A stretch of DNA of 64,000 nucleotides from NCBI GenBank assembly GCA_963969365.1, contig OZ017755.1:744001-808000 (forward strand), written 5' to 3'. The notes under the pieces are model-generated. The model did not search any database, was not told the origin of the DNA, and worked only from the letters and a program-made list of their open reading frames with translations. The DNA comes from Asterochloris sp. CNOR1 (taxonomy: Eukaryota > Chlorophyta > Trebouxiophyceae > Trebouxiales > Trebouxiaceae). Position 1 is the stretch's first letter. Each line of letters opens with the position of its first letter. The translations under genes were made by a program, and so were the position numbers. This document shows, in pieces, positions 1 through 64,000 of this stretch.

Positions 1-1079
1 TTGGCTCCTGTCCCCTTTCAAGTCACCAGTGAGCCCAGAATATACAATAACCCCATTGTCGGCTCGAGATCGGGCCTGGTGCCGATTTTGTCGCATCTGC
101 AACGTGCACAGGCCTCAGTTGCATCTCCCAGAGGGCCTGCAAGACAGCTGCAGATCGGTGGGCCCCTGTTTTGGTACTTCCAAGCGAATCAGGCCACCAC
201 CAGCCTGCAGGAGCTGAGACCCCTGTGCAGCCCCAGGATCACTGTAAGACAGCCTGGTGAGCCCCCTGTGTGCCTGTGGCAGCACTTGAACAAGTTGCCA
301 TGTCAGCGCAGCATTACGCGGGGAGTCCTCGATCGCCATATGCGGTGGCTGCTGCCTCCACTATCATGTTTAGCTGCGCCTGAGCCAGCAGGCTGCTGCC
401 AAGACAGGCAGGAGCTCATCTGGCAGCTCACATGAAGCTCCCCCACGTGCTAGCCTCCACAGGTCCTGGGCGCATCTATCATGTCACAGCAGAGCCCTTG
501 TTGACAAGCATGTCTAACAGATCGCCTGTTTCTGCTGTGCAGGGCCTCCAGCAACCTCAGGAGCCACCATCTGACCCTGCACGCTGCCATCCATGGCAAC
601 TACAGGCGACGCCAGCACTTCAGGGAGCTCTCCTCAGGAGGAGTCTCCCACCATTGGTTCCCCCCCTGCAGAGGTGAGTCCTGCAGCTGGTGCCACACAG
701 TTGTCATACTTGCAAGTCACTGTTGTTCTCCTTGCAAGTCGCTGACTCAGCTGTTGGTGGTGCTTGGCAATGACTTGATCGCGGTGAGTTCAGGGTGAGC
801 CCGCAGACAACAAGGGCATTGTCTGCCAGTCACTCCTGGCAGATGCTGGCCCATCAAGTGTCCTGGTGGGGAGGCTTGTGCACACGTGTGGGATGTTGAG
901 CGGGGAGCTGCATGTCGAACACGCTGAGGGGATCAGGGCTTCACATCCTGCAGTGCATCAGAGCCTGTTCAGTGTTGTGCACTGTCTGGCTCCATACAGT
1001 AGGGCCACCAATAGCATTGCAGCTGACTGGCGTGAGCAAGGCGGTGACTCAGCTGCTGATGACCAAGGCATGGCTGCTA

Positions 1080-3790
1080 GCGAGGTGGGTGATGAGCACT
1101 GAAAACCGTCGTGCGTCTCATGGCAGGCATGTGGGCTGGCTGCGTGTACTGGTAAACCACTGATGGCTACGAGCCGTAGAGGGATATCAATGTGTATCTC
1201 AGGCAGCTGGGCTTCCTGCTCTGATGGCCACACGTGTCTGCACGACCACAGGCTGCAAGCCCACAGGAACCCAGGTCACCCCTTTCCAGATGTGCATGCT
1301 GGGGTCTGCACGCTTTGGACCAGCACGCACATGCTGACCTGCATCAAGCCCGGTGCACTCAAGCTGATGGGGCAGGGCAGTGCTGACCATGCAGGTTAGC
1401 CATGCAGAGATAGCCTGCTGCAGCGCAGGCCAGCAGCTGCATTGGCTGCCACCAACAGGGGCCTCGGCATTACTCAGCCCACGCCTGGCCAGGTGGGTGA
1501 TCAGCAGTGCAGGCCCTCTTTGGTCTGGTTGCAGCAAAAGCCCATACAGGGCTGGGGCAAGGTGCACAATACTGGCCTGAATGATGGGCACTTCACCACA
1601 GCAGCTAACGCCTCCTGCAAAGCTCCTGCTCTGGTATGGTGAGGTCAATAGCGCATCTGCTTCATCTCCAGCGTTTGCAACATGGCTTTCTGGATCTGGA
1701 CCCACAGTGGCCTGCAGCTTGTGCCACCTGCTGCATCATGAAGCGGGTAGGCAAGCACACTGCTGTACAGCAATGGGCATGTTGCATGTCAGCAGCCCTG
1801 ATGAATCTGGTAGGCATATATGTTGCAGCCTGCTGGAGCCCTGCTGAGCCACAGCTTGACAGCTGCAGCCAGGACCCCATCATGTCGTAACATTGGCCCC
1901 TTGCACCTCTGCGTGAAGACCGTTCACATCCTTGCCAGTGCTTGCACCTGTCCCTGCATGAGCCAGGGCCAGGTCCAGACATCCTTCAAGACAGATCATC
2001 GTGTGCTCCTATATTCAACCACGCACCTGGACGCAACCCTGCAGGAGCAGGAGCCTGGGAAAGCCTGCCAAGTGTAACCCAGATGGCACCGCCTTCTTTG
2101 CAGGTGGCCCTGCAGGAGCAAGACTGTAGCAGGCCTGCCTGGCCCACAACTGACATTGAGCTTGCTGATGCTCTTGAGTCAAGGTGTCCCCGGCTGGACC
2201 AGAGTGCTGGCAGCTCTCTGCGCCAGCGACGCCTGCTGCCAGAGTCTGCCGCCATGAACTCTTGGGAATTGCTGTATGCCTGCAGGAGGAGCTGCACCAG
2301 GCCCAGGGCGGCACTGACGACGAGGCAGAGGGCCTCGATGCAAGCGATGCTGAGTATGAGGATTGTGATGAGGATGACGAGGAGGAGGCCCAGGAAGACA
2401 TGCTGAGGGTGGGCTAGGGGTGACTTGGAATTTTGGTTGCCAGCTAGTCACCATGCCCTGCGCTAAGTATCACATCAACTTGCCCTTCGTTCAGGTCAGT
2501 GGCCTGCCCTAGTGCACCCTGCCCAAGCCTCATGTGGGCTGTGGCTGCGAGACCTGGAGGGTGTAGAGCTGGAGGATACAACAGGCCAGCACAGGCCAGC
2601 TGCTGGCCCAGCTGTCAGCAACATGGGGCAGGTTGACTCTTTGCTGCTGCAGCAGGCTGATGACTGTCCTCAGATGTGGCTGCAGGACCTGGAGGATGAG
2701 GAGCTGGATGACGCTGCTGCCATCACCCTGGGGCCCAGCATCACTGAGTCCAAGCCTGGCGAGGTGGGTCATGATCAGTGCAGGCCCTAGCCACAACAGT
2801 GGTTATGCACAGCACACAGGCCTGGGTGGTAGGCACTGCACATCCTGCAGGTGGCAGTCAGGCTCCTGAAATAGCATGCAGTGCTGTGGAGCCTGACAGT
2901 ACCACAACAGCAGGCTTCAGCTGGCTATACATGATCAGCCACTGATCCTTGTGGTATGGCGACGTCGCCCACCACACGGGCTTCCTGCCTGTGGTTGCAG
3001 ATGTCAACTTGGCTTTGTGGATGGAGGCCTCTCAGTGGCCTTGCAGCTGCTGTCACCGCTGCATCGTGAAGCAGGTTGGCAAGTGCTTTTGCTGTGTAGC
3101 AATGTTGCACGTTGCATGTCAGCAGCCCAGAATGTTGAAAGCTGGTAGGAGTATGTACTGCAGCCTGCAGGAGTCCTAAGTGAACCAAACTTTGATAGCT
3201 GCAGCTCAACCTCATCATGTCTTATGACAGCAGCCCCCTGCACCTCTGCATGTTGCGCACTCATGTCCTTGCCAATGCTTGCACATGTCCCGGCATGAGC
3301 CGGGGCCAGGTCCAGGCATCCTGCAAGAAAACATATGGTTTGCGGCTACCTCTCAGCATCGCACCTGGAATCAACTCTGTAGGAGCAAGATCATCCTGAG
3401 AAGGGCAACATCTGCTGCCATGTCGCCCCACCTACTTTGCAGTTGACCCTGCAGGGGGAAGACTGCAGCAGGCTTGCCCGCCCTGCTGGCCACATCTCAC
3501 ATTCAGATTGCTGCTGTCCTCATGTCAAGGTGTCCCTGGCTGGCCCAGACTGCGGGCAGCTCTCCCGTCTGCGTAGACTCTGCTGCCAGAGACTGCTGCC
3601 ATGACCTCATTGTGGTTTGTTGTGTGCCTACGGGAGGAGCTGCACCAGGCTCAGGGCAGCACTGAGGACGAGGCAGAGGGCTCCGATGTGGACCCCACCA
3701 ATGATGAGGAGGTCGAGATTGATGAGGATGATGGGGCCCAGATGGTCATCCAGAGGGAGGCTCTGATGGTGGGCCAGGGGTCTGATGCAG
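1080..3790. repeat. 1.34-kb tandem duplication, two diverged units
   Basis: Two adjacent segments align over most of their length at a spacing of about 1.33-1.35 kb. Examples are the block starting near 1681 against the one near 3010, the CACCTCTGC block near 1903 against 3240, and the exon-like block at 2286 against 3632. Each unit includes a homologous acidic coding block beginning EELHQAQG (first unit) or REELHQAQG (second unit). In the first unit this block follows a CTGCAG acceptor; in the second the matching site reads CTACGG, so the acceptor is destroyed. Shorter similar pieces (GAGGTGGGTGAT-type donor contexts near 1081, 1491 and 2760) suggest more than one round of duplication. Confidence 0.7.
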
Positions 3791-6263
3791 TTTGGTCGCC
3801 AGGAAGTCACCAGGCCCTGGGCATGCTCTGTTGTCACTGTCAGGCTGCACAGCATGCAGTGCTCCCTCCAACCAGCCTGACCTGCAACCTGCAGGATGGG
3901 CAAGACCTACCACCCAGGTCTGTGTGCTGTGCACAGTGGCCTGCCAGCTGCGCCCTGATGTGCAGCTGCTGAGGAGCTTGTTCTGCACGACTGCGATGTG
4001 ACATAGCACATCGCTGCCTTCCCATCAACACCGCTGTTGCTGAGGCACTTGCACATGTTTGGCTGCAGGCTGCCGTTACAGCCTGCATCGGGAGCCTGAG
4101 GCTGGTCTTCCATAACATGCTGGCGGCCCACCCAGAGGACGGAGCACTCATTGAGGAGCTCCGTACACTGATGTTCGCCCTTGTCATGGGCACGGCAGGC
4201 GCTGGCTACCCATTTGATGTGCTCCTTGCGCAGGTGAGCTGCTGCCATGGGTGCACTTCCCAAAATCTCCCCCCAAACCAGAGCGTGCAGGACGAGCGTC
4301 AGCGGCTGAAAGTCCAGGTGCCTGCTCATTTGGGCAGCTCATCTGGGTGTTGGGTGCTCTGTCACAGGTGCAGCTGGTGCCCAAGATGGTCTCATGCACC
4401 ATGGCCAATGCAGCTCATGGCATTCTAGCCTACACCTGTGTTCTGCCTGCAGGTGTCCCTCCTGAGCAGGTTGCCCACCTGCAAGGGGCATGCACTCCTC
4501 ACGGTGATGCACAGGCTGTGCATGTGCCTCATGGTGGCCCCCAGGAGGACTCCCGACCTCCTGTTCACAGCCTTCCGGGAGGGGTTGCAGGAGTTTGGCG
4601 TGAAGGCAGAGTACATGGAGAACCTGAGGAACCAGGTGGGTCCCTTCCAGGCTGTCAACCAACCTTGGTCAGACAGCCAGATGGACCTGCATGCAGCCTT
4701 GCACCAGGGCATCAAGTGCCGGGTGCTGGCGCATGTGCCTGCAGCATTACAGGAAAGGTCAGAGCCTGAAGTGCTGACTGTCAAGCAGACCGCCATCGCT
4801 CAGCAACCTGCGCACCTTAAAGAGGCTGCTGTGTGGCACTGCCCCAAGCCGAGTGATGCACGTGCCGCGCTGCATGGTGCTGTGGGCTGCAGCTGCCATT
4901 TGTCTCCTGCCTGGCTTGCACCGTCTGTGTCACCTGCTCAGCGGCAGCTGCAGACTACTGCACATCCTCTGCACCGCACCGCACACAAAGCCAGTCCACG
5001 CATGGATCTGTACAGCTGCCCCTGCTCCCTTCTGCCCCTGCCAGCCCACTCTCCAGCACCAACACCTTGCTGCCTGCCGGCAGCAGCGCCATGTATATTT
5101 ATTCAATTGTCCTGCAGTTCCCTGTGTTCTGCAAAAGCCTCAGCAACGGGTTCTTTGCCAGAACCGGCACTGACGAGTGGTTCTGGGAGTTGGAGGAGAA
5201 GATGAAGCGTTCCATCGGAGATCCAGGTGGCTACCTTGACTACCACTACTCTGGCCAGAGACGGGCAGACACCTTACTGGCTGGCGGCTACCAGCCTTGG
5301 GACCTCCCACCCCTGGCAGGGGTGAGCCGGCAGCAGCAGGCGCTCTTTGGGGTTAGCTTGATGCCCATGGCAGAGCTCTGCATCAGAGCTCAGCAGTGGG
5401 TGCCTCCCTGAGCTTGATGTCAGAGCAGCACTCTGCTCGCTGCCCCTAGCCCCTTCACTGCGTTGTTGCCTGCAGCAGCAGTGTGCAGACTGCACTTGGC
5501 CCACCCACCCTGGGCTTGTGATGCTGCAGTCTGGCTGCCCTAGACCCCACTGCAGCTGCCTACGCAGAGTGCTTCTCACCTGCCATGCAGCGAATTGCAT
5601 CCTGCAGAGGCCCCTGCATACCCTTGGGGGATGTTCAGGCTGCCTGGCTGCGGGCAACTGGCGCAGGGTTGTGGGACTTACACGACATGCTGGGGGTGTG
5701 GCCCAACATCTGCACTGCTGCTTGTACCGTACCTGCTGCATTCACGCTGAATGAGGCCAAGGTCACCCTGCCACCACCTGCTGTTGCACAACTGCGTTGC
5801 TGCCCTGCAGAGTCATTTCGAGTGAGCAAACGACATGCTAGGCATGCTGATTTGCGGTGGCGAGGTGGCAGCGTCGCAAGGCGAGAGAGGCATACATGCT
5901 GCCATGTTAGACATGGCTGTTCTCGTCAGCAACTGCGAGGGGCTCCATGTCAAGTCCATCATGGACTGCATGGCAGCCTTCATGTCACCAGCAACCATTC
6001 AGTTCCAGGAGGGAGCCCCCATCCCCAAACCTGCCTGTCTAGCACTCTGCATTGCCTTGCTGGCCCTGCAGACCTCCATCTCCAATGAGGTCATTGGCGA
6101 CCTGGTACAGGACACCTTTGCCGCAGTGTTCGAGCCCCTCACCATTGAGGATCTAGAGGTGTTCTGGTTCAATCTGCCACCTTATCTCCAGCACTATTTC
6201 ACCGCCCAGCAACTGCAGGATAACCCAATGGTTGCCACCAATCGCATGCAGGACAGACTTTGA
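2286..6263 (+). CDS. Unrecognised multi-exon gene, 5' end uncertain
   Basis: I do not recognise this protein. Supported exons are 2286-2408 (very acidic, ending in a run of Asp and Glu), 4069-4233, 4453-4635, about 5118-5321, about 5636-5762, and a last exon running to the TGA at 6261-6263 (its start lies between 5835 and about 5868). Exons 4069-4233 and 4453-4635 are flanked by CAG acceptors and GTGAG or GTGGG donors and keep one frame (55 and 61 codons). Their products are Leu- and Ala-rich and look alpha-helical, like a HEAT or armadillo-type scaffold with an acidic loop, but no motif proves this. The exon at 5118 encodes a Trp-rich stretch (DEWFWELEEKMKR). An upstream exon may exist around 2633-2766. 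The region carries tandem duplications, so some blocks may be decayed exon copies. Product unknown; that the locus is coding is moderately likely. Confidence 0.45.
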
Positions 6264-6920
6264 TACTTGGCTCCCTGACCATCTTGTCTGAATGATCCTC
6301 TTGTCACATATCACCACACAGCAGAGCTAGCTCTGTACTTCTCTCCAGAGCTTGTGCTGTTGGGCGCTGTGTGCCATCAACTGTCCACACCATAGTCAGC
6401 AGTGAAGGTGAAAGGGGAGGAGGTGTGTTTTTCCCTTCCCCAAAGCTGCCTGCCTCATGCTCTGTGTAGCTCTTCTGGCCCTGCAGACCTCTATGTCCAC
6501 TGTGGACATTGATAATCAGGTAGAAGAAACCTTTGCAGATTCTCAGCCCTGGGAAGTCTGATCGCTTCTGCAATAGTTTGCCAGATCACTATCACTACTA
6601 GTTCTCTGGTCAGGAGCTGATGCAAGATGTAAAGACTGCCACCGACGTAAGCAGCACCAACAGCTGAACTTTTTGATTGACTGAAAATGACTTTTGTCGG
6701 TGCTGTGGTATGTTACAAGAGAGTTACTTGAATGTCAATGGGGAATCCCCACCAATTCAGGCATCTTCACACAGGAGTGCCAGTTCTGCAGACTCCTGCA
6801 GAGCTTGTGCTGTTGGGCGCTGTGACCCGTCTATTGTCCACATGTGACTCAGCCCCAGCTTCTTCTCCCCAGTCAGCAGGGCATCCAGGTTTCGCACAAG
6901 CAGCCCCACCAGGAGGTTTG
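6264..6920. repeat. Non-coding stretch with a decayed copy of the preceding terminal exon
   Basis: No gene is supported here. The segment from about 6432 to 6640 resembles the last exon of the upstream gene (about 6018-6240) at an offset near 415 bp: the CCCCAAA-CTGCCTG block, the CTGGCCCTGCAGACCTC block and the GA-ACCTTTGC block appear in the same order, but stop codons break the frame. A second echo, AGAGCTTGTGCTGTTGGGCG, occurs near 6348 and again near 6801, 453 bp later. I see no promoter motif or RNA gene. Confidence 0.6.
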
Positions 6921-9882
6921 TTACCTCAACCACTGTATTGCTTTCAGATCCCTGCAGGCATAGGGCACAATGCTTTCAGATCCCTGCAGCGCCCGCAGCT
7001 GCGGGAAGTGGGGGCTGTTGTGGTAGCCCTCTGGCATTGTCTGCCAGCCAGGCCACTCCCGGCTGGCATCACTCTGGCACAGCGCCTGCAGAGCACAGCA
7101 GCGAAGCCGTTACATGTTCACTGACTGCTATGCAGCCAAGCGCAGCAGGCACCCATCGATTACAAGAAGCAGCCTTGACGAACCAGGCAGGTGCGGCAGC
7201 TGAAACTCACCAGCGCATTGTGCGCCTCCCTGACTGCTGACGGAATGCGTGCCCTTGGGGTGTGCGAGGTGCAGAAAGCAGGCTCTCCCCGCATGAGCAG
7301 CCGCCAAAAGAGGCAGCCCATCTGCCACACGTCGTCAGCTGCCATCGTGTCAGCTGGCAGGTGGCACTGCTGCTCCTTTTCTGACATCGCCAGGACAGCG
7401 GACGGACACAGGAATGACACTGTGCTAAACCACCCCTCCTCCTTGATCAGCCTTCCCACACCTGCAGGTCGGGAGATGAGCATCCAGCACTGAGGACATG
7501 CAGGGCTGACAGTGCACCTTCAGGCAGGGCAAGGCGTGCAGCGGCGCACTGCTCAAGCTTCCTCCACGCTAGACAGCTGTTAGGGCAGCTCAATCCCAAC
7601 AATCCAGCCAGGATGGCGCTTGGCGCTTTTGACTAGAGGATTCAGATGACCAGTCAAGCACAAGGCAGCTTCGCAAACAGCAGTGGGCTGGCTGCAGCCT
7701 CACTTACTGTCATGCGCATCTCGGCTCTGTGCGAAGTCAACCAAGATCAGGACCGGGCATTGGCCTTGCGCAGCAGGCTTGCGGCACATCACGTTGGCTG
7801 CCTTCAGGTCCCCATGCGCCAAGCCCCTGGCATGCGCCCTGGCCAGATTCTACACAGATCGTAGCTTGAAGTGAGGTGCAGGAGTGGTCGTGGCAAGCCT
7901 GCTGCATGCATGCTCACATCTGAGACGGGGTCGTGCTCAGGCAGCGCCCCTTGCAGCCAAGCACAGCACCACCATCTGTGTGGGATGGCGCCAACGAACT
8001 GCGTGCAGGCGGACCACAACAGAGTGATTGCAGGATGTCGTCAGAATGAGACACCTTCAGGAGTGCTCTGATCAGCCTTGCCACCCGGGGCAGCAGCTTG
8101 GGCAACGGGACTTGCTCTTTGACTCGCAGCGAGCCCACGTCAAGGCTGATCTGCTCTGCGTCCAACAGCCTGCAAACAACAATGGGTGGTCATGCCAGAC
8201 CAGCAGGGACTCGGACAGACACCCATCTTCGGGTAGCTCAAGTGCAGACGCCTGCTTGGGGTGATACAGTGAAACAATCCTCAGCTGCTGATGCACACAA
8301 GCTCTGCAGGAAGCAGGAGTCCCAGACAAGCGCTGCATGCTCAGCAACACTCTTGGTGCACAGACTCCCAGTGCAGGCGAGGACCCAACCCCTCATAGAC
8401 ACCCACCACAGCGGCAGCACCCTGTCCTACACAATGCACCCCTGCAGCTGCTTGCACTGCGGTCTCTAAAAGCGTCTCTGCTGGAGCCAGGCTCCACCAC
8501 CCCTGCAGCAGGCAGGCGCCCACAATCATGGCGTGAAGATGTTGAGCACAGTCTGCTCACTCAACGATGCCAACAGCCCCATCGCAGCATGTCTGCACCC
8601 GTTCTGCGGCAGAATGAGCGCATGCAGAAACAGTGCATAAACATCGCCCACCCAGAGTCAGCTCGGCCCTGCCGTCTCCCAGGGACAGGCACCTCGCTGC
8701 AGCAGGGAGTTGGTGCAGCTTGCTCCCTTGTCGACACCAGAGTCCCCGTTTGGCTCTTCTGGGTGCCTGTTGCAGCCCTGCACCATGTGCAGCCTGCTCA
8801 CCTGATCGCCACTGGCCCCAGACCAGCTTTCTTACATGCACCGGCTGATCTCTTGGCTCACCGCATAGCCACCACAGGCCCCAGCTCCGGGATCTCCCGC
8901 ATCTCCCAGCCACTGGGCACATGCTGGCTGAGCTCTGGGTCGCAGCCCCACACCTGTGCCATCTCAAACTCCTTGCGGCCAAACTCCCAGTCCTCACGAC
9001 TCGTCAGCACTTTGGCAAGGTACTTGGTTGGGCAGTCAGGCTTGCGGCACCTGCACAGCACACAGACACGCCATGGTCAGTGTGCAAAGATGTAGGAACG
9101 TCAAGCAGCACCTCCACAGCCCTGGGACAGCCTCATGCTGTAAGGCGCCCTGCACATCCAGCAGGCAGGCAGGAGCTGGTAAGCTGCGGCTATGCTGGCA
9201 AGCTGCCGTGGCAACCCAGCCTCACGTAGCTGCAGGGAAGCAGGCTCTGGATAGCTGCAGTGCTAGAGACCCCAGGCTGCATTCCACGTGGGTCTCAGGT
9301 GGTTTTCTGCAGAGGGGGGACCTTCAAAGCATTGCAGACCAAGGCTTTGCATGTCGCAGCCAAGGTCAGCGAAAGGCAACCTCACAGGCCTCTGCTTTCT
9401 GCAAGACAAACAGCCAGCATGCACAGGCTCTCGGAGCCTGACCTGCAGACGTTGGCCTTGCCACCAGAGGAAGGCAAGCAGCAGCGAGCAAGCAATCTGG
9501 AGACAAGCCCTCCTCTCTCAGGAGGCAGATTGTGCACTAAGCTGTTCATGACTGAGGCACACTAGGCTTGTTGAAGTGATGAGCAGTGTGCTGCTCAGGT
9601 GTGACGACTATGCGACCCACAACTCAGGCTGCTGCTGCAGCCCTGGCAGCATGCAGACTCCATTGGAAGATCACAGGGGCGGCAAACATGCGGCTTCCCT
9701 TGCACTGAAGAGGCGGCCCCCGTGCAGACACACTTGTACATTGTGGAGGTCGCCCCCTGCATCGTGTATCGCTCCTCAACCACCAGCCACTCTTCAAAGG
9801 CATCCTTGACCCTGACAGCCTCTGGGCTGAGGGGCGGTAAATCGATTTCAAACTCGACACCAGACCCAAACTGCCACAACGC
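6921..9882 (-). CDS. Atypical protein kinase domain (3' part of a longer gene)
   Basis: A eukaryotic-type kinase catalytic domain read on the minus strand. Exons: 9734-9882; 8862-9050 (N lobe with candidate ATP-binding Lys in YLAKVL); at least one unresolved exon around 8340-8720; 8055-8169; 7708-7849 (catalytic loop AHGDLKAANVM, then VDFAQS); 7211-7353 (DDVWQMGCLFWRLL, the subdomain IX helix); and 6921-7085, ending in TAA. Donors and acceptors are canonical, and the phases match from 9882 to 8862 and from 7849 to 6921. The catalytic Asp and Asn are present, but the canonical HRD reads HGD and the Mg-binding DFG reads DFA, so activity is uncertain. Such divergent kinases with HGDL loops are known from algae, but the substrate cannot be predicted. 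The gene probably continues upstream, possibly to the signal-anchor exon at 19.36 kb. Confidence 0.8.
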
Positions 9883-12048
9883 CTGCAACCATGAAGCGCA
9901 GCATGTACACTGCACCATGAAAGGACAGCTGTTCAGCGTCCAGCAGCTGTGGAACAGCATACATCGGAGGGGTGACAGCGCTGGCCAAGTTGAGCAGCTC
10001 AGGCAACAGGTTGCAGCATCCCCAGCTGCGCAGTTGAGCTGACTAGCAGGGCAAGCCACCTCACTGCGCACGCTGGGACCTTTGCGACGCCAGACACCGG
10101 CCAGAGCTGCACAGATGTGCAGGCAGAGGCACCACGAGGAGCAGCTGGCATGCTGGCTGAGAGGCAGTCGGACGATGGCCCTCACCTGCGTACCTGCTGT
10201 GAGGGCCCTGTGGCAGCAGTGGCTGCCAGCCCATCCAGGGTAACCCTCGCCTGCCCAATGCAGTGTGGGCCCGCTCAGTGCAGGTGTGCTCACCGTGAGG
10301 TCCTCTGAGCGGCGGCTAGGAGTCCCAGGCCCTGCTGCCAACTCACCCACCCCACGAGGCTGGCCAGTGCTGATCCTACCCTTCTTGGCGCCCATCCCAC
10401 CATCCAGCCACAGCTTTCTGTTCTGCAGGGGTGCATGGCTGTGGGCATCTGCTGGCTGCACAGCCGGCGTGGCACTACCTGCACGCCCTCCTGCTGCCGC
10501 GCTGCTGGCTGGCACCACCTGCAGCAGGGAATGGCAGACAGTGGCAAAGGCCTGTCTTTACTGCAAACAGAGGACAACGCTGCGCAGCTGCTCTTGCAAT
10601 GCTGCCAAGCTGAGCTGGGCAGTGTTTGTGATACGGCTCCATTGCTGTCCAAACTCCAAGAAGCTGTGCAGGCCACAGGCATGGTGCTGTCTTGCGTGAA
10701 ACCCTCCCTCATGGGGGCACTCAGTGGAACAGCTTAGCATGCGACACCATGTGCAGTCTCAAGTATGGCCTGCTCCAATGTTACATGTGTTTGCAATGAG
10801 CTGCAAACTGAGTACACAATGTGCAGTGGCCAGGCAGACCCCTGTGCAGCACTTGAGTGCGCACCATGGGGGCCAGCCTCGCGCGGTGCAGCAGCTGTGC
10901 ACACCAGGTTCCAAGCCAATCAGCAACACGGCTCCCTAAAGGAAAATTATACTGATCCCAATCAGCCTCAGGGCTGCACTCTCACCTTGTCCTCCTCTCC
11001 CTCCACACCATCTGCCTGGGTTGTGGGTGCCAGGCCGTCAGACAGGCTGCCCCCAGCGGCGCTGGACGCAGCGCTGGGCTTGCCTGGTCCAGCCTCTGCA
11101 GTCCCATGTGGACAGGCAACTTGCATGTGGCCCTGTGGCCAGCAGGGCCCCTGGGATGACAGGAATGTCGAGATGAAGAGCCTGTCCTAATGCATGGCGC
11201 CGCCACAGCACACAGGTGGAAACACCGTCAAGGTGAAGCTTGTACTGTGACAGAGGTTGGCCGAAGCACACAGGGGGACTTGCTGCAAGCTGCTGCTGTC
11301 ATCGGCATGGGCACCAGAGCACAAGTCAGGGTGGCCAGAGCTGCATGAAACGCGGTCCACTCTGGCATATGCCAGGCATTCGGGCCATGCACATCCAAAC
11401 GCAGGAAGCTGACCTGCCACCACTGCACCAGGCGCCTCACCGGCCTCAGAGCTGACTGGAGGGACTGCCAGGGTGGTGGGCTCCTGCCTGCCCTGCCGGG
11501 GACCCTCCCCCTCCTGCTCCAGAGTCTGACTCTCTGTAGCCTGCAGCAGCACACAGCCCCTCAGGAGAGCCCCGAGTGGCACCTGATGAGCAGGAGCGCA
11601 TGGGGGCCTGCTGGGGGCAGCCCAGCCTTAGCAGGCACGACACTGCAGAGTCTGCACACCACAGATGCCATGCGCCAAGCCACGAGGCACAGCAAGTCAG
11701 TTCTGATGCGCTCAGCCCACAGGGAGTTTCTTCAGGATCAGCCAGCCCCAGCGACCAGGCCCTGAGTGCCTGCACCACGCCAGTCTTCTGCAGCAACTTC
11801 TGAGGGCACAACCACTGTGTGGTGGCAGGCAAAGCCCCCTGACCCAAGTGCGGGCCTGGCTCCCTGCAGCCTGCCGCAGCAGGGATGCCAGGGAGCACGA
11901 GACGGCTCTGGGCAGGCTTGCCGCGCACAAGTCAGCACCTGCAGCACACCTCGGTGCAGATGCGGCCTGCTGGCAGCAACCCAGGACCTGCGGCAGGTCA
12001 TGGATGCCCGCAGCCCTCCTTCCCGAAAGAGAGGTGCTTGCCGCTCAC
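9883..12048 (-). other. Probable upstream exons of the kinase gene, unresolved
   Basis: Several minus-strand blocks look like short exons of low-complexity sequence. One near 10355-10425 encodes a basic stretch (LDGGMGAKKGRISTGQPRG) followed by a GTGGGT donor. Another near 11430-11550 is Gln-, Glu- and Pro-rich. The frames are broken by stops and by CTGCAG and GTGAG signals, as expected for intron-rich sequence. I cannot join the pieces with confidence, and no domain is recognisable. Confidence 0.3.
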
Positions 12049-14077
12049 CATGGAGCAGGAGGCTTGGGTGTCGACGCCCTCTGGCTCTGCACTGGTACCC
12101 CCACTTGCGCTGCCAGGCGCTGCCTGCTCCCGGTCCTGGTCACCAGTCCTGGTCATTTCAGTGCTGCTTGGCCTGCACAACACAGGCACCATTCAGCGGC
12201 AGGCCGACATTGCATGGTTGAGTGCCAGCAGCTGTGGGAGGCTTGCTGCACTGGTGAGCAGTCAGGCGTGCCCACAACCGGGGCCCAGCACTTCAGCTCA
12301 CCTTGGGTCGGCATTCAGCGCATCAGCCGCGCAGGAGGGGCCCTTGCTGGCACACAGCACCCCCTCCGGCGTGACCACCTCTGCTCCAGCAGCCTGACCA
12401 CCCGCCGGCGGCTGCCGCCTGGAGCTCCCACTGGCGCTGCCAGGCGCTGCCTGCTCCCGACTGGCACGGGTCTTGGTCCTCTCAGTGCTGCTCGGCCTGC
12501 ACAGCACGGGCATCATTCAGCGGCAGGCCAACTTTGCCTGATGGAGTGCCAGCAGCTGTGGGAGGATTGCTGCACTGGTGAGCAGTCAAGCTTGCAACTG
12601 GGGCCCAGCACTTCAGCTCACCTTGGATTGGCATTCAGCGCATCAGCCGGGCGGGTGGGGCCCTTGCTGGCACACAGCCCCCCTCCTGGCGTGACCACCT
12701 CTGCTCCAGCAGCCCGGCCACCCGCCGGCAGCTGCTGCCTGGAGCCCGCACTGGCGCTGCCAGACGCTGCCTGCTCCCGACTGGCACCAGTCCTGGTCCT
12801 CTCAATGCTGCTCGGCCTGCACAGCACGGACACCATCCAGCGGCAGGCCAACTTTGCATGATGGAGTGCCGGCAGCTGTGGGAGGTTTGGCACCATCTGG
12901 CGGCTGCACCTGCAGAGAGCCACCTGCATGCCACCTGCATGCTGAGGTCGACAGCAGGTTGATGCACCAGCAGAGGTACGGCCTGCAGGGAACAATCTGG
13001 GCACAAAGCTTGACTTGGCGGCAGCAAGATGCCGGTCACTTGCTGCGCAAGTGAGCTGGTCACCTCTACATGCAGTGGCCAGTGCAAGTGCTCTGCTTGG
13101 TCAGACAAACCAGCGTCACCCAACAAGCACTGCACCCACTGCCACGCACCTAATGCTGCTGGCGCCCCCGTGCAAGCAGTGAACCAAGACCTGCGCGGTG
13201 TCAATTGTCGATCTCACAGCTTTCCTGACGAGCAATTAAGGGTGCAGCTCACGCCCACAAATGGGGCCCAGCACTTCAGCTCACCTTACGTCAGCAATTG
13301 GCTTGTCAGTCAGGCGGGTGGAGCCCTTGCTGGCACGCAGCACCCGCTGTGCCCCAGCTACCTCTGCTCCAGCATCCTGCCCACCCGCTGACGGCTGCCG
13401 CGTGGAGCTCCCACTAGCACTGCCAGACGCTGCCTGCTCCCGACTGGCACGGGGCTTGGTCCTCACAATGCTGCTCGGCCTGCACAGCACAGGCACCGCT
13501 CAGCCGCAGGCCGACTCTGCATGGTGCAGTTCCAGCAGCTGTGGGAGGACTGGCACTGTCTGGTGCTTTGACCTGCAGAAGGCCACCTGCATATTGAGAT
13601 CGACAGCAGTACAATGCATCAGCGGAGGTCTGCCCTGCAGGGAACAGTCCGGGCCCAAAGCTTGACTTGGCGGCAGCAAGATGCTGGTCCCACCCAGCAG
13701 ATGTGAGCTGGTGTGCATGCTGAAGTGACCTGCTTCGTCAAACAAACCAGCACCACTCCACGAACACTGCCCCTACCGCCACACACCTGGCATTGCCGTG
13801 CCTGTGTGCAAGCAGCATAGCAAGACCTGCACGGTGTCACCATGCCGATCTCATGGCTTCCTTGATGAGCAGTCAAGCGTGCAGCTTCTGCTTGCAACTG
13901 AGGCCCAGCACTTCAGCTCACCTTGCGTCGGCATGCAGCTCGTCAGCCGGGCGGGTGGGGCCCTTGCTGGCACACAGCACCCCCTCTGGCGCGGCCACCT
14001 CGGCTCCGGCAGCCTGACCACCCTCTGGGCCCTGCGGCATGGAGCCCTTCTGTGCAGGCAAAGCTGGCCTCACACCC
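12049..14077 (-). repeat. Five-copy tandem array of a symmetric (phase 2-2) coding exon
   Basis: Minus-strand exons at 13922-14077, 13285-13479, 12622-12816, 12302-12496 and 12049-12172 are clear paralogues. The middle three are each exactly 195 bp. Each of those three starts after TGTGCAG, takes one base to complete a split codon and ends with two bases before GTGAGCTGAA. They are therefore in phase 2 on both sides and can be added or lost without breaking the frame. Each of the three encodes 65 residues rich in Ser, Ala, Gly and Arg with a shared core (PSSxxRTxxxASREQAAxGSA, later ASKG). The first copy (13922-14077, 156 bp) is shorter at its start, and the last (12049-12172) ends early at a different donor (CATG|GTGAGC). 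Flanking intron sequence is duplicated too: copies two and three in left-to-right order are 320 bp apart. Function unknown; the sequence looks disordered. It probably belongs to the kinase gene downstream. Confidence 0.75.
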
Positions 14078-14526
14078 CTGCAGGCATCAGCAGCAGGCAG
14101 GGTTGCACCAATGCACAGGAATCACAAGCAAGAATCTGAGTGAGCAAGGCATCAGCTGCTGCAGCTTGCCTGCTGATCCTCACCCTGCAGAATGGACACT
14201 TTTGATTGCATGGCATGGTCACAGTACAGTACTGTGGTTGCTTACACAGGAGCACAGTAAAATACAGCTTGGGGGACCTGCAGGCTGTTCATTGTGCTGT
14301 GCACAACTGCAGCCGCACCAAGTGCATCATGTCTGCAAGCTTTCCTTCCACAGTCCCTGTCGGCAGGCATTGCGTCTGTGCGGCTAGCACTGACCAACCG
14401 CAAAAACCCTGTCAACTCTTCCCTGCCTGACAGCTCTCCCTTGTCGCACATGATTGGCACGTTGCAGCCCCAGGCAGGGTCTTACAGCCGGCGTGGCAGC
14501 AGCTGCAACTCAGGCACTAAACTCAC

Positions 14527-15040
14527 AGCTGCTTCCCAAGCGCCTCCGCCTCTGCAAGTGCCACCTTGAGCTTGATGTTTGCCTGCTTGACCTGTTGTCT
14601 CAGGCTCTTCGCGTCCCCACTCCTGCAGCATGGACACAGCCCTGCAGCGCGCTTGCACATGGTCACAACATGCACACACTAAGCGCAAAAGTGCCTGCAG
14701 TCCCATGTGCTGTGCGCTGCCTGTGCGGCCACAAGAAGACCAGCTGCGTAGGGGCCTGCACAGGATGGAGTCTCTGATGCTACAAGCTGTGCACCAGAGC
14801 TGGTCCATGGTACGAGCTGCTGACAGGGACTCACAGGAGAGTGTGTGCAGCGCTACGAGCTGTGCGCGGGCCACAGCTGCCCACCTGGAGATGAGCAGGT
14901 TGGTGAGGGCTTCAGCCAGCTCCACAGTCCTTGCCTGTACCTGCTGCAGCTTTGGGTAGTGGGCAGCCTGGCGGGATTGCAGCTCAGCAGTGAGCCCCGG
15001 CGCATCTGACTGAGCACATGAGCATGGATGGGCACCCATC
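14527..15040 (-). CDS. Coiled-coil and helical exons of the same minus-strand region
   Basis: The exon at 14527-14622 lies between a CCTGCAG acceptor and a GTGAGT donor. It encodes a heptad-like helix (SLRQQVKQANIKLKVALAEA) typical of coiled coils. A second block, about 14840-15030, encodes another Leu- and Ala-rich helix (TVELAEALTNLLISRWAAV) and begins after CTGGCAG near 15039. These suggest an oligomerising rod between the hydrophobic modules upstream and the Ser-rich exon array downstream. Exact joins were not resolved; the identity of the protein is unknown. Confidence 0.45.
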
Positions 15041-15229
15041 TGCCAGAGAGAAAGAGGAGTGGTAAGGGACAGCAGTGTGGGGCAAGGGGTGCACAACAGG
15101 GGTAGTGCGAAGGACGAGTGGTGTTTGAAGGTCAGGAGCGGCTTGATCATCCTGCAACAAGGCGTGTCGTGATGTTGCACAGATTCAGAATTAAAACAAG
15201 AGTCACAGCAACAAATCGGTACAGAGCCT

Positions 15230-18200
15230 TGCTGCAGGCACCTCCTCTCTCACATGGCTGCCAGCATATGCTCATGAGGGGAAGGGCTCTCACCTGCAGT
15301 GCCTGGGAATATGCGATTCGTCGCGCTGCAGCGACGGCCACTCGCACTGAGGTCTTGGGGAGCCACCAGATCAGCTGCAGAACCTGCACATGCATCAGCA
15401 GCATTGGCAGCTGCAGGAGGTGTTTCACAGACGTGCAAAGCAGCCAGCTGAGGGCCAGCGTGCCTCCAGGGCAGGCAGCCAGCAGGCAGGTGCCAGCAGC
15501 GTGCTCACACAGCCCAGCACCACCACCAGCAACAGCAGCTTTATGATGACAGCTGTCTGTCCACCCAAGCAGTTCAGAGAGCAGGATGCAACCCACAGAA
15601 CAGTAAAAATTCCGCAAAGCAGCAGCAACAGGCTGCCAACTCCAGATGTCACGCCTTTCAAGGCAGGCAGGGTGGAGGGGGGGCGAGCCAGACAGCAAGT
15701 GATCCAGAGGCAGACTTGACGCAGACACCAGCCGTCAAAAGATACCCAGAGACAGCCTGACCTGACGCCAGTGCTTGATGAGGATGCGCAACACATGGGC
15801 GGCCACACTGCCTGCCACCATCGCCAGCACGAGGGACACATTGTCGACCATGCATGCTGACAGCCAGGGGGCTGCATGGGCAACCAGACTGCTAAGCTTG
15901 TTGAGGTAGTTGGTCATGATTGGCGGTGGTGGGTCAGGCGTGGGTTGAGTGGCACTGCTGCTGCTGTGCCTGAAGCCCCATTTAGTCTGCAGGAGCTGCG
16001 TGGCGGCAGCCCCCAATGACTTCATGCAGCGGGTCACCTGCAGCAAATTGACATGTCATGAGCACAGGGTCAGGTGCATTGCGTGTTTGCAGCTGTCCAC
16101 AATTTATGGGCAGCACGCCAAACGCAGGCAGAACAGATTGATGGCAATGGCCAGCAGAGCAGTGTCACATAAGCTGCATGGTGGCATGCTTCCAGGATCT
16201 CCCATGCATCCAGCTAGCATATGCAGCAGATCATCTTCTGCGATTTCAGATGTGACAGGGCAGGCTGCAGATGGGTCAGCTTCAGCTGAAGCTGCTGCGA
16301 AGCTGCAGCGAAGCAGTGGAATAGGAGCAGTGATGCAGTCCCACTTCTGAAAGTCGTTCAGGTGCTGTTCATAAAGCAGTGCTGCAGGGGCCCCTTGCCT
16401 TGCTGGCATTTGCAGCGTGCCCGCACCTCGTTGCAGATTCCAGGCAGCTGAGCCTCAATGAAGCCGTTAATATTGGACAGAAACCGCTTCCGAATGGATC
16501 CTACTGTCTGCGTAAGCAGGAGCTGGGACGTCAGCAGGGCAGCACTTGCAAGTGCACGCGTGAGGTGGAGGTGCACCTCGAGCAAGTGCGCACTCTAGCC
16601 TTCAACGCAGGCACACTGCAGCCCTTCATGAGGTCTCTGCAGGAGGACTGCCTGATGGTGATATGCAGACTGTGAATGCACCTGTTTTTGAGGGGCACCC
16701 TCGTGGTGGCTGGCTTGTGCAGGCCCTGGCTCAGAGTGAGGGGCGCTGCCCTTACTGTGTCCGTAGTCCCACTCAGACAACAGGACCTGCATGGTGACAG
16801 CCCTCCAGGACTCCATGCAACAGACCACCTGCACGCATGGCAGATGAGATCGCATCAGCAGGGCGTTGTGCAAAGTCAGCTGAGCTGGATGGTGACAGCC
16901 CTGCAAGGCTCTAGGCAGCTGGCCGCCTGCAGTGCATGGCAGATGTTAAGGCACCAGCAGACTGCAGGCAACAGAACTCCAGGCAGCAGGCCACCTGCAG
17001 CCAAACGGATGTCAGGTCTTGAGCAGGGAGATGTAATGTCAGAGGGGCTGCACAATGGCTGGCCAAGACGCCATGCAACAGTGCCAACTGCAGCCAAGAT
17101 GCAGCTCTCAGCCTGAGCAGAGGGATGTTGCGCCACAGAAATGCATGATGACTGGCCTTCACGACATCATGCTACAGAGACATGCAAGCAGTCGTGATTG
17201 GAGGCAATGAGCATCAGGACAGGCAGCACGATGTATATTATCAGACAATGTCAGACAGGCTGCATGGTGGCAGCAGTTCAGGGCATTGCGCAGCAGGCAG
17301 GCTGCCGACCAGTCAGAATGGAGGCCATGAGCAGCAGAACAGACGGCAGCATGCCATGGCAAGCAGTGTTGTGGCATCCCATCAAGGTGCTGGACATGCA
17401 CATTGCGGGCAGCAAGTAACCTGCACTTGGCTGATGCTGCAGCACAGCCTCAGCTGGCAGGACCACAATTCAAAAGCTGTTTGATGCATGTGTCAGTCAG
17501 TTGCTCAGTCCATATGCTGCCTATGAAGCAGGGCTGCAGGGGGGCTTGCGTCGCCAGCAGATACCAGGGGGAATGCAGAGAGGAATGGACGTGGATGCAC
17601 AATGCCCGCACCTTGTTGCGCACTCCAGGCAGTTGAGGTCCAATGAAGCCACAGGTAGGGACAGACAGGCTTCAAAAGGAGTATGCTCCCTGCACAGGCA
17701 GCGACTGATATTCAGTGGCTCAGGCGGCTTGCATGAACACTTGTGAGCAGCACCTGCAGCAGGTGCCACCCCTGGCTCAGTACAGGCAATGTGGCAGTTG
17801 CTGGCTGCAGCAGAGTGCCATTCACAGGGGCCTTGCAGGTGGACTGCCGTCTTGCACCAGGCACACCTGTTCCTGTGGGTCATCTCCCTGGTTGCTGGCC
17901 TTGGCCGGCTCTGGGTCGGCTTCGGTGGTTGGGGACTGCTGGGTGAACCAGCGGGCAGCCCAGTAGGTAGACCAGCGGCCCAGGTGGCTGCCCATGGTGG
18001 GCATGTGGTCAGACAGCAGGGAGGGCGAGTCAGCCACCGCCTGCATGTGCACAAGTGCCCCTGATTGCACGTTCCAGGCAGTCGAGGTCCAATCGAGCCG
18101 CAGGTTGGGGAAGACAGGCTTAGAAAGGACTCTGCTGCCTGCACAGGCAGCAGCTGCTGGTCAATGGGTGAGGCGGCTTGCATGTACACTTGTGAGCAGC

Positions 18201-18640
18201 ACCTGCACAGCAAGTGCCGGCCTTGCCTCAGTGCAGGCAACCAGGCCAGTGCTGGCTGCAGCAGGGTCACATTCACAGGGGCCTTGCAGGTGGACTGCTG
18301 TGCTGCACCGGGCACACCTGTTCCTGTGGGTCATCTCCTTGGTTGCTGGCCTCTGCTGGCTCTGGATCAGCCTCAGTGGTTGGGGACTGCTGGGTAGACC
18401 AGTAGGTAGACCAGTAGGTAGACCAGCGGCCCAGGAGGCTGCCCATGGCGTGCACGTGGTCAGACAGCAGTGAGAGCCAGTCATTCACCGCCTGCGTGTG
18501 CAGATGTGACACAAGTAAGAGCTTCTGAAATGCAGGCATGCCTGACAGCAGGGCAAATGCCATGGCAGGGACCTGCTGTGTGTCGTGCCTGCTGGTGTGA
18601 GGCAGACAGGCATGGCAGCTTGATGCAAGCATCAGGAGGG
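15230..18640 (-). repeat. Array of diverged hydrophobic coding modules
   Basis: Minus-strand blocks near 18270-18630 and 17650-18070 are close copies: both encode WLSLLSDH- or SPSLLSDH-like helices, then a WSTYW segment and a Pro/Glu/Ala tail ending DDPQEQ before a GT donor. More distant relatives lie near 16595-16906 and 15735-16046. A linked motif, GxIGPQLPGxxN, recurs near 16440, 17625 and 18090. The 15.4-16.0 kb part also encodes likely membrane segments (AVIIKLLLLVVVLGCVSTLL and SLVLAMVAGSVAAHVLRILI). In the right-most copy a 12-bp unit is repeated three times (about 18402-18433), extending the WSTYWSTYWST tract. I infer repeated duplication of one- or two-exon modules; exon limits are uncertain. 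Confidence 0.5.
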
Positions 18641-19282
18641 GGTGGGCGCCACAAGACCTGCGTCATGGCATGCCTTGAGTGGGCCATTGCACCTGAGCAT
18701 GAGTGGCTGAGAGAGGCTGTGCAGGGGCAGGGCGGGGTGCTGGATGGTGTAGTGATGACGCGGCAGTCCCTGGGGCTTGGGGGACAGGCACCTGCTGTCA
18801 GCGCCAGCAGTGTTCTTGGCTGATAGCCTGACTGTTGCGTTGATCGGCCAGATCGGCCCCATAGCTGCAGCAGAGAGCCATCGTTAGATTAAGCTGAGTG
18901 ATTCAGGTGTGTAGCACTGACTTCTTGCATGCTGCCTTCAGGTCAGCAGCAGCTAGCAGAGACAGGCAGACTGTGTGCTGCTCACCTCAATGGTGTAAGG
19001 TGCAAGGCTGACTGGGTGTGTGATGCCATCGCCAAAGGCGGGTGAGACTGGTGATGCCTGGTGCACATGCTGCAGGCACACAGAATGGTGGGCTGTATGA
19101 GTCACACCATGTCACACCAGCCGCCGCACTGCCTGATGCGACTGGGCACGCGCAACTTCACAATGACAATCAAACATTGCGTTCCTGCTGCTTGGCCACT
19201 GCTCAGCTGTCAGGCTTGAGCGCAGGCATGCTGAGTGCCATGTTTTGCTGCCTGTGCATGCGCAGCGTTCATGAGGGCTCAC

Positions 19283-19363
19283 CCAGATGTGCACAAAGAA
19301 CAGCACCAGAAGAGCTGCATATGCTGCGGGGATCAGGAAGCCTAATGGTCTAATCCAGGCCAT
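19283..19363 (-). CDS. First exon with N-terminal signal anchor
   Basis: A 27-codon exon starts at the ATG complementary to 19361-19363 and ends before a GTGAGC donor. After a short MAWIRP leader it encodes about 20 hydrophobic residues (core LIPAAYAALLVLFFV), a typical signal anchor or transmembrane start. It is the natural 5' end for the minus-strand exon series to the left, which includes further hydrophobic modules, but the next exon (perhaps near 18855, after GCAG) is not certain. If the whole series is one gene, it encodes a membrane-anchored protein with a C-terminal kinase domain. Confidence 0.5.
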
Positions 19364-19826
19364 CCTGGTGCGTGCCTTGCACCATCCAGCGGCATGCGCA
19401 GTCAGCGAACTTGAGCAAGTCAGGCGGGCCCTGCACCTACAGCATTGTCGCCGGGCACACCTTAAATCGTCAGCCACAGTGGGCACAACGCAACATTGGG
19501 TGTTCAGAAGGACAGCGGAGACTGTTGGCTTGGCGAGAAGCGCTCCGTTGACTGGGACTATCTTCGGTGTGACTTCGACAGATCTGCTCTGTTGCCGTTC
19601 TATCGACTCTAATGGAGTTGCAGCTCCTGAACGGCCTCTTGAACCTGGCACATGAAGGGAGGCATCACCTTGCTGCAGAAAGGGGCATGATCCCCCTTCA
19701 CTGACAGTTCGAAGGTGATCACCTGACCGCCTTGCTGGGAGATGCCGTGTCAGGACTTGCTCTGAGCCCGATCCTATGTGCAGATTGTAGGGAAAGAGGC
19801 CCTGTGACAGATGGCCTTGGCAGCGC
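19364..19826. promoter_or_regulatory. Divergent intergenic region
   Basis: About 460 bp separate the minus-strand signal-anchor exon from the plus-strand glyoxalase gene, so the region should hold both promoters. I see no convincing TATA box or repeated operator-like motif. Assignment rests on gene orientation only. Confidence 0.35.
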
Positions 19827-21365
19827 ATGAGGTGTCATGCACCGCAGGTAAGTTGGCACGGCCCGCCGTGAACATCCAGCCAGGCATGCTGGGCTCTGCA
19901 GGGCTGCTGCAGCATGGCGTGCTCATTGATTCCCGGGCAACGCTGGACCAAGCCTGCTGACTGCTGCAGGTCATGCTGCGGGCGATCAACCTGGAGCGGA
20001 GCATCGAGTGGTGCGAACACATGCTAAAGTGCAAGCTGGTCAAGGAGCGTCACAATCCAGACTACAAGTACAACCCCGCCTTCCTGGGTGGGGCCAGCAG
20101 CCTGTGCAGACAAATGCAGGTGTCTGAGACGGCGGCAGCTCAGCTTGGCACGTGCCTGCATGAGCCTGATCTGCATCTGCGGCACGCCTGCTGGCAGTTT
20201 ACATGTGGTGTGACTTGCTGCCTGTCAGCTGCGGGCTGCATTTGCATGCTTGTGACTGCCTGAGCTGCTGGGCAGGATGCGCAGGGTGCTGCATGCACCC
20301 CAGGGTCTGCCCCATCTTCCCTTCATGGGGGCGTCACAAGTGATGCAGCCTCATCTCAGAAACATGTTGTTGTAAGATCTAATGTCCAGGCCTCCTCCTT
20401 CTACAGGCACTGCTGCACAGGATGTTGCCATAGCCCAGCAGCAGGCTGCACCCGGCCTGAACATGTCTGCCGCCCTGTGCTTCGGCAAGCTGCACAGGCT
20501 GCTTGTCCCTGCTGCATGCTGCGACTGCAGCCCAAGCACTGTCTCAGGGCCTGCCCTGTGTTCGCCTGCAGCCTATGGGCCGGAGCAGGACGAGACAAAG
20601 TTTGAGCTGACCTACAACTATGGCAAGGAAAGCCTCGCTGAATACGGGGGGAAGGAGGAGTTCAAGGGCAACGCCTATGCCCAGACTGCCATCAGCACCA
20701 CAGTGAGTTGTGCCTCCCAGCTGGCTGTGTAGGTCAGCAAGCCATTGCATTCGTGCAACAAGGGCGACACAGGCTTTTGTCGTTGCCAGTCAGTGCCTCT
20801 CTGTGCACAGCAGGCTGCAAGAGTCAAGCTTAGAACACAATGCTAAGCCACTTGCACGCCCTAGGCTGCCTGAAGAGCCAGCCATGCTCAGGTGGCTCCC
20901 AGTAATCACAGCGGCAGGCCAGCCTACAGCCTCATAGCAGACCATTCTGCTGCCTCACAGCAGGCATTCTGCCAATATGTTGGGCTACGGCCGTCAGCCA
21001 CAGCACACAATCAGGGACCTACGCAACTGGAGCCTGGCAGCAGCAGCTGTGGCTTCAGTCATGTAGCTGAACGTGGCCTGCCTCCCTCTGCTGCAGGATG
21101 TATACAAGTCAGCTGAGGCAGCCAAGGCGTGGCAGTCAGAGCTGGGGGGAAAGGTTGTGAGGGAGCAGGCCCACTGCCAGGTCTCAAGACCGAGATCACA
21201 AGCATCACTGACCCAGGTGGGTGTACTGGGCGTCTGGGCAGATGCTGTTGTAGCCACTGCATTCAAACAAGACTGCTGTGACCTGGCACCTGAACGTTCA
21301 CACTCAATGCCTGTGCTGCAGATGGCTGGAAGGTTGTGCTAGTGGATGTGAAGGCGAAGATGTGA
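19827..21365 (+). CDS. Glyoxalase-family (VOC) protein, frameshifted
   Basis: Vicinal-oxygen-chelate fold protein resembling lactoylglutathione lyase and GLOD4-type proteins, which act on or bind glutathione adducts of reactive aldehydes such as methylglyoxal. Exons: 19827-19847 (tentative start), 19970-20087, 20572-20702, 21097-21216, 21322-21365. Diagnostic stretches are MLRAINLERSIEWCEHML (first beta-alpha motif), YGPEQDETKFELTYNYG (the conserved family block) and DGWKVVLVD near the C terminus. Exons 1-3 join in phase. In exon 4 the frame shifts: codons before about 21167 read KVVREQ, while the homologous continuation GPLPGLKTEITSITDP lies in the next frame. The last exon fits only the shifted frame. 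One missing base near 21165-21170, beside a GG/CCC tract, explains all of this. It may be an assembly error or a real null allele. Start codon uncertain. Confidence 0.8.
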
Positions 21366-22508
21366 TTCCATATGGGCACATCATCAGCTCTATTGTCCTG
21401 ACTTTTGGTTGCCTCAATGCAGGAGTTTGACAGTGAGCTGATGTGATAAGGGCCCCATGCCCACTCAATGCAATACAGCATATGCTGCCAGTCACTGTTC
21501 CTCTGCCCAAAAGTCTTTCTGATGAAGCTTGCATCACATCTAATAGCACCCAGCAGCCGTCCCAATGGCTAAAATCCTGAGTTGAACTCTAATCGGTGTG
21601 ATGCAGCCACAGCGCCAGGTGTCCTGGGCTGCTGGCCACCAACTGCTCTGTTGGCAGAGCCAGTGCTGAGCATGCTATTCGGACAGCCAGCAGGCTCACT
21701 TGCGAGGAGGTTGGCCCCACAGGGCCCCCACAGCATTGCAACAAGGCAGCCCAGTAATCCCTGGTGCAATGACATGCAAGTTGCCCAGCCACCGCACACA
21801 CAACAGCCAGGCACCTCAGCCAGGCACAGCACCACAGGGCTCAGCAAAGTCTGTGTCGATACTCAGCAGGAGCATGTCCTGCAGGCTACGCAGAATCTGG
21901 ATCTCCCACCCAGCTGCAGTGCCCACCAACCACCCCAGGACTGGCATTGTCTGCCTGACCTGCATGCTGCTGGAGCTGGGCAGGGACAGATCCTGCAACG
22001 TGATTGCCATCCCAGCAGCCTAGCTGATAGCAGGTGTTCATGCAGGTCCTGCATTATGCTGAACAGCCCACTTCACATTGGCATATCTGACAAATGGAAC
22101 AAGGGGATGATAGAAGACGCCCACTGGCAGCAAATCACAATGCCATGCATGCAATCCACTGTCTTTCTTGGCGAGCACAGATTGGATCGATTGAGCACCG
22201 TCCAGTTGCCTGCATCACTCACCCTACAGGTGACGGGCCTTCAGTCCACCTAGCTGTTGAGACCCTTGCATTGTCACTGCCGCCTGACTATTACTTAGGC
22301 GGGTGAGACCAATGCAGGCGATGGCTGCTTTGATGGTACCATCCTTTATCAGGGCAGACCTCGCAAGCAATGATCACATCAAGCAGAGACCCGGCAAATG
22401 CCCTGCCCCTCAACCTCTAAGCTACAAAAAACGTGCCGCTACATGCAGGAGCTCAGCTTCCTATTGGCTGGCACAAGTTCGGGAGCAGCTGTCCAGGCAA
22501 GCCACCTA
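21366..22508. other. Intergenic stretch, no gene supported
   Basis: Open frames on both strands here lack domain similarity, splice-site support or conserved motifs. The region holds the 3' flank of the glyoxalase gene and the promoter and 5' leader of DPE1. An ATG-initiated minus-strand frame of 64 codons (21816-22010) is possible but unsupported. Confidence 0.4.
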
Positions 22509-25500
22509 ATGCCCATCAATCAGCTTCCCAAAGGGTACGGGTTCACCTCCCGTCAGCTCCCAGCCTTGCAGCTGCTGGCCCTCAGGGAGTGCATCCGCAG
22601 CCAGCGTAGCACTCGACTCCCTGCCTCGCGTTGCCTGGCACCCAGGAGGGACAGGCAGCGAGCAGCCACATCTGCACTGGCAGGTGCCACAATGGAGGCG
22701 CCCGCTGAGAAGCAGGCTGCCCACAAGAAGCAGAGCTATGCCAGCATGATGACAGGAGACGAGCTGGACGAAGAGTATGGCAACGACACTGCTGGGCAGC
22801 CCAAGGGCAGGAAGGGAGGTAAAAGCTGATGGGCGCTGTTAGTCTGCATGACAAATGCAGATGGAGATCAGCAACCAAAGGGCTCAGGCAAGAGGCAGGG
22901 TCCAGATTGGCAGCAGTGGCTTGCATGGCAACAAGGGTGTGGGCCAACACAAAGGGCATGGAGAGGAGCTGTCTTTGCAATTGCCATCCTGCCGGCCATG
23001 TTCCTCACTAGATGCAGGCCTGCAGCCCGCCCTCTCCACAAGCGAGGGCATTGATTTGCATTTCACCTGCGCCCCAGGCTCCTGCAGCCCAGGCAGAGCT
23101 AGGGAACACGCCCTGCCACTCTGTCAAAGCTAGCAACGGCAGCTGTACACTGTATCTCCGACCGGCATCTTCTTGCAGCCACCTCCTTGTCGTCTCCCCA
23201 GTGTTGTCTGCAAGCAGTAATCTGGGGATGCTGGCAAGCATGGTCAACTGCCAAGCTGTGAGGCTCACGTGTCTCCTGTGGGCATTACCTGCACCCCACC
23301 TCCCTATCAGGCCCCTGCGGCAGTGCCATATTGGGAGGGAGGGCTCTGACAGCTTCATGTTCCAAGCTCACCCACAGCCCGCCTTCCGGCTGCCGTGCAG
23401 GTATCATCCTGCACCCCACCTCCCTGCCAGGCCCCTACGGCACAGGCGAGATCGGGAAGGAGGCCTATCGCTTTGTGGACTGGCTGGTCAGCGCTGGCCA
23501 GCAAATCTGGCAGGTGCTTCCCCTCGTGCCCCCAGAGGAGCAGTTCTGGTCTCCTTACTCAGGTCAGCTCAGGACACACACAGGGGTCTGGCAGGGGTTG
23601 CCTCAAGTGGCCAAGGAGCACTTATGGTCCCTCTCCCGGGACCTTACACAGGGCTTTGTGTTCTTGGGCTGTTTGCTGGACAGCACCAGCATGCAGATTT
23701 AGCAGGTATTGCCACAAGTGCGCTCAGAAGGGTGCTTCTGGTCAGCAATTCTGTTTTCATACTCACTGCCACACGTATACATCCGTTTGGAGTCCAGAAT
23801 GTGTTGAAGCAGTCTAAGCGTAGCCCCAGAGGACTTTGTCTGTTGCTTGGCCTGCACTCTCCAGACATTTGCAACACTGACCATGAGGGGTCTTCTCAGC
23901 TGGGAACACATCTGGATGCACCTGCTTCATGAAGATGGGCAAGAGGGTGAGCCCTGCAAGCAACTCCAGCCTCTTTAGGCATTGAGACGCTGGCATCTCT
24001 GTACAGGCTGCCCGCTGCTCATTGCCTTCCTGTACAGGAGTGGCTGCTCTGCGTGGACCGCTCTGCCAATGACTTTGCTGCTGCTGTGCAACAAGGCTGG
24101 AGATTCTCTACAAGGATATGTTGGTCAGCGCTGACAATGAGCTGGTGGAGACATGCAACCCTGTGCCTGAGCGATAAGTGTGGCCTCACTGCTGTCATTG
24201 TGCAGGGCTGGACGCCTTGTGCAGGAGTCAACTGCTGATTGTCATTGGCAAGCTCATTTGACACCAATAAATGCTGCCATGTAGGCCTGGACGCTCTGTG
24301 CGGCAACACACTGCTGATTGCCATTGATGAGCTCATGGAAGAGGGCCTGCTGGACACGGCTGACAAGCCCAAGAAGCAGCCCATTCAGTCGGCAGTGTTT
24401 GAGGAGGTGAGTCTGCCTTTTATCCAGCGCTTGCTGGCTGCAGTTGTTTGTCAGGACTGGTGGGGTCAGGCCCATGGGGCAGCCTTCTGAGTCGGCATTG
24501 TCTGGAGAGGCAGGGCGCTTACATCTGATTCATTTCATCTGGGCTGGCCCGCAGAAAGCAAGCAGGTTGGCAAGACATCACAGTGATCAGTGTACCATCT
24601 GCCTGAGATGCGCCCTGACCGCCCATTTCAGCACAAACAGAGGCAGCAATGCCCTGTGCCTCCAGCTGCACTTCCAGCCTGTGCGCAAGCTCTGGGGAGC
24701 CCTCCAGCTCAGTGGCTCTGTGCTGGCAGCTGATTGTCAACATCTCACTGACATGGCTCTTGTTCCCTCTGTGTAGGTGGCTGCAGCAAAGAAGCCCCTG
24801 CTCAAGAAGGCAGCCGACAGGCTGCTCAATGACAGCAAGTTCAAGTCGCTGCGCAGGGAGATGGACGCTTTCCGTCAGGAGAATTCCTGGGTGGAGGACT
24901 CAGCCCTCTTCTTCTGCCTCATCAAATTCCAGGTGGGGTTCTGTGAAGACAGAGGCCTGGGAACGTTGCAAGCTGGGTTGCTTGCATCCTTGCCCTTGCC
25001 TTGCACGTGTCAAGGTGAGGCTCTGAACAGAATCTGACCTGGGACGTTGCTGAGCCATGCTGCAACCCTCCAGCGGCCACTCAATGTCTCAGCACCTGTC
25101 TTGTGCCCATTGCATGGATGTGTGGCCCCAGGAGGACACTGAGGAGAGCAGTGCTGACGCCGCCCCATCACAGAGGTCCCTGCAGCTGTTCAGTAGGACG
25201 ACACCCAGCATTTGGCTCGGATGCTATGGCTGTGCCTGAGCAGCCCCACTGCAGGGCAGCATGCATGCGCTAGCGACAGCAGCGTATCCTCTTCAGCCCT
25301 GGAAGCCACACAGGACCAGCATTGGGGGACGCTGCGCAAGTAGCAGCACCTGGCACCGGCACACACCTGAGGCCCCATGTCTGCCCTGCAGGAAGACACC
25401 AAGGACAGGGCCTGGTGGACATGGTCCGACGAAGCACTGCGCAAACGGGAGCCCCAGGCAGTGCAAAGAGCCACAGAGAGGCACAAGGATGACATCGAAC

Positions 25501-28500
25501 GCTTCATCGCGCTGCAGTTCCTCTTTGACCGCCAGTGGAAGGCAGTCAAGGTGAGAATTGTGGTGATGCAGAAGCTGCTGGGGTGCCCCTGGCAAGGTAA
25601 CTTGTAGAAGCCCAGCTATGTCTCCTGGAACTGGCAGCCCTACACCTGACCCATGAGTGCAACTACAGGTTCTGCCATTCTCAAGGCCCCTGACTAAGCC
25701 TGCTGCCCATGCCTGGTGGCCTGCGCTCATGCTCCTGTTTGTTGTATGGTGCTGACACGCACGAACGCACCAGGCCAGGTCCAGCTGCCACGCACTATGG
25801 GCCTGCACCCTGGGGGTACATGCCAGGCTACTGCTGGCTTCCAGGAAGTGCCCCTGGCTTGCATCCAGTGACAGTGCCGGCCTGCGCATCAAGGCTGCCA
25901 TGGTCCTCCTGGTTGCGTTCTTGTGCTCTAAGAATGGATGGTGCCAGCCACAGGCCTAGCAGTCAAGGCTACAGGCCATACATAACCCCTACATGCCCTC
26001 AGCAGACCTGCTGCCGGTCCAATACTGCCCTGCGCCTGAGGCCCGCACGCTTGGCTGCCGCACGCTCATTTCCTGAATGATCACTGACGCTGCAGGCATA
26101 CGCCAATGACCATGCTGTCAAGATTGTGGGAGACATGCCCATCTACGTGGGTGGCCAGTCCGCTGATGTATGGGCACACCAGGAGCTGTTTGAGCTGACT
26201 GAGACCAGCGCGCCCGCAATGGTGTCCGGTGTGCCGCCAGATGCCTTCAGCGAGACGGGACAACTGTGGGGAAGCCCCCTGTATGACTGGAAGGTGGGGC
26301 AGGCACATCAAGGGCAGCTGCTGATGGACTGCAGACTCAAGGCATCAACTACAGGGCAGCACCCCTGTATGACTGGGAGGTGGGCAGGCAGCTGTGAAGG
26401 ACTACAAGGCAGGCCCTGGCACGCTGCACATATTAGGCAGTAGCTCTGGGCAGACAAGGCTGAGGACCATTGCTGACTTTGCAGAGCACGCCTGGCTGGC
26501 CTGCGCTTGCAAAAGAGCGCCGCTGTCTGCATTGCTGCAGGCACGCATGGCTGAGGATTTTGCATGGCTGTAGCATGCAGTCTGCTGGCCTGTGCTGCTG
26601 CAGATGGAGCCAAGATGTCACTGCTTTCAACTGCTGCAGGCCCACAAGGCTGAGGACTTCAAGTGGTGGAGCCAGCGCCTAGGCCGGGCCTTCCAGCTGT
26701 ATGACGAGACCCGAGTAGACCACTTCAGAGGCTTTGCAGGTGGGCATCGCAGAAATCAATGATTTACAGGTTTGCGTTACATGCTGCAGCTTTCAGAGGT
26801 GTGCAGCAGGCAAGCACTTACGGGGCTGGCAGCAGCATGCTATGGGCCATGCATGTGCGCAGCTGCACCCTCACCTGGGCAAGGCTTGGACTGTGTGCAA
26901 CGAGCGTTATGATGCCTGTGGGTGGAAGGGCCTCTAAGCCCGCAGCTGCTGACTTGCCCGCACAGAAAGCATATCAGACTTGACCTGGAATCTTCTTGAT
27001 GTGGGTGTGAGAAAGCTTCAAAACTTTGCTGAAGTTGGCTTTTTGACACAGGTTACTGGGCTGTGGAGGCAGACGCAGAGACTGCTATGAACGGCGTTTG
27101 GAAGAAGGGGCCAAATATTGACCTCTTTGAGGCTCTTGAAAAGGTGAGCTGCAGACTGGTGCATCACATTGAGACATATAGATGGGTGAGGGGCATGTGC
27201 GCACAGGCTCTGCTGCAGGCCTGCTTCTACAAGTTGCTGGCTGCTCTACTGTCTCAATAGACCGCTGCTTCAATGCTCTGTGGACTGCCAGAGCAGCCAG
27301 CACCTGACAGGAGGCCCACTGGCAGTGCCCAGCCACATGCACCGCCCACACAGCTCCGCATACCGGCTTATATCCACGCATGATGACTGTAGAAGCTTGC
27401 TGTGTAACTGCACCTGCTGGGCAGATGCACTCATCCCCTGAGAGTACACTCGCAGTGCCATTGAGGCAGCCTCTGCATGATGCTGCTGTGGGTCAGGTGG
27501 CTCTTCCTGTGCAGCTGGTCTGGGCCACATCCCCTTCTGACCTCACATTAGCTGCACTGTCTCATGCTGACTGAAATTCAGCTGCCTGTGCAGAGGTCAG
27601 GTCCTCTCACCCTTGCAGAGGACATTGAGTCCTTCGCCCGGGACGCAACCCCAGTTCCATCCGGCACTGCCCATATGCACAGCACCAGACCTCAAGCTTG
27701 CTCACATCCGCTTGTGCAGAGGCTGGGCCACGTCCCCATCATTGCAGAGGACCTGGGAGTGATCACCAGCGACGTGAATGAGCTGCGCAAGGCCATTGGG
27801 GCTCCTGGCATGGTGGTGCTACAATTTGCCTGGGGCAGTGGGGCGCAGAACACCCACATCCCCCACAACCACTATGAGAACTCCATTTGCTACCCAGGCA
27901 AGTTTCAGAGGGCGTCAAAGTTCTTGCAGGAATGACACTCGAGTCTCTCTGCCTCTTCTACTGAGCCTGCTGTGCACCTGGCACGTGACTCTCAACTCCA
28001 AGCAGCCACCAAAAAAACAAGCGAGTTTGCTGGCTGTATGAGGCAACGTCCCATTCCCATTCTGCAGTCAGAGCCCAGTGCATTGGCCATGCTGCACAAG
28101 CTCATGCAGATGCAGACGCCATGCTGCTGCACATGCTGCAACCTGCCCAGCTATTCACACAGCATGTGGTCCTCTATAGTACCCATTTCGTATCACCCCT
28201 GCAACAGCCCATATCATGATCTTTGGTCAGCCTGGTGGCTGTGGCTGTCAGACTACAGCACCATTCATTGCTCAAGTTCAATTGCAGAGGATTGCACTGT
28301 GTGGCTGCTCTGCATCCAGCCATACTTCATCACCCCCACAAACGCAGGCACGCTGCTGCTGCACACGCCGCACAGCACCCAGCAATCTGTCCACTTGTGG
28401 TGTTTCTCCAACGCTTTTGACAGAGCCACGCTGCTGCTGCAGGCACCCACGACAATGAGACGGCTGTGGGCTGGTGGAGGGATAGCGCCACTGAGAAGGA

Positions 28501-29254
28501 TAAGTCGTACCTCAAGCGCTATCTGAACACCAGTGGGAAGGACATTGCTGGAGACTTCATCAGGGAGGCCTTTAAGTCTGTGTCCAAGTCCAGCATCGTC
28601 ATGATACAGGCAAGTGCCTTGGCTCATGCCCTAGCCGATGTGCTGGCGGGTGTGTGAATGTGGGGGACTCCAGGTCATCTGGTGGACAGGGCCTGACACA
28701 TGGTGAGTGAGCATTCATGTGGGACACTGGCGGCCTGGTGCCGCCCAGGCAGGGGTTGCATGTTCAGACAGAGCAGGAATGTTATAATGATGGCGAGCGC
28801 TCGTGAGGCTACCAAAGGCCTTGAAATTGTCTCAGCGTGTCTGGCGGGTAGCAGGGCAGGGCCTCCCAAGTATGGGCATTCCCTGCACGCCTCACCACCC
28901 TCAGGAGCAGTGCGCAGCTGCCTGATTCTGAGTGAATAGGCCAGTGCCTGCCACGCTCAAGCCCATCCTGTGCAGCAGACCCAGGTGGCCAAGCACCTCA
29001 AGCTGATGCTGGAATCAGCCCAGGCCGGTTCACAAGTCTTTCAGCCTAAAAGGAGCACCACTGATATGCAGGATGTCATGCGCCTGGACAACACTGCACG
29101 CATGAACTTTCCTGGCACCACCAAGGGCAACTGGTCTTGGCGCATTGGGGACTCCGACGTCTGGAGCAAGCTGAAGAAGGAGGCAAAGGAGCTCAAACAG
29201 CTTGCAACAGATTATGATCGCCTGCCATACCCTCCATCGCTGCACAAGCCTTAA
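22509..29254 (+). CDS. DPE1: 4-alpha-glucanotransferase (disproportionating enzyme 1, GH77), plastid type
   Basis: Transfers alpha-1,4-glucan segments between malto-oligosaccharides in starch metabolism. Exons: 22509-22818, 23401-23562, 24285-24406, 24777-24932, 25392-25550, 26096-26293, 26640-26739, 27052-27143, 27720-27897, 28443-28609, 29072-29254; all phases agree, giving 608 residues. The first ~75 residues are Arg-, Ser- and Ala-rich and transit-peptide-like. GH77 landmarks: ILHPTSLPGPYGTGEIG, CGNTLLI, IVGDMPIYVGGQSADVW, RVDHFRGFAG (nucleophile Asp), IIAEDLGVIT (acid/base Glu), THDNETAVGWW (third carboxylate), ARMNFPGTTKGNWSWR. All three catalytic carboxylates are present, so it should be active. 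The introns after exons 9 and 10 begin with GC (CAG|GCAAGT), the only way to keep PGTHDN and MIQDVM in frame. Several introns contain degenerate copies of adjacent exons. The start was chosen as the first ATG with a plausible transit peptide; an upstream exon is not excluded. Confidence 0.95.
23280..23345 (+). repeat. Degenerate copy of DPE1 exon 2 start
   Basis: Lies in intron 1, exactly 120 bp upstream of the true exon. From 23288 the sequence matches the exon from 23408 at 32 of 35 positions, the first 18 being identical. The copy stays in the same frame and still reads LHPTSLSGPCG against LHPTSLPGPYG. Confidence 0.85.
23588..23746 (+). repeat. Two degenerate copies of DPE1 exon 2 end
   Basis: The exon end from about 23507 (CTGGCAGGTGCTTCC...) is echoed at 23588 (offset 81 bp) and again at 23702 (offset 192 bp from the aligned exon base). 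The second copy matches at about 30 of 45 positions without gaps; both keep the TGGTC block near the exon end. Neither is a usable exon by itself. Confidence 0.65.
24206..24262 (+). repeat. Degenerate copy of DPE1 exon 3 with acceptor and stop
   Basis: Matches the true exon (from 24285) at 39 of 54 positions, 79 bp upstream. It is preceded by TTGTGCAG, a plausible acceptor, and stays in frame for 17 codons (LDALCRSQLLIVIGKLI against LDALCGNTLLIAIDELM), then reaches TGA. It could act as a decoy or poison exon if spliced in. Confidence 0.75.
26360..26392 (+). repeat. Degenerate copy of DPE1 exon 6 end and donor
   Basis: The block at 26362 repeats the exon end and 5' splice site at 26277 with 22 of 24 bases identical (the shared 15-mer ends CTGTATGACTGG). 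Because it includes the donor-like AGGTGGG, the copy carries a second potential 5' splice site. Confidence 0.75.
26533..26572 (+). repeat. Degenerate copy of DPE1 exon 7 start
   Basis: TGCTGCAGGC followed by GGCTGAGGA repeats the acceptor and first codons of the true exon (26632 onward) 99 bp upstream. A weaker third version lies about 60 bp further upstream near 26470. Confidence 0.6.
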
Positions 29255-29621
29255 GTTGTACTCGCCATAGGCACATGAAGCCATGTGACAGAGTGAGCAT
29301 GTTGCCACACATGCCCCAACGCTTCAGAAACCACAAGCATGTCTTGGATATAGGCCTCCTATTGCAGGCAAAGCCACCGTTTGTCTGCAGCAGCATCTGC
29401 TTGCTCTGTCTTGAGTGCATAGCTTGAAGTGGAATTGCTTGCATGGTGCTCTTGACCTCCAAATCAATGAGATGACATTGTTGAACTCCTTTCAAAATGT
29501 GACTGGACCCAAGACCAGTTCAAACACATACTTGCAGTGAGGGGGAAGCTGCATTAGCAATGGCATGCAGCGCTTACACATAGACGTAGCAGGGGTTTGG
29601 TTGATACAAGATAGTCACAAG
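29255..29621. other. Convergent 3' flanks of DPE1 and PDX2
   Basis: A 367-bp gap between two stop codons on opposite strands. It holds the PDX2 polyadenylation signal; I see no gene. Confidence 0.6.
29574..29578 (-). terminator. TGTAA polyadenylation signal for PDX2
   Basis: TGTAA on the minus strand, about 45 bp after the PDX2 stop codon. TGTAA is the usual green-algal poly(A) signal. The assignment is by position and motif only. Confidence 0.5.
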
Positions 29622-31502
29622 CTAAGATGTCAAATAGGCGTCAGCTGAAGCTTGCTGCCGCTCATAGATGGGTAGCTTTGCAGGCTTGGGCCTTCGAGTG
29701 AGGCGCCCGCTCTCAGTCACATGCAAGTCCTCAGCAATACTTGCAGCATGCCCTCGTTCCAAGAGTTGCTGCTGAATCATGTCCACAAACAGTTTATGCC
29801 TGCAGTCGTGCACATAACTTCAAATTGGCTGGCGCTGTGCCAGGCAGCATCCCTTGCACTGAACATGCTCTGGCAGGAGCAGCCATGAGGCTCAAGCCAG
29901 ACAAATGTGATGTGCATCAGTGAATAAAGCTTGCGACAGAGCTGAATCAAAAGGCCACTGCTCAAGCAGAGGACCCCTGCCACCCTTTCCACAGGCATCA
30001 GGGTAGACCGATGGCTGCACTCACCATCTTAGGTCTGCTGTGAGCTCTGGGTGAAAGGCAGTGGCTAGCAGGTGCTTCTCCCTGACTGCCACCATCACGC
30101 TCTGCCTGCCACTTGCTGCACTCTGCTCAGCTGGCGTCAGGTGGTACTCAGCCAACACCTCCACTGCTGGCCCTGCCTCAATGACTGCAGGTGCCCTGCA
30201 GGAGTGCAGCCCTGCAGTGTGAGGACGGCAGGGCAACAGGGTGCACAGGACGGTCTTGCCTTGGAGGCAGCAGGCGCTCTGCTGGGTTGCAGGTGCCCAC
30301 ACCAGGAGAGGGCTGCTGTGCATCATTGATGGTTCTGCCTCAATGGCAGTAGACGCTATGCAGGTGTGGAGGGCTGGATCGAGGCAATTGCCTGTAACAG
30401 CGGAGAAGATGCAGGCTGTGCGGGAGTCTGACCAAAGGCTGGGCAGAGTGGGATGCTGGACGCATGGTTACCAAGGAGACATTCCTGCCAGGCCAGTTGT
30501 GCAGGTTGCTTGTACGGCAGGCAGAAGTTGTGCTCAGATGGAAGGGCTGGCCTGCATTGAATCCACATTGCCATGAAATCACCATGCTTGAGCCCGCGTG
30601 AGGTGCAGTCCACAGAACAGTGTGGTGAGCACTCGGTGTAAGCTCTGGCTTCATGTGATGAACATCATCCTGCACCTGCCCTGCTCCTGCCCCATCTCAG
30701 GAACAGTGCGCCAAATGGGACAGTCAGCCTCTGGCTGAGCCAGCCCGTCACCTGATGAACATCGCCCTGAAGTCGCCCTGCTCGGGGCCGATCTCAGGCA
30801 GACAGTCCGGCGGTGTGAGGTCAACCTCAAAGCTGTGGATCTGGGCTCCAAAGAAGTTTCTGTGCACGGTGCAGTCAAGACCTCCTAGCAGCGCCTGGCC
30901 GCCCTGTTTGACTCCTGCAGCAGGTGCAGTTGGTTAACAACACAGCAGGTACTTTGTCTAAGTAGGGCATGCAGTAGTTGAGGTGCAGCCTTGCAGGCGG
31001 CGCTGGCATCTCCAGCAGGTTCCAGGCTGCCCACAGTCAGAGCCTGACGAGACATCCACGTGGCAGGTGAAAGCCGCTCAATCGACTGCTCACACAACAT
31101 GTGCAGAGCGCTGCCAGAGACCACCCCCAGCCGGCTTGCAAGCAAGCTGCAGGCCTCCTGATCAAACTCCGTCAGCCCACCACTGTAAGTGTGCTCAAGC
31201 CCACCTGTCGCCCTGTCTGCCAGGAAGATGAGGCCTGCGCAGGTGCCCCACACGGGCTTGTGCTGGGCAGCATGGGCCTTCAGCTCTGGTATGAGGCCCC
31301 ATCGCTCAGCCACCAGGGCCATGGTGGTGCTCTCGCCGCCAGGGATGATCAAGCCATCTGCCTTGTGCAACTGCTCCTTGGTTCTGACCTCAAAGGCCTC
31401 CACTCCGGGTATACTGAGGAGAGTGGCAACATGCTCTGAAAAAGAGCCCTGCAGGGCCAGCACTCCCACCCTGATGGGACGCTCAGCATCCGCTTGTGTC
31501 AT
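29622..31502 (-). CDS. PDX2: Pyridoxal 5'-phosphate synthase glutaminase subunit
   Basis: Class I glutamine amidotransferase that releases ammonia from glutamine for PDX1 in vitamin B6 synthesis. Exons: 31205-31502, 30752-30914, 30025-30195 and 29622-29799, joining in phases 1, 2 and 2 to give 269 residues, close to plant PDX2 length. Visible family motifs: [13 protein letters not shown] near the N terminus, the PGGESTTM loop, the nucleophile Cys in [22 protein letters not shown], and His and Glu of the catalytic triad in FHPELT. The start is the first true ATG upstream of the conserved core, giving a leader of about nine residues; an earlier in-frame TTG at 31526 is not a likely start. No clear targeting peptide, in agreement with the cytosolic location known for plant PDX2. 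The intron after exon 2 contains a copy of that exon's end. It is head to head with the next gene. Confidence 0.95.
30657..30705 (-). repeat. Degenerate copy of PDX2 exon 2 end
   Basis: On the plus strand GATGAACATC... at 30657 aligns with 30754, offset 97 bp, at 35 of 45 positions. The copy lies in the intron just after the exon and includes the donor end. Confidence 0.8.
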
Positions 31503-31589
31503 CACAGTCAGCAATCGCACTGCCAAAGTGGAGCAGCGTAGGTCGCAATCCTATCGGACTGCCTGCCGCAGCAGATCAGATCCGGCACC
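31503..31589. promoter_or_regulatory. Compact bidirectional promoter
   Basis: Only 87 bp separate the PDX2 ATG from the nearest ATG of the plus-strand gene (168 bp if that gene starts at 31671). Both promoters must share this region or lie partly within transcribed leaders. No TATA box is evident. Confidence 0.4.
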
Positions 31590-33313
31590 ATGCTGTACGC
31601 GAGGGGTAACTACTTCTTGGACCGTCTTGCACGATGCCCTGTGATCCAGCCTCGCTTGTCACATGTCCTCATGGCAAAGAAAGAGGGAAGCTCTTCAACG
31701 CAGCGCCAGGCGTCCGCTACAGGCAAGAAAAAGGTGGGTTGATAGCTGATGTCCTGGTTGCTTGAAAGCTTCAGGATGTGGCGTTTCACGAGGCACCCGG
31801 GTTTTGATCCTGCGACCTTTGCAGGCCGCCCCATCTCAAACAATTGCAGAGCAAGGCGCGCAAACCCCCATGGGCCCTGGCGCCAATGCGCAGCACAGCG
31901 AGCAATTCCCTCTAGACCCTGATGTCCCAGTGCAGCAAAGCAAGCAGTTTCCTCTGGACCCTGAGCAACAGCCCCCTGCAACAAAAGGCAGGAGAAAGAA
32001 GGTCAGCATGCTGCCTTTGCAAGCTGCTGGTACCCACAATCCAGACCGCATGCTTCTGTCACACTCAAGCTGGCTGCCTGGCAGCCTGCTGACTGCAGTC
32101 TGCTGCTGCAGCAGGCTGCCTCTGACAGAGTGTGGCCCCCTGCAGATGACTTCTGTGTCAGAGCACTTAGACAATGGCACAGCCAACGGCACTGGCAAAG
32201 GTTCTGGGCCACAGCTGTCGTTCAGAAATTGGCTGCCAGGGAAGGAGAGTGTGAAGGTGAGCTGCCGCCTGCTATATCTACCGCTTAAACCCAATATCTC
32301 ATTGGCAGCCAACCTGCAGAGGGGTTCTAGCCCCATGCACCGTACATGTGTGCGCCCGCAGCCAACCCTGTGCTGCCCCGCTGGGGTTTCAGCTTGGTGT
32401 CATGGGCATGCTGCAGCTGTCTGCATTCCCGCAGCCAGCCGCCTGTCGCGCACAGCATTTGCGAGCTTTGCCCACCACACCTGCACATCAAGGGCCGTCG
32501 CCACACCTTCCTCCATCAACTCATGCTACATCTATTTTCGCGCTGTGCATACCTTCTGCCTGTGGAATGGGCTGCAAGTTCATGCACAAACGCGACACGT
32601 CTTTGGCACAGTGTTAGACAGATCGCAGTCGACCGTGCCCCTCTGCCTGATGGTGTGCAAAATGCCAGATGTCTGACAGCGGGTTCTGGATGTCGATTCC
32701 AGGGTCATTTCGTCACAGTTGTCCTGAGCCCCTTGAACCTGCCTGCAGGTCCTGCACATGAAGCCAAGTCCTGCCCCCTCACACACTAAGCGGAAGCCCT
32801 GACACCTGCTGGCAAAGTCTGCACAATGTGCCTTGAAGCTGGGCCCCTCAGAGCCACTGACTCTGCCTGGACTCATCATGTGCTGATCATGGCTCGTCTG
32901 TGTGCATGCAGATCCTGCATGTGGGGCCCAGGGTCACCCCCTCAGAGTATGTGGCAGCCATCCTCCCCCGAGCAGAGCTGCAGCAGGCATGCCAGAACCT
33001 GAAGGACCTCGAAAAGCACCTGCGCCAAGTCATCTGTCTGTCTGAAACGGTGCCCATCTACCCCATGAAATGGGACACGGGGCCTGAGAGTGACCTGCCC
33101 AAGGTGGTCTTCACAGATGAGAATTACGACAAGGGGGTCGCTGACGCCAGGTGCATCCTGCTGAGGGAAGTCAGGGAGGGCAGGCCTCACGACCCAGATG
33201 TGCCTGGGCCAGGAGAGGCAGGGCCTGACATCATGTCACAGAGGCGCGCAGGCACAGCCAAAGCTAAGAAGGGCCCGACTCGCCGAGGCAAGACGGCCCC
33301 TGCTCAGGCTTGA
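31590..33313 (+). CDS. Unknown four-exon protein with basic C terminus
   Basis: Exons 31590-31733, 31825-32001, 32146-32256 and 32912-33313 all join in phase 0, giving 277 residues; the clean phases make this a confident gene of unknown family. An alternative start is ATG 31671 (MAKKEG). Residues ~49-107 are Gln- and Pro-rich and contain a duplicated QFPLDP motif. Residues ~108-144 contain FRNWLPG. The last exon encodes a folded-looking segment (EYVAAILPRAELQQACQNL, then IYPMKWDTGPESDLPKVVF) and ends in a Lys/Arg-rich tail (KAKKGPTRRGK), possibly for nuclear location or nucleic-acid binding. No catalytic motif seen. The 656-bp intron 3 holds no other gene. Confidence 0.75.
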
Positions 33314-34097
33314 TGTGAACAGTGTGCCTTGGCTTTCCAGGCTGCTCGTGGAATCCTGGCAGTCTTGGTGGTGGCATCGCGTTTCTTGTCAGCACACTTG
33401 AACAGATTTCCTGCCTTCTCTTTGGAGAGACCCCCTCTCTAACAGCAGTGTGTGGCAAAGGCTTGCTAAGATATTGTGAGCAGACTGCTCAAGTCAAGGG
33501 AAGGGCTCTGTGAGCTGCAGAACACGTCATGGCAGCTGTGTATGCTCATGAAGACACGGCTGCAATGGGCCCCTCTGATTTGACAGTCCTGGCAGTCCAA
33601 ATGAAATTCCTTTAGATGTTTAAACCCTCTAAACTGTTGGCATGCAAAGTCTCAGCTGCCCCCAAGGGTGACACATGCCACAATCCCTGATGGTCCCAGT
33701 CAGACCCAGGGATCACAGCTTTAACCATTGCTGCAAAGCTTAATGATGCACTGAAAGGGGAATGCAGATATGACTGGCTCAGCCTACATAAGCAAGAGCA
33801 GATGACATTAACAGCTGTAGGAGGCAGGCACCTAATGACGCCTGGCAGGGCGGATCCTCCACAACTCGAAATGACTGCTCAGAGGTCTGATGGGTGTTGA
33901 TCTGGACATGCTGAGCGAAGGGTCAGGCAAGCGCCTTGACGCAAGCGCCCTGACGCAATTTTTGTAGGTGCGGCGTGGGCACTTTAAGGTGTGCCTCAAG
34001 CAAGGACTACATGGTCATGCAGGGTGCAGAACTGGCTGGCCCTGTGATCCAGTCAGGCAGCTTCTGGCACCCATTCTCAGTGGCACAAGCGGGCTGA
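33314..34097. other. Intergenic, nothing recognised
   Basis: Less coding-like than its surroundings and richer in A and T. No open frame with support, no RNA gene and no clear repeat. Confidence 0.5.
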
Positions 34098-35760
34098 CTA
34101 GTCACCAAGCCAGGTTGCAAACTCGTGAGATGTGCTGCTCATAGTGTGTCGACTTGAGCTGATGGCTGAATCAATGGCTGCCAGCATCTGCAGCAGAAGA
34201 GACTGAGGTGCTGCACACCTCTCAATCGCCACTGCCACAAGTGGCCCACTGTCAGATGAGCCTGCTGCACATACAATGTGGCCGCTTGCCTCCTTCCTAT
34301 GCACCACATCATCTGTCCTAAATTTCTTGTTAGCATCCCACTGTGATTCGAGGGACACCAGATACCACAGGCCGTTCTCAAAGGCCCCATCCTGATTGCC
34401 CGCTCCTTGACCCCTGAGTGGCACTTTGCAGCGCAGCAATCGTCTGCAACCGCCATGAAGCAGGTTCATCATCAGAGTGGCAGCGGCAGCACCTTGCTCA
34501 TGCCTCCTCGGCAGGTCAAGGGGCGCCAGATTTGACTTGACCTCGGCAAGGCAGCAAGTGCTACTGCTGGGCCTGCCTGAGTCAGCGTGCCCACTGCATC
34601 AGATACGAATGTTTGAATTTGCATGAGGGGAATCGTGTTCAGAATGAGCTTCCCATCCCTAGACCAGATGAACTTGAGAAGCCAAGTGCGGCTCAGCTTT
34701 GGCGTGCGCTGCTGCAGTTAGGGATGTTGAGCCATGCGGGCAGCTACTGAAGCACATGAGAGGGCCATTTGACTGAGGGTGCCTACAAGCCTGCATCCAT
34801 GATTTGAAAGGCACCTCAGCAGCTGCAACTGCAGAGGCATGCTGCAAGTGCAAGAAAAGTGCAGGCAGGACCAGGCAGCTTTGCGCATGGGCATGACACT
34901 GCAGCTGGCAGGCACTACTACACTGCGAAATGAGCCATTCTCAAAACTGGCGGAGCATGGCTTGTAGGACTTAGCACATCATGGATCCTATCTTTCCAGC
35001 AGGGCTGCAGCAGTGGAGGCAGCACCTGGCATGCATCTCTTCATTGTGTGCACAATGTGATGAAGCACAATCAGCAGCTCTTGTTGCCTTGGTCATGGGA
35101 TGTGCAATGCACCACAGCAGGAGAAGCCAGGTATGGTTCACCTCCACCCAGGTACTGACTCAAGTGTCCCAGCAGGGGCACTTGTGCTGGGTACCTGCCA
35201 TGCGTTGGGACGCAGCGGGTGCCTCAAGCGCGACATTGATGGCTGGCCCCTGGCCTCCTGCCTGAACAAGGAAGTCTGCCGGATGCCAGGCCAAGGCGCA
35301 CACACATGCGCTAGCATCTGCATATTGCTGCTAAAGTCATGTCTGCAGGCTGCACCTGGCAGGCTGCAGCTGCTGAGAGCAATGGGCTCAAGACTGCACG
35401 GGCTGTGTGCTGCTGGCATGCTGCTGAAGGCTGGGGAGCCAAGTTGACAGTGCCAGCCTGTTTCGCTGCAGGATTGGCCTGCAGAACAGCGGAGACAGCC
35501 CGCGGCTGAGGCTGTTGATTTGAGTGAAATGAGCAGCAGCGATGTACCTTTGCCACCACCCAGAAGTACTGTTGATGCTGCTGCTCCTCAGGCTCTGCTC
35601 TCTGCATGGCACCCATGCGCTTGATGATGCTGCATGATCTGGCAAGCACTGCGATAGGCACCGCTCCTGCAGTGCAGCTACTGTCCCAGGCTCACCTGCT
35701 TCGCCAGTATCTGGTTTTGTATCCCCCGACCCAGCCAGCACATTACAAACAAGCAACCTG
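34098..35760 (-). CDS. Weakly supported gene, unknown product
   Basis: The best block is the terminal exon from about 34450 (after a GGTTGCAG acceptor) to the stop at 34098. It encodes a compact, plausible sequence (ENGLWYLVSLESQWD, later GPLVAVAIERCAAPQSLLLQ). The same frame could instead start at ATG 34472 as a 124-residue single-exon protein. Possible upstream exons: about 35545-35663, encoding IIKRMGAMQRAEPEEQQHQQ and followed by a GTACAT donor, and about 35692-35750 (LAGSGDTKPDTGEA before GTGAGC). Joins were not resolved. No domain recognised. Confidence 0.35.
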
Positions 35761-36028
35761 TCAGCTTGCAGTCAGGCAGCCTCACAGGAAGAGATTGGCA
35801 GCTGCCGCATCGCAATCTGCTCGGATTATTTGAAGCTAGGTCTGGTACAGGTTAGAGAGGGAGGGAGCCTTCATTCCAGCTGCTCTGCGCAATCCGAGAG
35901 CCCGCCGGGCCGCCAGTTCGTGAAGCACTCACTGCTGACCCCAGAAGTCAGCATTTGCTGCCGGAGGATCTGCGGTGGCAGATCAAGTCTTGCTGAGCGC
36001 AGCTCTTATCCCCTGCTGCCAGCCAGCT

Positions 36029-36250
36029 ATGTATATGCAAGGGACCTTGATGGATCACAGGTCACAAGGCGTGCACAAGCACGACGGCGGCATGTTGCCT
36101 CTGAGTGGAGCTCAGGTTAGGCATCATCTGCAGATGTGGTCCTCTCTGCTCACAGTGCGTGGCTGTTGGCCAGCCAGGCGCTTTTGATCTCACATTGCTG
36201 CGCAGATGTGCTGCCAGTGCAGCAGATCGCTGCCTCTAAGCAGCAGGTAG

Positions 36251-36283
<33 letters not shown>

Positions 36284-38848
36284 CCTCAGCACAGGCACCA
36301 CTGTGCAGATGGCATCAGATCAGACAGATATCACACTGGAGTCAGATGCTGTGCCTGCAGATCATGGCCATGCGCCAGAGTTCAATGTCAGCACTTATGG
36401 GGTCTTCCCAAGCCCCAGCAGAAACTGCACGCCAGGAGCCTGTGAAAGCGTGTGTGCAATGTGGCACCACAAAGACGCCGCAGTGGCGAGAGGGGCCTGC
36501 TGGTGAGCACTTGCTCAGCTCAACCTTAGGCACCAGGCGAGCCATTGCCTGACTGAGTCGCAGGACTGCTGCACAGCTGAGGAGCGAGCCAGTGGGCCTG
36601 GGAGCAGTTGTGCTCGTGTCGAGCTGTGCTCAGGCTACCAGAATATGATCTGCTCTGCACACTGCAGTACCAGACAACTGCCACAGTTTCTGCACCTGGA
36701 CTGTACTGTAGCATTGAGTGTGGCAGATCAGAGGGCATTGTCTACTCTGCAAGGCCATGTGCGCCGCGCGATGCTTCCGGTGTCTGTTACAAAACCTCAT
36801 CTCCTGAAGAACAAGTTGTCCACGCCTGGTGCTGTTCAAGGGCTTGAGGCCAATTGATCAAGTGCGGTGTGCTCTGCAGGACCACGCACACTGTGCAATG
36901 CCTGCGGCGTCAAACTGAAGCGGCATGAGAAGGCACAGGCTGAGGGTAGGCGCAAGTCTGACGCTTCCCAGCATGCTCAGGTCAGTCACTGGCTTTAGCA
37001 GCAGCACATGGCAGCCCGCTTACTGCAGGCGAACTGCAGCGCGATGGTGCTGATCATGGGCTATGCATCAGCAGTGCTGATCCCCCACCTGCCGCATGCC
37101 TGTCTCAAGAACAACTCCTGCCACAAATGCTGACATGATCCTACTGCTGCGTGCAGGAGCCCACACCCCCCAGGCCTAAGCGCAAGGTGGGCACTTCATG
37201 CTGCTGCACATGCAATCAGCCTCTGCTCAAGGCGGACCGTCAACCAGCCACTTGTTCACACGGCGTACGCTCTCTTCCATGCCAGAACCCAAGCTGTTGG
37301 GACCTGCAGGCGGCAGTGAACTCAGGCTTCACCATGGAGCCCAAGGGCAGGGCAGCTGGCAAGCTCCAGGGTGCAGCAGCGCAGGGCGGCAACCAGTCAG
37401 AGGAGGTTAGCCCAACGCTACTCATGCAGAATCGTGCAAAATGCAACTCAGGAGTGCAGACACTACAGGGCAATTTGGGGAATGCCTCCCCCAGCAAACA
37501 GGCACTGCCAGCCCTATCGCCTGGTCTTCAAGGCAACACCCTGCAGTCAAGTGCCTCTCTTGCTGCAGGAAGGCTCGCAGCACAATTCTGACGCAGCTGA
37601 GGAGGACTCCTGGCCGCCTGAGCAGCGTGTGATGCCCCAGAGCCCGCTAGCAGCCAACGTGGGGCTAGAGTGTGCTGCAGCTGTGAACCTGATGTCTATG
37701 CGCATGCGAGAGGAGAAGCCCCTGCGTCGGGTTCGCAGTGCTGACTGTACACCCCAGGTGGGCCGCTGATGTGTGGGCGGTGGATGGTGGCAAGGTCAGC
37801 TTGTCAAATGGCCAAGCAACACATCGGGGTCTTCTGCAAGACCGTCTCACATGGGCTGCTAGGCCCCAGCTGGTCCAAATGGCGGTCTGCCTTGCCGAAC
37901 CCTGAGCGTGTAGTGCAGAACACGGCGCTGAACGTTCTGACAATTGGGTGCTGAGAGTCTGGTGCTGCTTTGTGCAGCGCTGCATGTCCAGGACTGCAGG
38001 CCCCAGCATCCCAGAGCAAATAATTTAGCGATGAAGTGAATAATTTAGTTTGCTAGCATCCAGGCAAAAGCAGCTGAATGGAAGCTGCAGGAAAGTGCTG
38101 AGCCACATGATGACTGCAGGCGCTCCAGCCAGGCTCCAAGTCCGCTCGGCACTCTGGGGGAGGTGCCGCAGAGAAGGCAGTCCCGGCGGTGCCCCCCTTC
38201 AGGGCCAGCAACAGGGGAGCTGTACTGCCAGCAGACCTGCAGGCAGAGCTGAGCACGCTGGAGCATGAGTTTGAGGAGGCAACCAGGGCGGCAGCAGCAC
38301 AGCATGCTGCTATCAACGCTGTTGCCAATGTAAGCCTACCAGTTGGGCTTGTGCTGACACTGTTTATAGTCAGGCTCAGACTGTTTTGCACAAGTTGGAG
38401 TTGTCAGGCCACAGTTTCCTGAGCTGCATAACTGCCTAGAGGGCAGCAGGGAAGTGAGATTGCCTGTTGTCTGTTATGCCTGTGCTGTGCCGCCAACTGC
38501 TTGTGGCAGCAGTGCGTCAGGCTGGCAGCAATGCTGTCGCCGCACTGAGTCTACATGCTGGCTCTTGCACCTGTGTTTGTGCTTGGAAGGACAGGACTCT
38601 TGCCAGCTGAGGCTGCCTGCTGATTGTTCTTGTTGTTGTTCAGAGACAACACCACTTAACTGGTCTGAACAAGCACACAACCAGTACCCTCACCCAGTCC
38701 TGTGCTGCAGATCCTGGCCATCAAGAGCAACACCATGAGGGCGCTGACGGAGCACCTCAAAAGTGTAAGCGTCTGCCTGCATCAGTTTGAGAAAGAGCAT
38801 GGTCTGGAGCCTCTGGAGCCCAGCGCAAAGCGACTGCGGACAGGATGA
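36029..38848 (+). CDS. GATA-type zinc finger transcription factor
   Basis: DNA-binding regulator with one GATA finger of plant type (C-x2-C-x18-C-x2-C). The finger is split between exons: CVQCGTTKTPQWREGPAG at the end of exon 2 and PRTLCNACGVKLKRHEK in exon 3. Exons: 36029-36115, 36223-36502, 36880-36980, 37157-37186, 37310-37405, 37569-37757, 38120-38329, 38711-38848; every junction keeps frame, giving 376 residues. Before the finger is a ten-Pro tract coded by a 31-base C run. After it come a basic patch (PPRPKRK, a likely nuclear signal), an acidic stretch, and an amphipathic helix (LPADLQAELSTLEHEFEEAT) continued in the last exon, probably for dimerisation. The start ATG is tentative (36035 and 36050 also fit). 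Target genes cannot be told. Confidence 0.9.
36251..36281 (+). repeat. 31-base poly(C) run inside coding exon
   Basis: Uninterrupted C tract coding for poly-Pro. It is likely to be length-unstable and hard to sequence; its length sets the frame of the downstream zinc finger. The complementary G run could form a quadruplex. Confidence 0.95.
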
Positions 38849-39191
38849 GGGCCGCAGACATGGACTGTTGTGACTTTGAAAACAACACTCAAGGATCCAC
38901 TCCATTGTTGATGACAGCACCTCCCCACGCGGGCACATTGAGCATTGTCACTTTGACTGTACTTTGCGCTCTTTCATATGAAGCCCAGTTCTTGGCTATT
39001 GTCTTCATGCTAGCAAGGCAACACTTGCGCAGAACAAGTATACCAGCAGACTTTGCAACATTCACCACAAGCAGTCCTTGCCTGTAGCCAGGACTGCCAA
39101 TGTGACATTCATGGAGAGGCGCCCTTGAGAGCACTCCTGCTGGTAGCTGACTTGAGTCGAACTTTAAAGAAGAAGGAGCTTGGTAACCGTG
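38849..39191. other. Convergent 3' flanks of GATA and U-box genes
   Basis: A 343-bp gap between opposite stop codons; no gene or RNA seen. It contains an imperfect direct repeat, GGTAACCGTG-TTAACCGTG, near 39182. Confidence 0.5.
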
Positions 39192-42100
39192 TTAACCGTG
39201 ACGAAGACCTGCCACTGTTGCCTTGACTGCACGATTTGGCACTATAGTAGTGGTGGTGAGGGTCAAGCCTGTCATTGGAGACACAGGGTTGCGGCTGAGC
39301 CACTCCCTCAGTGCAGATGACTCGTAGGTATGCCCATCCTCTGCCAGCAGCACAGGATCAACAAACAGCTCCTGCAGCAAGCAGGCCTCACGTCAGACAG
39401 CGACGTACCTGTTGCAGGTCAAATAGCGGGCCAAATATTAGAACACTTGACTCAACCATACGTGCATGGCACAAGAATGCAATGACGAGCAAATGCTGCT
39501 GGATAGTCAGGTGAAACACCCAGCACTCACCATGGTGATGGGGCAGCAGAAGTCGTCCAGATTGAGCTCTGAGTCTGCTGCAGCTGCCCCTGCCTGCTGA
39601 TGCAGAGGCACAGAGGCATGGACATTGCTTGGCGCGGGGCTGCCGCTGGCGGGGGCAGCCTCCTGCCTGGGTTGCTGCATCTCTCTGGGCACCGGTGGCG
39701 GTGGCTCAGCAGACCACCCTGCCCCCTTTCTGGGGCGCGGCTTGGGCTTGGGCTTGCTGAGGGGCAGCTCCCCCATCTGCAACGACGTGGCGCCCATGGC
39801 CACAGCAGCAGCAGGGACCGCCACTGGGGCAGGGGCAGGCGCAGCCCCTGCTGCTGCTGCTGCCGACGGTCCCCGCACTATCCCCCTGCCCCCTGGTGCC
39901 CAAGCTGGGGATGCAGCAGCACCCACTGTCACAGATCTGCCTGGCCATGGCTGGCCCTGACCCTGCCCCTGCCCTCTGCCACCGCTGTCACCCTGGCCTC
40001 TGCGGCCGCGCCAAGGCTCCACAGCCTGTCCTGCTGCCGCAGCCACAGAGCTTTCAGAACTGCATGCCCATGCCAAACCTGCCTGTGATGGGCCTGCTTC
40101 AGAGTAGAGCTTGCTGCTGCTGCCCTCACGTACAGCCGCACGTATGCTGTCTGCCTGCAGGTGGACTGGGCTGGGCCCTGCCCCACGGTTCTTGCGCGGC
40201 CTGGGCTTCACAGATTGGAAAGGCTGCTGGGGCTCCTCCAGCAGCTGCTGTGCTACACAGTCAGTGTGGCTTGAAGAGGCAGCTGCCTCCTCCATCGGAA
40301 GCTGCGCCCTGGCGACTGAGGCATGCCCATTGCCTCGCGTGAAGCTATCTGCCCTGCCTGCCTGGGCAGGCACCTCCCCTGTCTGAGGGCGAGCGCCGTG
40401 CCGCCCATTGGCGTGCTGCTGCAGGGGCCCATCCTGCACAAGCAAATGGACTCTCAGAGTCAGCAACTGGGAGGTTGACTGTGCACTGCCTGCCACTTGC
40501 AGTGCTCAAGATGAGGCAGCATGCCTCATGCACACAGCTGGCAACAAGATCAAGCACAGGACGGATGCAAACAGACAGCACTCACCACTGCCGCACCATC
40601 AAAGCCAGGAGGCTTGGGCTTGCTGATTGCTCCTTGCATGCGGGGGGTGGGCTGCATGGGCAATGGGCCAAATGATATGAGATGGCAATCTGTGATGCAT
40701 GGCACTGCCCTCTAGGCCCCTTTGCCAGCAGCATGCTGCTGCTGCAACCAAAACATCGGTGCCAGAAATGACGTTGTGTCTTCACATACATCAAGCTCAC
40801 TTTCTCAAGGTGCAGCGCGCCTGCAGGCAGCCAGCCGCTGCCGACTGTTGCCGGGCCAGGCCCCAGTGACTGAGCTGCAGCCACCTCGCGTGCCTGAGCT
40901 GAGGCAGACATGTCAGCAGCTGCCTTGCTGGTTGCTGCTTGCATGCGGGGGGTTGGCTGCATGGGCAACAGAGAGAATGATTTGAGATGGCATTCTATGA
41001 TGCATGACATTGCCCTTAAGCCCCTTTGCCAGCAGTAGGCAGCTGCTGCAACCAAAACACCGATGCCAGAGATGGTGTGCCTTTAAATACATTACGCTCA
41101 CTTTCTGGGGGTGCAGCGCGCCTGCAGGCGGCCAGCCGCCGCCGCCTACTGCTGGGCCAGGCCCCAGTGACTGAGCTGCAGCCACCTCGCGCGCCTGAGC
41201 TGAGGCAGACATGGCAGCTGCTGCCGCCCCAGCTTCATCCCCGCCAGACTGCCGCCTGCCCGCCTTGGGAGTGTCTGCAATGGGGCCCTGCTGCACTGGC
41301 GGGGGAGTCTTCACAGCAACCACGGGTGGCTGCTGGGGGACCACTGGCGAGGCCGTGGCTTGCAGCTGCTGCTGGGCTGCAGGGGCAGCCCTGCCAGTGC
41401 ACGGCGTGGCAGGGGCCGCAGGCTTTGCAGCTGTCGCAGACTGCTGCTGATGCGCAGCGGGGGCAGCCTTGGCAGCTGCCTCAGCAGGCTGCTCATGGAC
41501 TGGCTGCGCAGGCTTGCCGCCACCACCCTGCTTGGCAGGCGGGGTGCCATTGGCAGCACTCTGCACCTGCGCAGCCCTGGCAGCGCCCTCAGAGGCCTGC
41601 TGCTGAACCGCCAAGCTGCTCTTGCCATTGCTGGGCTTGGCTGTAGCATTGCTGACGACGTTTGCACCCTTTGTCTGCCTGCTGTCAGCCTTGTCCCCGC
41701 CAGGCAAGCCCTGCCTTGCAGCAGCAGGGTCAGCCTGAGCCGGCTGAGCAGCCTTGGCTGCAGCATGCTGACCCTGCTTTGCAGCGGGAGACTCAGCATT
41801 GGCAGCAACAGGCTCCTCCTCCGGCAGAGCTGCCAGGGGCTCCGCCCTGGCTGCTGCTCGCCCCTTTGTCTGACCCTGCTTCTTGGTGCGCCTGTCAGCC
41901 TGAACAGGAGCCACCTTGGGCTCCCTGCTGACTGGCACCTCAGCTGCAGGGGACCCCGCTACAGCAGAAGGCTCTGGCGCCTTTGGCACAGGTGCATCTG
42001 GTGCTGGTGCTGGCGCCTGCTGCTCTGGGCTGAGTTTGAGTGCCTTGGGCTCTGGGGCCTTGAGTGCTGGCACCTGCTGCTGCTTCTTTGCACTGGGCTT

Positions 42101-45100
42101 AGGCGTTTCAGCCTGAAGTGCCTTTAAAAGGGTGGCAGCCACGTCAGCCTTGATGGTCTGCGCGCTCAGAGCCGCGTTGGGGCCCTGCGGCATAACTACA
42201 ATGGGGACAGCATGGGCAGCCTCAGCTGCTGGCGAGGCGGGTGATTTGCCTGGTGCTGCAGCAGGCGCAGCCTGCTGTGCGGAAGCGTGCTGAGCCCTGT
42301 GTTGAGCAAACTGTGCCTGCTGCTGTCTGAAGGCCTCCTCCTCCTGCCTCTGCTGCTGCTGCTTTTTAGTGAGCTTCTTAAGGAGTCGCTCGTATGCGGC
42401 TCCCTTGGAGGCTGGCTCCACCTGCAGCGGCGTGTCCCGATTTGCAGACAGTTGAGTCTTGCACTGGGAGAAACAAGGCCACAGGGCAGGATGCATCAAT
42501 TCTGTTGGTGCTGCAATGCCAAGACTATGTGTCATGCGCAGTGTAGAAGCAAAGCGAGGTTTGGCGAATTCTTCTGGCAGAGCAACGCCACCTGCAGTGA
42601 GACACCAGCGCAGCGTACAAGGGGCAGAGTGCCAGAGTCACACTGAGGGTTCCATGCTCAGCAGCAACGTGCTCAGCTGCAAAAGCCCTTACCTGTGGTG
42701 CCAAAGTTACCGCGGGAGCAGCTGGAGCTGGTGCAGCAGCTGGCGCAGCCTCAATCTGGCTTGGTGCAGCCACAGGCTCTGTGCCTGCATGGGCAGTCAC
42801 GGCCTGCCTGCCAGCCTGGGCAGCTGCACCTGCACCTGCTTTGGCGCCAAACAGCTGGGTGCTCAGTGGGCCACAGGGATCCTCGGCCCTGAAGTTCCAC
42901 TGCCGGGGAGCGTCCTGCACCAACCTCTTCGCCTGCTTAGCTTGACTGACTTCCACGGCTGTGAGGGACCTCTGCAGGATCTGAAGACGTCTGCATGCAC
43001 CAATGACACAAGCTTGGCCGGCAGGGCCAGATGTTGACTTGTGAACGTTACCAGCTGCCAGCAAACACACGCACGGCAGAAGGCGCTGCAGAGTCCGCAG
43101 ATTTTCTGACAGTGCAGTGGGCAAGCTTGATTTGAGAACCTGCTGCTGGCATCGCTGACACTCTGTGACAGCTGCTGCTTGTCACATGTGCCACTGACAG
43201 AGCAAGGCGCTTGCCCAGGCGTAAGCCGCCACATGCGCAAAGAGCGACCACCATGCTGTTGACTTCCATATGCCACAGCTGCTGCTACCCATGAGAGCCC
43301 ATCAGGACATGCTGCTGGGGTTTGCAGGAAGAGATGTAGATGCCGACCTGTCAGCCACAGCTTGCAGATGTGCCGCATCCCCCGTGAGTGCCTCCAGGAG
43401 CTGGTAGGCCAAGGCAGCAGCCGTGTCATCTGTGGAGCAGGCCAGCCACGCCGCAATCCTACACAGAGAGGGGGGCCAGAGTCAGGCTTGAGAAAGGGGC
43501 GGCCCACACATTGTTTGCGGAGTTTTGAGTGGGCATCCTGCAGGAAGCACATGAAGCAGAGCAAAGTGAGCACCGTCTTCACACTGCCAATGTTCCACAC
43601 AGCAGGACACACAGAAACATGCAGAGCCTTCTGCAATGGCAGATGGGTCACTGAACAGCAGCAATGCTGCTGTGGGAGCTCACAGCATGCAATGCAGTGT
43701 CAGGCATCACACAGGTCCAAATCACAACTTGTGAAAGCCAATAGGGCAGCCTGTGGCCTGACATGTCCCAGGGGCCAGCCATGACGTGAAGTGAGCAAAC
43801 AGGTGCGCCTCCGTGCTGACAGGGTGCTGAGAAGCTTCAGTGTGCAAGGACTACCAATGTGAGGTGGTGTAGAAGCGGCACTTGCGCTGCACAGACATAC
43901 AGTCATCACTCTGCTGTGCTGGCTGCAGCCTGATTGCGGGAGTTCCTTGGGGATTGCTGACAGCACACAGCAGCAGGAGCATTGACGCCAGCTCACCTGC
44001 GCTCATTGGGTGGGCACGGGGTCAGCCTGGAGGCTGCGTCCATGAGCATTATGGCCTGCTTGCTCATGTTGTCTGTTTGGCTCAGGTCATTCACGCTGAC
44101 AGTGCCCAGCAGCAGCATCTTGAGCTCCAGCAGCTGCTGCCGCGGCAGCCTCAGCTCAGGCGGCCACAGCCTGCCCTCTGGTCCAACCTCAGGCTTCATC
44201 GTCTGCTGCCACGCCAAGGCGGCAAACAAGGACGTGACATCCCTAAGGGTAAGAGGAGGCCGGGCGCCCGGTGGCAGCTGCCAGATCTGTCCGCCCGTCA
44301 TGTTCCTGTAGGGGTCCGTGGTTGGCTGGGCGCCCAGCTTGGCGGTCTCTGTGTGGTCTCGCTCCACCCGTGCTGAGCTATACATGCTCTGCTGCATCTG
44401 CAGGGCCTGGATCCAGCCTGGGGGCATCGACTCAGGCCAGCGCCTGACCAATTTGGCCAGCCTGGAGCGGACAGGGTTCAGCAGCGTGTCCCTGTCAATT
44501 GCTGCGGTGTGCCAGGCCTCCAGCACGGCCATGCTCGTCAGCCCCCCCATGCACAGCCAATGCTCGATGGCATGGGCCAGCACCAGAAGGTGCTCCCACT
44601 GCTGCGCCCGCGTGGGGGGCGCAGCTGCTGGGGGCAGCGAGCCAGGCTCCACGGTGCAGTCTGCCAGCGCATAAGCGCGCAGCAGGTCCTGGCTCTGCAG
44701 CCTCATTGGAGGCTGCTCGCCTGAAGTGTTCAGCTGTGCAAGCAGGGCCCCCTCAGGGTCTGGAAGCCCTACAGAGGTCTCAGGCTTGGCAAAGCCAGCA
44801 GGTGGCATCGGCGTGAACAGCGGGACGCCAGACCTCAGCCTCTGCTCCCACCCCTGCTCCAAGCTGCTGATGCTGTCCAGAACCTCTGCCAGCCTCTGCT
44901 GCTTGGCGAGGGCTGTGGTCAGCGGCCTGACATGCAGGGGCAGTGCCGATGGAGGGTCCCTTCCCAGCTGCTCCACCCATATGCGCTGCTCCGCTGGCAT
45001 GTCAGAGCCTTTGGCCCAGGCAGGGATCTTAGTGGCTGAGGTTGGCGGGTCAGGGACTCTCCTGGCTGCATCAATTATCTGTGTGTGCACGCCAGCCCCT

Positions 45101-48100
45101 GTCAGCGTGCGGCGCGGCCCAAAGAAGCCCTCTGCTACTGGCAGGCGTGGCATGTACCTGCAAAGTGTGGCCGGTTGCTCAGCAACAGCCTTGAATGGGG
45201 GAGTACACTCATCCCAAGTCCAGCCAGGCCGTGCTCTGGCTTGCTAGGCAGCCCATACAGAGCAGGGTTTCCCCAATCACACGTTGTTTTGAAGGTGGCA
45301 AGTAGGCAACAGTGCGTCTGCTGGCAAACAGCTTGAATGCAAGGGCAAGGTCTCGCTGCTGCCATGATTGCAGTTCTTGCCAGTCTTGCTGTTGGCCTGC
45401 AGCTGGGCCAGGTGCAAGCCCTGGGCACAGACGCACAGGGTAGGCAGTAGTGCTGACCTCTGAGGTGTCGGGTTCTTCTTCAATGCCCTCTGGCGCAGCT
45501 TGGCCCAGTCATGGCCCTGTGCTGCCAGCAAATCGCGCAGTATGCCCTGAGCATCATCGCGCCCCAGGTGTGTCACCTGCACAACCATCAGCCAAGCTCA
45601 ATCTCCCTTTGGCAAACCAACAGGATGCCCTCAGCAGCATCTGGCAATAGGCCTTTGACTTGCATAAGCAGATCCATGCTCAAAAGGAGTGTCTCAGCAG
45701 GACAACGGCGGTTTACTTGTGACTTCTTGGCTGCAGCCTCTGTTTGCGTTGAGAGTGCAGCTGTATTTCTTGCGCAGCTGCTGTCTGCAGAGACAAGAGT
45801 GGAGGCTGCGCCATTGGCATGCACGACACAAAATTTAGCCAGCAGCAGAGCTTGAGTACCACCCCTGCAGGGGCAAGGGTTGAGGCTGTTGTGGGCTCAA
45901 GATGTGGTGGTCTTATCTGGCTATGCAGCGGCAGCCATCATGGTGGAAACAAACAATGAAAAGACGTCATTCAGCTGCTGGCGCTTATCTGGGTTGACTG
46001 CAGGCCAAAGCGGTTGTGCCGCTTGTGCACACCTGGCCGGAAACGACCTCTTCCACCATCTTCTCCCGTTGCCCAACAGGCATTGCCTTGCATGGATGAA
46101 CCAGAGCTAGAAAGCCCTGCCCCTCCTTCTGCAGAGCATGGGCCAAAGACACCTCAAAAGCAGGGTCTTGCAGCAGGACAGCTTGACAGAATCAGATACA
46201 ATGCAAAGCCATGCTCTTGCTCATGTCTTGAAATATTATCTCAAGCAGGCATGAAGCGGAGACACAGCCACATGGCACACAGCCAAAGAAACCCCACAAC
46301 ACATGCCCGTGCTTGCGTCTGACTGGCCCAATGCAGGCACAAAGCCCATTTTCAGCAGAAGATGTGATCGCACCCCTTCTTTGTCTGCCGGCATGAAGAG
46401 CTCCCACTCAAAGATGCCGTGCAGGTGCCCAGTCAGCTCATCCAGAAAGAGAAAGGCCACCTTGGGGGAGCACTCGCTGTGGCATCCTGAGCAAGCATGC
46501 CTGTTGACATCAGAATAGCTGCATAGCAGGCAGGGGGCATGTTCAGCATTATGAGCCACATGTTCAGGCATCTGCATGCAGCAGGCATTGAAACTATCAC
46601 TGCAGGTTGCAGTGATAAGCTTCTGGCTGCACCAGGCCTTAAGGCCAGGGGCAAAGAGATGCTGAGCACACTCAGCATTGCTGGAGATCAACTCAGTGCG
46701 CCCTTAGGCACTGATGCAGCCATCTGGTGATGCTCACCCAGGCCGGGAACTCAGCATGTGCACGACGTGACCGTGTTTTAATGGCAGTATTTTGAGGCCC
46801 TCATATCCGCCCATCACAACCTGCACGCAAGGCATTCGTCTGCTGGAAATTTCACATGAGGAGTAGCCCACGGTCAGCTGCTGGCTTCACACAGCATCAG
46901 GTCAGGTGCTTGGCTCTGCCAGCACAAATTCATCACGGGCAGGACGCAACCCCAAGCTTCCATCACACAGGCTGACAGGTCCACAGCAGCCTTGCACTGG
47001 CCAAGGGCGAGGCCCCAGCAAGGCAGCAACATGCCCCAGATAGAGAACTAGATGACCATGTGACAAGGTCCCTGCCCCTGCGGCTGTCTCCAGCCAATCA
47101 GCCTCCCACATGAGAGCCCCAGCACATGCACCAACAAGACAGACTTTATAGCCCAATGAGGCAGGGTCCCAGATCCCTGCCTGTGCAGCTGTCTCCAGCC
47201 TGCCAGCTGGCAACGAAGGAAGCCTGCAGCAGGAACAGGCCTCTGCATGGCAGGGCCCCCGAAGCCTACCTGGGCAGCTGTCTCTGGCCCACCAGCCTCC
47301 TCCATGGCAGCCCAGGCCTTCGCTGCATACCAGGCCGCGGGGTCAAACCCTAGCAGGGGCTGCAGATAGGGATGCTTGGATATGTTGCCGTCGCACAGGT
47401 TCAGGCGGGTCTTGTACAACGCTGGCTGGCCCAGGTGGAACAGGTTGCCAGGCTGCCAGATGTCCACCGCACAGTGGGCCTGGTGGATGCTCTGGGGCAT
47501 GGGGCCGGAGGCCTTGGCCCCAGAGCTGCCGGCCACAGGGTCTGCCCTGATGATGTCCAGCGTCTTGTCAGCGTACACCTGCGCAACAGGCCGCAACCTG
47601 CCTGAGGCTGGAGTGAAGATGGCCTCGAGCCACGATGGTTCACAGCAAAAGGATTCATGGTCACTGGCGTCGATGTCCATCCTGATAAGGGCCAGCAGCA
47701 TGTCTGCAGAGGGGTGACAGGATCATGACTGAAGCGGGCTCCAGCCTGGGAGGTGCACAACAGCTGAGGGCAACACATGGCAGCGGATGTGTTGTTCCAC
47801 CCAAATGAGCCATGACATGCAAGAGGGAGGCTGGTCCTCACTTGGGCAAGGCAAGGCAGGCAGGCAGGCAAACCCTTAGAATAATGCAGGCCTGGTGCCT
47901 GGCAGCATGCATTGGGATTTCACACCGCAGACCTTCTGCATGTGGCCAGAAAGTATTGCCTGCTGTTGACTCCTCCATTTAGTCTTGTCAGTTGGCCCAG
48001 GCATACCCAACACAAGGCAAGGCAGGTTGCTGCACAGCAGAATCTGTGCAGGCAGGCAGCAGTGACGCATGGCTAAGAATGCAGCACCTGCGATCAGCAA

Positions 48101-51100
48101 TAGAAAGCACGCCAGAGCAAGCAAGCTGCCAAAGCACACCGGGGAGCACTCTGATGGCGCTGAAAGTCCCTCCCCAGCAGCACGCTCAGGACCGAGAAGC
48201 ATGCCACTTCTTAAATTCAGCCCCCAACCATGTTGGACATATAGGCAGCACTCACCCGACGCTGGAAATCGCACTGCTGAAAGCAGGCCCCCAGCCGTGC
48301 GCGCAGGGCTGGGAGGCCCACCACCGGATTGCTTCCCTTGACAATGCCATGGACACAGGTGCGCAGCAGCTCCTCGCGGGGGTTGCAGATCAGCATGCAG
48401 TAGTCCAGGTCTGCCTCTGTCAGAGTGTCTCCACTGGGAGCTGTGGGTTTGTTGTCTTCCTCTGGGCTGGCCAGAGACGTGATCCAGGCGCAGGCTGCAG
48501 GAACACACACAGAGATGCCTGCAGTGCTGGTGCAGACATGCCAAGAGATGAGTGCATTTTGAGCTGCTGTGGGTGGCACCAGAGGGGCAGTCAGAGAGAG
48601 GCAGTCAGGAAGATGCAGGGTTTAGCCTACTGGGAGGACTGTGTCATCCAGCAAGGCAAGATCACAGGCTGCAGGGAGCACATACGGAAAGCAAAGAGGG
48701 AAATTGATGCATATTTGTACTTCCCCTGTGCAGGCTGCTTACGCGACAGGCCTATAGCAGCAGGCAGGACACCAGAGAGCCCAGGAGGCTGTTGCACAGG
48801 TGCTGGGGTCTTGAGAGCCTATGCACTGGCTGCATGGGGTCCAACAGAAATTGACTGGATGGTCCATTGGAGATGTGCTGGGACCAGCAGTTCTGGTGCA
48901 AGTACTGTGTAAAGAGAAAGCAAGTATACTGCAATGCGAAAGCCAGGCCCAGGACACAGCGGGGGAGCTTGCTGCCAGAGACATGGCACCCATCAGAAGC
49001 TTTGGACAAAACCCTGCTGAGACATAGCTTGTCTCATGCTGCCATAGCGACAGAGTGCTGAAGGCATTGTGCTCACTCAGTGAGCGGCCTGACTTGGGAA
49101 TGCCCACAGCCCAGCCCGATCCAGCGATCTGCGCCAGAGACAAGGTTGTTTGTGAGATAAGGCACCTCTTGGAAGCCTTTCAGCCATACTCACCCTCAGC
49201 CTTGCTGACGTCCTTGGCCAGCCTGCGAGTGATGAACCCGTCCCACCTCCCTGGCTCCTGCGCCTTCACGATGCTGAGCGCGAGCACAGCCGTCAGGGCT
49301 GCCGAGGCTATGGGCTTGCGCGCCAGCAACGATGCCAGGACTGAGACCAGCATGCCCATCACCCTGGTGGGCACCTGCTGCTGCCAGGCCTCTGAGGCAA
49401 CCAGGGCAGCTAGCAGGCGCGCTGCGGACCCTTGCGCCCCGTATCTGGACCCAGAAATGGCACTGATGATCAGCACCATCAGCTTGTCCATGGCCTTTAC
49501 CATCTCTGGGATGCGGCCACTGAGCACTGCGCATGTAGAAAGGCTGAGCACAGCGGACGTGGAATGCTCTGCAGGGCAGGCAGAGTCAGCTTGTGGCAGA
49601 AAAGGCTTGCTGTCAACATGGACACAGCAGTACGTGCTGAGCTGGCACCCTGCTCTGAGCCTGCCTCGCTAGCACAGCCAAACATGGAGCACTGTGCAGC
49701 ATGGCAGTCTCCAGGGTGGGAGAAGTTTCATGCATATTTCGAAGACTTAAGCAGCACCAACACGGCTTCTCAAAGCTGACTTGCAGGCTTACATGGAGGG
49801 TTCATTGCGCACACCTCCTAGCTTTGTGCTCACACAAAGCTCTCAACATTCAACTGACTCACCGCTGCAGCCTGGGGGCAGAAACTGCGGTTTCAGGCCC
49901 CTCATGAGGAGCTGGCACCAGCTGTGGCATCCCTCCAGCACCTGGTCTGCCTTCTTGGTAAACATGCCCATGATGAACTTGATTGCCTCTGGATACTCCT
50001 GCAACAGTGTCAGCTCAGCTGATCAACAAGCACTCCCAATTGTGTTTGGTGCGTTCTCCCATCAGGGCTCTGGAGGGCGGCGACCTACTTGTGAGTCTCA
50101 AGTGCCTGTTGGGGAAAAGTGAAGCTGCCCCAGTCCCACCTGCTCGCCGGGCAACTCCTTGTGGCCCGGGGTCAGCCCCAGCGCCGGCAGGGTGATGCCA
50201 TGCGATGTCAGGGCTCCACACATGGCCGCCAAGAGGGTGGCGTGACCTGTTCCCATGTACGGACCGCTCATCTTGCGCATGGCTGCCGGCGCAACACCTG
50301 TGCCAAAAAACCGAGCTTTACAGAGTGTCCCAGCCCTGAGCACACTTGTCTGAAGCAAACGGCATAGGAAAGGAGCGCTGAATAGTGAATATCTCAGTAA
50401 GGCAAACAAGCCGGGCAGGAGCTTGCTTGATAACATATCTAATGCTAAGGGAGGCCTCCGAGGCAGCAAAGGGTTGGAAGAGACCCATGCAACAGAAGAC
50501 CCCATGGACAACGCAACAGCGGCCCTCACAGACAGCACACCTGAATTGAACATAGCAAGGGCAAGATCCACACAGGCAGGGTCTGCCTGCCGGGTGGAGC
50601 GCCGCTCCACTGTGGTCAGAAGTGTGAGCAGGACCTCAGCCACCTGCAGAAAAGATCACACTCGTGCTTGATGCCCAAACTCTTACATGTGCTGTGCTTC
50701 CATGAGTAAGCTTCTGCCGGCAGCAGGTCTTTCTGCTGACCCCCGAGGGCAGCTGGGATAGCACGGGGGGCAGCAACTCATGCCTGGCAATGCAATGCTG
50801 TGCCGTACAATGGGAGGCAAATTGGGCCCAGTCTCACCAGCTACTCAATGCACGTCCTGCAGGAGGCAACAGACAGCTCTCACCGCGTTGGCAGTCAATG
50901 CGCCGCAGCGGCCTGAGTGTGCGCACTTCCTGTATGGGAAGGGCTGCTTCTCTAGGCACATGGAATGGTAGGCACTCAGCAATAGTGCAATGCTGGTAGG
51001 GTCGGGGTTGAAGGGCACAGGAGGACCTGTCTTGTAGATCGCAGGCAGGTTGAGGCTGAGTTTCAGGAGCAGGTTCAAGGTGGAGGCCATCGTCTGAATG

Positions 51101-51779
51101 TATGCCCCACACCCGGCAGTGAGGATGACTTGTGTCAGTGCCTGCAGGCAGGTCAGGAGGAATAGGGTCAACCAGCAGCTGGGACAGCCCCTTTCTCAGA
51201 TTCCAGCTATGGAATGCAGCAACTGGACCAGCATATGCACGGAAAATATGCTCAACCAATAGCAATGCATTGGCGTCCAGATCCGTGGAGCCAGCCTCTG
51301 CCTCCCAGAGCTGTTGAGGCTGATGTTGCATCATGTGCACAGAGTATCAGCGCAGCTTGTCAGCAGCCTACCCCGTGGGTTGCAGGAGAGGACAGCAACA
51401 CAAACAAAACAGCGCTCACCGGGAGACATAGCCTGCACAGCAGCTCCAGCCCGGGCACTTCCTCCTTACTGCGCTGCTGCTGAGCAAATTGCCGCAGCTC
51501 AGCAGCCATGGGTTGCTGGCACGCCAGCATCCTGCGCACCACCTGTCCTTGGCTCGAGTTCTCCCCCTTTGGTGCCTCCGGAAGCACAAAGGTGCAGTCC
51601 GCCTCAAACAGGGCTTGAAGCGCAGCTGCAAAGGTGTGCGTGGTGGACTCATTCAGCTCCATGTTGTCTGTGATCCAAAGTGCCAGCACGCTGATACATT
51701 CGCTGGCCTCCTGCGGCGGCAAATTGAGGGCTGAGCTTGCAGGACACTGCAGTGCGCTGTGTTGAGCAGTCAGCATCAA
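39192..51779 (-). CDS. Very large helical protein with C-terminal U-box (probable E3 ubiquitin ligase)
   Basis: The C terminus is a U-box: DDFCCPITM at the end of exon 39531-~40445 joins ELFVDPVLLAEDGHTYESSA and SPMTGLTL in the last exon (39192-39371). U-boxes recruit ubiquitin-conjugating enzymes. Phase-consistent exons upstream: 41102-42463 (454 codons, Ala-, Gln- and Pro-rich, with a Gln-rich coiled coil), 42693-42990, 43348-43458, 43997-45157 (387 codons), then about 45470-45590, 46380-46500, 47270-47700, 48260-48500, 49190-49530, 49870-50010, 50130-50290, 50540-50640, 51150-51310, 51410-51779. These encode mostly Leu- and Ala-rich helices, like ARM/HEAT solenoids. U-box at the extreme C terminus after a long helical body recalls E4/UFD2 ligases, but I see no UFD2 core motif. 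Joins upstream of 45157 and the 5' end are uncertain; it could be two genes. Confidence 0.7.
40636..41240 (-). repeat. 301-bp tandem duplication including an exon end
   Basis: The end of the 41102-42463 exon plus flanking intron is repeated once, 301 bp downstream on the minus strand (GTGCAGCGCGCCTGCAGG at 41111 and 40810 on plus). Both copies read MSASAQAREVAAAQSLGPGP followed by a GTGAGC donor. The second copy lacks an obvious in-frame acceptor, so it is probably an unused echo or an alternative exon. Confidence 0.85.
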
Positions 51780-53261
51780 GAAAGGTCAGCAGGCACAGGC
51801 GACAGCTGATCATGCAGAACAGTGTGCTTCTGCTCGAAGCCAGCCCAATGGCCAGGTGTTTGGCGGTCTGCTCTGCAGCTGTCAAGTCAGCAGGCAGGGA
51901 CACAGGATTGCATTCTGCTCGTCGGACTAAAGAACGCCAGTGCACACCTTTGCAGTCCTGACGCTGCATCCCGCATCCATCCCGCTGGCTGCAACTCGAA
52001 CTGCACGGACAATCCCTCAGAGCCTGATTTTGGCGAAGTTTGCTGGCGGTGGTGCCACCTTTTAAGACAATCGCTTGCAAATCCTCCACTGTTGTGCAAG
52101 TTTTTGGGGCCAACAGTGCCAGGGGCGTAAAGAGGGCTTGCAAGCTGGTGGCTTAGCAAGGCTGCTCAGGGCCAAAAGCCAGAGACTCGAGGCCCAGAAA
52201 CCCCTTTGCGCTGCCTGCAGGGATTGTTATGAAACGCGAGTTAACCTGCAGACCCAGCAAAGGTACACTATCAGTGAGCCAGGTGCAAGAAGTGCTCCTC
52301 GCTGTTTGCAGGAGCATGCCCAGACTGGCCTGCTCTCTGACACACCAGCAGTGCAGAAGCATGAGCCATGTGAGCTGTCTGCAAGCAGAACGCCTGCAGG
52401 AGGGTCACAATTACTGACACAGCAACGCAGCATGTGCTCAAAGGCTGCAATATCAGCTGGCCTGACCGTATGCACCAGCCCAACACCTCCACCAATTGAT
52501 TCTTTGCCTGCGAATCTGAGCAAGCGTTGTGAGTGAATGCACAGCTGGGGCTGCGGCTCCTGCTGATGTGTGTGGCGTGCCTGGCGCTGTCTGGCACCAG
52601 CACAAGGCGCGCTGCAGCCCTTGCCTGGCCGCTACTGGGCCCTGCAGGGCGCCGCTGGCAGGTGGCATGCACAGCACATTGCAACTAGGCGCGTCTGGCT
52701 GCTCAAGGTCAGGGGCAGGCTTGGCGGCACCTCCCTTAGCTGCTTGGGCTGGAGCGCCTCAAGGGGAATGTCAGGTGGCGCATCAACCTTGGCGTTTCCT
52801 CCCTGCCATGCTGCCACTGCTGGCCAGCATTGGCCTGCTAGCACTAGTCAATGCTCACCTTGACAGGGCTGGCCTCCTGCATGGTCGTTCAGTGGCCGTC
52901 AAAGTAAGCCATTCATCCCAACAGTGTCTTAGACATTGCCATGATGCACCCCTATCAGGCAATGACCCTGGGGACACCAAGACCGGGCAGTCCGTTTGCA
53001 ACTTCCGGCTCTGCATCTCAATCTCATGTCAGGACAAAGTAGGATGGCGTTGTGATCCCCAGAATTGATTTCTCCATCTCTTGGAATCCTAGCTGCGTGT
53101 GTGTGCTGTGTTGACGCCAGTGAACCCAAACAACTGCGCAGTCTGCGGTGCAACGCAAACTATATCTTACAATGGCACAGCATGCATTGATTTGACCGTG
53201 ATAAATTCAGCAAGCTTCTCCAGCTCAAGAAAGCTGCAAATTGGGGGAGGGGTGTGGGCTG
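51780..53261. other. Unresolved; possible 5' exon of the U-box gene
   Basis: A minus-strand block near 52710-52810 encodes DAPPDIPLEALQPKQLREV after a TGGCAG acceptor and may be an upstream exon. I see no ATG or clean donor that joins it. The rest holds the 3' flank of the CmcJ-like gene, and nothing else is recognised. Confidence 0.3.
53167..53171 (-). terminator. TGTAA polyadenylation signal
   Basis: TGTAA on the minus strand about 90 bp after the stop of the CmcJ/AsaB-like gene, the usual green-algal signal. By position and motif only. Confidence 0.4.
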
Positions 53262-55412
53262 CTACTGTGCAGGCTGGTCCTCCCAGAACACATAGGCCCT
53301 GGTCTCACAGCTCTGCCGGGCAGGGGCACCAGCAGGCGTGAGAGGGTCATCAAATGCGGTGTGAGGCGTGAAGCGCGCCCTGCCAATTGTCTTGCTGCTA
53401 TGGTAGCACACAAAGACATAGGCTTCATCGTTCCTGATACCTCGTGCATAATACCACCTGCAGCGCAAGGGGGCTTGCTGTCGTAATTGCAGAAGTGACT
53501 GCAGATCAACATTTGCATGATGAATGTGAGTGGGACAGGGCTGGCAACTTTGGTGGATCGCAGCACAGCTTGACAGTGGTCAAAAGCAAAGCACCCACTT
53601 ATGCTTAGGATTGTATGCCAAGGAGTAGACCTCGCCCGTCCTGCCAGGGAAGTGCAGGGCTGAGGCCATGAGGTCCTCAGGGTCCACTGAGCCTGCGTCT
53701 GCCATGCCCAAGGGGGCACTCTGGACAGGGCCGTTAAGAGGCCGCCAGATCTGCATGCAGAGGGTTTTGAGGTGAGATGCAGACTGACAAGAACAAGCTC
53801 CTTGCAGTCATAATTTGAGAGCACAGGCAACTGGCACAGGTGGGGCTGCAGTGGCATGCTGTGGAACTTGTTCGACAGCAGTCTGGGCAACGTGTTGTGG
53901 CAAAGTGCTGTGGACCACCAATGCTGGACAAGGCGGCAACCCCAGTGACAGGGCCATGGAAGCTGAGTTTTGCAGGCTGAGCAGAGCGCTCACTACATGC
54001 ACACCTGTATGACTGCATAGGGGGTCTTGCTGAGTTTCTCCCACTCGTCTCCTGTGACGTCCGCCATTCTCTTGGGCCCGCTGTTCACTGCAGCGCCCAG
54101 CAGCAGAGGAGTTAAGATGAGTGCAGCACAAAGAGACACTCTGAGAGGTGACAGCAAATGGCTGTCGGGACAAGGTGCATGCCAGCAGGCACAGCCGTGG
54201 TCCGTGAGAGCAGCAGCAGAGCAAGTGAGTCCGCAGTGGTCAAAGCTGCAGGCTTCAAGGCCAAATGCAGGCCCACCTGTGTAGTCAACATGGGCACGCT
54301 GGACAGGCTGACCACGCGGCTGCGGCTTGTCTGAAGACCTGCAGGACAGTGGATTGCTGCAGTCTGGGGAGCAGGGAGAAGCAGGGAGAACTCAGGCCAA
54401 CTGAGGGTGGCTTCACAATAAGCAGCAGGGCTACTGTCAAGCACAGACAGCAGCAGTGTGGCTGCGTTGTGCATGACAGACCATCAACTTGGGGAACTTC
54501 GCAGCATGCGGCAACTCACCCCTCCTCAGTAATATGCCCATTCCGCAGGGTGTGGTCAAATATTTCCACCCTTGTTGCGCCCGTCACTCGCTTGAGCATC
54601 TCCTTGACCTCAGGGTAGTACTGGTCCTTGACCTGCAAGCAGCAACTGTGCTTGTGAAAGGCAGGCAGATGGGTGTAAAATCGATGCCGCTCCCGAAGGA
54701 GTGCTGCATCTCACATAAGCTGCTTCATGCACTGCCTTCTGGTGTCTCAGTGAATACCATGTAAGCTCACCTGCTGCTCGTTCTGCCAGTCCAAGCCCGC
54801 CCCGCTGGGGAAGTTGACAAGCTGAAAGCCATGCTTCTCCAAGTTGAAGGGCTCGCTCACGCTGCGCAAATCTGTCACTGTCACCTGCATTTCAGGAATC
54901 ACTGCTGAAATGTGATGCACCAATGCAGTACGTTCAGGCCAGTGCTTCGCAGCTATTGAAGGTGTGAATGGCTGCAGAAAGTCAAGGGGCGTGTGCAGGC
55001 ATCTGCTTGCTGAAGATGTGAGTGAACCAACTTGCCAAACTTTTCAGTGCAGTCGTGTGCAGCAGACCACACCACAAAGGTGTGGTGACTGGACTGGGCT
55101 GCCATGCATGATGGTGCGTTACCTCATGGTCCTCAAGATCCACGTTGGTGGTGCGAGACACATCTGCTGGCTTCTCATATAGGTAGGTGAACAGGTGCTC
55201 CCCTGGTGGCGGGCGCTTGGTGTATCTCAGGGTGGCGCGGACGGTGCCTGCAAGACACAGCAGCGGCCTCGACATCTCCCTGCCTGTCAAGCACAGGAGT
55301 GCAAGCAGCTGGACTCACTGGGAGCTGCTGATGAGGGTGCAGCAGTCGGGGAAGGCCTGGCTGGGGCTGCTGTTGACTGCGCCACGACATTGCCAGTGCT
55401 GAGAGCACGCAT
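53262..55412 (-). CDS. CmcJ/AsaB/NvfI-like hydroxylase or methylation-associated family protein
   Basis: Member of the family that includes CmcJ (cephamycin), AsaB and NvfI, best known from fungal and bacterial secondary metabolism. Exons: 55319-55412, 55123-55247, 54771-54884, 54520-54632, 54277-54338, 54005-54087, 53599-53750, 53262-53457; all phases agree, giving 312 residues from the first in-frame ATG. Family landmarks in order: TVRATLRYTKRPPPGE, TVTDLRSVSEPFNLEKHGFQ, YYPEVKEMLKRVTGATRVE then FDHTLR, RAHVDYT (the likely metal-ligand His and Asp), IWRPLNGPVQSAPLGMADAG, SLAYNPKHKWYYARG and GRARFTPHTAFDDP. Fold and residues agree with a non-heme iron enzyme of this family; the substrate is unknown. 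No targeting peptide is obvious; residues ~8-30 are Ala-, Ser- and Pro-rich. Confidence 0.9.
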
Positions 55413-56390
55413 GATTTGGCTTCGGTTGGGGCTTTGCCTTGGAAGAGTTGTTTTTAATGGAGCCTTGTATTGCAAGAACTGTGTTCAGTCAACTGCTGCA
55501 GGGGCTGATATAAGTATAAGGGTGCCGTGATGCCTGACGTCAGGTGGCTTCCCATGCCAGCGCGTGCAGATAACGCAAACTTGAGCAGCTGCTGGCTGGT
55601 CTTCAGAGGGTAGACCTTCCATACCCGTGTAAATCCCTCCTTCTCAAAATCAGCGCTCATGCGAAGGTCAACCCTTTGACTCTTGAAGACCCAAGCTCCA
55701 GGCCCGCATCGCTGGGTTTCTGAAGCTCAACTTTGCAAGCAAACTTTGGCAGGGGCCTGGACCCGCTGTGCAGCCGTATGCTACCGGCATATCGGTTGAC
55801 AGGTGATTTCTGGCTGACATGGCCTACACCAGGCTGCAAGATATGGCAGACCGCCTTAAACATGTCTGTGCCAGACTACACAGAGACGCCCACCAATGTG
55901 AGGCCTTCTGTCAACTGACCTTTGCAACGTGTAGCATGCTGCAAAGGGCAGGGCAGGGCAGGCAACAACAGCACCCAGACGCAGGCATTGACGCCTCGTG
56001 AGATGAGGTCATGCCTGACTGCTGCAATCCCCAGAGGCAGAAAGGCCAATGTACTTACACAGGTGCCGCTGAGGCACATGATGCAGTCAACGAGGCTGCA
56101 AGGCAATTGCACCTTACAGGTGCGGCTGAGGCCGCCCCTGTAACCCATGCCTGATGCTGCACGGCCGGTGCAGATGCATCCTTGGGAGCTGGCACGCCTA
56201 AAGCAGCAGGAGCCTATTCAAGCGGATGCACCAAGACCCATTATGCCCTTCCACAGACTCACCACTTGCATGTCCTACCAGCAGCTAATGTCTATTTTCA
56301 AAAGCATCCTATTTATTATCTGCATCCATGACCAATGCACGTCGACAAAGCCACAGGGCATTCAAGGCAACTCATTGGTCTCCATCAAAC

Positions 56391-56395
56391 AAAAG
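56391..56395 (-). terminator. Pol III T-run terminator of the tRNA
   Basis: Four T residues on the minus strand directly after the discriminator base region. Confidence 0.6.
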
Positions 56396-56493
56396 TGCCC
56401 CAATCAGGATTCGAACCTGAGACCTACTTTGAGACTGCGTGCCCTCATTTATACAGATACGAAAGGGTTGCTCTACCCCTGAGCCATTGGGGC
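56396..56493 (-). tRNA. tRNA gene with apparent intron, isotype uncertain (possibly Thr-CGU)
   Basis: A perfect 7-bp acceptor stem (GCCCCAA with TTGGGGC), a D arm GCTC...GAGC containing an A box, and a 5-bp T arm TCAGG-TTCGAAT-CCTGA containing a B box are all present, followed by a TTTT Pol III stop. The span is about 98 nt, so roughly 25 nt more than a mature tRNA, suggesting an intron in the anticodon loop. By standard numbering positions 34-36 read CGT (Thr). However, the 3' half of the anticodon stem pairs poorly with ACCCT (about 3 of 5 pairs), so the intron limits are unclear or the gene is decayed. Confidence 0.7.
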
Positions 56494-57469
56494 TCGAGCA
56501 GCACCCGTATTTTTACAGAACACAACAGAACAAACAGATTGATGCCAGCGCTGGAGGCCTCAACCTATAATCGTTGGGCACTGTTATTGGGCATTCCTCA
56601 CCTCCCAAAGCAGCAAGGCAATTGCAATGAGCTCCCCCTCAAACGCGACACTGGTGATGGAGTTGCTGTGTACACATGTGCGGTCCCCACAGTATCTGTC
56701 AACTCTCAGGATGACAAGGCCCATGATCTCTGCCCGACCTCTGCTTGTGCGTCAGCTGTCAGCCGCAATGGGGTGTGCGCAAAACAGAAGGCTTCAACTT
56801 GCTCAGTCCTCTGAGCGGCGAATGTCGACGAGCTGCCCATGCACACGTCTAGCCTGCATGCAGGAGGCTGCTAGAGCAGCATGTTGCATGCAGCAGCACC
56901 ATCAAGCAACTGATGATGCTGCTGCATGCGAGCGCTTCTGCAGCATTGTGGTAAAGGCTGAGGGGTTCAGGTGCCCAGGTGCAGCTGTTGGGCAGCATGA
57001 TAAGGGGTTCGAGGCCGTGAGCAGCAGCACGCAGAGCAGTGAGGCTGCCCATGGAGGTGTCGGTGCCGAACCTGATGCTCGTGCTGAGTGCGGTGCCTGT
57101 TTATGCTGACTGTGATGATAGCCTGGCTTGCTGCACAGGCTCAGGTGCCCAGTCTCACCTGCAGGCTGACAGCAACAAGGCCTGGGTGGGGCTGTCCTCA
57201 TGATTTGGCAAATAGAACTTTTTGTTGTCACGGAGTATCGAAACTTTGTTTACTCAGAATATTACCTGTCAGGTCAAGACGCTGGTAGGTTTGACAGTCA
57301 TTTGCGCCACTCCCAGTAGTTGCGGCAAGCCCCTAGCTGCAGATCCTAGAGCGCCCAGAGCTGCAGGATCCTCTCACATACAGGTCTGTTCTGTTGACCA
57401 GTCCTCTCACCCCAGCTGCCACCTAGACCGTCGTGCAAGCCCTTTCGCCGCATACTTTTGGAAGATAAC

Positions 57470-60188
57470 ATGACCACCAACGGAATGGGCCCGGCTCTCA
57501 ACGGCACGGCCTCTGCTCCGGTGGCACAGGCCTTTGGTCATGGGGGGCTCGCAATGGGTGCCAACACTAAAGACACAACAGCTGCAGGCGTGCCATCAGG
57601 TAGTGTGCAGAAGAAGAGCCTTTCTGCCTTATCATGCATGCCGCTTTAAGCCGCTCCCTCCATGAGACCACTGGCAAACCTGCCTGTGAACTCATGCCAG
57701 CTGTTTTCAGTTGGCACCTCTTGATGCAGGCACTGGAATGCGGACAGGTCTTGCAGATGGGAGGCCCGCCGGGCTCACAGGCAGGTCCCCTCCCATGTCT
57801 TGCTGGTGCATGCAGCCCAACATCCAGGGGAAGTCGCCACATTCATGCTATTCCATGCAGGCAAGATGGAAGGCAAGCTGGACTACGACAGGACGCTGGA
57901 TCAGCAGGGTGAGAACACTCTGTCAGCTGAGGGCCAAGGCCGCACTGGAGGTGGCGACTTGCTCTCTAGGGTGCTGGGGCAGGGAGCCTTGGACAATAAC
58001 GTTCAACAGGCAAGCACAGCACCGTTGCCTGCTGCATATGCAAGCAGGTTCAGGCCAGCTGCAACCTCCTGCAAAAGATGCTAGATGCTGCCCTGACTAA
58101 TCACGCCAGGATGCAGGGGCTGCCGTCGTGATTTTGTGGCCATCCCGTCTGCAGGGTGTGAATGGAGCCCCTGTGGCGTCTGCCTTTGGGCATGGAGGGC
58201 TTGCCATGGGAGGAAACACTGAAAACACTCAGGCGTCTGGCGTGCCATCAGGTACAGCATGTTTACCATCATAGTAAATTCTCTGCCTGCTGTGCGCTGC
58301 AGCCCAAACTGCATTCGGCTGCTTGTGCTGCAAGACACGTGCCCGCTGCTGCTGTGCAGACGCCAGCCCTTGACTGAATCCACCTGGCTGGAATGAGCCT
58401 TGCATGACTCACAGTCATGCAGCCATAGGGGCTCAGGCCGACATGGTGGCACGCAGGTGTACACACAACCACCTGCTGAGCCCCTGCTGTCACAGGTGCA
58501 CAGGCTTGATATGCTCGTGCATGCATAGGCGCAACACACCCACTGAGCCTGCTGCTGCTGATGTGCAGACACATGATCTGCACAGGCTCCTGTTGGCCTG
58601 CGCATGCGAAATGCATTCTCAATGCTGCTGTGAAACGCAATGGCTTTGCTGGCATCGCACTTTCGCGCATGTGGGGCACAGCACACCTGATCAGCCTGCC
58701 ACTCTGGCTGCTGGGCAGGCGCTAGCGCCCCTGCAGGCATGGCTGGCGAGGCACATCTAAGTGCCCTTTCAACATGTGCACTGAGCCTGTTGCTGTGCAG
58801 GCACTGGCGCCCGCATTGGCGTGGCAGAAGGGCGCCCCGCAGGCCTGACTGGGAAGATGGAGGGCGGCCTGGACTATGACCGCAGCCAGAGCGAGGTGGG
58901 GCAGAACACCCTCAAGGCGGAGGCCCACGGCAACAGGGGGCACGGGCCTCTGCTCAGCCAGGTCACAGGCGGGCGTCCCGGCATGCTGGGCGACAATGTG
59001 GACCCTGGAGCCTCTGCAGTGCACCAGGTGGGTCTGCTGCTGGCTGCTCTACTACACACAGGGAACAGCCCACAGCTGCCCAGCAACTTGCTGTGCCTCA
59101 AAACAGGCCAGCCCACTACCCTTGCGCCTGGCAGCTGTACCTCGCCTGGCTGCTGAGCCCCACAAGCAAGCAACCACTCCTGCTGCACGCACACAATGGG
59201 CAGCTTGCACATGCGGCATGCAACCCTCTGTGGCCTGCATCATCAATGGGGGCAGCTCAGCCTAGAGCCTCTGCGGTAGAGCGAGTGGCCTGCTGTTGTC
59301 CACCAGGCACCAGCAAGCAGCCTGTGCATACACCACCTGCTACAAGCAGCGCACCTCCACATTGGGGACTCATCTGCGTCCTGCTCTGTGCCATCAGACA
59401 TGACCTGCCCTTTCCCCAGGTGGCCTGCCGAGCTGCTCAACATGCACATGCGCAGCTGGCCATCTCTGGCCTCTGCCAGAGTTTCCACTGACACATGTGC
59501 ACTGCTTGCAGACTACTGGCGGTGGCTACGGTGCAGCGCCCACCCTTGTTGCAGCTGGCGGGGTGCCCACCACTGGCGTGGCCCACCATGGCCCCATCTC
59601 TGGCACAGTCCCCAGCGGCCCTGCTTTCCAGGGTCACCAGGCGGCCACCGGTGCTGCGGCTGGCGGGGTGCCCGCCGCTGGCGTGGCCCACCATGGCCCC
59701 ATCTCTGGCAGCGGCCCTGCTTCCCAGGGTCACCAGGCGGCCACCGGTGCTGCGGCTGGCGGGGTGCCCGCCGCTGGCGTGGCCCACCATGGCCCCATCT
59801 CTGGCACAGTCCCCAGCGGCCCTGCTTTCCAGGGAGACCAGGTGGCCCCCAACTACCCATCAGGCACCAGCCGGCACTCAGCCATACCTGACAGCCTCCC
59901 CGGGAACCAGACTGCAGGAGGCAGTGATGTGGCGGCGGGAGGCCTCACCGGGCGCAGCACCCACCAAACTGGCGCCGGCATCGGCCAGAGCTCTGGGGCC
60001 GTGTTGGGTGGCAGCAATGTGGCAATGCCCGGCGCCAATGCAGGTGTACATCTTCATGCAGTGTCTGCAGACATGCCCATCATCATTTCAGCACTTTGCC
60101 CCTGGCTGCTGCAGGCAGGGAAGTGCCACACTTTGGGTCTGCAGTGGGCCCAGCGGGAGCTGCTGGCAGCCACGGCACACTGGAGTGA
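57470..60188 (+). CDS. Gly/His-rich modular repeat protein, unknown function
   Basis: Exons 57470-57599, 57861-58009, 58155-58251, 58801-59027, 59512-60043 and 60115-60188 join in frame, giving 402 residues with no Cys-rich or catalytic domain. Exons 1+2 and 3+4 are an internal duplication. Exons 1 and 3 share APVAxAFGHGGLAMGxNT and ASGVPSG- or AAGVPSG-like ends. Exons 2 and 4 share GKMEGxLDYDR, GxNTL, then LLSxV and DNV. Exon 5 holds three units of about 32-35 residues beginning GGVPxxGVAHHGPISG. The intron after exon 2 starts with GC (CAG|GCAAGC). The composition (Gly, Ala, Ser, His, few hydrophobics) suggests a disordered, hydrophilin-like protein; a role in desiccation or extracellular matrix would be a guess. 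No signal peptide. Confidence 0.8.
59557..59850 (+). repeat. Three tandem ~100-bp coding repeats
   Basis: Near-identical units coding GGVPxxGVAHHGPISG followed by a Pro/Ser/Gly spacer; the middle unit is about 9 bp shorter. High GC leaves frames on both strands open, producing shadow frames. Recent expansion or recombination is likely. Confidence 0.9.
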
Positions 60189-60405
60189 TCATGACAGAAC
60201 CCACACCCCTGCGATCGAAAAGGCCAGCTACAAACGTACATGTCCTTCCCAGACCGGAGTATGCTCCTGTCTTTCCTTTCAAGAACTCATTCTAGTGTCC
60301 CGAACTGTTGCTGTGCCCAGCATTGAGGAAGCCTATCATGAAGTATATGGGTATCGGATCAGATAGGGTGCCCGATCGCATGCAACATCAACAGCGTGGT
60401 GTGTG

Positions 60406-61939
60406 ATGCCCAGAGTGTCATGCGGAGGCTGTAAATGTGATACGCATAGGCAATTTTCAGTCCTGGCCTCTCGAAACGGTAGCAAAAAGCCCAAGCCACT
60501 ACAAGTACCGTACATTGAAGTGACACCCCCTCTGCTGAAACCTCCCAAAAGGAGGCGTGTGACAGGTATGACCTGCTGTTAGCATCTTGTTCTAGCTATC
60601 AATTATGCATCTCAGGATAAGCCTTTGTGCTGCAGCTGTGGAGCAACACCGTAGTGACATTGACAGTAGCAGCACGTTCCACTCACAGAGGGGCAGCAAG
60701 ATTCTGCTGGTGGCCGCATGCGCCCTCATCCGGGGAGACAAGGTGCTGTGTGCACAGCGACCTGCTGGGAAGCGCAGAGGAGGTGAGCCCTGGCTTTTCA
60801 TGTATGGCAGGACAACTCGAAAAAGACTGCTGTGCCAGTAACCTCACCAGTGACCCGATGCCCATGGTGCATGTCACACGTGCTGGGACCCAGCTGCTGA
60901 GGTCATGAAGGGTCAAGACGCTTTGCCACAATATGCTGAGTTCATTGCAGCACCCAGCAGTCTGCAAATCAGCCCTGCAGGGGACGGGCCTGCCCTGCTT
61001 TGCAGGGACCTGCACCTCACCCTCCTCATCACGAATCCCTCTGCACAGGTGGTACGCTTGTTTGGGCAGCAGGACAGCCCAGGCAATTCTTGAAGCCCAG
61101 GCCACCCAGAGCCCTGCCTGCTGCTGCAGGGTAGCGGGTGCTTCACATTTTGCAAGGGCATACTGCCAAGGCCCATGCACATTGCAGGGCAGTGGGAGTT
61201 TCCTGGCGGCAAGATCGAAAGGAAAGAGAATCCTGAGGAAGCCCTGTCTCGGGAGCTGAGGGAAGAGCTGGGCATCACCACTGAGGTCAAGGACCTGCTA
61301 CCCTTGACATTTGCCTCTATGAGCGATGGCGAGGAGGGCAGTCGGCACCTACTCATGCCTCTGTATGGTGAGCATCATCTTGTGAAAGCTGTTGCTGCAG
61401 GATGTGCCTGCAACACCCTGATGTTTGCCTCGTGCTTGCAGCCAGCACTAAGTTCCATCCAAGGTGACCAGCTTGACGTGCGTGTGCCCTGCACACTCTG
61501 CACTGGAGGCCTGCTCTTCTTTGCAACGAGGAAGGCAGCAGGCATCTGTTCCTTTAGGGTGACTTGCCTGCCACAACATGCACAGTCAGACCTTCTAAGG
61601 GCCTCCTCAGGAGCTCCTTGCCGCTATCTGGACATCAGCACTTGTCTCAGCAGGCTGTTGTTGCTTTGCATTGCTGGCACCCAGCAACTGTGCTTCATGC
61701 GGGGTATGCCCAGAACGTTGCATGCCCCTTCATCTCCTATGCAGCATTGCATGTTTCCAGGACTTTTGCATGTCTGCCCTGCAGTTTGCCGGCGCTGGGG
61801 AAATGAGCCAAGAGGACTTGAGAATCAGGCACTGCGCTGGGAGACGGCAGACACCCTGCCTGAACTGAATTGGGTGAACGCAGACCAGCCTCTAATACAT
61901 CGAGTGCAGTGTGTCCTTCGTGGAGAGCTGCTTCCCTAA
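60406..61939 (+). CDS. Nudix hydrolase, MutT-like (probable 8-oxo-dGTP or related nucleotide pyrophosphatase)
   Basis: Exons 60406-60565, 60636-60782, 61188-61367 and 61785-61939 all join in phase 1, giving 213 residues. Exon 2 opens the fold (ILLVAACALIRGDKVLCAQR). Exon 3 holds a complete Nudix box (G-x5-E-x7-REL-x-EE-x-GI) preceded by WEFPGGK, the MutT signature that binds metal and cleaves a pyrophosphate bond. Exon 4 encodes the C-terminal half (LRWETADTLPELNWVNADQP), where LNWVNAD matches the conserved end of MutT proteins. The ~50-residue N-terminal extension includes KPPKRRR, possibly for nuclear or organelle targeting. A sanitising role for oxidised nucleotides is the usual inference; exact substrate unknown. 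Confidence 0.9.
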
Positions 61940-62083
61940 CACGCAGCAACCGCGCTGAAGGCTGCTGAATGCAGCCATGCGTTGACAAAATTTTGAGTGA
62001 TCAGACTCTTGACTACTGAGCAGGGCGCGCAGAGAAGAACAAATCCATGTGCACCATTATTTTGAGATTGAACTGACTGGCAG

Positions 62084-63709
62084 TCACTGTTTCAATCTCT
62101 CCTCGGCAAGTTCGCGAGCCTTGTCCATTGCCTCCTGTATTTTGTCAACGTTTGGACCCTGCCCCTGGGCACCTGTCGGCTTGCCACCACCCTTGCCTCC
62201 CAGGACCTGCATGCATGCAGTCCAGATGCTGAAGGTGTGCATAGGCTTGGAATGTGATTGCCCACTGCAGTGCAACACAGCGCAGCCCAGCCAGGGGAGT
62301 CAACAACATACCGAAAGCTTGCGCAAATGGTGTGCACAGCCTTTTTTTTGACAGGCATCACACGCTTCAGCTTGTTAGTCTGGCAGGCAGCAGGCCTTGT
62401 TTCGTGAAGCTCTCTGGCAGGCTCACAGAAGACGCCAAGACAGCAGGCTCCACCCACCTCAAGGACTGGCTTGGCCCATGCTCCTGCGTTTAGCTTGCTG
62501 CTCAGGCTCTCAGGGACACCAGCATACAAGAGTGCCTTGCCCTTGCCTGCAGTTTACAGCAGCAAATTTATGAGCACCAGCCATAGGTCAGCACCTAGCA
62601 GGCCGCCCTAAGACGCATGGGGCAGTTCTGCATGGGCCATAGCCTGGCATTTCTGAGGCCGACTCCATGAGTATCCAGGCTGCTGATTGCTGACAGATAG
62701 CCCTGCAACCTCAGCAACAGGCGGCTGCGTACTGACCTTGATCCACCGAGAAGATGGCCAGGGGCAGCCCCGGGTGCTCCTTCTGCACTGCGTTCCAGGC
62801 CTCCTGCATCGCCTTGACGTCCAGCCCCTCTGGCAGCTGCAGGACAGCGCAGGACAGGTCTCAGCATGCCTGACATGGCTGCCCTGGCAGGTAAGACCCA
62901 GCCAGACAGTGCAGGTACCTCCCTACGGTGCAACCATGCAGGCACTCTCCATGTGTGTTGCAGCCTCAGCGTGTTTGGCCTGGCTCCTCCGGCGTGCAAT
63001 ACGAGGCAGCATCACAGCACCTTGCACGCTCCCACGCAACATTGGAGTAAGGCCTGTAACTGCCGTCGCCAAGCTATGTGCCACAACCAGACAAGCAGAC
63101 CTGATACCTGTCTGACTGCTGACCTGCAGCATGCATGGTCCCTGACCACCGGCCGTGCAGGCACCGCTATGCTTGTCACCACAAGCCAGAGAGTCGCTCT
63201 GCAAGATCCAGTATCAAAGAAGCCACCCTGCCAAGTCAACGTGCCCCTGGTCTCACCTGCAGCACAACTGCCTGCTTCCCGCTGGCTGCGCAGGCAGCAG
63301 CCTCCTGCAGGGCCAGCTCCTGTGCCCGCGCCTTGTTCTGGGAGGCCACCTGCACACAAACCACTCTTGTTGACATCCCCAAAGCATTCTGGCAAACTGA
63401 CTGCGCTCTGGCACCTCACCTCACAGCCGTGAACAGTGATGTTCTAATATGTGATGCTGCAGGTGTCCAAAACCTTGCCAGGAAGACTCCCTTCCCAAGA
63501 CATGTGTATGGCACGTGCAGCCCATCTCAGCATCCCAAAGGAAGTCTGCCACTTGCTGGGGCTTGCCTTCCAGCAGATTGCAGCATCGCCAGAAACACAA
63601 GGACAAACCTCACCTGCCGCTGCCAGCCCATGAGACGCTTGATCTCGCCCTCTAGCTTATGCCTCAGGTTGGCCTTCTGAGGAGCAGGGATGACGGCTGT
63701 GGCCAGAGC
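62084..63709 (-). CDS. alaS: Alanyl-tRNA synthetase, C-terminal part (runs off window)
   Basis: Charges tRNA-Ala. Supported exons, in transcript order: 63614-63709, 63257-63349, 62737-62836, 62458-62546 and 62084-62206 (stop). Phases agree throughout. The products match the C-terminal region: VIPAPQKANLRHKLEGEIKR (coiled coil), then VASQNKARAQEL, LPEGLDVKAMQEAWNAV, LAIFSVDQGKGKALLYAGVP, and the final C-Ala/DHHA1 element VLGGKGGGKPTGAQGQG with DKIQEAMDKARELAEERLKQ. The GGKGGG loop is diagnostic. The catalytic and editing domains must lie beyond position 64000; sequence at 63800-63990 probably contains another exon (LLHSAPALLRP, LLLRLQAVAPAL) that I could not delimit. Location (cytosol or organelle) cannot be told from this part. 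It is convergent with the Nudix gene, 144 bp away. Confidence 0.9.
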
Positions 63710-64000
63710 CTGCAGGCAGAACAGCTGGACCTTGGATCAGCTGGTGATACAGAGGCACTGTTGTACCTGCAGATGGCTGGCCCAGCCTTGGGCTCAGGTC
63801 AGCTCTCTGGACTGCTGCAAACAAAGCCTGCAGGCACTCTCAGGCTCAGCACAGCCATCTGCGCTTCAGGGACCAGAGCTGCAGGGTCAAGTGCTGGAGC
63901 AACAGCCTGCAGGCGCAGGAGCAGCTCAGATGGTCTCAAAAGTGCTGGGGCACTGTGCAACAAACTTGTTAGCGGTGGCCACATAGCACCCTGAGCTCAG

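Follow-up and report, generated by a model that had tools for sequence, protein, structure and literature searches.

DPE1, a plastid 4-alpha-glucanotransferase gene at 22509..29254 (+ strand) of the window (the whole 64-kb stretch of Asterochloris sp. CNOR1 DNA analysed here), raises the question of whether its introns carry degenerate copies of the neighbouring exons and, if so, what kind of event left them there. Identification of the gene is based on a frame-consistent model and a PDB match. The rebuilt model has consistent frames across 11 exons (22509-22818, 23401-23562, 24285-24406, 24777-24932, 25392-25550, 26096-26293, 26640-26739, 27052-27143, 27720-27897, 28443-28609 and 29072-29254), the start codon of exon 1 being a guess, and its protein matches chloroplast DPE1 over residues 77-599 (E 3.7e-163). 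Every one of the 10 introns has AG at its end; eight start with GT and two, introns 9 and 10, with GC. The exon predictor differs from this model in three respects: it leaves out exon 8, places the start of exon 4 at 24787, and places that of the last exon at 28976.

Degenerate exon copies in the introns of DPE1

The DPE1 exons were compared with their adjacent introns in 20 comparisons, with 300 equal-length windows from elsewhere serving as the null and the reverse-complement intron as the control. For exons 2, 3, 6 and 7, an adjacent intron holds a degenerate copy on the same strand (hereafter, an echo), with scores of 59, 40, 34 and 28, respectively, against 17, 20, 17 and 15 for the reverse-complement introns. 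For each of these exons, 0/300 null windows reached the echo score, which bears out the central claim of the preliminary description. The echo of exon 2 (source 23408-23466) lies in intron 1 at 23288..23345 (+ strand; offset 120 bp, 81% identity) and does not keep the acceptor AG in register. The start of exon 3 and its acceptor (source 24280-24336) are echoed in intron 2 at 24201..24257 (+ strand; offset 79 bp, 75% identity) with the AG kept near 24206 as a putative decoy splice site, and the end of exon 6 and its donor (source 26261-26305) are echoed in intron 6 at 26346..26390 (+ strand; offset 85 bp, 85% identity) with the GT kept near 26379, likewise a putative decoy. Intron 6 also holds, at 26533..26560 (+ strand; offset 99 bp, 86% identity), an echo of the acceptor and start of exon 7 (source 26632-26659).

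The downstream side of exon 3 passes weakly, its score of 26 standing against 14 for the reverse complement and a maximum of 25 among the null windows. The downstream side of exon 2 passes the null with a score of 28 but was left uncounted because its reverse complement scores 27. Exon 9, which had been named with exon 10 as a probable further case, gives borderline scores of 26 and 22 on its two sides (p 0.043 for each), where the upstream reverse complement reaches 30, and the adjacent-intron test supports no echo of exon 10 on either side (p 0.41 and 0.38). That these weaker cases do not stand out is compatible with chance, or with a compositional likeness of introns and exons; as a general account of the echoes, however, chance is highly improbable in view of the reverse-complement, distant and other-flank controls, and it is refuted for the four main echoes.

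Local direct repeats in the window and the sampled genome

Two other genes that had been described as showing the pattern do contain echoes. Predicted exon 2653-2763 of the 'first gene' (source 2675-2711) is echoed at 2540..2576 (+ strand; offset 135 bp, 84%), and PDX2, identified by a SNO family match (E 1.4e-29), has an echo of its exon 30752-30914 (source 30753-30798) at 30656..30701 (- strand; offset 97 bp, 78%). The U-box gene, named alongside them, is still a putative case: no U-box domain was found in the scanned portion of the predicted exons. A copy of 6018-6121, which overlaps predicted exon 6072-6263, is located at 6433..6536 (+ strand; offset 415 bp, 75%). Complete tandem duplications are present at 40619..41225 (301 bp x 2, 86%), at 17596..18508 (451 bp x 2, 83-84%, both copies partly predicted as coding) and at 12092..12889 (320 bp x 2.5, 89%, called non-coding by the predictor). 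Comparison of the window with itself revealed 26 direct repeats, all no more than 2 kb apart, and two inverted repeats.

The genome sample amounted to 244 kb in total. Among 51 exons chosen elsewhere by Pfam match alone, which are not all independent because some are neighbours within one gene, an echo was found on 17/102 sides, compared with 0/102 for the reverse complement and 1.8 expected from the flanks of other exons. The pattern is therefore not peculiar to one locus, and the observation survives the comparison of adjacent introns with other introns. Consecutive 190-bp tiles gave 195/2394 sides with a score of at least 28, against 18 for the reverse complement and 28 for distant sequence. 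Same-strand 8-mers occur at 1.25-3.1 times background at distances of 10-500 bp (0.93-1.26 for inverted ones), and the same-strand k-mer excess falls off, noisily, with distances growing between about 10 bp and about 1.5 kb. Repeats with an offset below 50 bp are present by k-mers and TRF, yet none was found by BLAST. Over 24 pieces of 10 kb, 68 hits of at least 38 bits fall within pieces (65 direct, 3 inverted) and 12 between pieces; at 42 bits, the figures are 54 (52 direct, 2 inverted) and 1. The repeats are thus direct in orientation and spread over the sampled genome, and these pieces show no introner-like or transposon-like dispersal.

Growth-type echoes with a score of at least 24 were detected at one end in 20/174 introns and at the other end in 17/174, where 1.5 were expected for each end. 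As had been proposed, short local duplications at exon-intron borders recur over the sampled genome and lengthen introns. The further claim that introns are 'built from' exon copies as their dominant content conflicts with the 4.0-5.3% of non-coding DNA that lies inside detectable repeats, and with the 213/4919 bp that such repeats cover in the DPE1 introns. Exonic bases with a copy of at least 80% identity amount to 653/34,936 (1.9%) in 18 arbitrary loci, or 1781/44,855 (4.0%) including the window. Training of the exon finder began with the 51 Pfam exons and DPE1 and went on with the finder's own output; because it calls just 18% coding, some 'non-coding' pairs may contain missed exons. Some intronic echoes were listed as low-score exons in the first predictor run.

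Geometry and coding constraint of the echoes

In a set of 30 exon-echo pairs, two rows of which come from the 451-bp tandem duplication and to which several exons contribute both sides, 27 have the echoed part next to whichever exon end lies towards the echo (median gap 11.5 vs 120 bp), and a KS test of the exon-edge preference gives p 1.7e-6. Echoes thus face the nearest exon end, and they sit within introns of greater length. Their offsets range from 79 to 452 bp, with 25/30 below 260 bp; the spacing of 79-120 bp given in the preliminary description holds for the four DPE1 cases but not beyond them. Beyond the border, the likeness extends into intron sequence (0.605 vs 0.516 matched, n=13, p 2e-4); within the exon, in the stretch separating match and border, it is raised only a little (0.556 vs 0.515, n=17, p 0.036). 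Some copies do include the splice site, the dinucleotide being retained at 8/19 echoed borders.

Exon-echo mismatch pooled over 36 pairs is 0.168, 0.184 and 0.248 at codon positions 1, 2 and 3, respectively. Divergence is found at all codon positions, and the echoes drift largely without coding constraint. Neither the pooled mismatch nor the splice dinucleotides point to tandem (mutually exclusive) exon duplication, in which the second copy is kept as an exon, although single pairs may be exceptions. Repeat-induced point mutation, a candidate in view of the small number of pairs above 90% identity, was rejected: transition/transversion values are near 1 (0.91-1.19 over four classes of pairs), and the changes are not nearly all C-T / G-A.

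Exon specificity and intron birth

At the segment level, repeats occur in 37/226 exons and in 186/1500 non-coding segments (odds ratio 1.38, p 0.11), which argues against the exon-specific pattern first described; yet the exon/non-coding ratio at the pair level is 2.2 (1.43-3.37) at score 30 and 3.8 (1.95-6.72) at score 38. Five or six pairs with offsets of 40-400 and scores of 28-38 are coding on both sides. Pair-level ratios of this size exceed the value of about 1.3-1.7 that constant-rate legibility alone would give, and are what would be seen if splice borders were preferred breakpoints, or if echoes were retained for function as decoy sites or spare exons. Such an exon-specific process is nevertheless improbable, considering the modest segment-level odds ratio, the echo-exon differences at every codon position, the retention of the splice dinucleotide at 8/19 borders, and simulated copies aged 0.2-0.3, whose exon/non-coding ratios span 1.8-70 with no preference built in.

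The birth of new introns by duplication of AGGT-bearing exon pieces had also been suggested. The model is a described one: cases are given for fission yeast as well as Drosophila (PMC2891723), and potato offers a variant in which the duplication crosses the border (PMC4974935). In the present sample the AGGT signature is absent: comparisons of exon end with intron end and of exon start with intron start in 174 introns gave no excess (3/174 and 2/174 at a score of at least 20, where 2.2 would be expected in each; at score 22, two and none against an expected 0.7; none at score 24), and the offset equals 0.9-1.1 of the intron length in 0/21 pairs located in defined introns. Intron birth is therefore hardly credible as a source of the echoes.

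Tandem units or spaced copies

The echoes probably descend from local direct duplications of short stretches, most likely tandem-type events of about 70-300 bp, which affected coding and non-coding DNA alike throughout the genome. A distinctly less probable reading is that a piece of ~30-70 bp was inserted in the same orientation 50-200 bp away, by template switching or templated repair, with no abutting unit. Such spaced copies would account for a repeat length of about a third of the offset (median 0.29 in exon/non-coding pairs, 0.42 in non-coding pairs and 0.35 in all 64), for the lack of detectable similarity in the unit remainder, and for short, fairly identical pairs such as 2345-2391/2482-2528 in L010 (89% over 47 bp, offset 137). 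They agree poorly with the paucity of inverted copies, with the strong bias to the exon edge facing the echo, and with the 14/77 pairs whose repeat length is at least 0.7 of the offset, as in a near-complete tandem unit; moreover, spaced copies simulated at a constant rate come out at 87-89% identity, against about 80% in the data.

Extension tests gave weak and partly conflicting signals. When the matched stretch was planted in other background, the unit remainder added almost nothing (mean z 0.25, Wilcoxon p 0.038), with 5/64 pairs at p <=0.04 against 4.9 expected. Extension beyond the match exceeded 95% of the null in 9/64 pairs (6.2 expected), and residual similarity was also found outside the unit (p 0.008). 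When the four DPE1 echoes are aligned over the full unit, the match is convincing by eye, but this support is gone under the planted-stretch control; the full-unit null for exon 7 includes one score of 89, presumably from a genuine tandem repeat. Simulation, with parameters that were our own unfitted choices, suggests that extension tests have little power for old copies. Simulated tandem copies with an age of 0.2-0.3 substitutions/site roughly reproduce the observed ratios, identities and near/far gaps, with no single age fitting all of them. A constant-rate tandem model predicts ratios of 0.66-0.98 and an exon enrichment of about 1.3-1.7. The data do not fit these values, and the tandem reading has to suppose that old events are over-represented.

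Old copies are apparently in excess over young ones. In the identity histogram, 0 of 62 pairs of at least 35 bp reach 90%, and a weak deficit of young copies is seen (3/65, where about 22% would be expected; p 0.0004 for an expectation of 20%), the three being TRF arrays from a separate list. The stronger claim that there are no young copies was dropped, given that 3/16 TRF arrays with a period of at least 30 show 97-100% identity and that an ungapped scan found 17 clusters at 90% or above, several of which belong to a single array.

Discussion

Echoes are the legible part of a known kind of mutation, and represent neither a new intron type nor a new gene type. Where a duplicated unit straddles the edge of an exon, the gene would stay functional through its outer splice sites; purifying selection would preserve one exon copy, and the other would turn into intron and drift. 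Each duplication would extend an existing intron and create none. Exon echoes would be the most legible because exon-intron pairs diverge more slowly than doubly drifting pairs, and duplications that are mostly old and eroded would be readable where exon constraint preserves one copy. The copies presumably abutted at first, and may go back to the repair of nicks or breaks lying close together, a mechanism put forward for rice and for human.

Nourmohammad and Laessig reportedly described local duplications within the regulatory modules of the fly. The account of such modules in PMC3188502 reads a same-strand similarity excess that decays with distance as local duplication, as is done here, over a range of about 70 bp compared with up to about 1.5 kb in the present sample; the same account found no evidence for frequent local duplication in yeast, unlike in the present genome, which is probably that of a unicellular alga. 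The commonest insertions reported for rice are tandem duplications, enriched at 50-200 bp (PMC7971508); the same source cites Vaughn and Bennetzen 2014 and Schiml 2016 on this patch-repair class. As characterized there, the rice duplications resemble the present ones in being direct, genome-wide and mostly not made by transposable elements, and perhaps in their length class of 50-200 bp with a longer tail; they differ in that rice events were read as polymorphisms, whereas the copies here were read within one genome, are mostly old and eroded, and form near-complete units in a minority. Fill-in by Pol alpha-primase at breaks is reported to make small tandem duplications in mammalian cells (PMC8355091), and may be a route to short direct tandem copies here.

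Tandem exon duplication, as treated in PMC9013439, likewise places exon copies within neighbouring introns, but that study seeks functional, mutually exclusive exons, whereas the present copies are mostly partial, drifting exon ends. It gives the share of exonic bases with a copy of at least 80% identity as about 2% in human, 0.08% in fly and 0.06% in worm; the 1.9% (18 loci) and 4.0% (with the window) found here were obtained by a method that differs from the one used there. In the potato case of intron gain by tandem duplication, the duplication also spans an intron-exon border (PMC4974935); intron gain as described there and in PMC2891723 yields a new intron, however, and none was found here.

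The origin of intron sequence is poorly known because such sequence fades fast. Exons are preserved reference copies, and their echoes therefore provide a clock and a census of local duplication within introns. For gene finders and homology searches, caution is warranted, as intronic echoes can mimic weak extra exons. Local direct duplication, ongoing or in an ancient burst, might even be a principal driver of intron expansion in this alga, probably a unicellular one; this is a tentative proposal, under which the density lies well above that of fly and worm, ~1/10 of intron ends bear a legible copy of their own exon, and most older copies have faded. Echoes can be counted in this way for any genome, and the count would tell whether introns in a lineage grew through local duplication rather than transposons.

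Exon echoes in DPE1 and other genes

The DPE1 gene (22509..29254, forward strand), encoding a plastid 4-alpha-glucanotransferase, lies in the window (bases 744001-808000 of contig 10; genome, 56.4 Mb in 21 contigs). It was rebuilt with 11 exons in consistent frames, and its product is a plant-type plastid DPE1 that matches chloroplast DPE1 proteins of known structure. Each exon was compared with its adjacent introns (20 comparisons, with 300 null windows and a reverse-complement control) for exon echoes, i.e., worn same-strand copies of an exon end inside the neighboring intron. Exons 2, 3, 6, and 7, named as certain in the preliminary description, scored above all 300 null windows and above the reverse-complement controls, with offsets between the two copies of 120, 79, 85, and 99 bp, respectively. 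Of the two exons described as probably echoed, exon 9 proved marginal and exon 10 was not supported against its adjacent introns. GC donors are common: DPE1 introns 9 and 10 begin with GCAAGT (27898 and 28610), and GC constitutes ~14% of the 178 predicted donors in the sample.

The observation was confirmed and generalized past DPE1. Among 51 exons outside DPE1, chosen by Pfam match only (six loci of DPE1 itself being excluded), 17 of 102 sides matched their own exon at a score of at least 26, compared with 0 of 102 reverse complements and 1.8 expected when flanks belonging to other exons were used. Likewise, among 174 introns with predicted exons on both sides (10 from DPE1), the upstream exon end was copied inside 20 and the downstream exon start inside 17 (score at least 24; 1.5 expected in each case).

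Local direct repeats

Exon echoes are part of a wide pattern of local direct repeats. A set of 24 pieces comprised 10 kb from a fixed position on each of 18 contigs plus the window's first 60 kb, cut into six; within-piece repeats were direct in 65 cases and inverted in 3. For consecutive 190-bp tiles at score 28, matches were found on 195 of 2394 sides, versus 18 for reverse complements and 28 for distant controls. Same-strand shared 8-mers were in excess from 10 bp to ~1.5 kb, falling noisily with distance, and inverted ones stayed near background; the 79-120 bp spacing previously described as usual is therefore not special. Direct repeats detectable at distances of up to 1 kb account for 4.0-5.3% of the non-coding bases and 5.1-6.6% of those predicted as coding, versus at most 0.1% for inverted repeats. 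With direct repeats occupying 213 of 4919 bp of DPE1 intron, the earlier wording that introns are "built from" exon copies is too strong.

Other repeats in the window include a 96-bp tandem repeat, young and with 98% identity between copies, in a Gly/Ala-rich frame predicted to be coding (59613-59806); an 825-bp direct duplication with 73% identity and a 1.3-kb offset, carrying two similar acidic predicted exons (1678-2463 and 3005-3822); and nested direct repeats at 12087-14047 (offsets ~327, 648, 663, 983, 1300, and 1310 bp). A predicted exon with a NUDIX domain lies at 61130-61367 (E 9e-13). Elsewhere, contig 21, perhaps an organelle contig, carries a 419-aa EF-Tu frame, which together with the plant-type DPE1 points to a green alga as the probable source of the genome.

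The exon bias of the repeats is modest and varies with the statistic used. At least one echo was found for 37 of 226 exons and 186 of 1500 length-matched non-coding segments (odds ratio 1.38, p 0.11). When aligned pairs whose offset was 60-400 bp were counted instead, exon/non-coding pairs occurred at 2.2 times the non-coding/non-coding rate at score 30 (95% 1.43-3.37) and at 3.8 times that rate at score 38 (95% 1.95-6.72); both copies were coding in 4 or 5 deduplicated pairs at scores 30-38. A simple simulation of legibility, with the exon copy constrained, gave an exon excess of ~1.3-1.7 fold if copies are born at a constant rate, and of 1.8-14 or 8-70 fold, depending on the indel rate, for copies aged 0.2-0.3 substitutions per site. 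An exon preference beyond legibility is therefore compatible with the data but not required.

Anatomy and decay of echoes

Of 30 pairs, 27 had the copied part at the exon end facing the echo, the median gap to the exon end being 11.5 bp on that side versus 120 bp on the other, an edge preference exceeding uniform placement (KS p 1.7e-6). Where the match reached the border, weak similarity extended into the intron (0.605 vs 0.516, n=13, p 2e-4), which suggests copying of DNA and not of spliced RNA. Where the match stopped short of the border, similarity in the intervening stretch of exon was only slightly raised (0.556 vs 0.515, n=17, p 0.036). On the far side of the match it was not raised by matched fraction (0.539 vs 0.530, p 0.31); judged by score instead, p was 0.021. 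The splice dinucleotide was preserved in register at 8 of 19 borders.

Mismatch at codon positions 1, 2, and 3 was 0.168, 0.184, and 0.248, the transition/transversion ratio was near 1, and exon CpG had become TpG or CpA in the echo at 31 of 64 sites (GpC control, 20 of 219), which together indicate that echoes drift largely unconstrained. The 244-kb sample, made up of 18 loci and the window, is itself strongly depleted in CpG (observed/expected 0.34 in non-coding and 0.48 in predicted coding DNA; TpG, 1.74 in non-coding DNA), similar to heavily CpG-methylated genomes.

Possible origin

Tandem-type duplication is indicated by the direct orientation, by the preference for exon edges and the crossing of borders, and by the 14 of 77 pairs that form near-complete tandem units. 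In rice, tandem duplications are the most frequent insertions, enriched at 50-200 bp (PMC7971508), and a break-repair route to tandem duplication has been described for mammalian cells (PMC8355091). The main rival is a mechanism placing copies at a distance instead of in abutting units: repeat length is about one third of the offset, and the rest of the unit had no clear similarity after controlling for the matched stretch, both of which count against simple tandem units. In simulation, old tandem copies roughly resembled the observed repeats, no single age matching all figures, and tests of the unit remainder had little power on such copies. The earlier interpretation is partly supported: introns gain length from such local duplications; intron birth by the proposed AGGT duplication was not supported in the 174 introns.

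The titles and abstract openings searched do not name exon echoes as an intron component, and an earlier report may exist. Achaz and colleagues reportedly described close direct repeats in eukaryotic chromosomes in older work. Exon echoes represent a known mutational class, whose density in this genome is possibly unusual.
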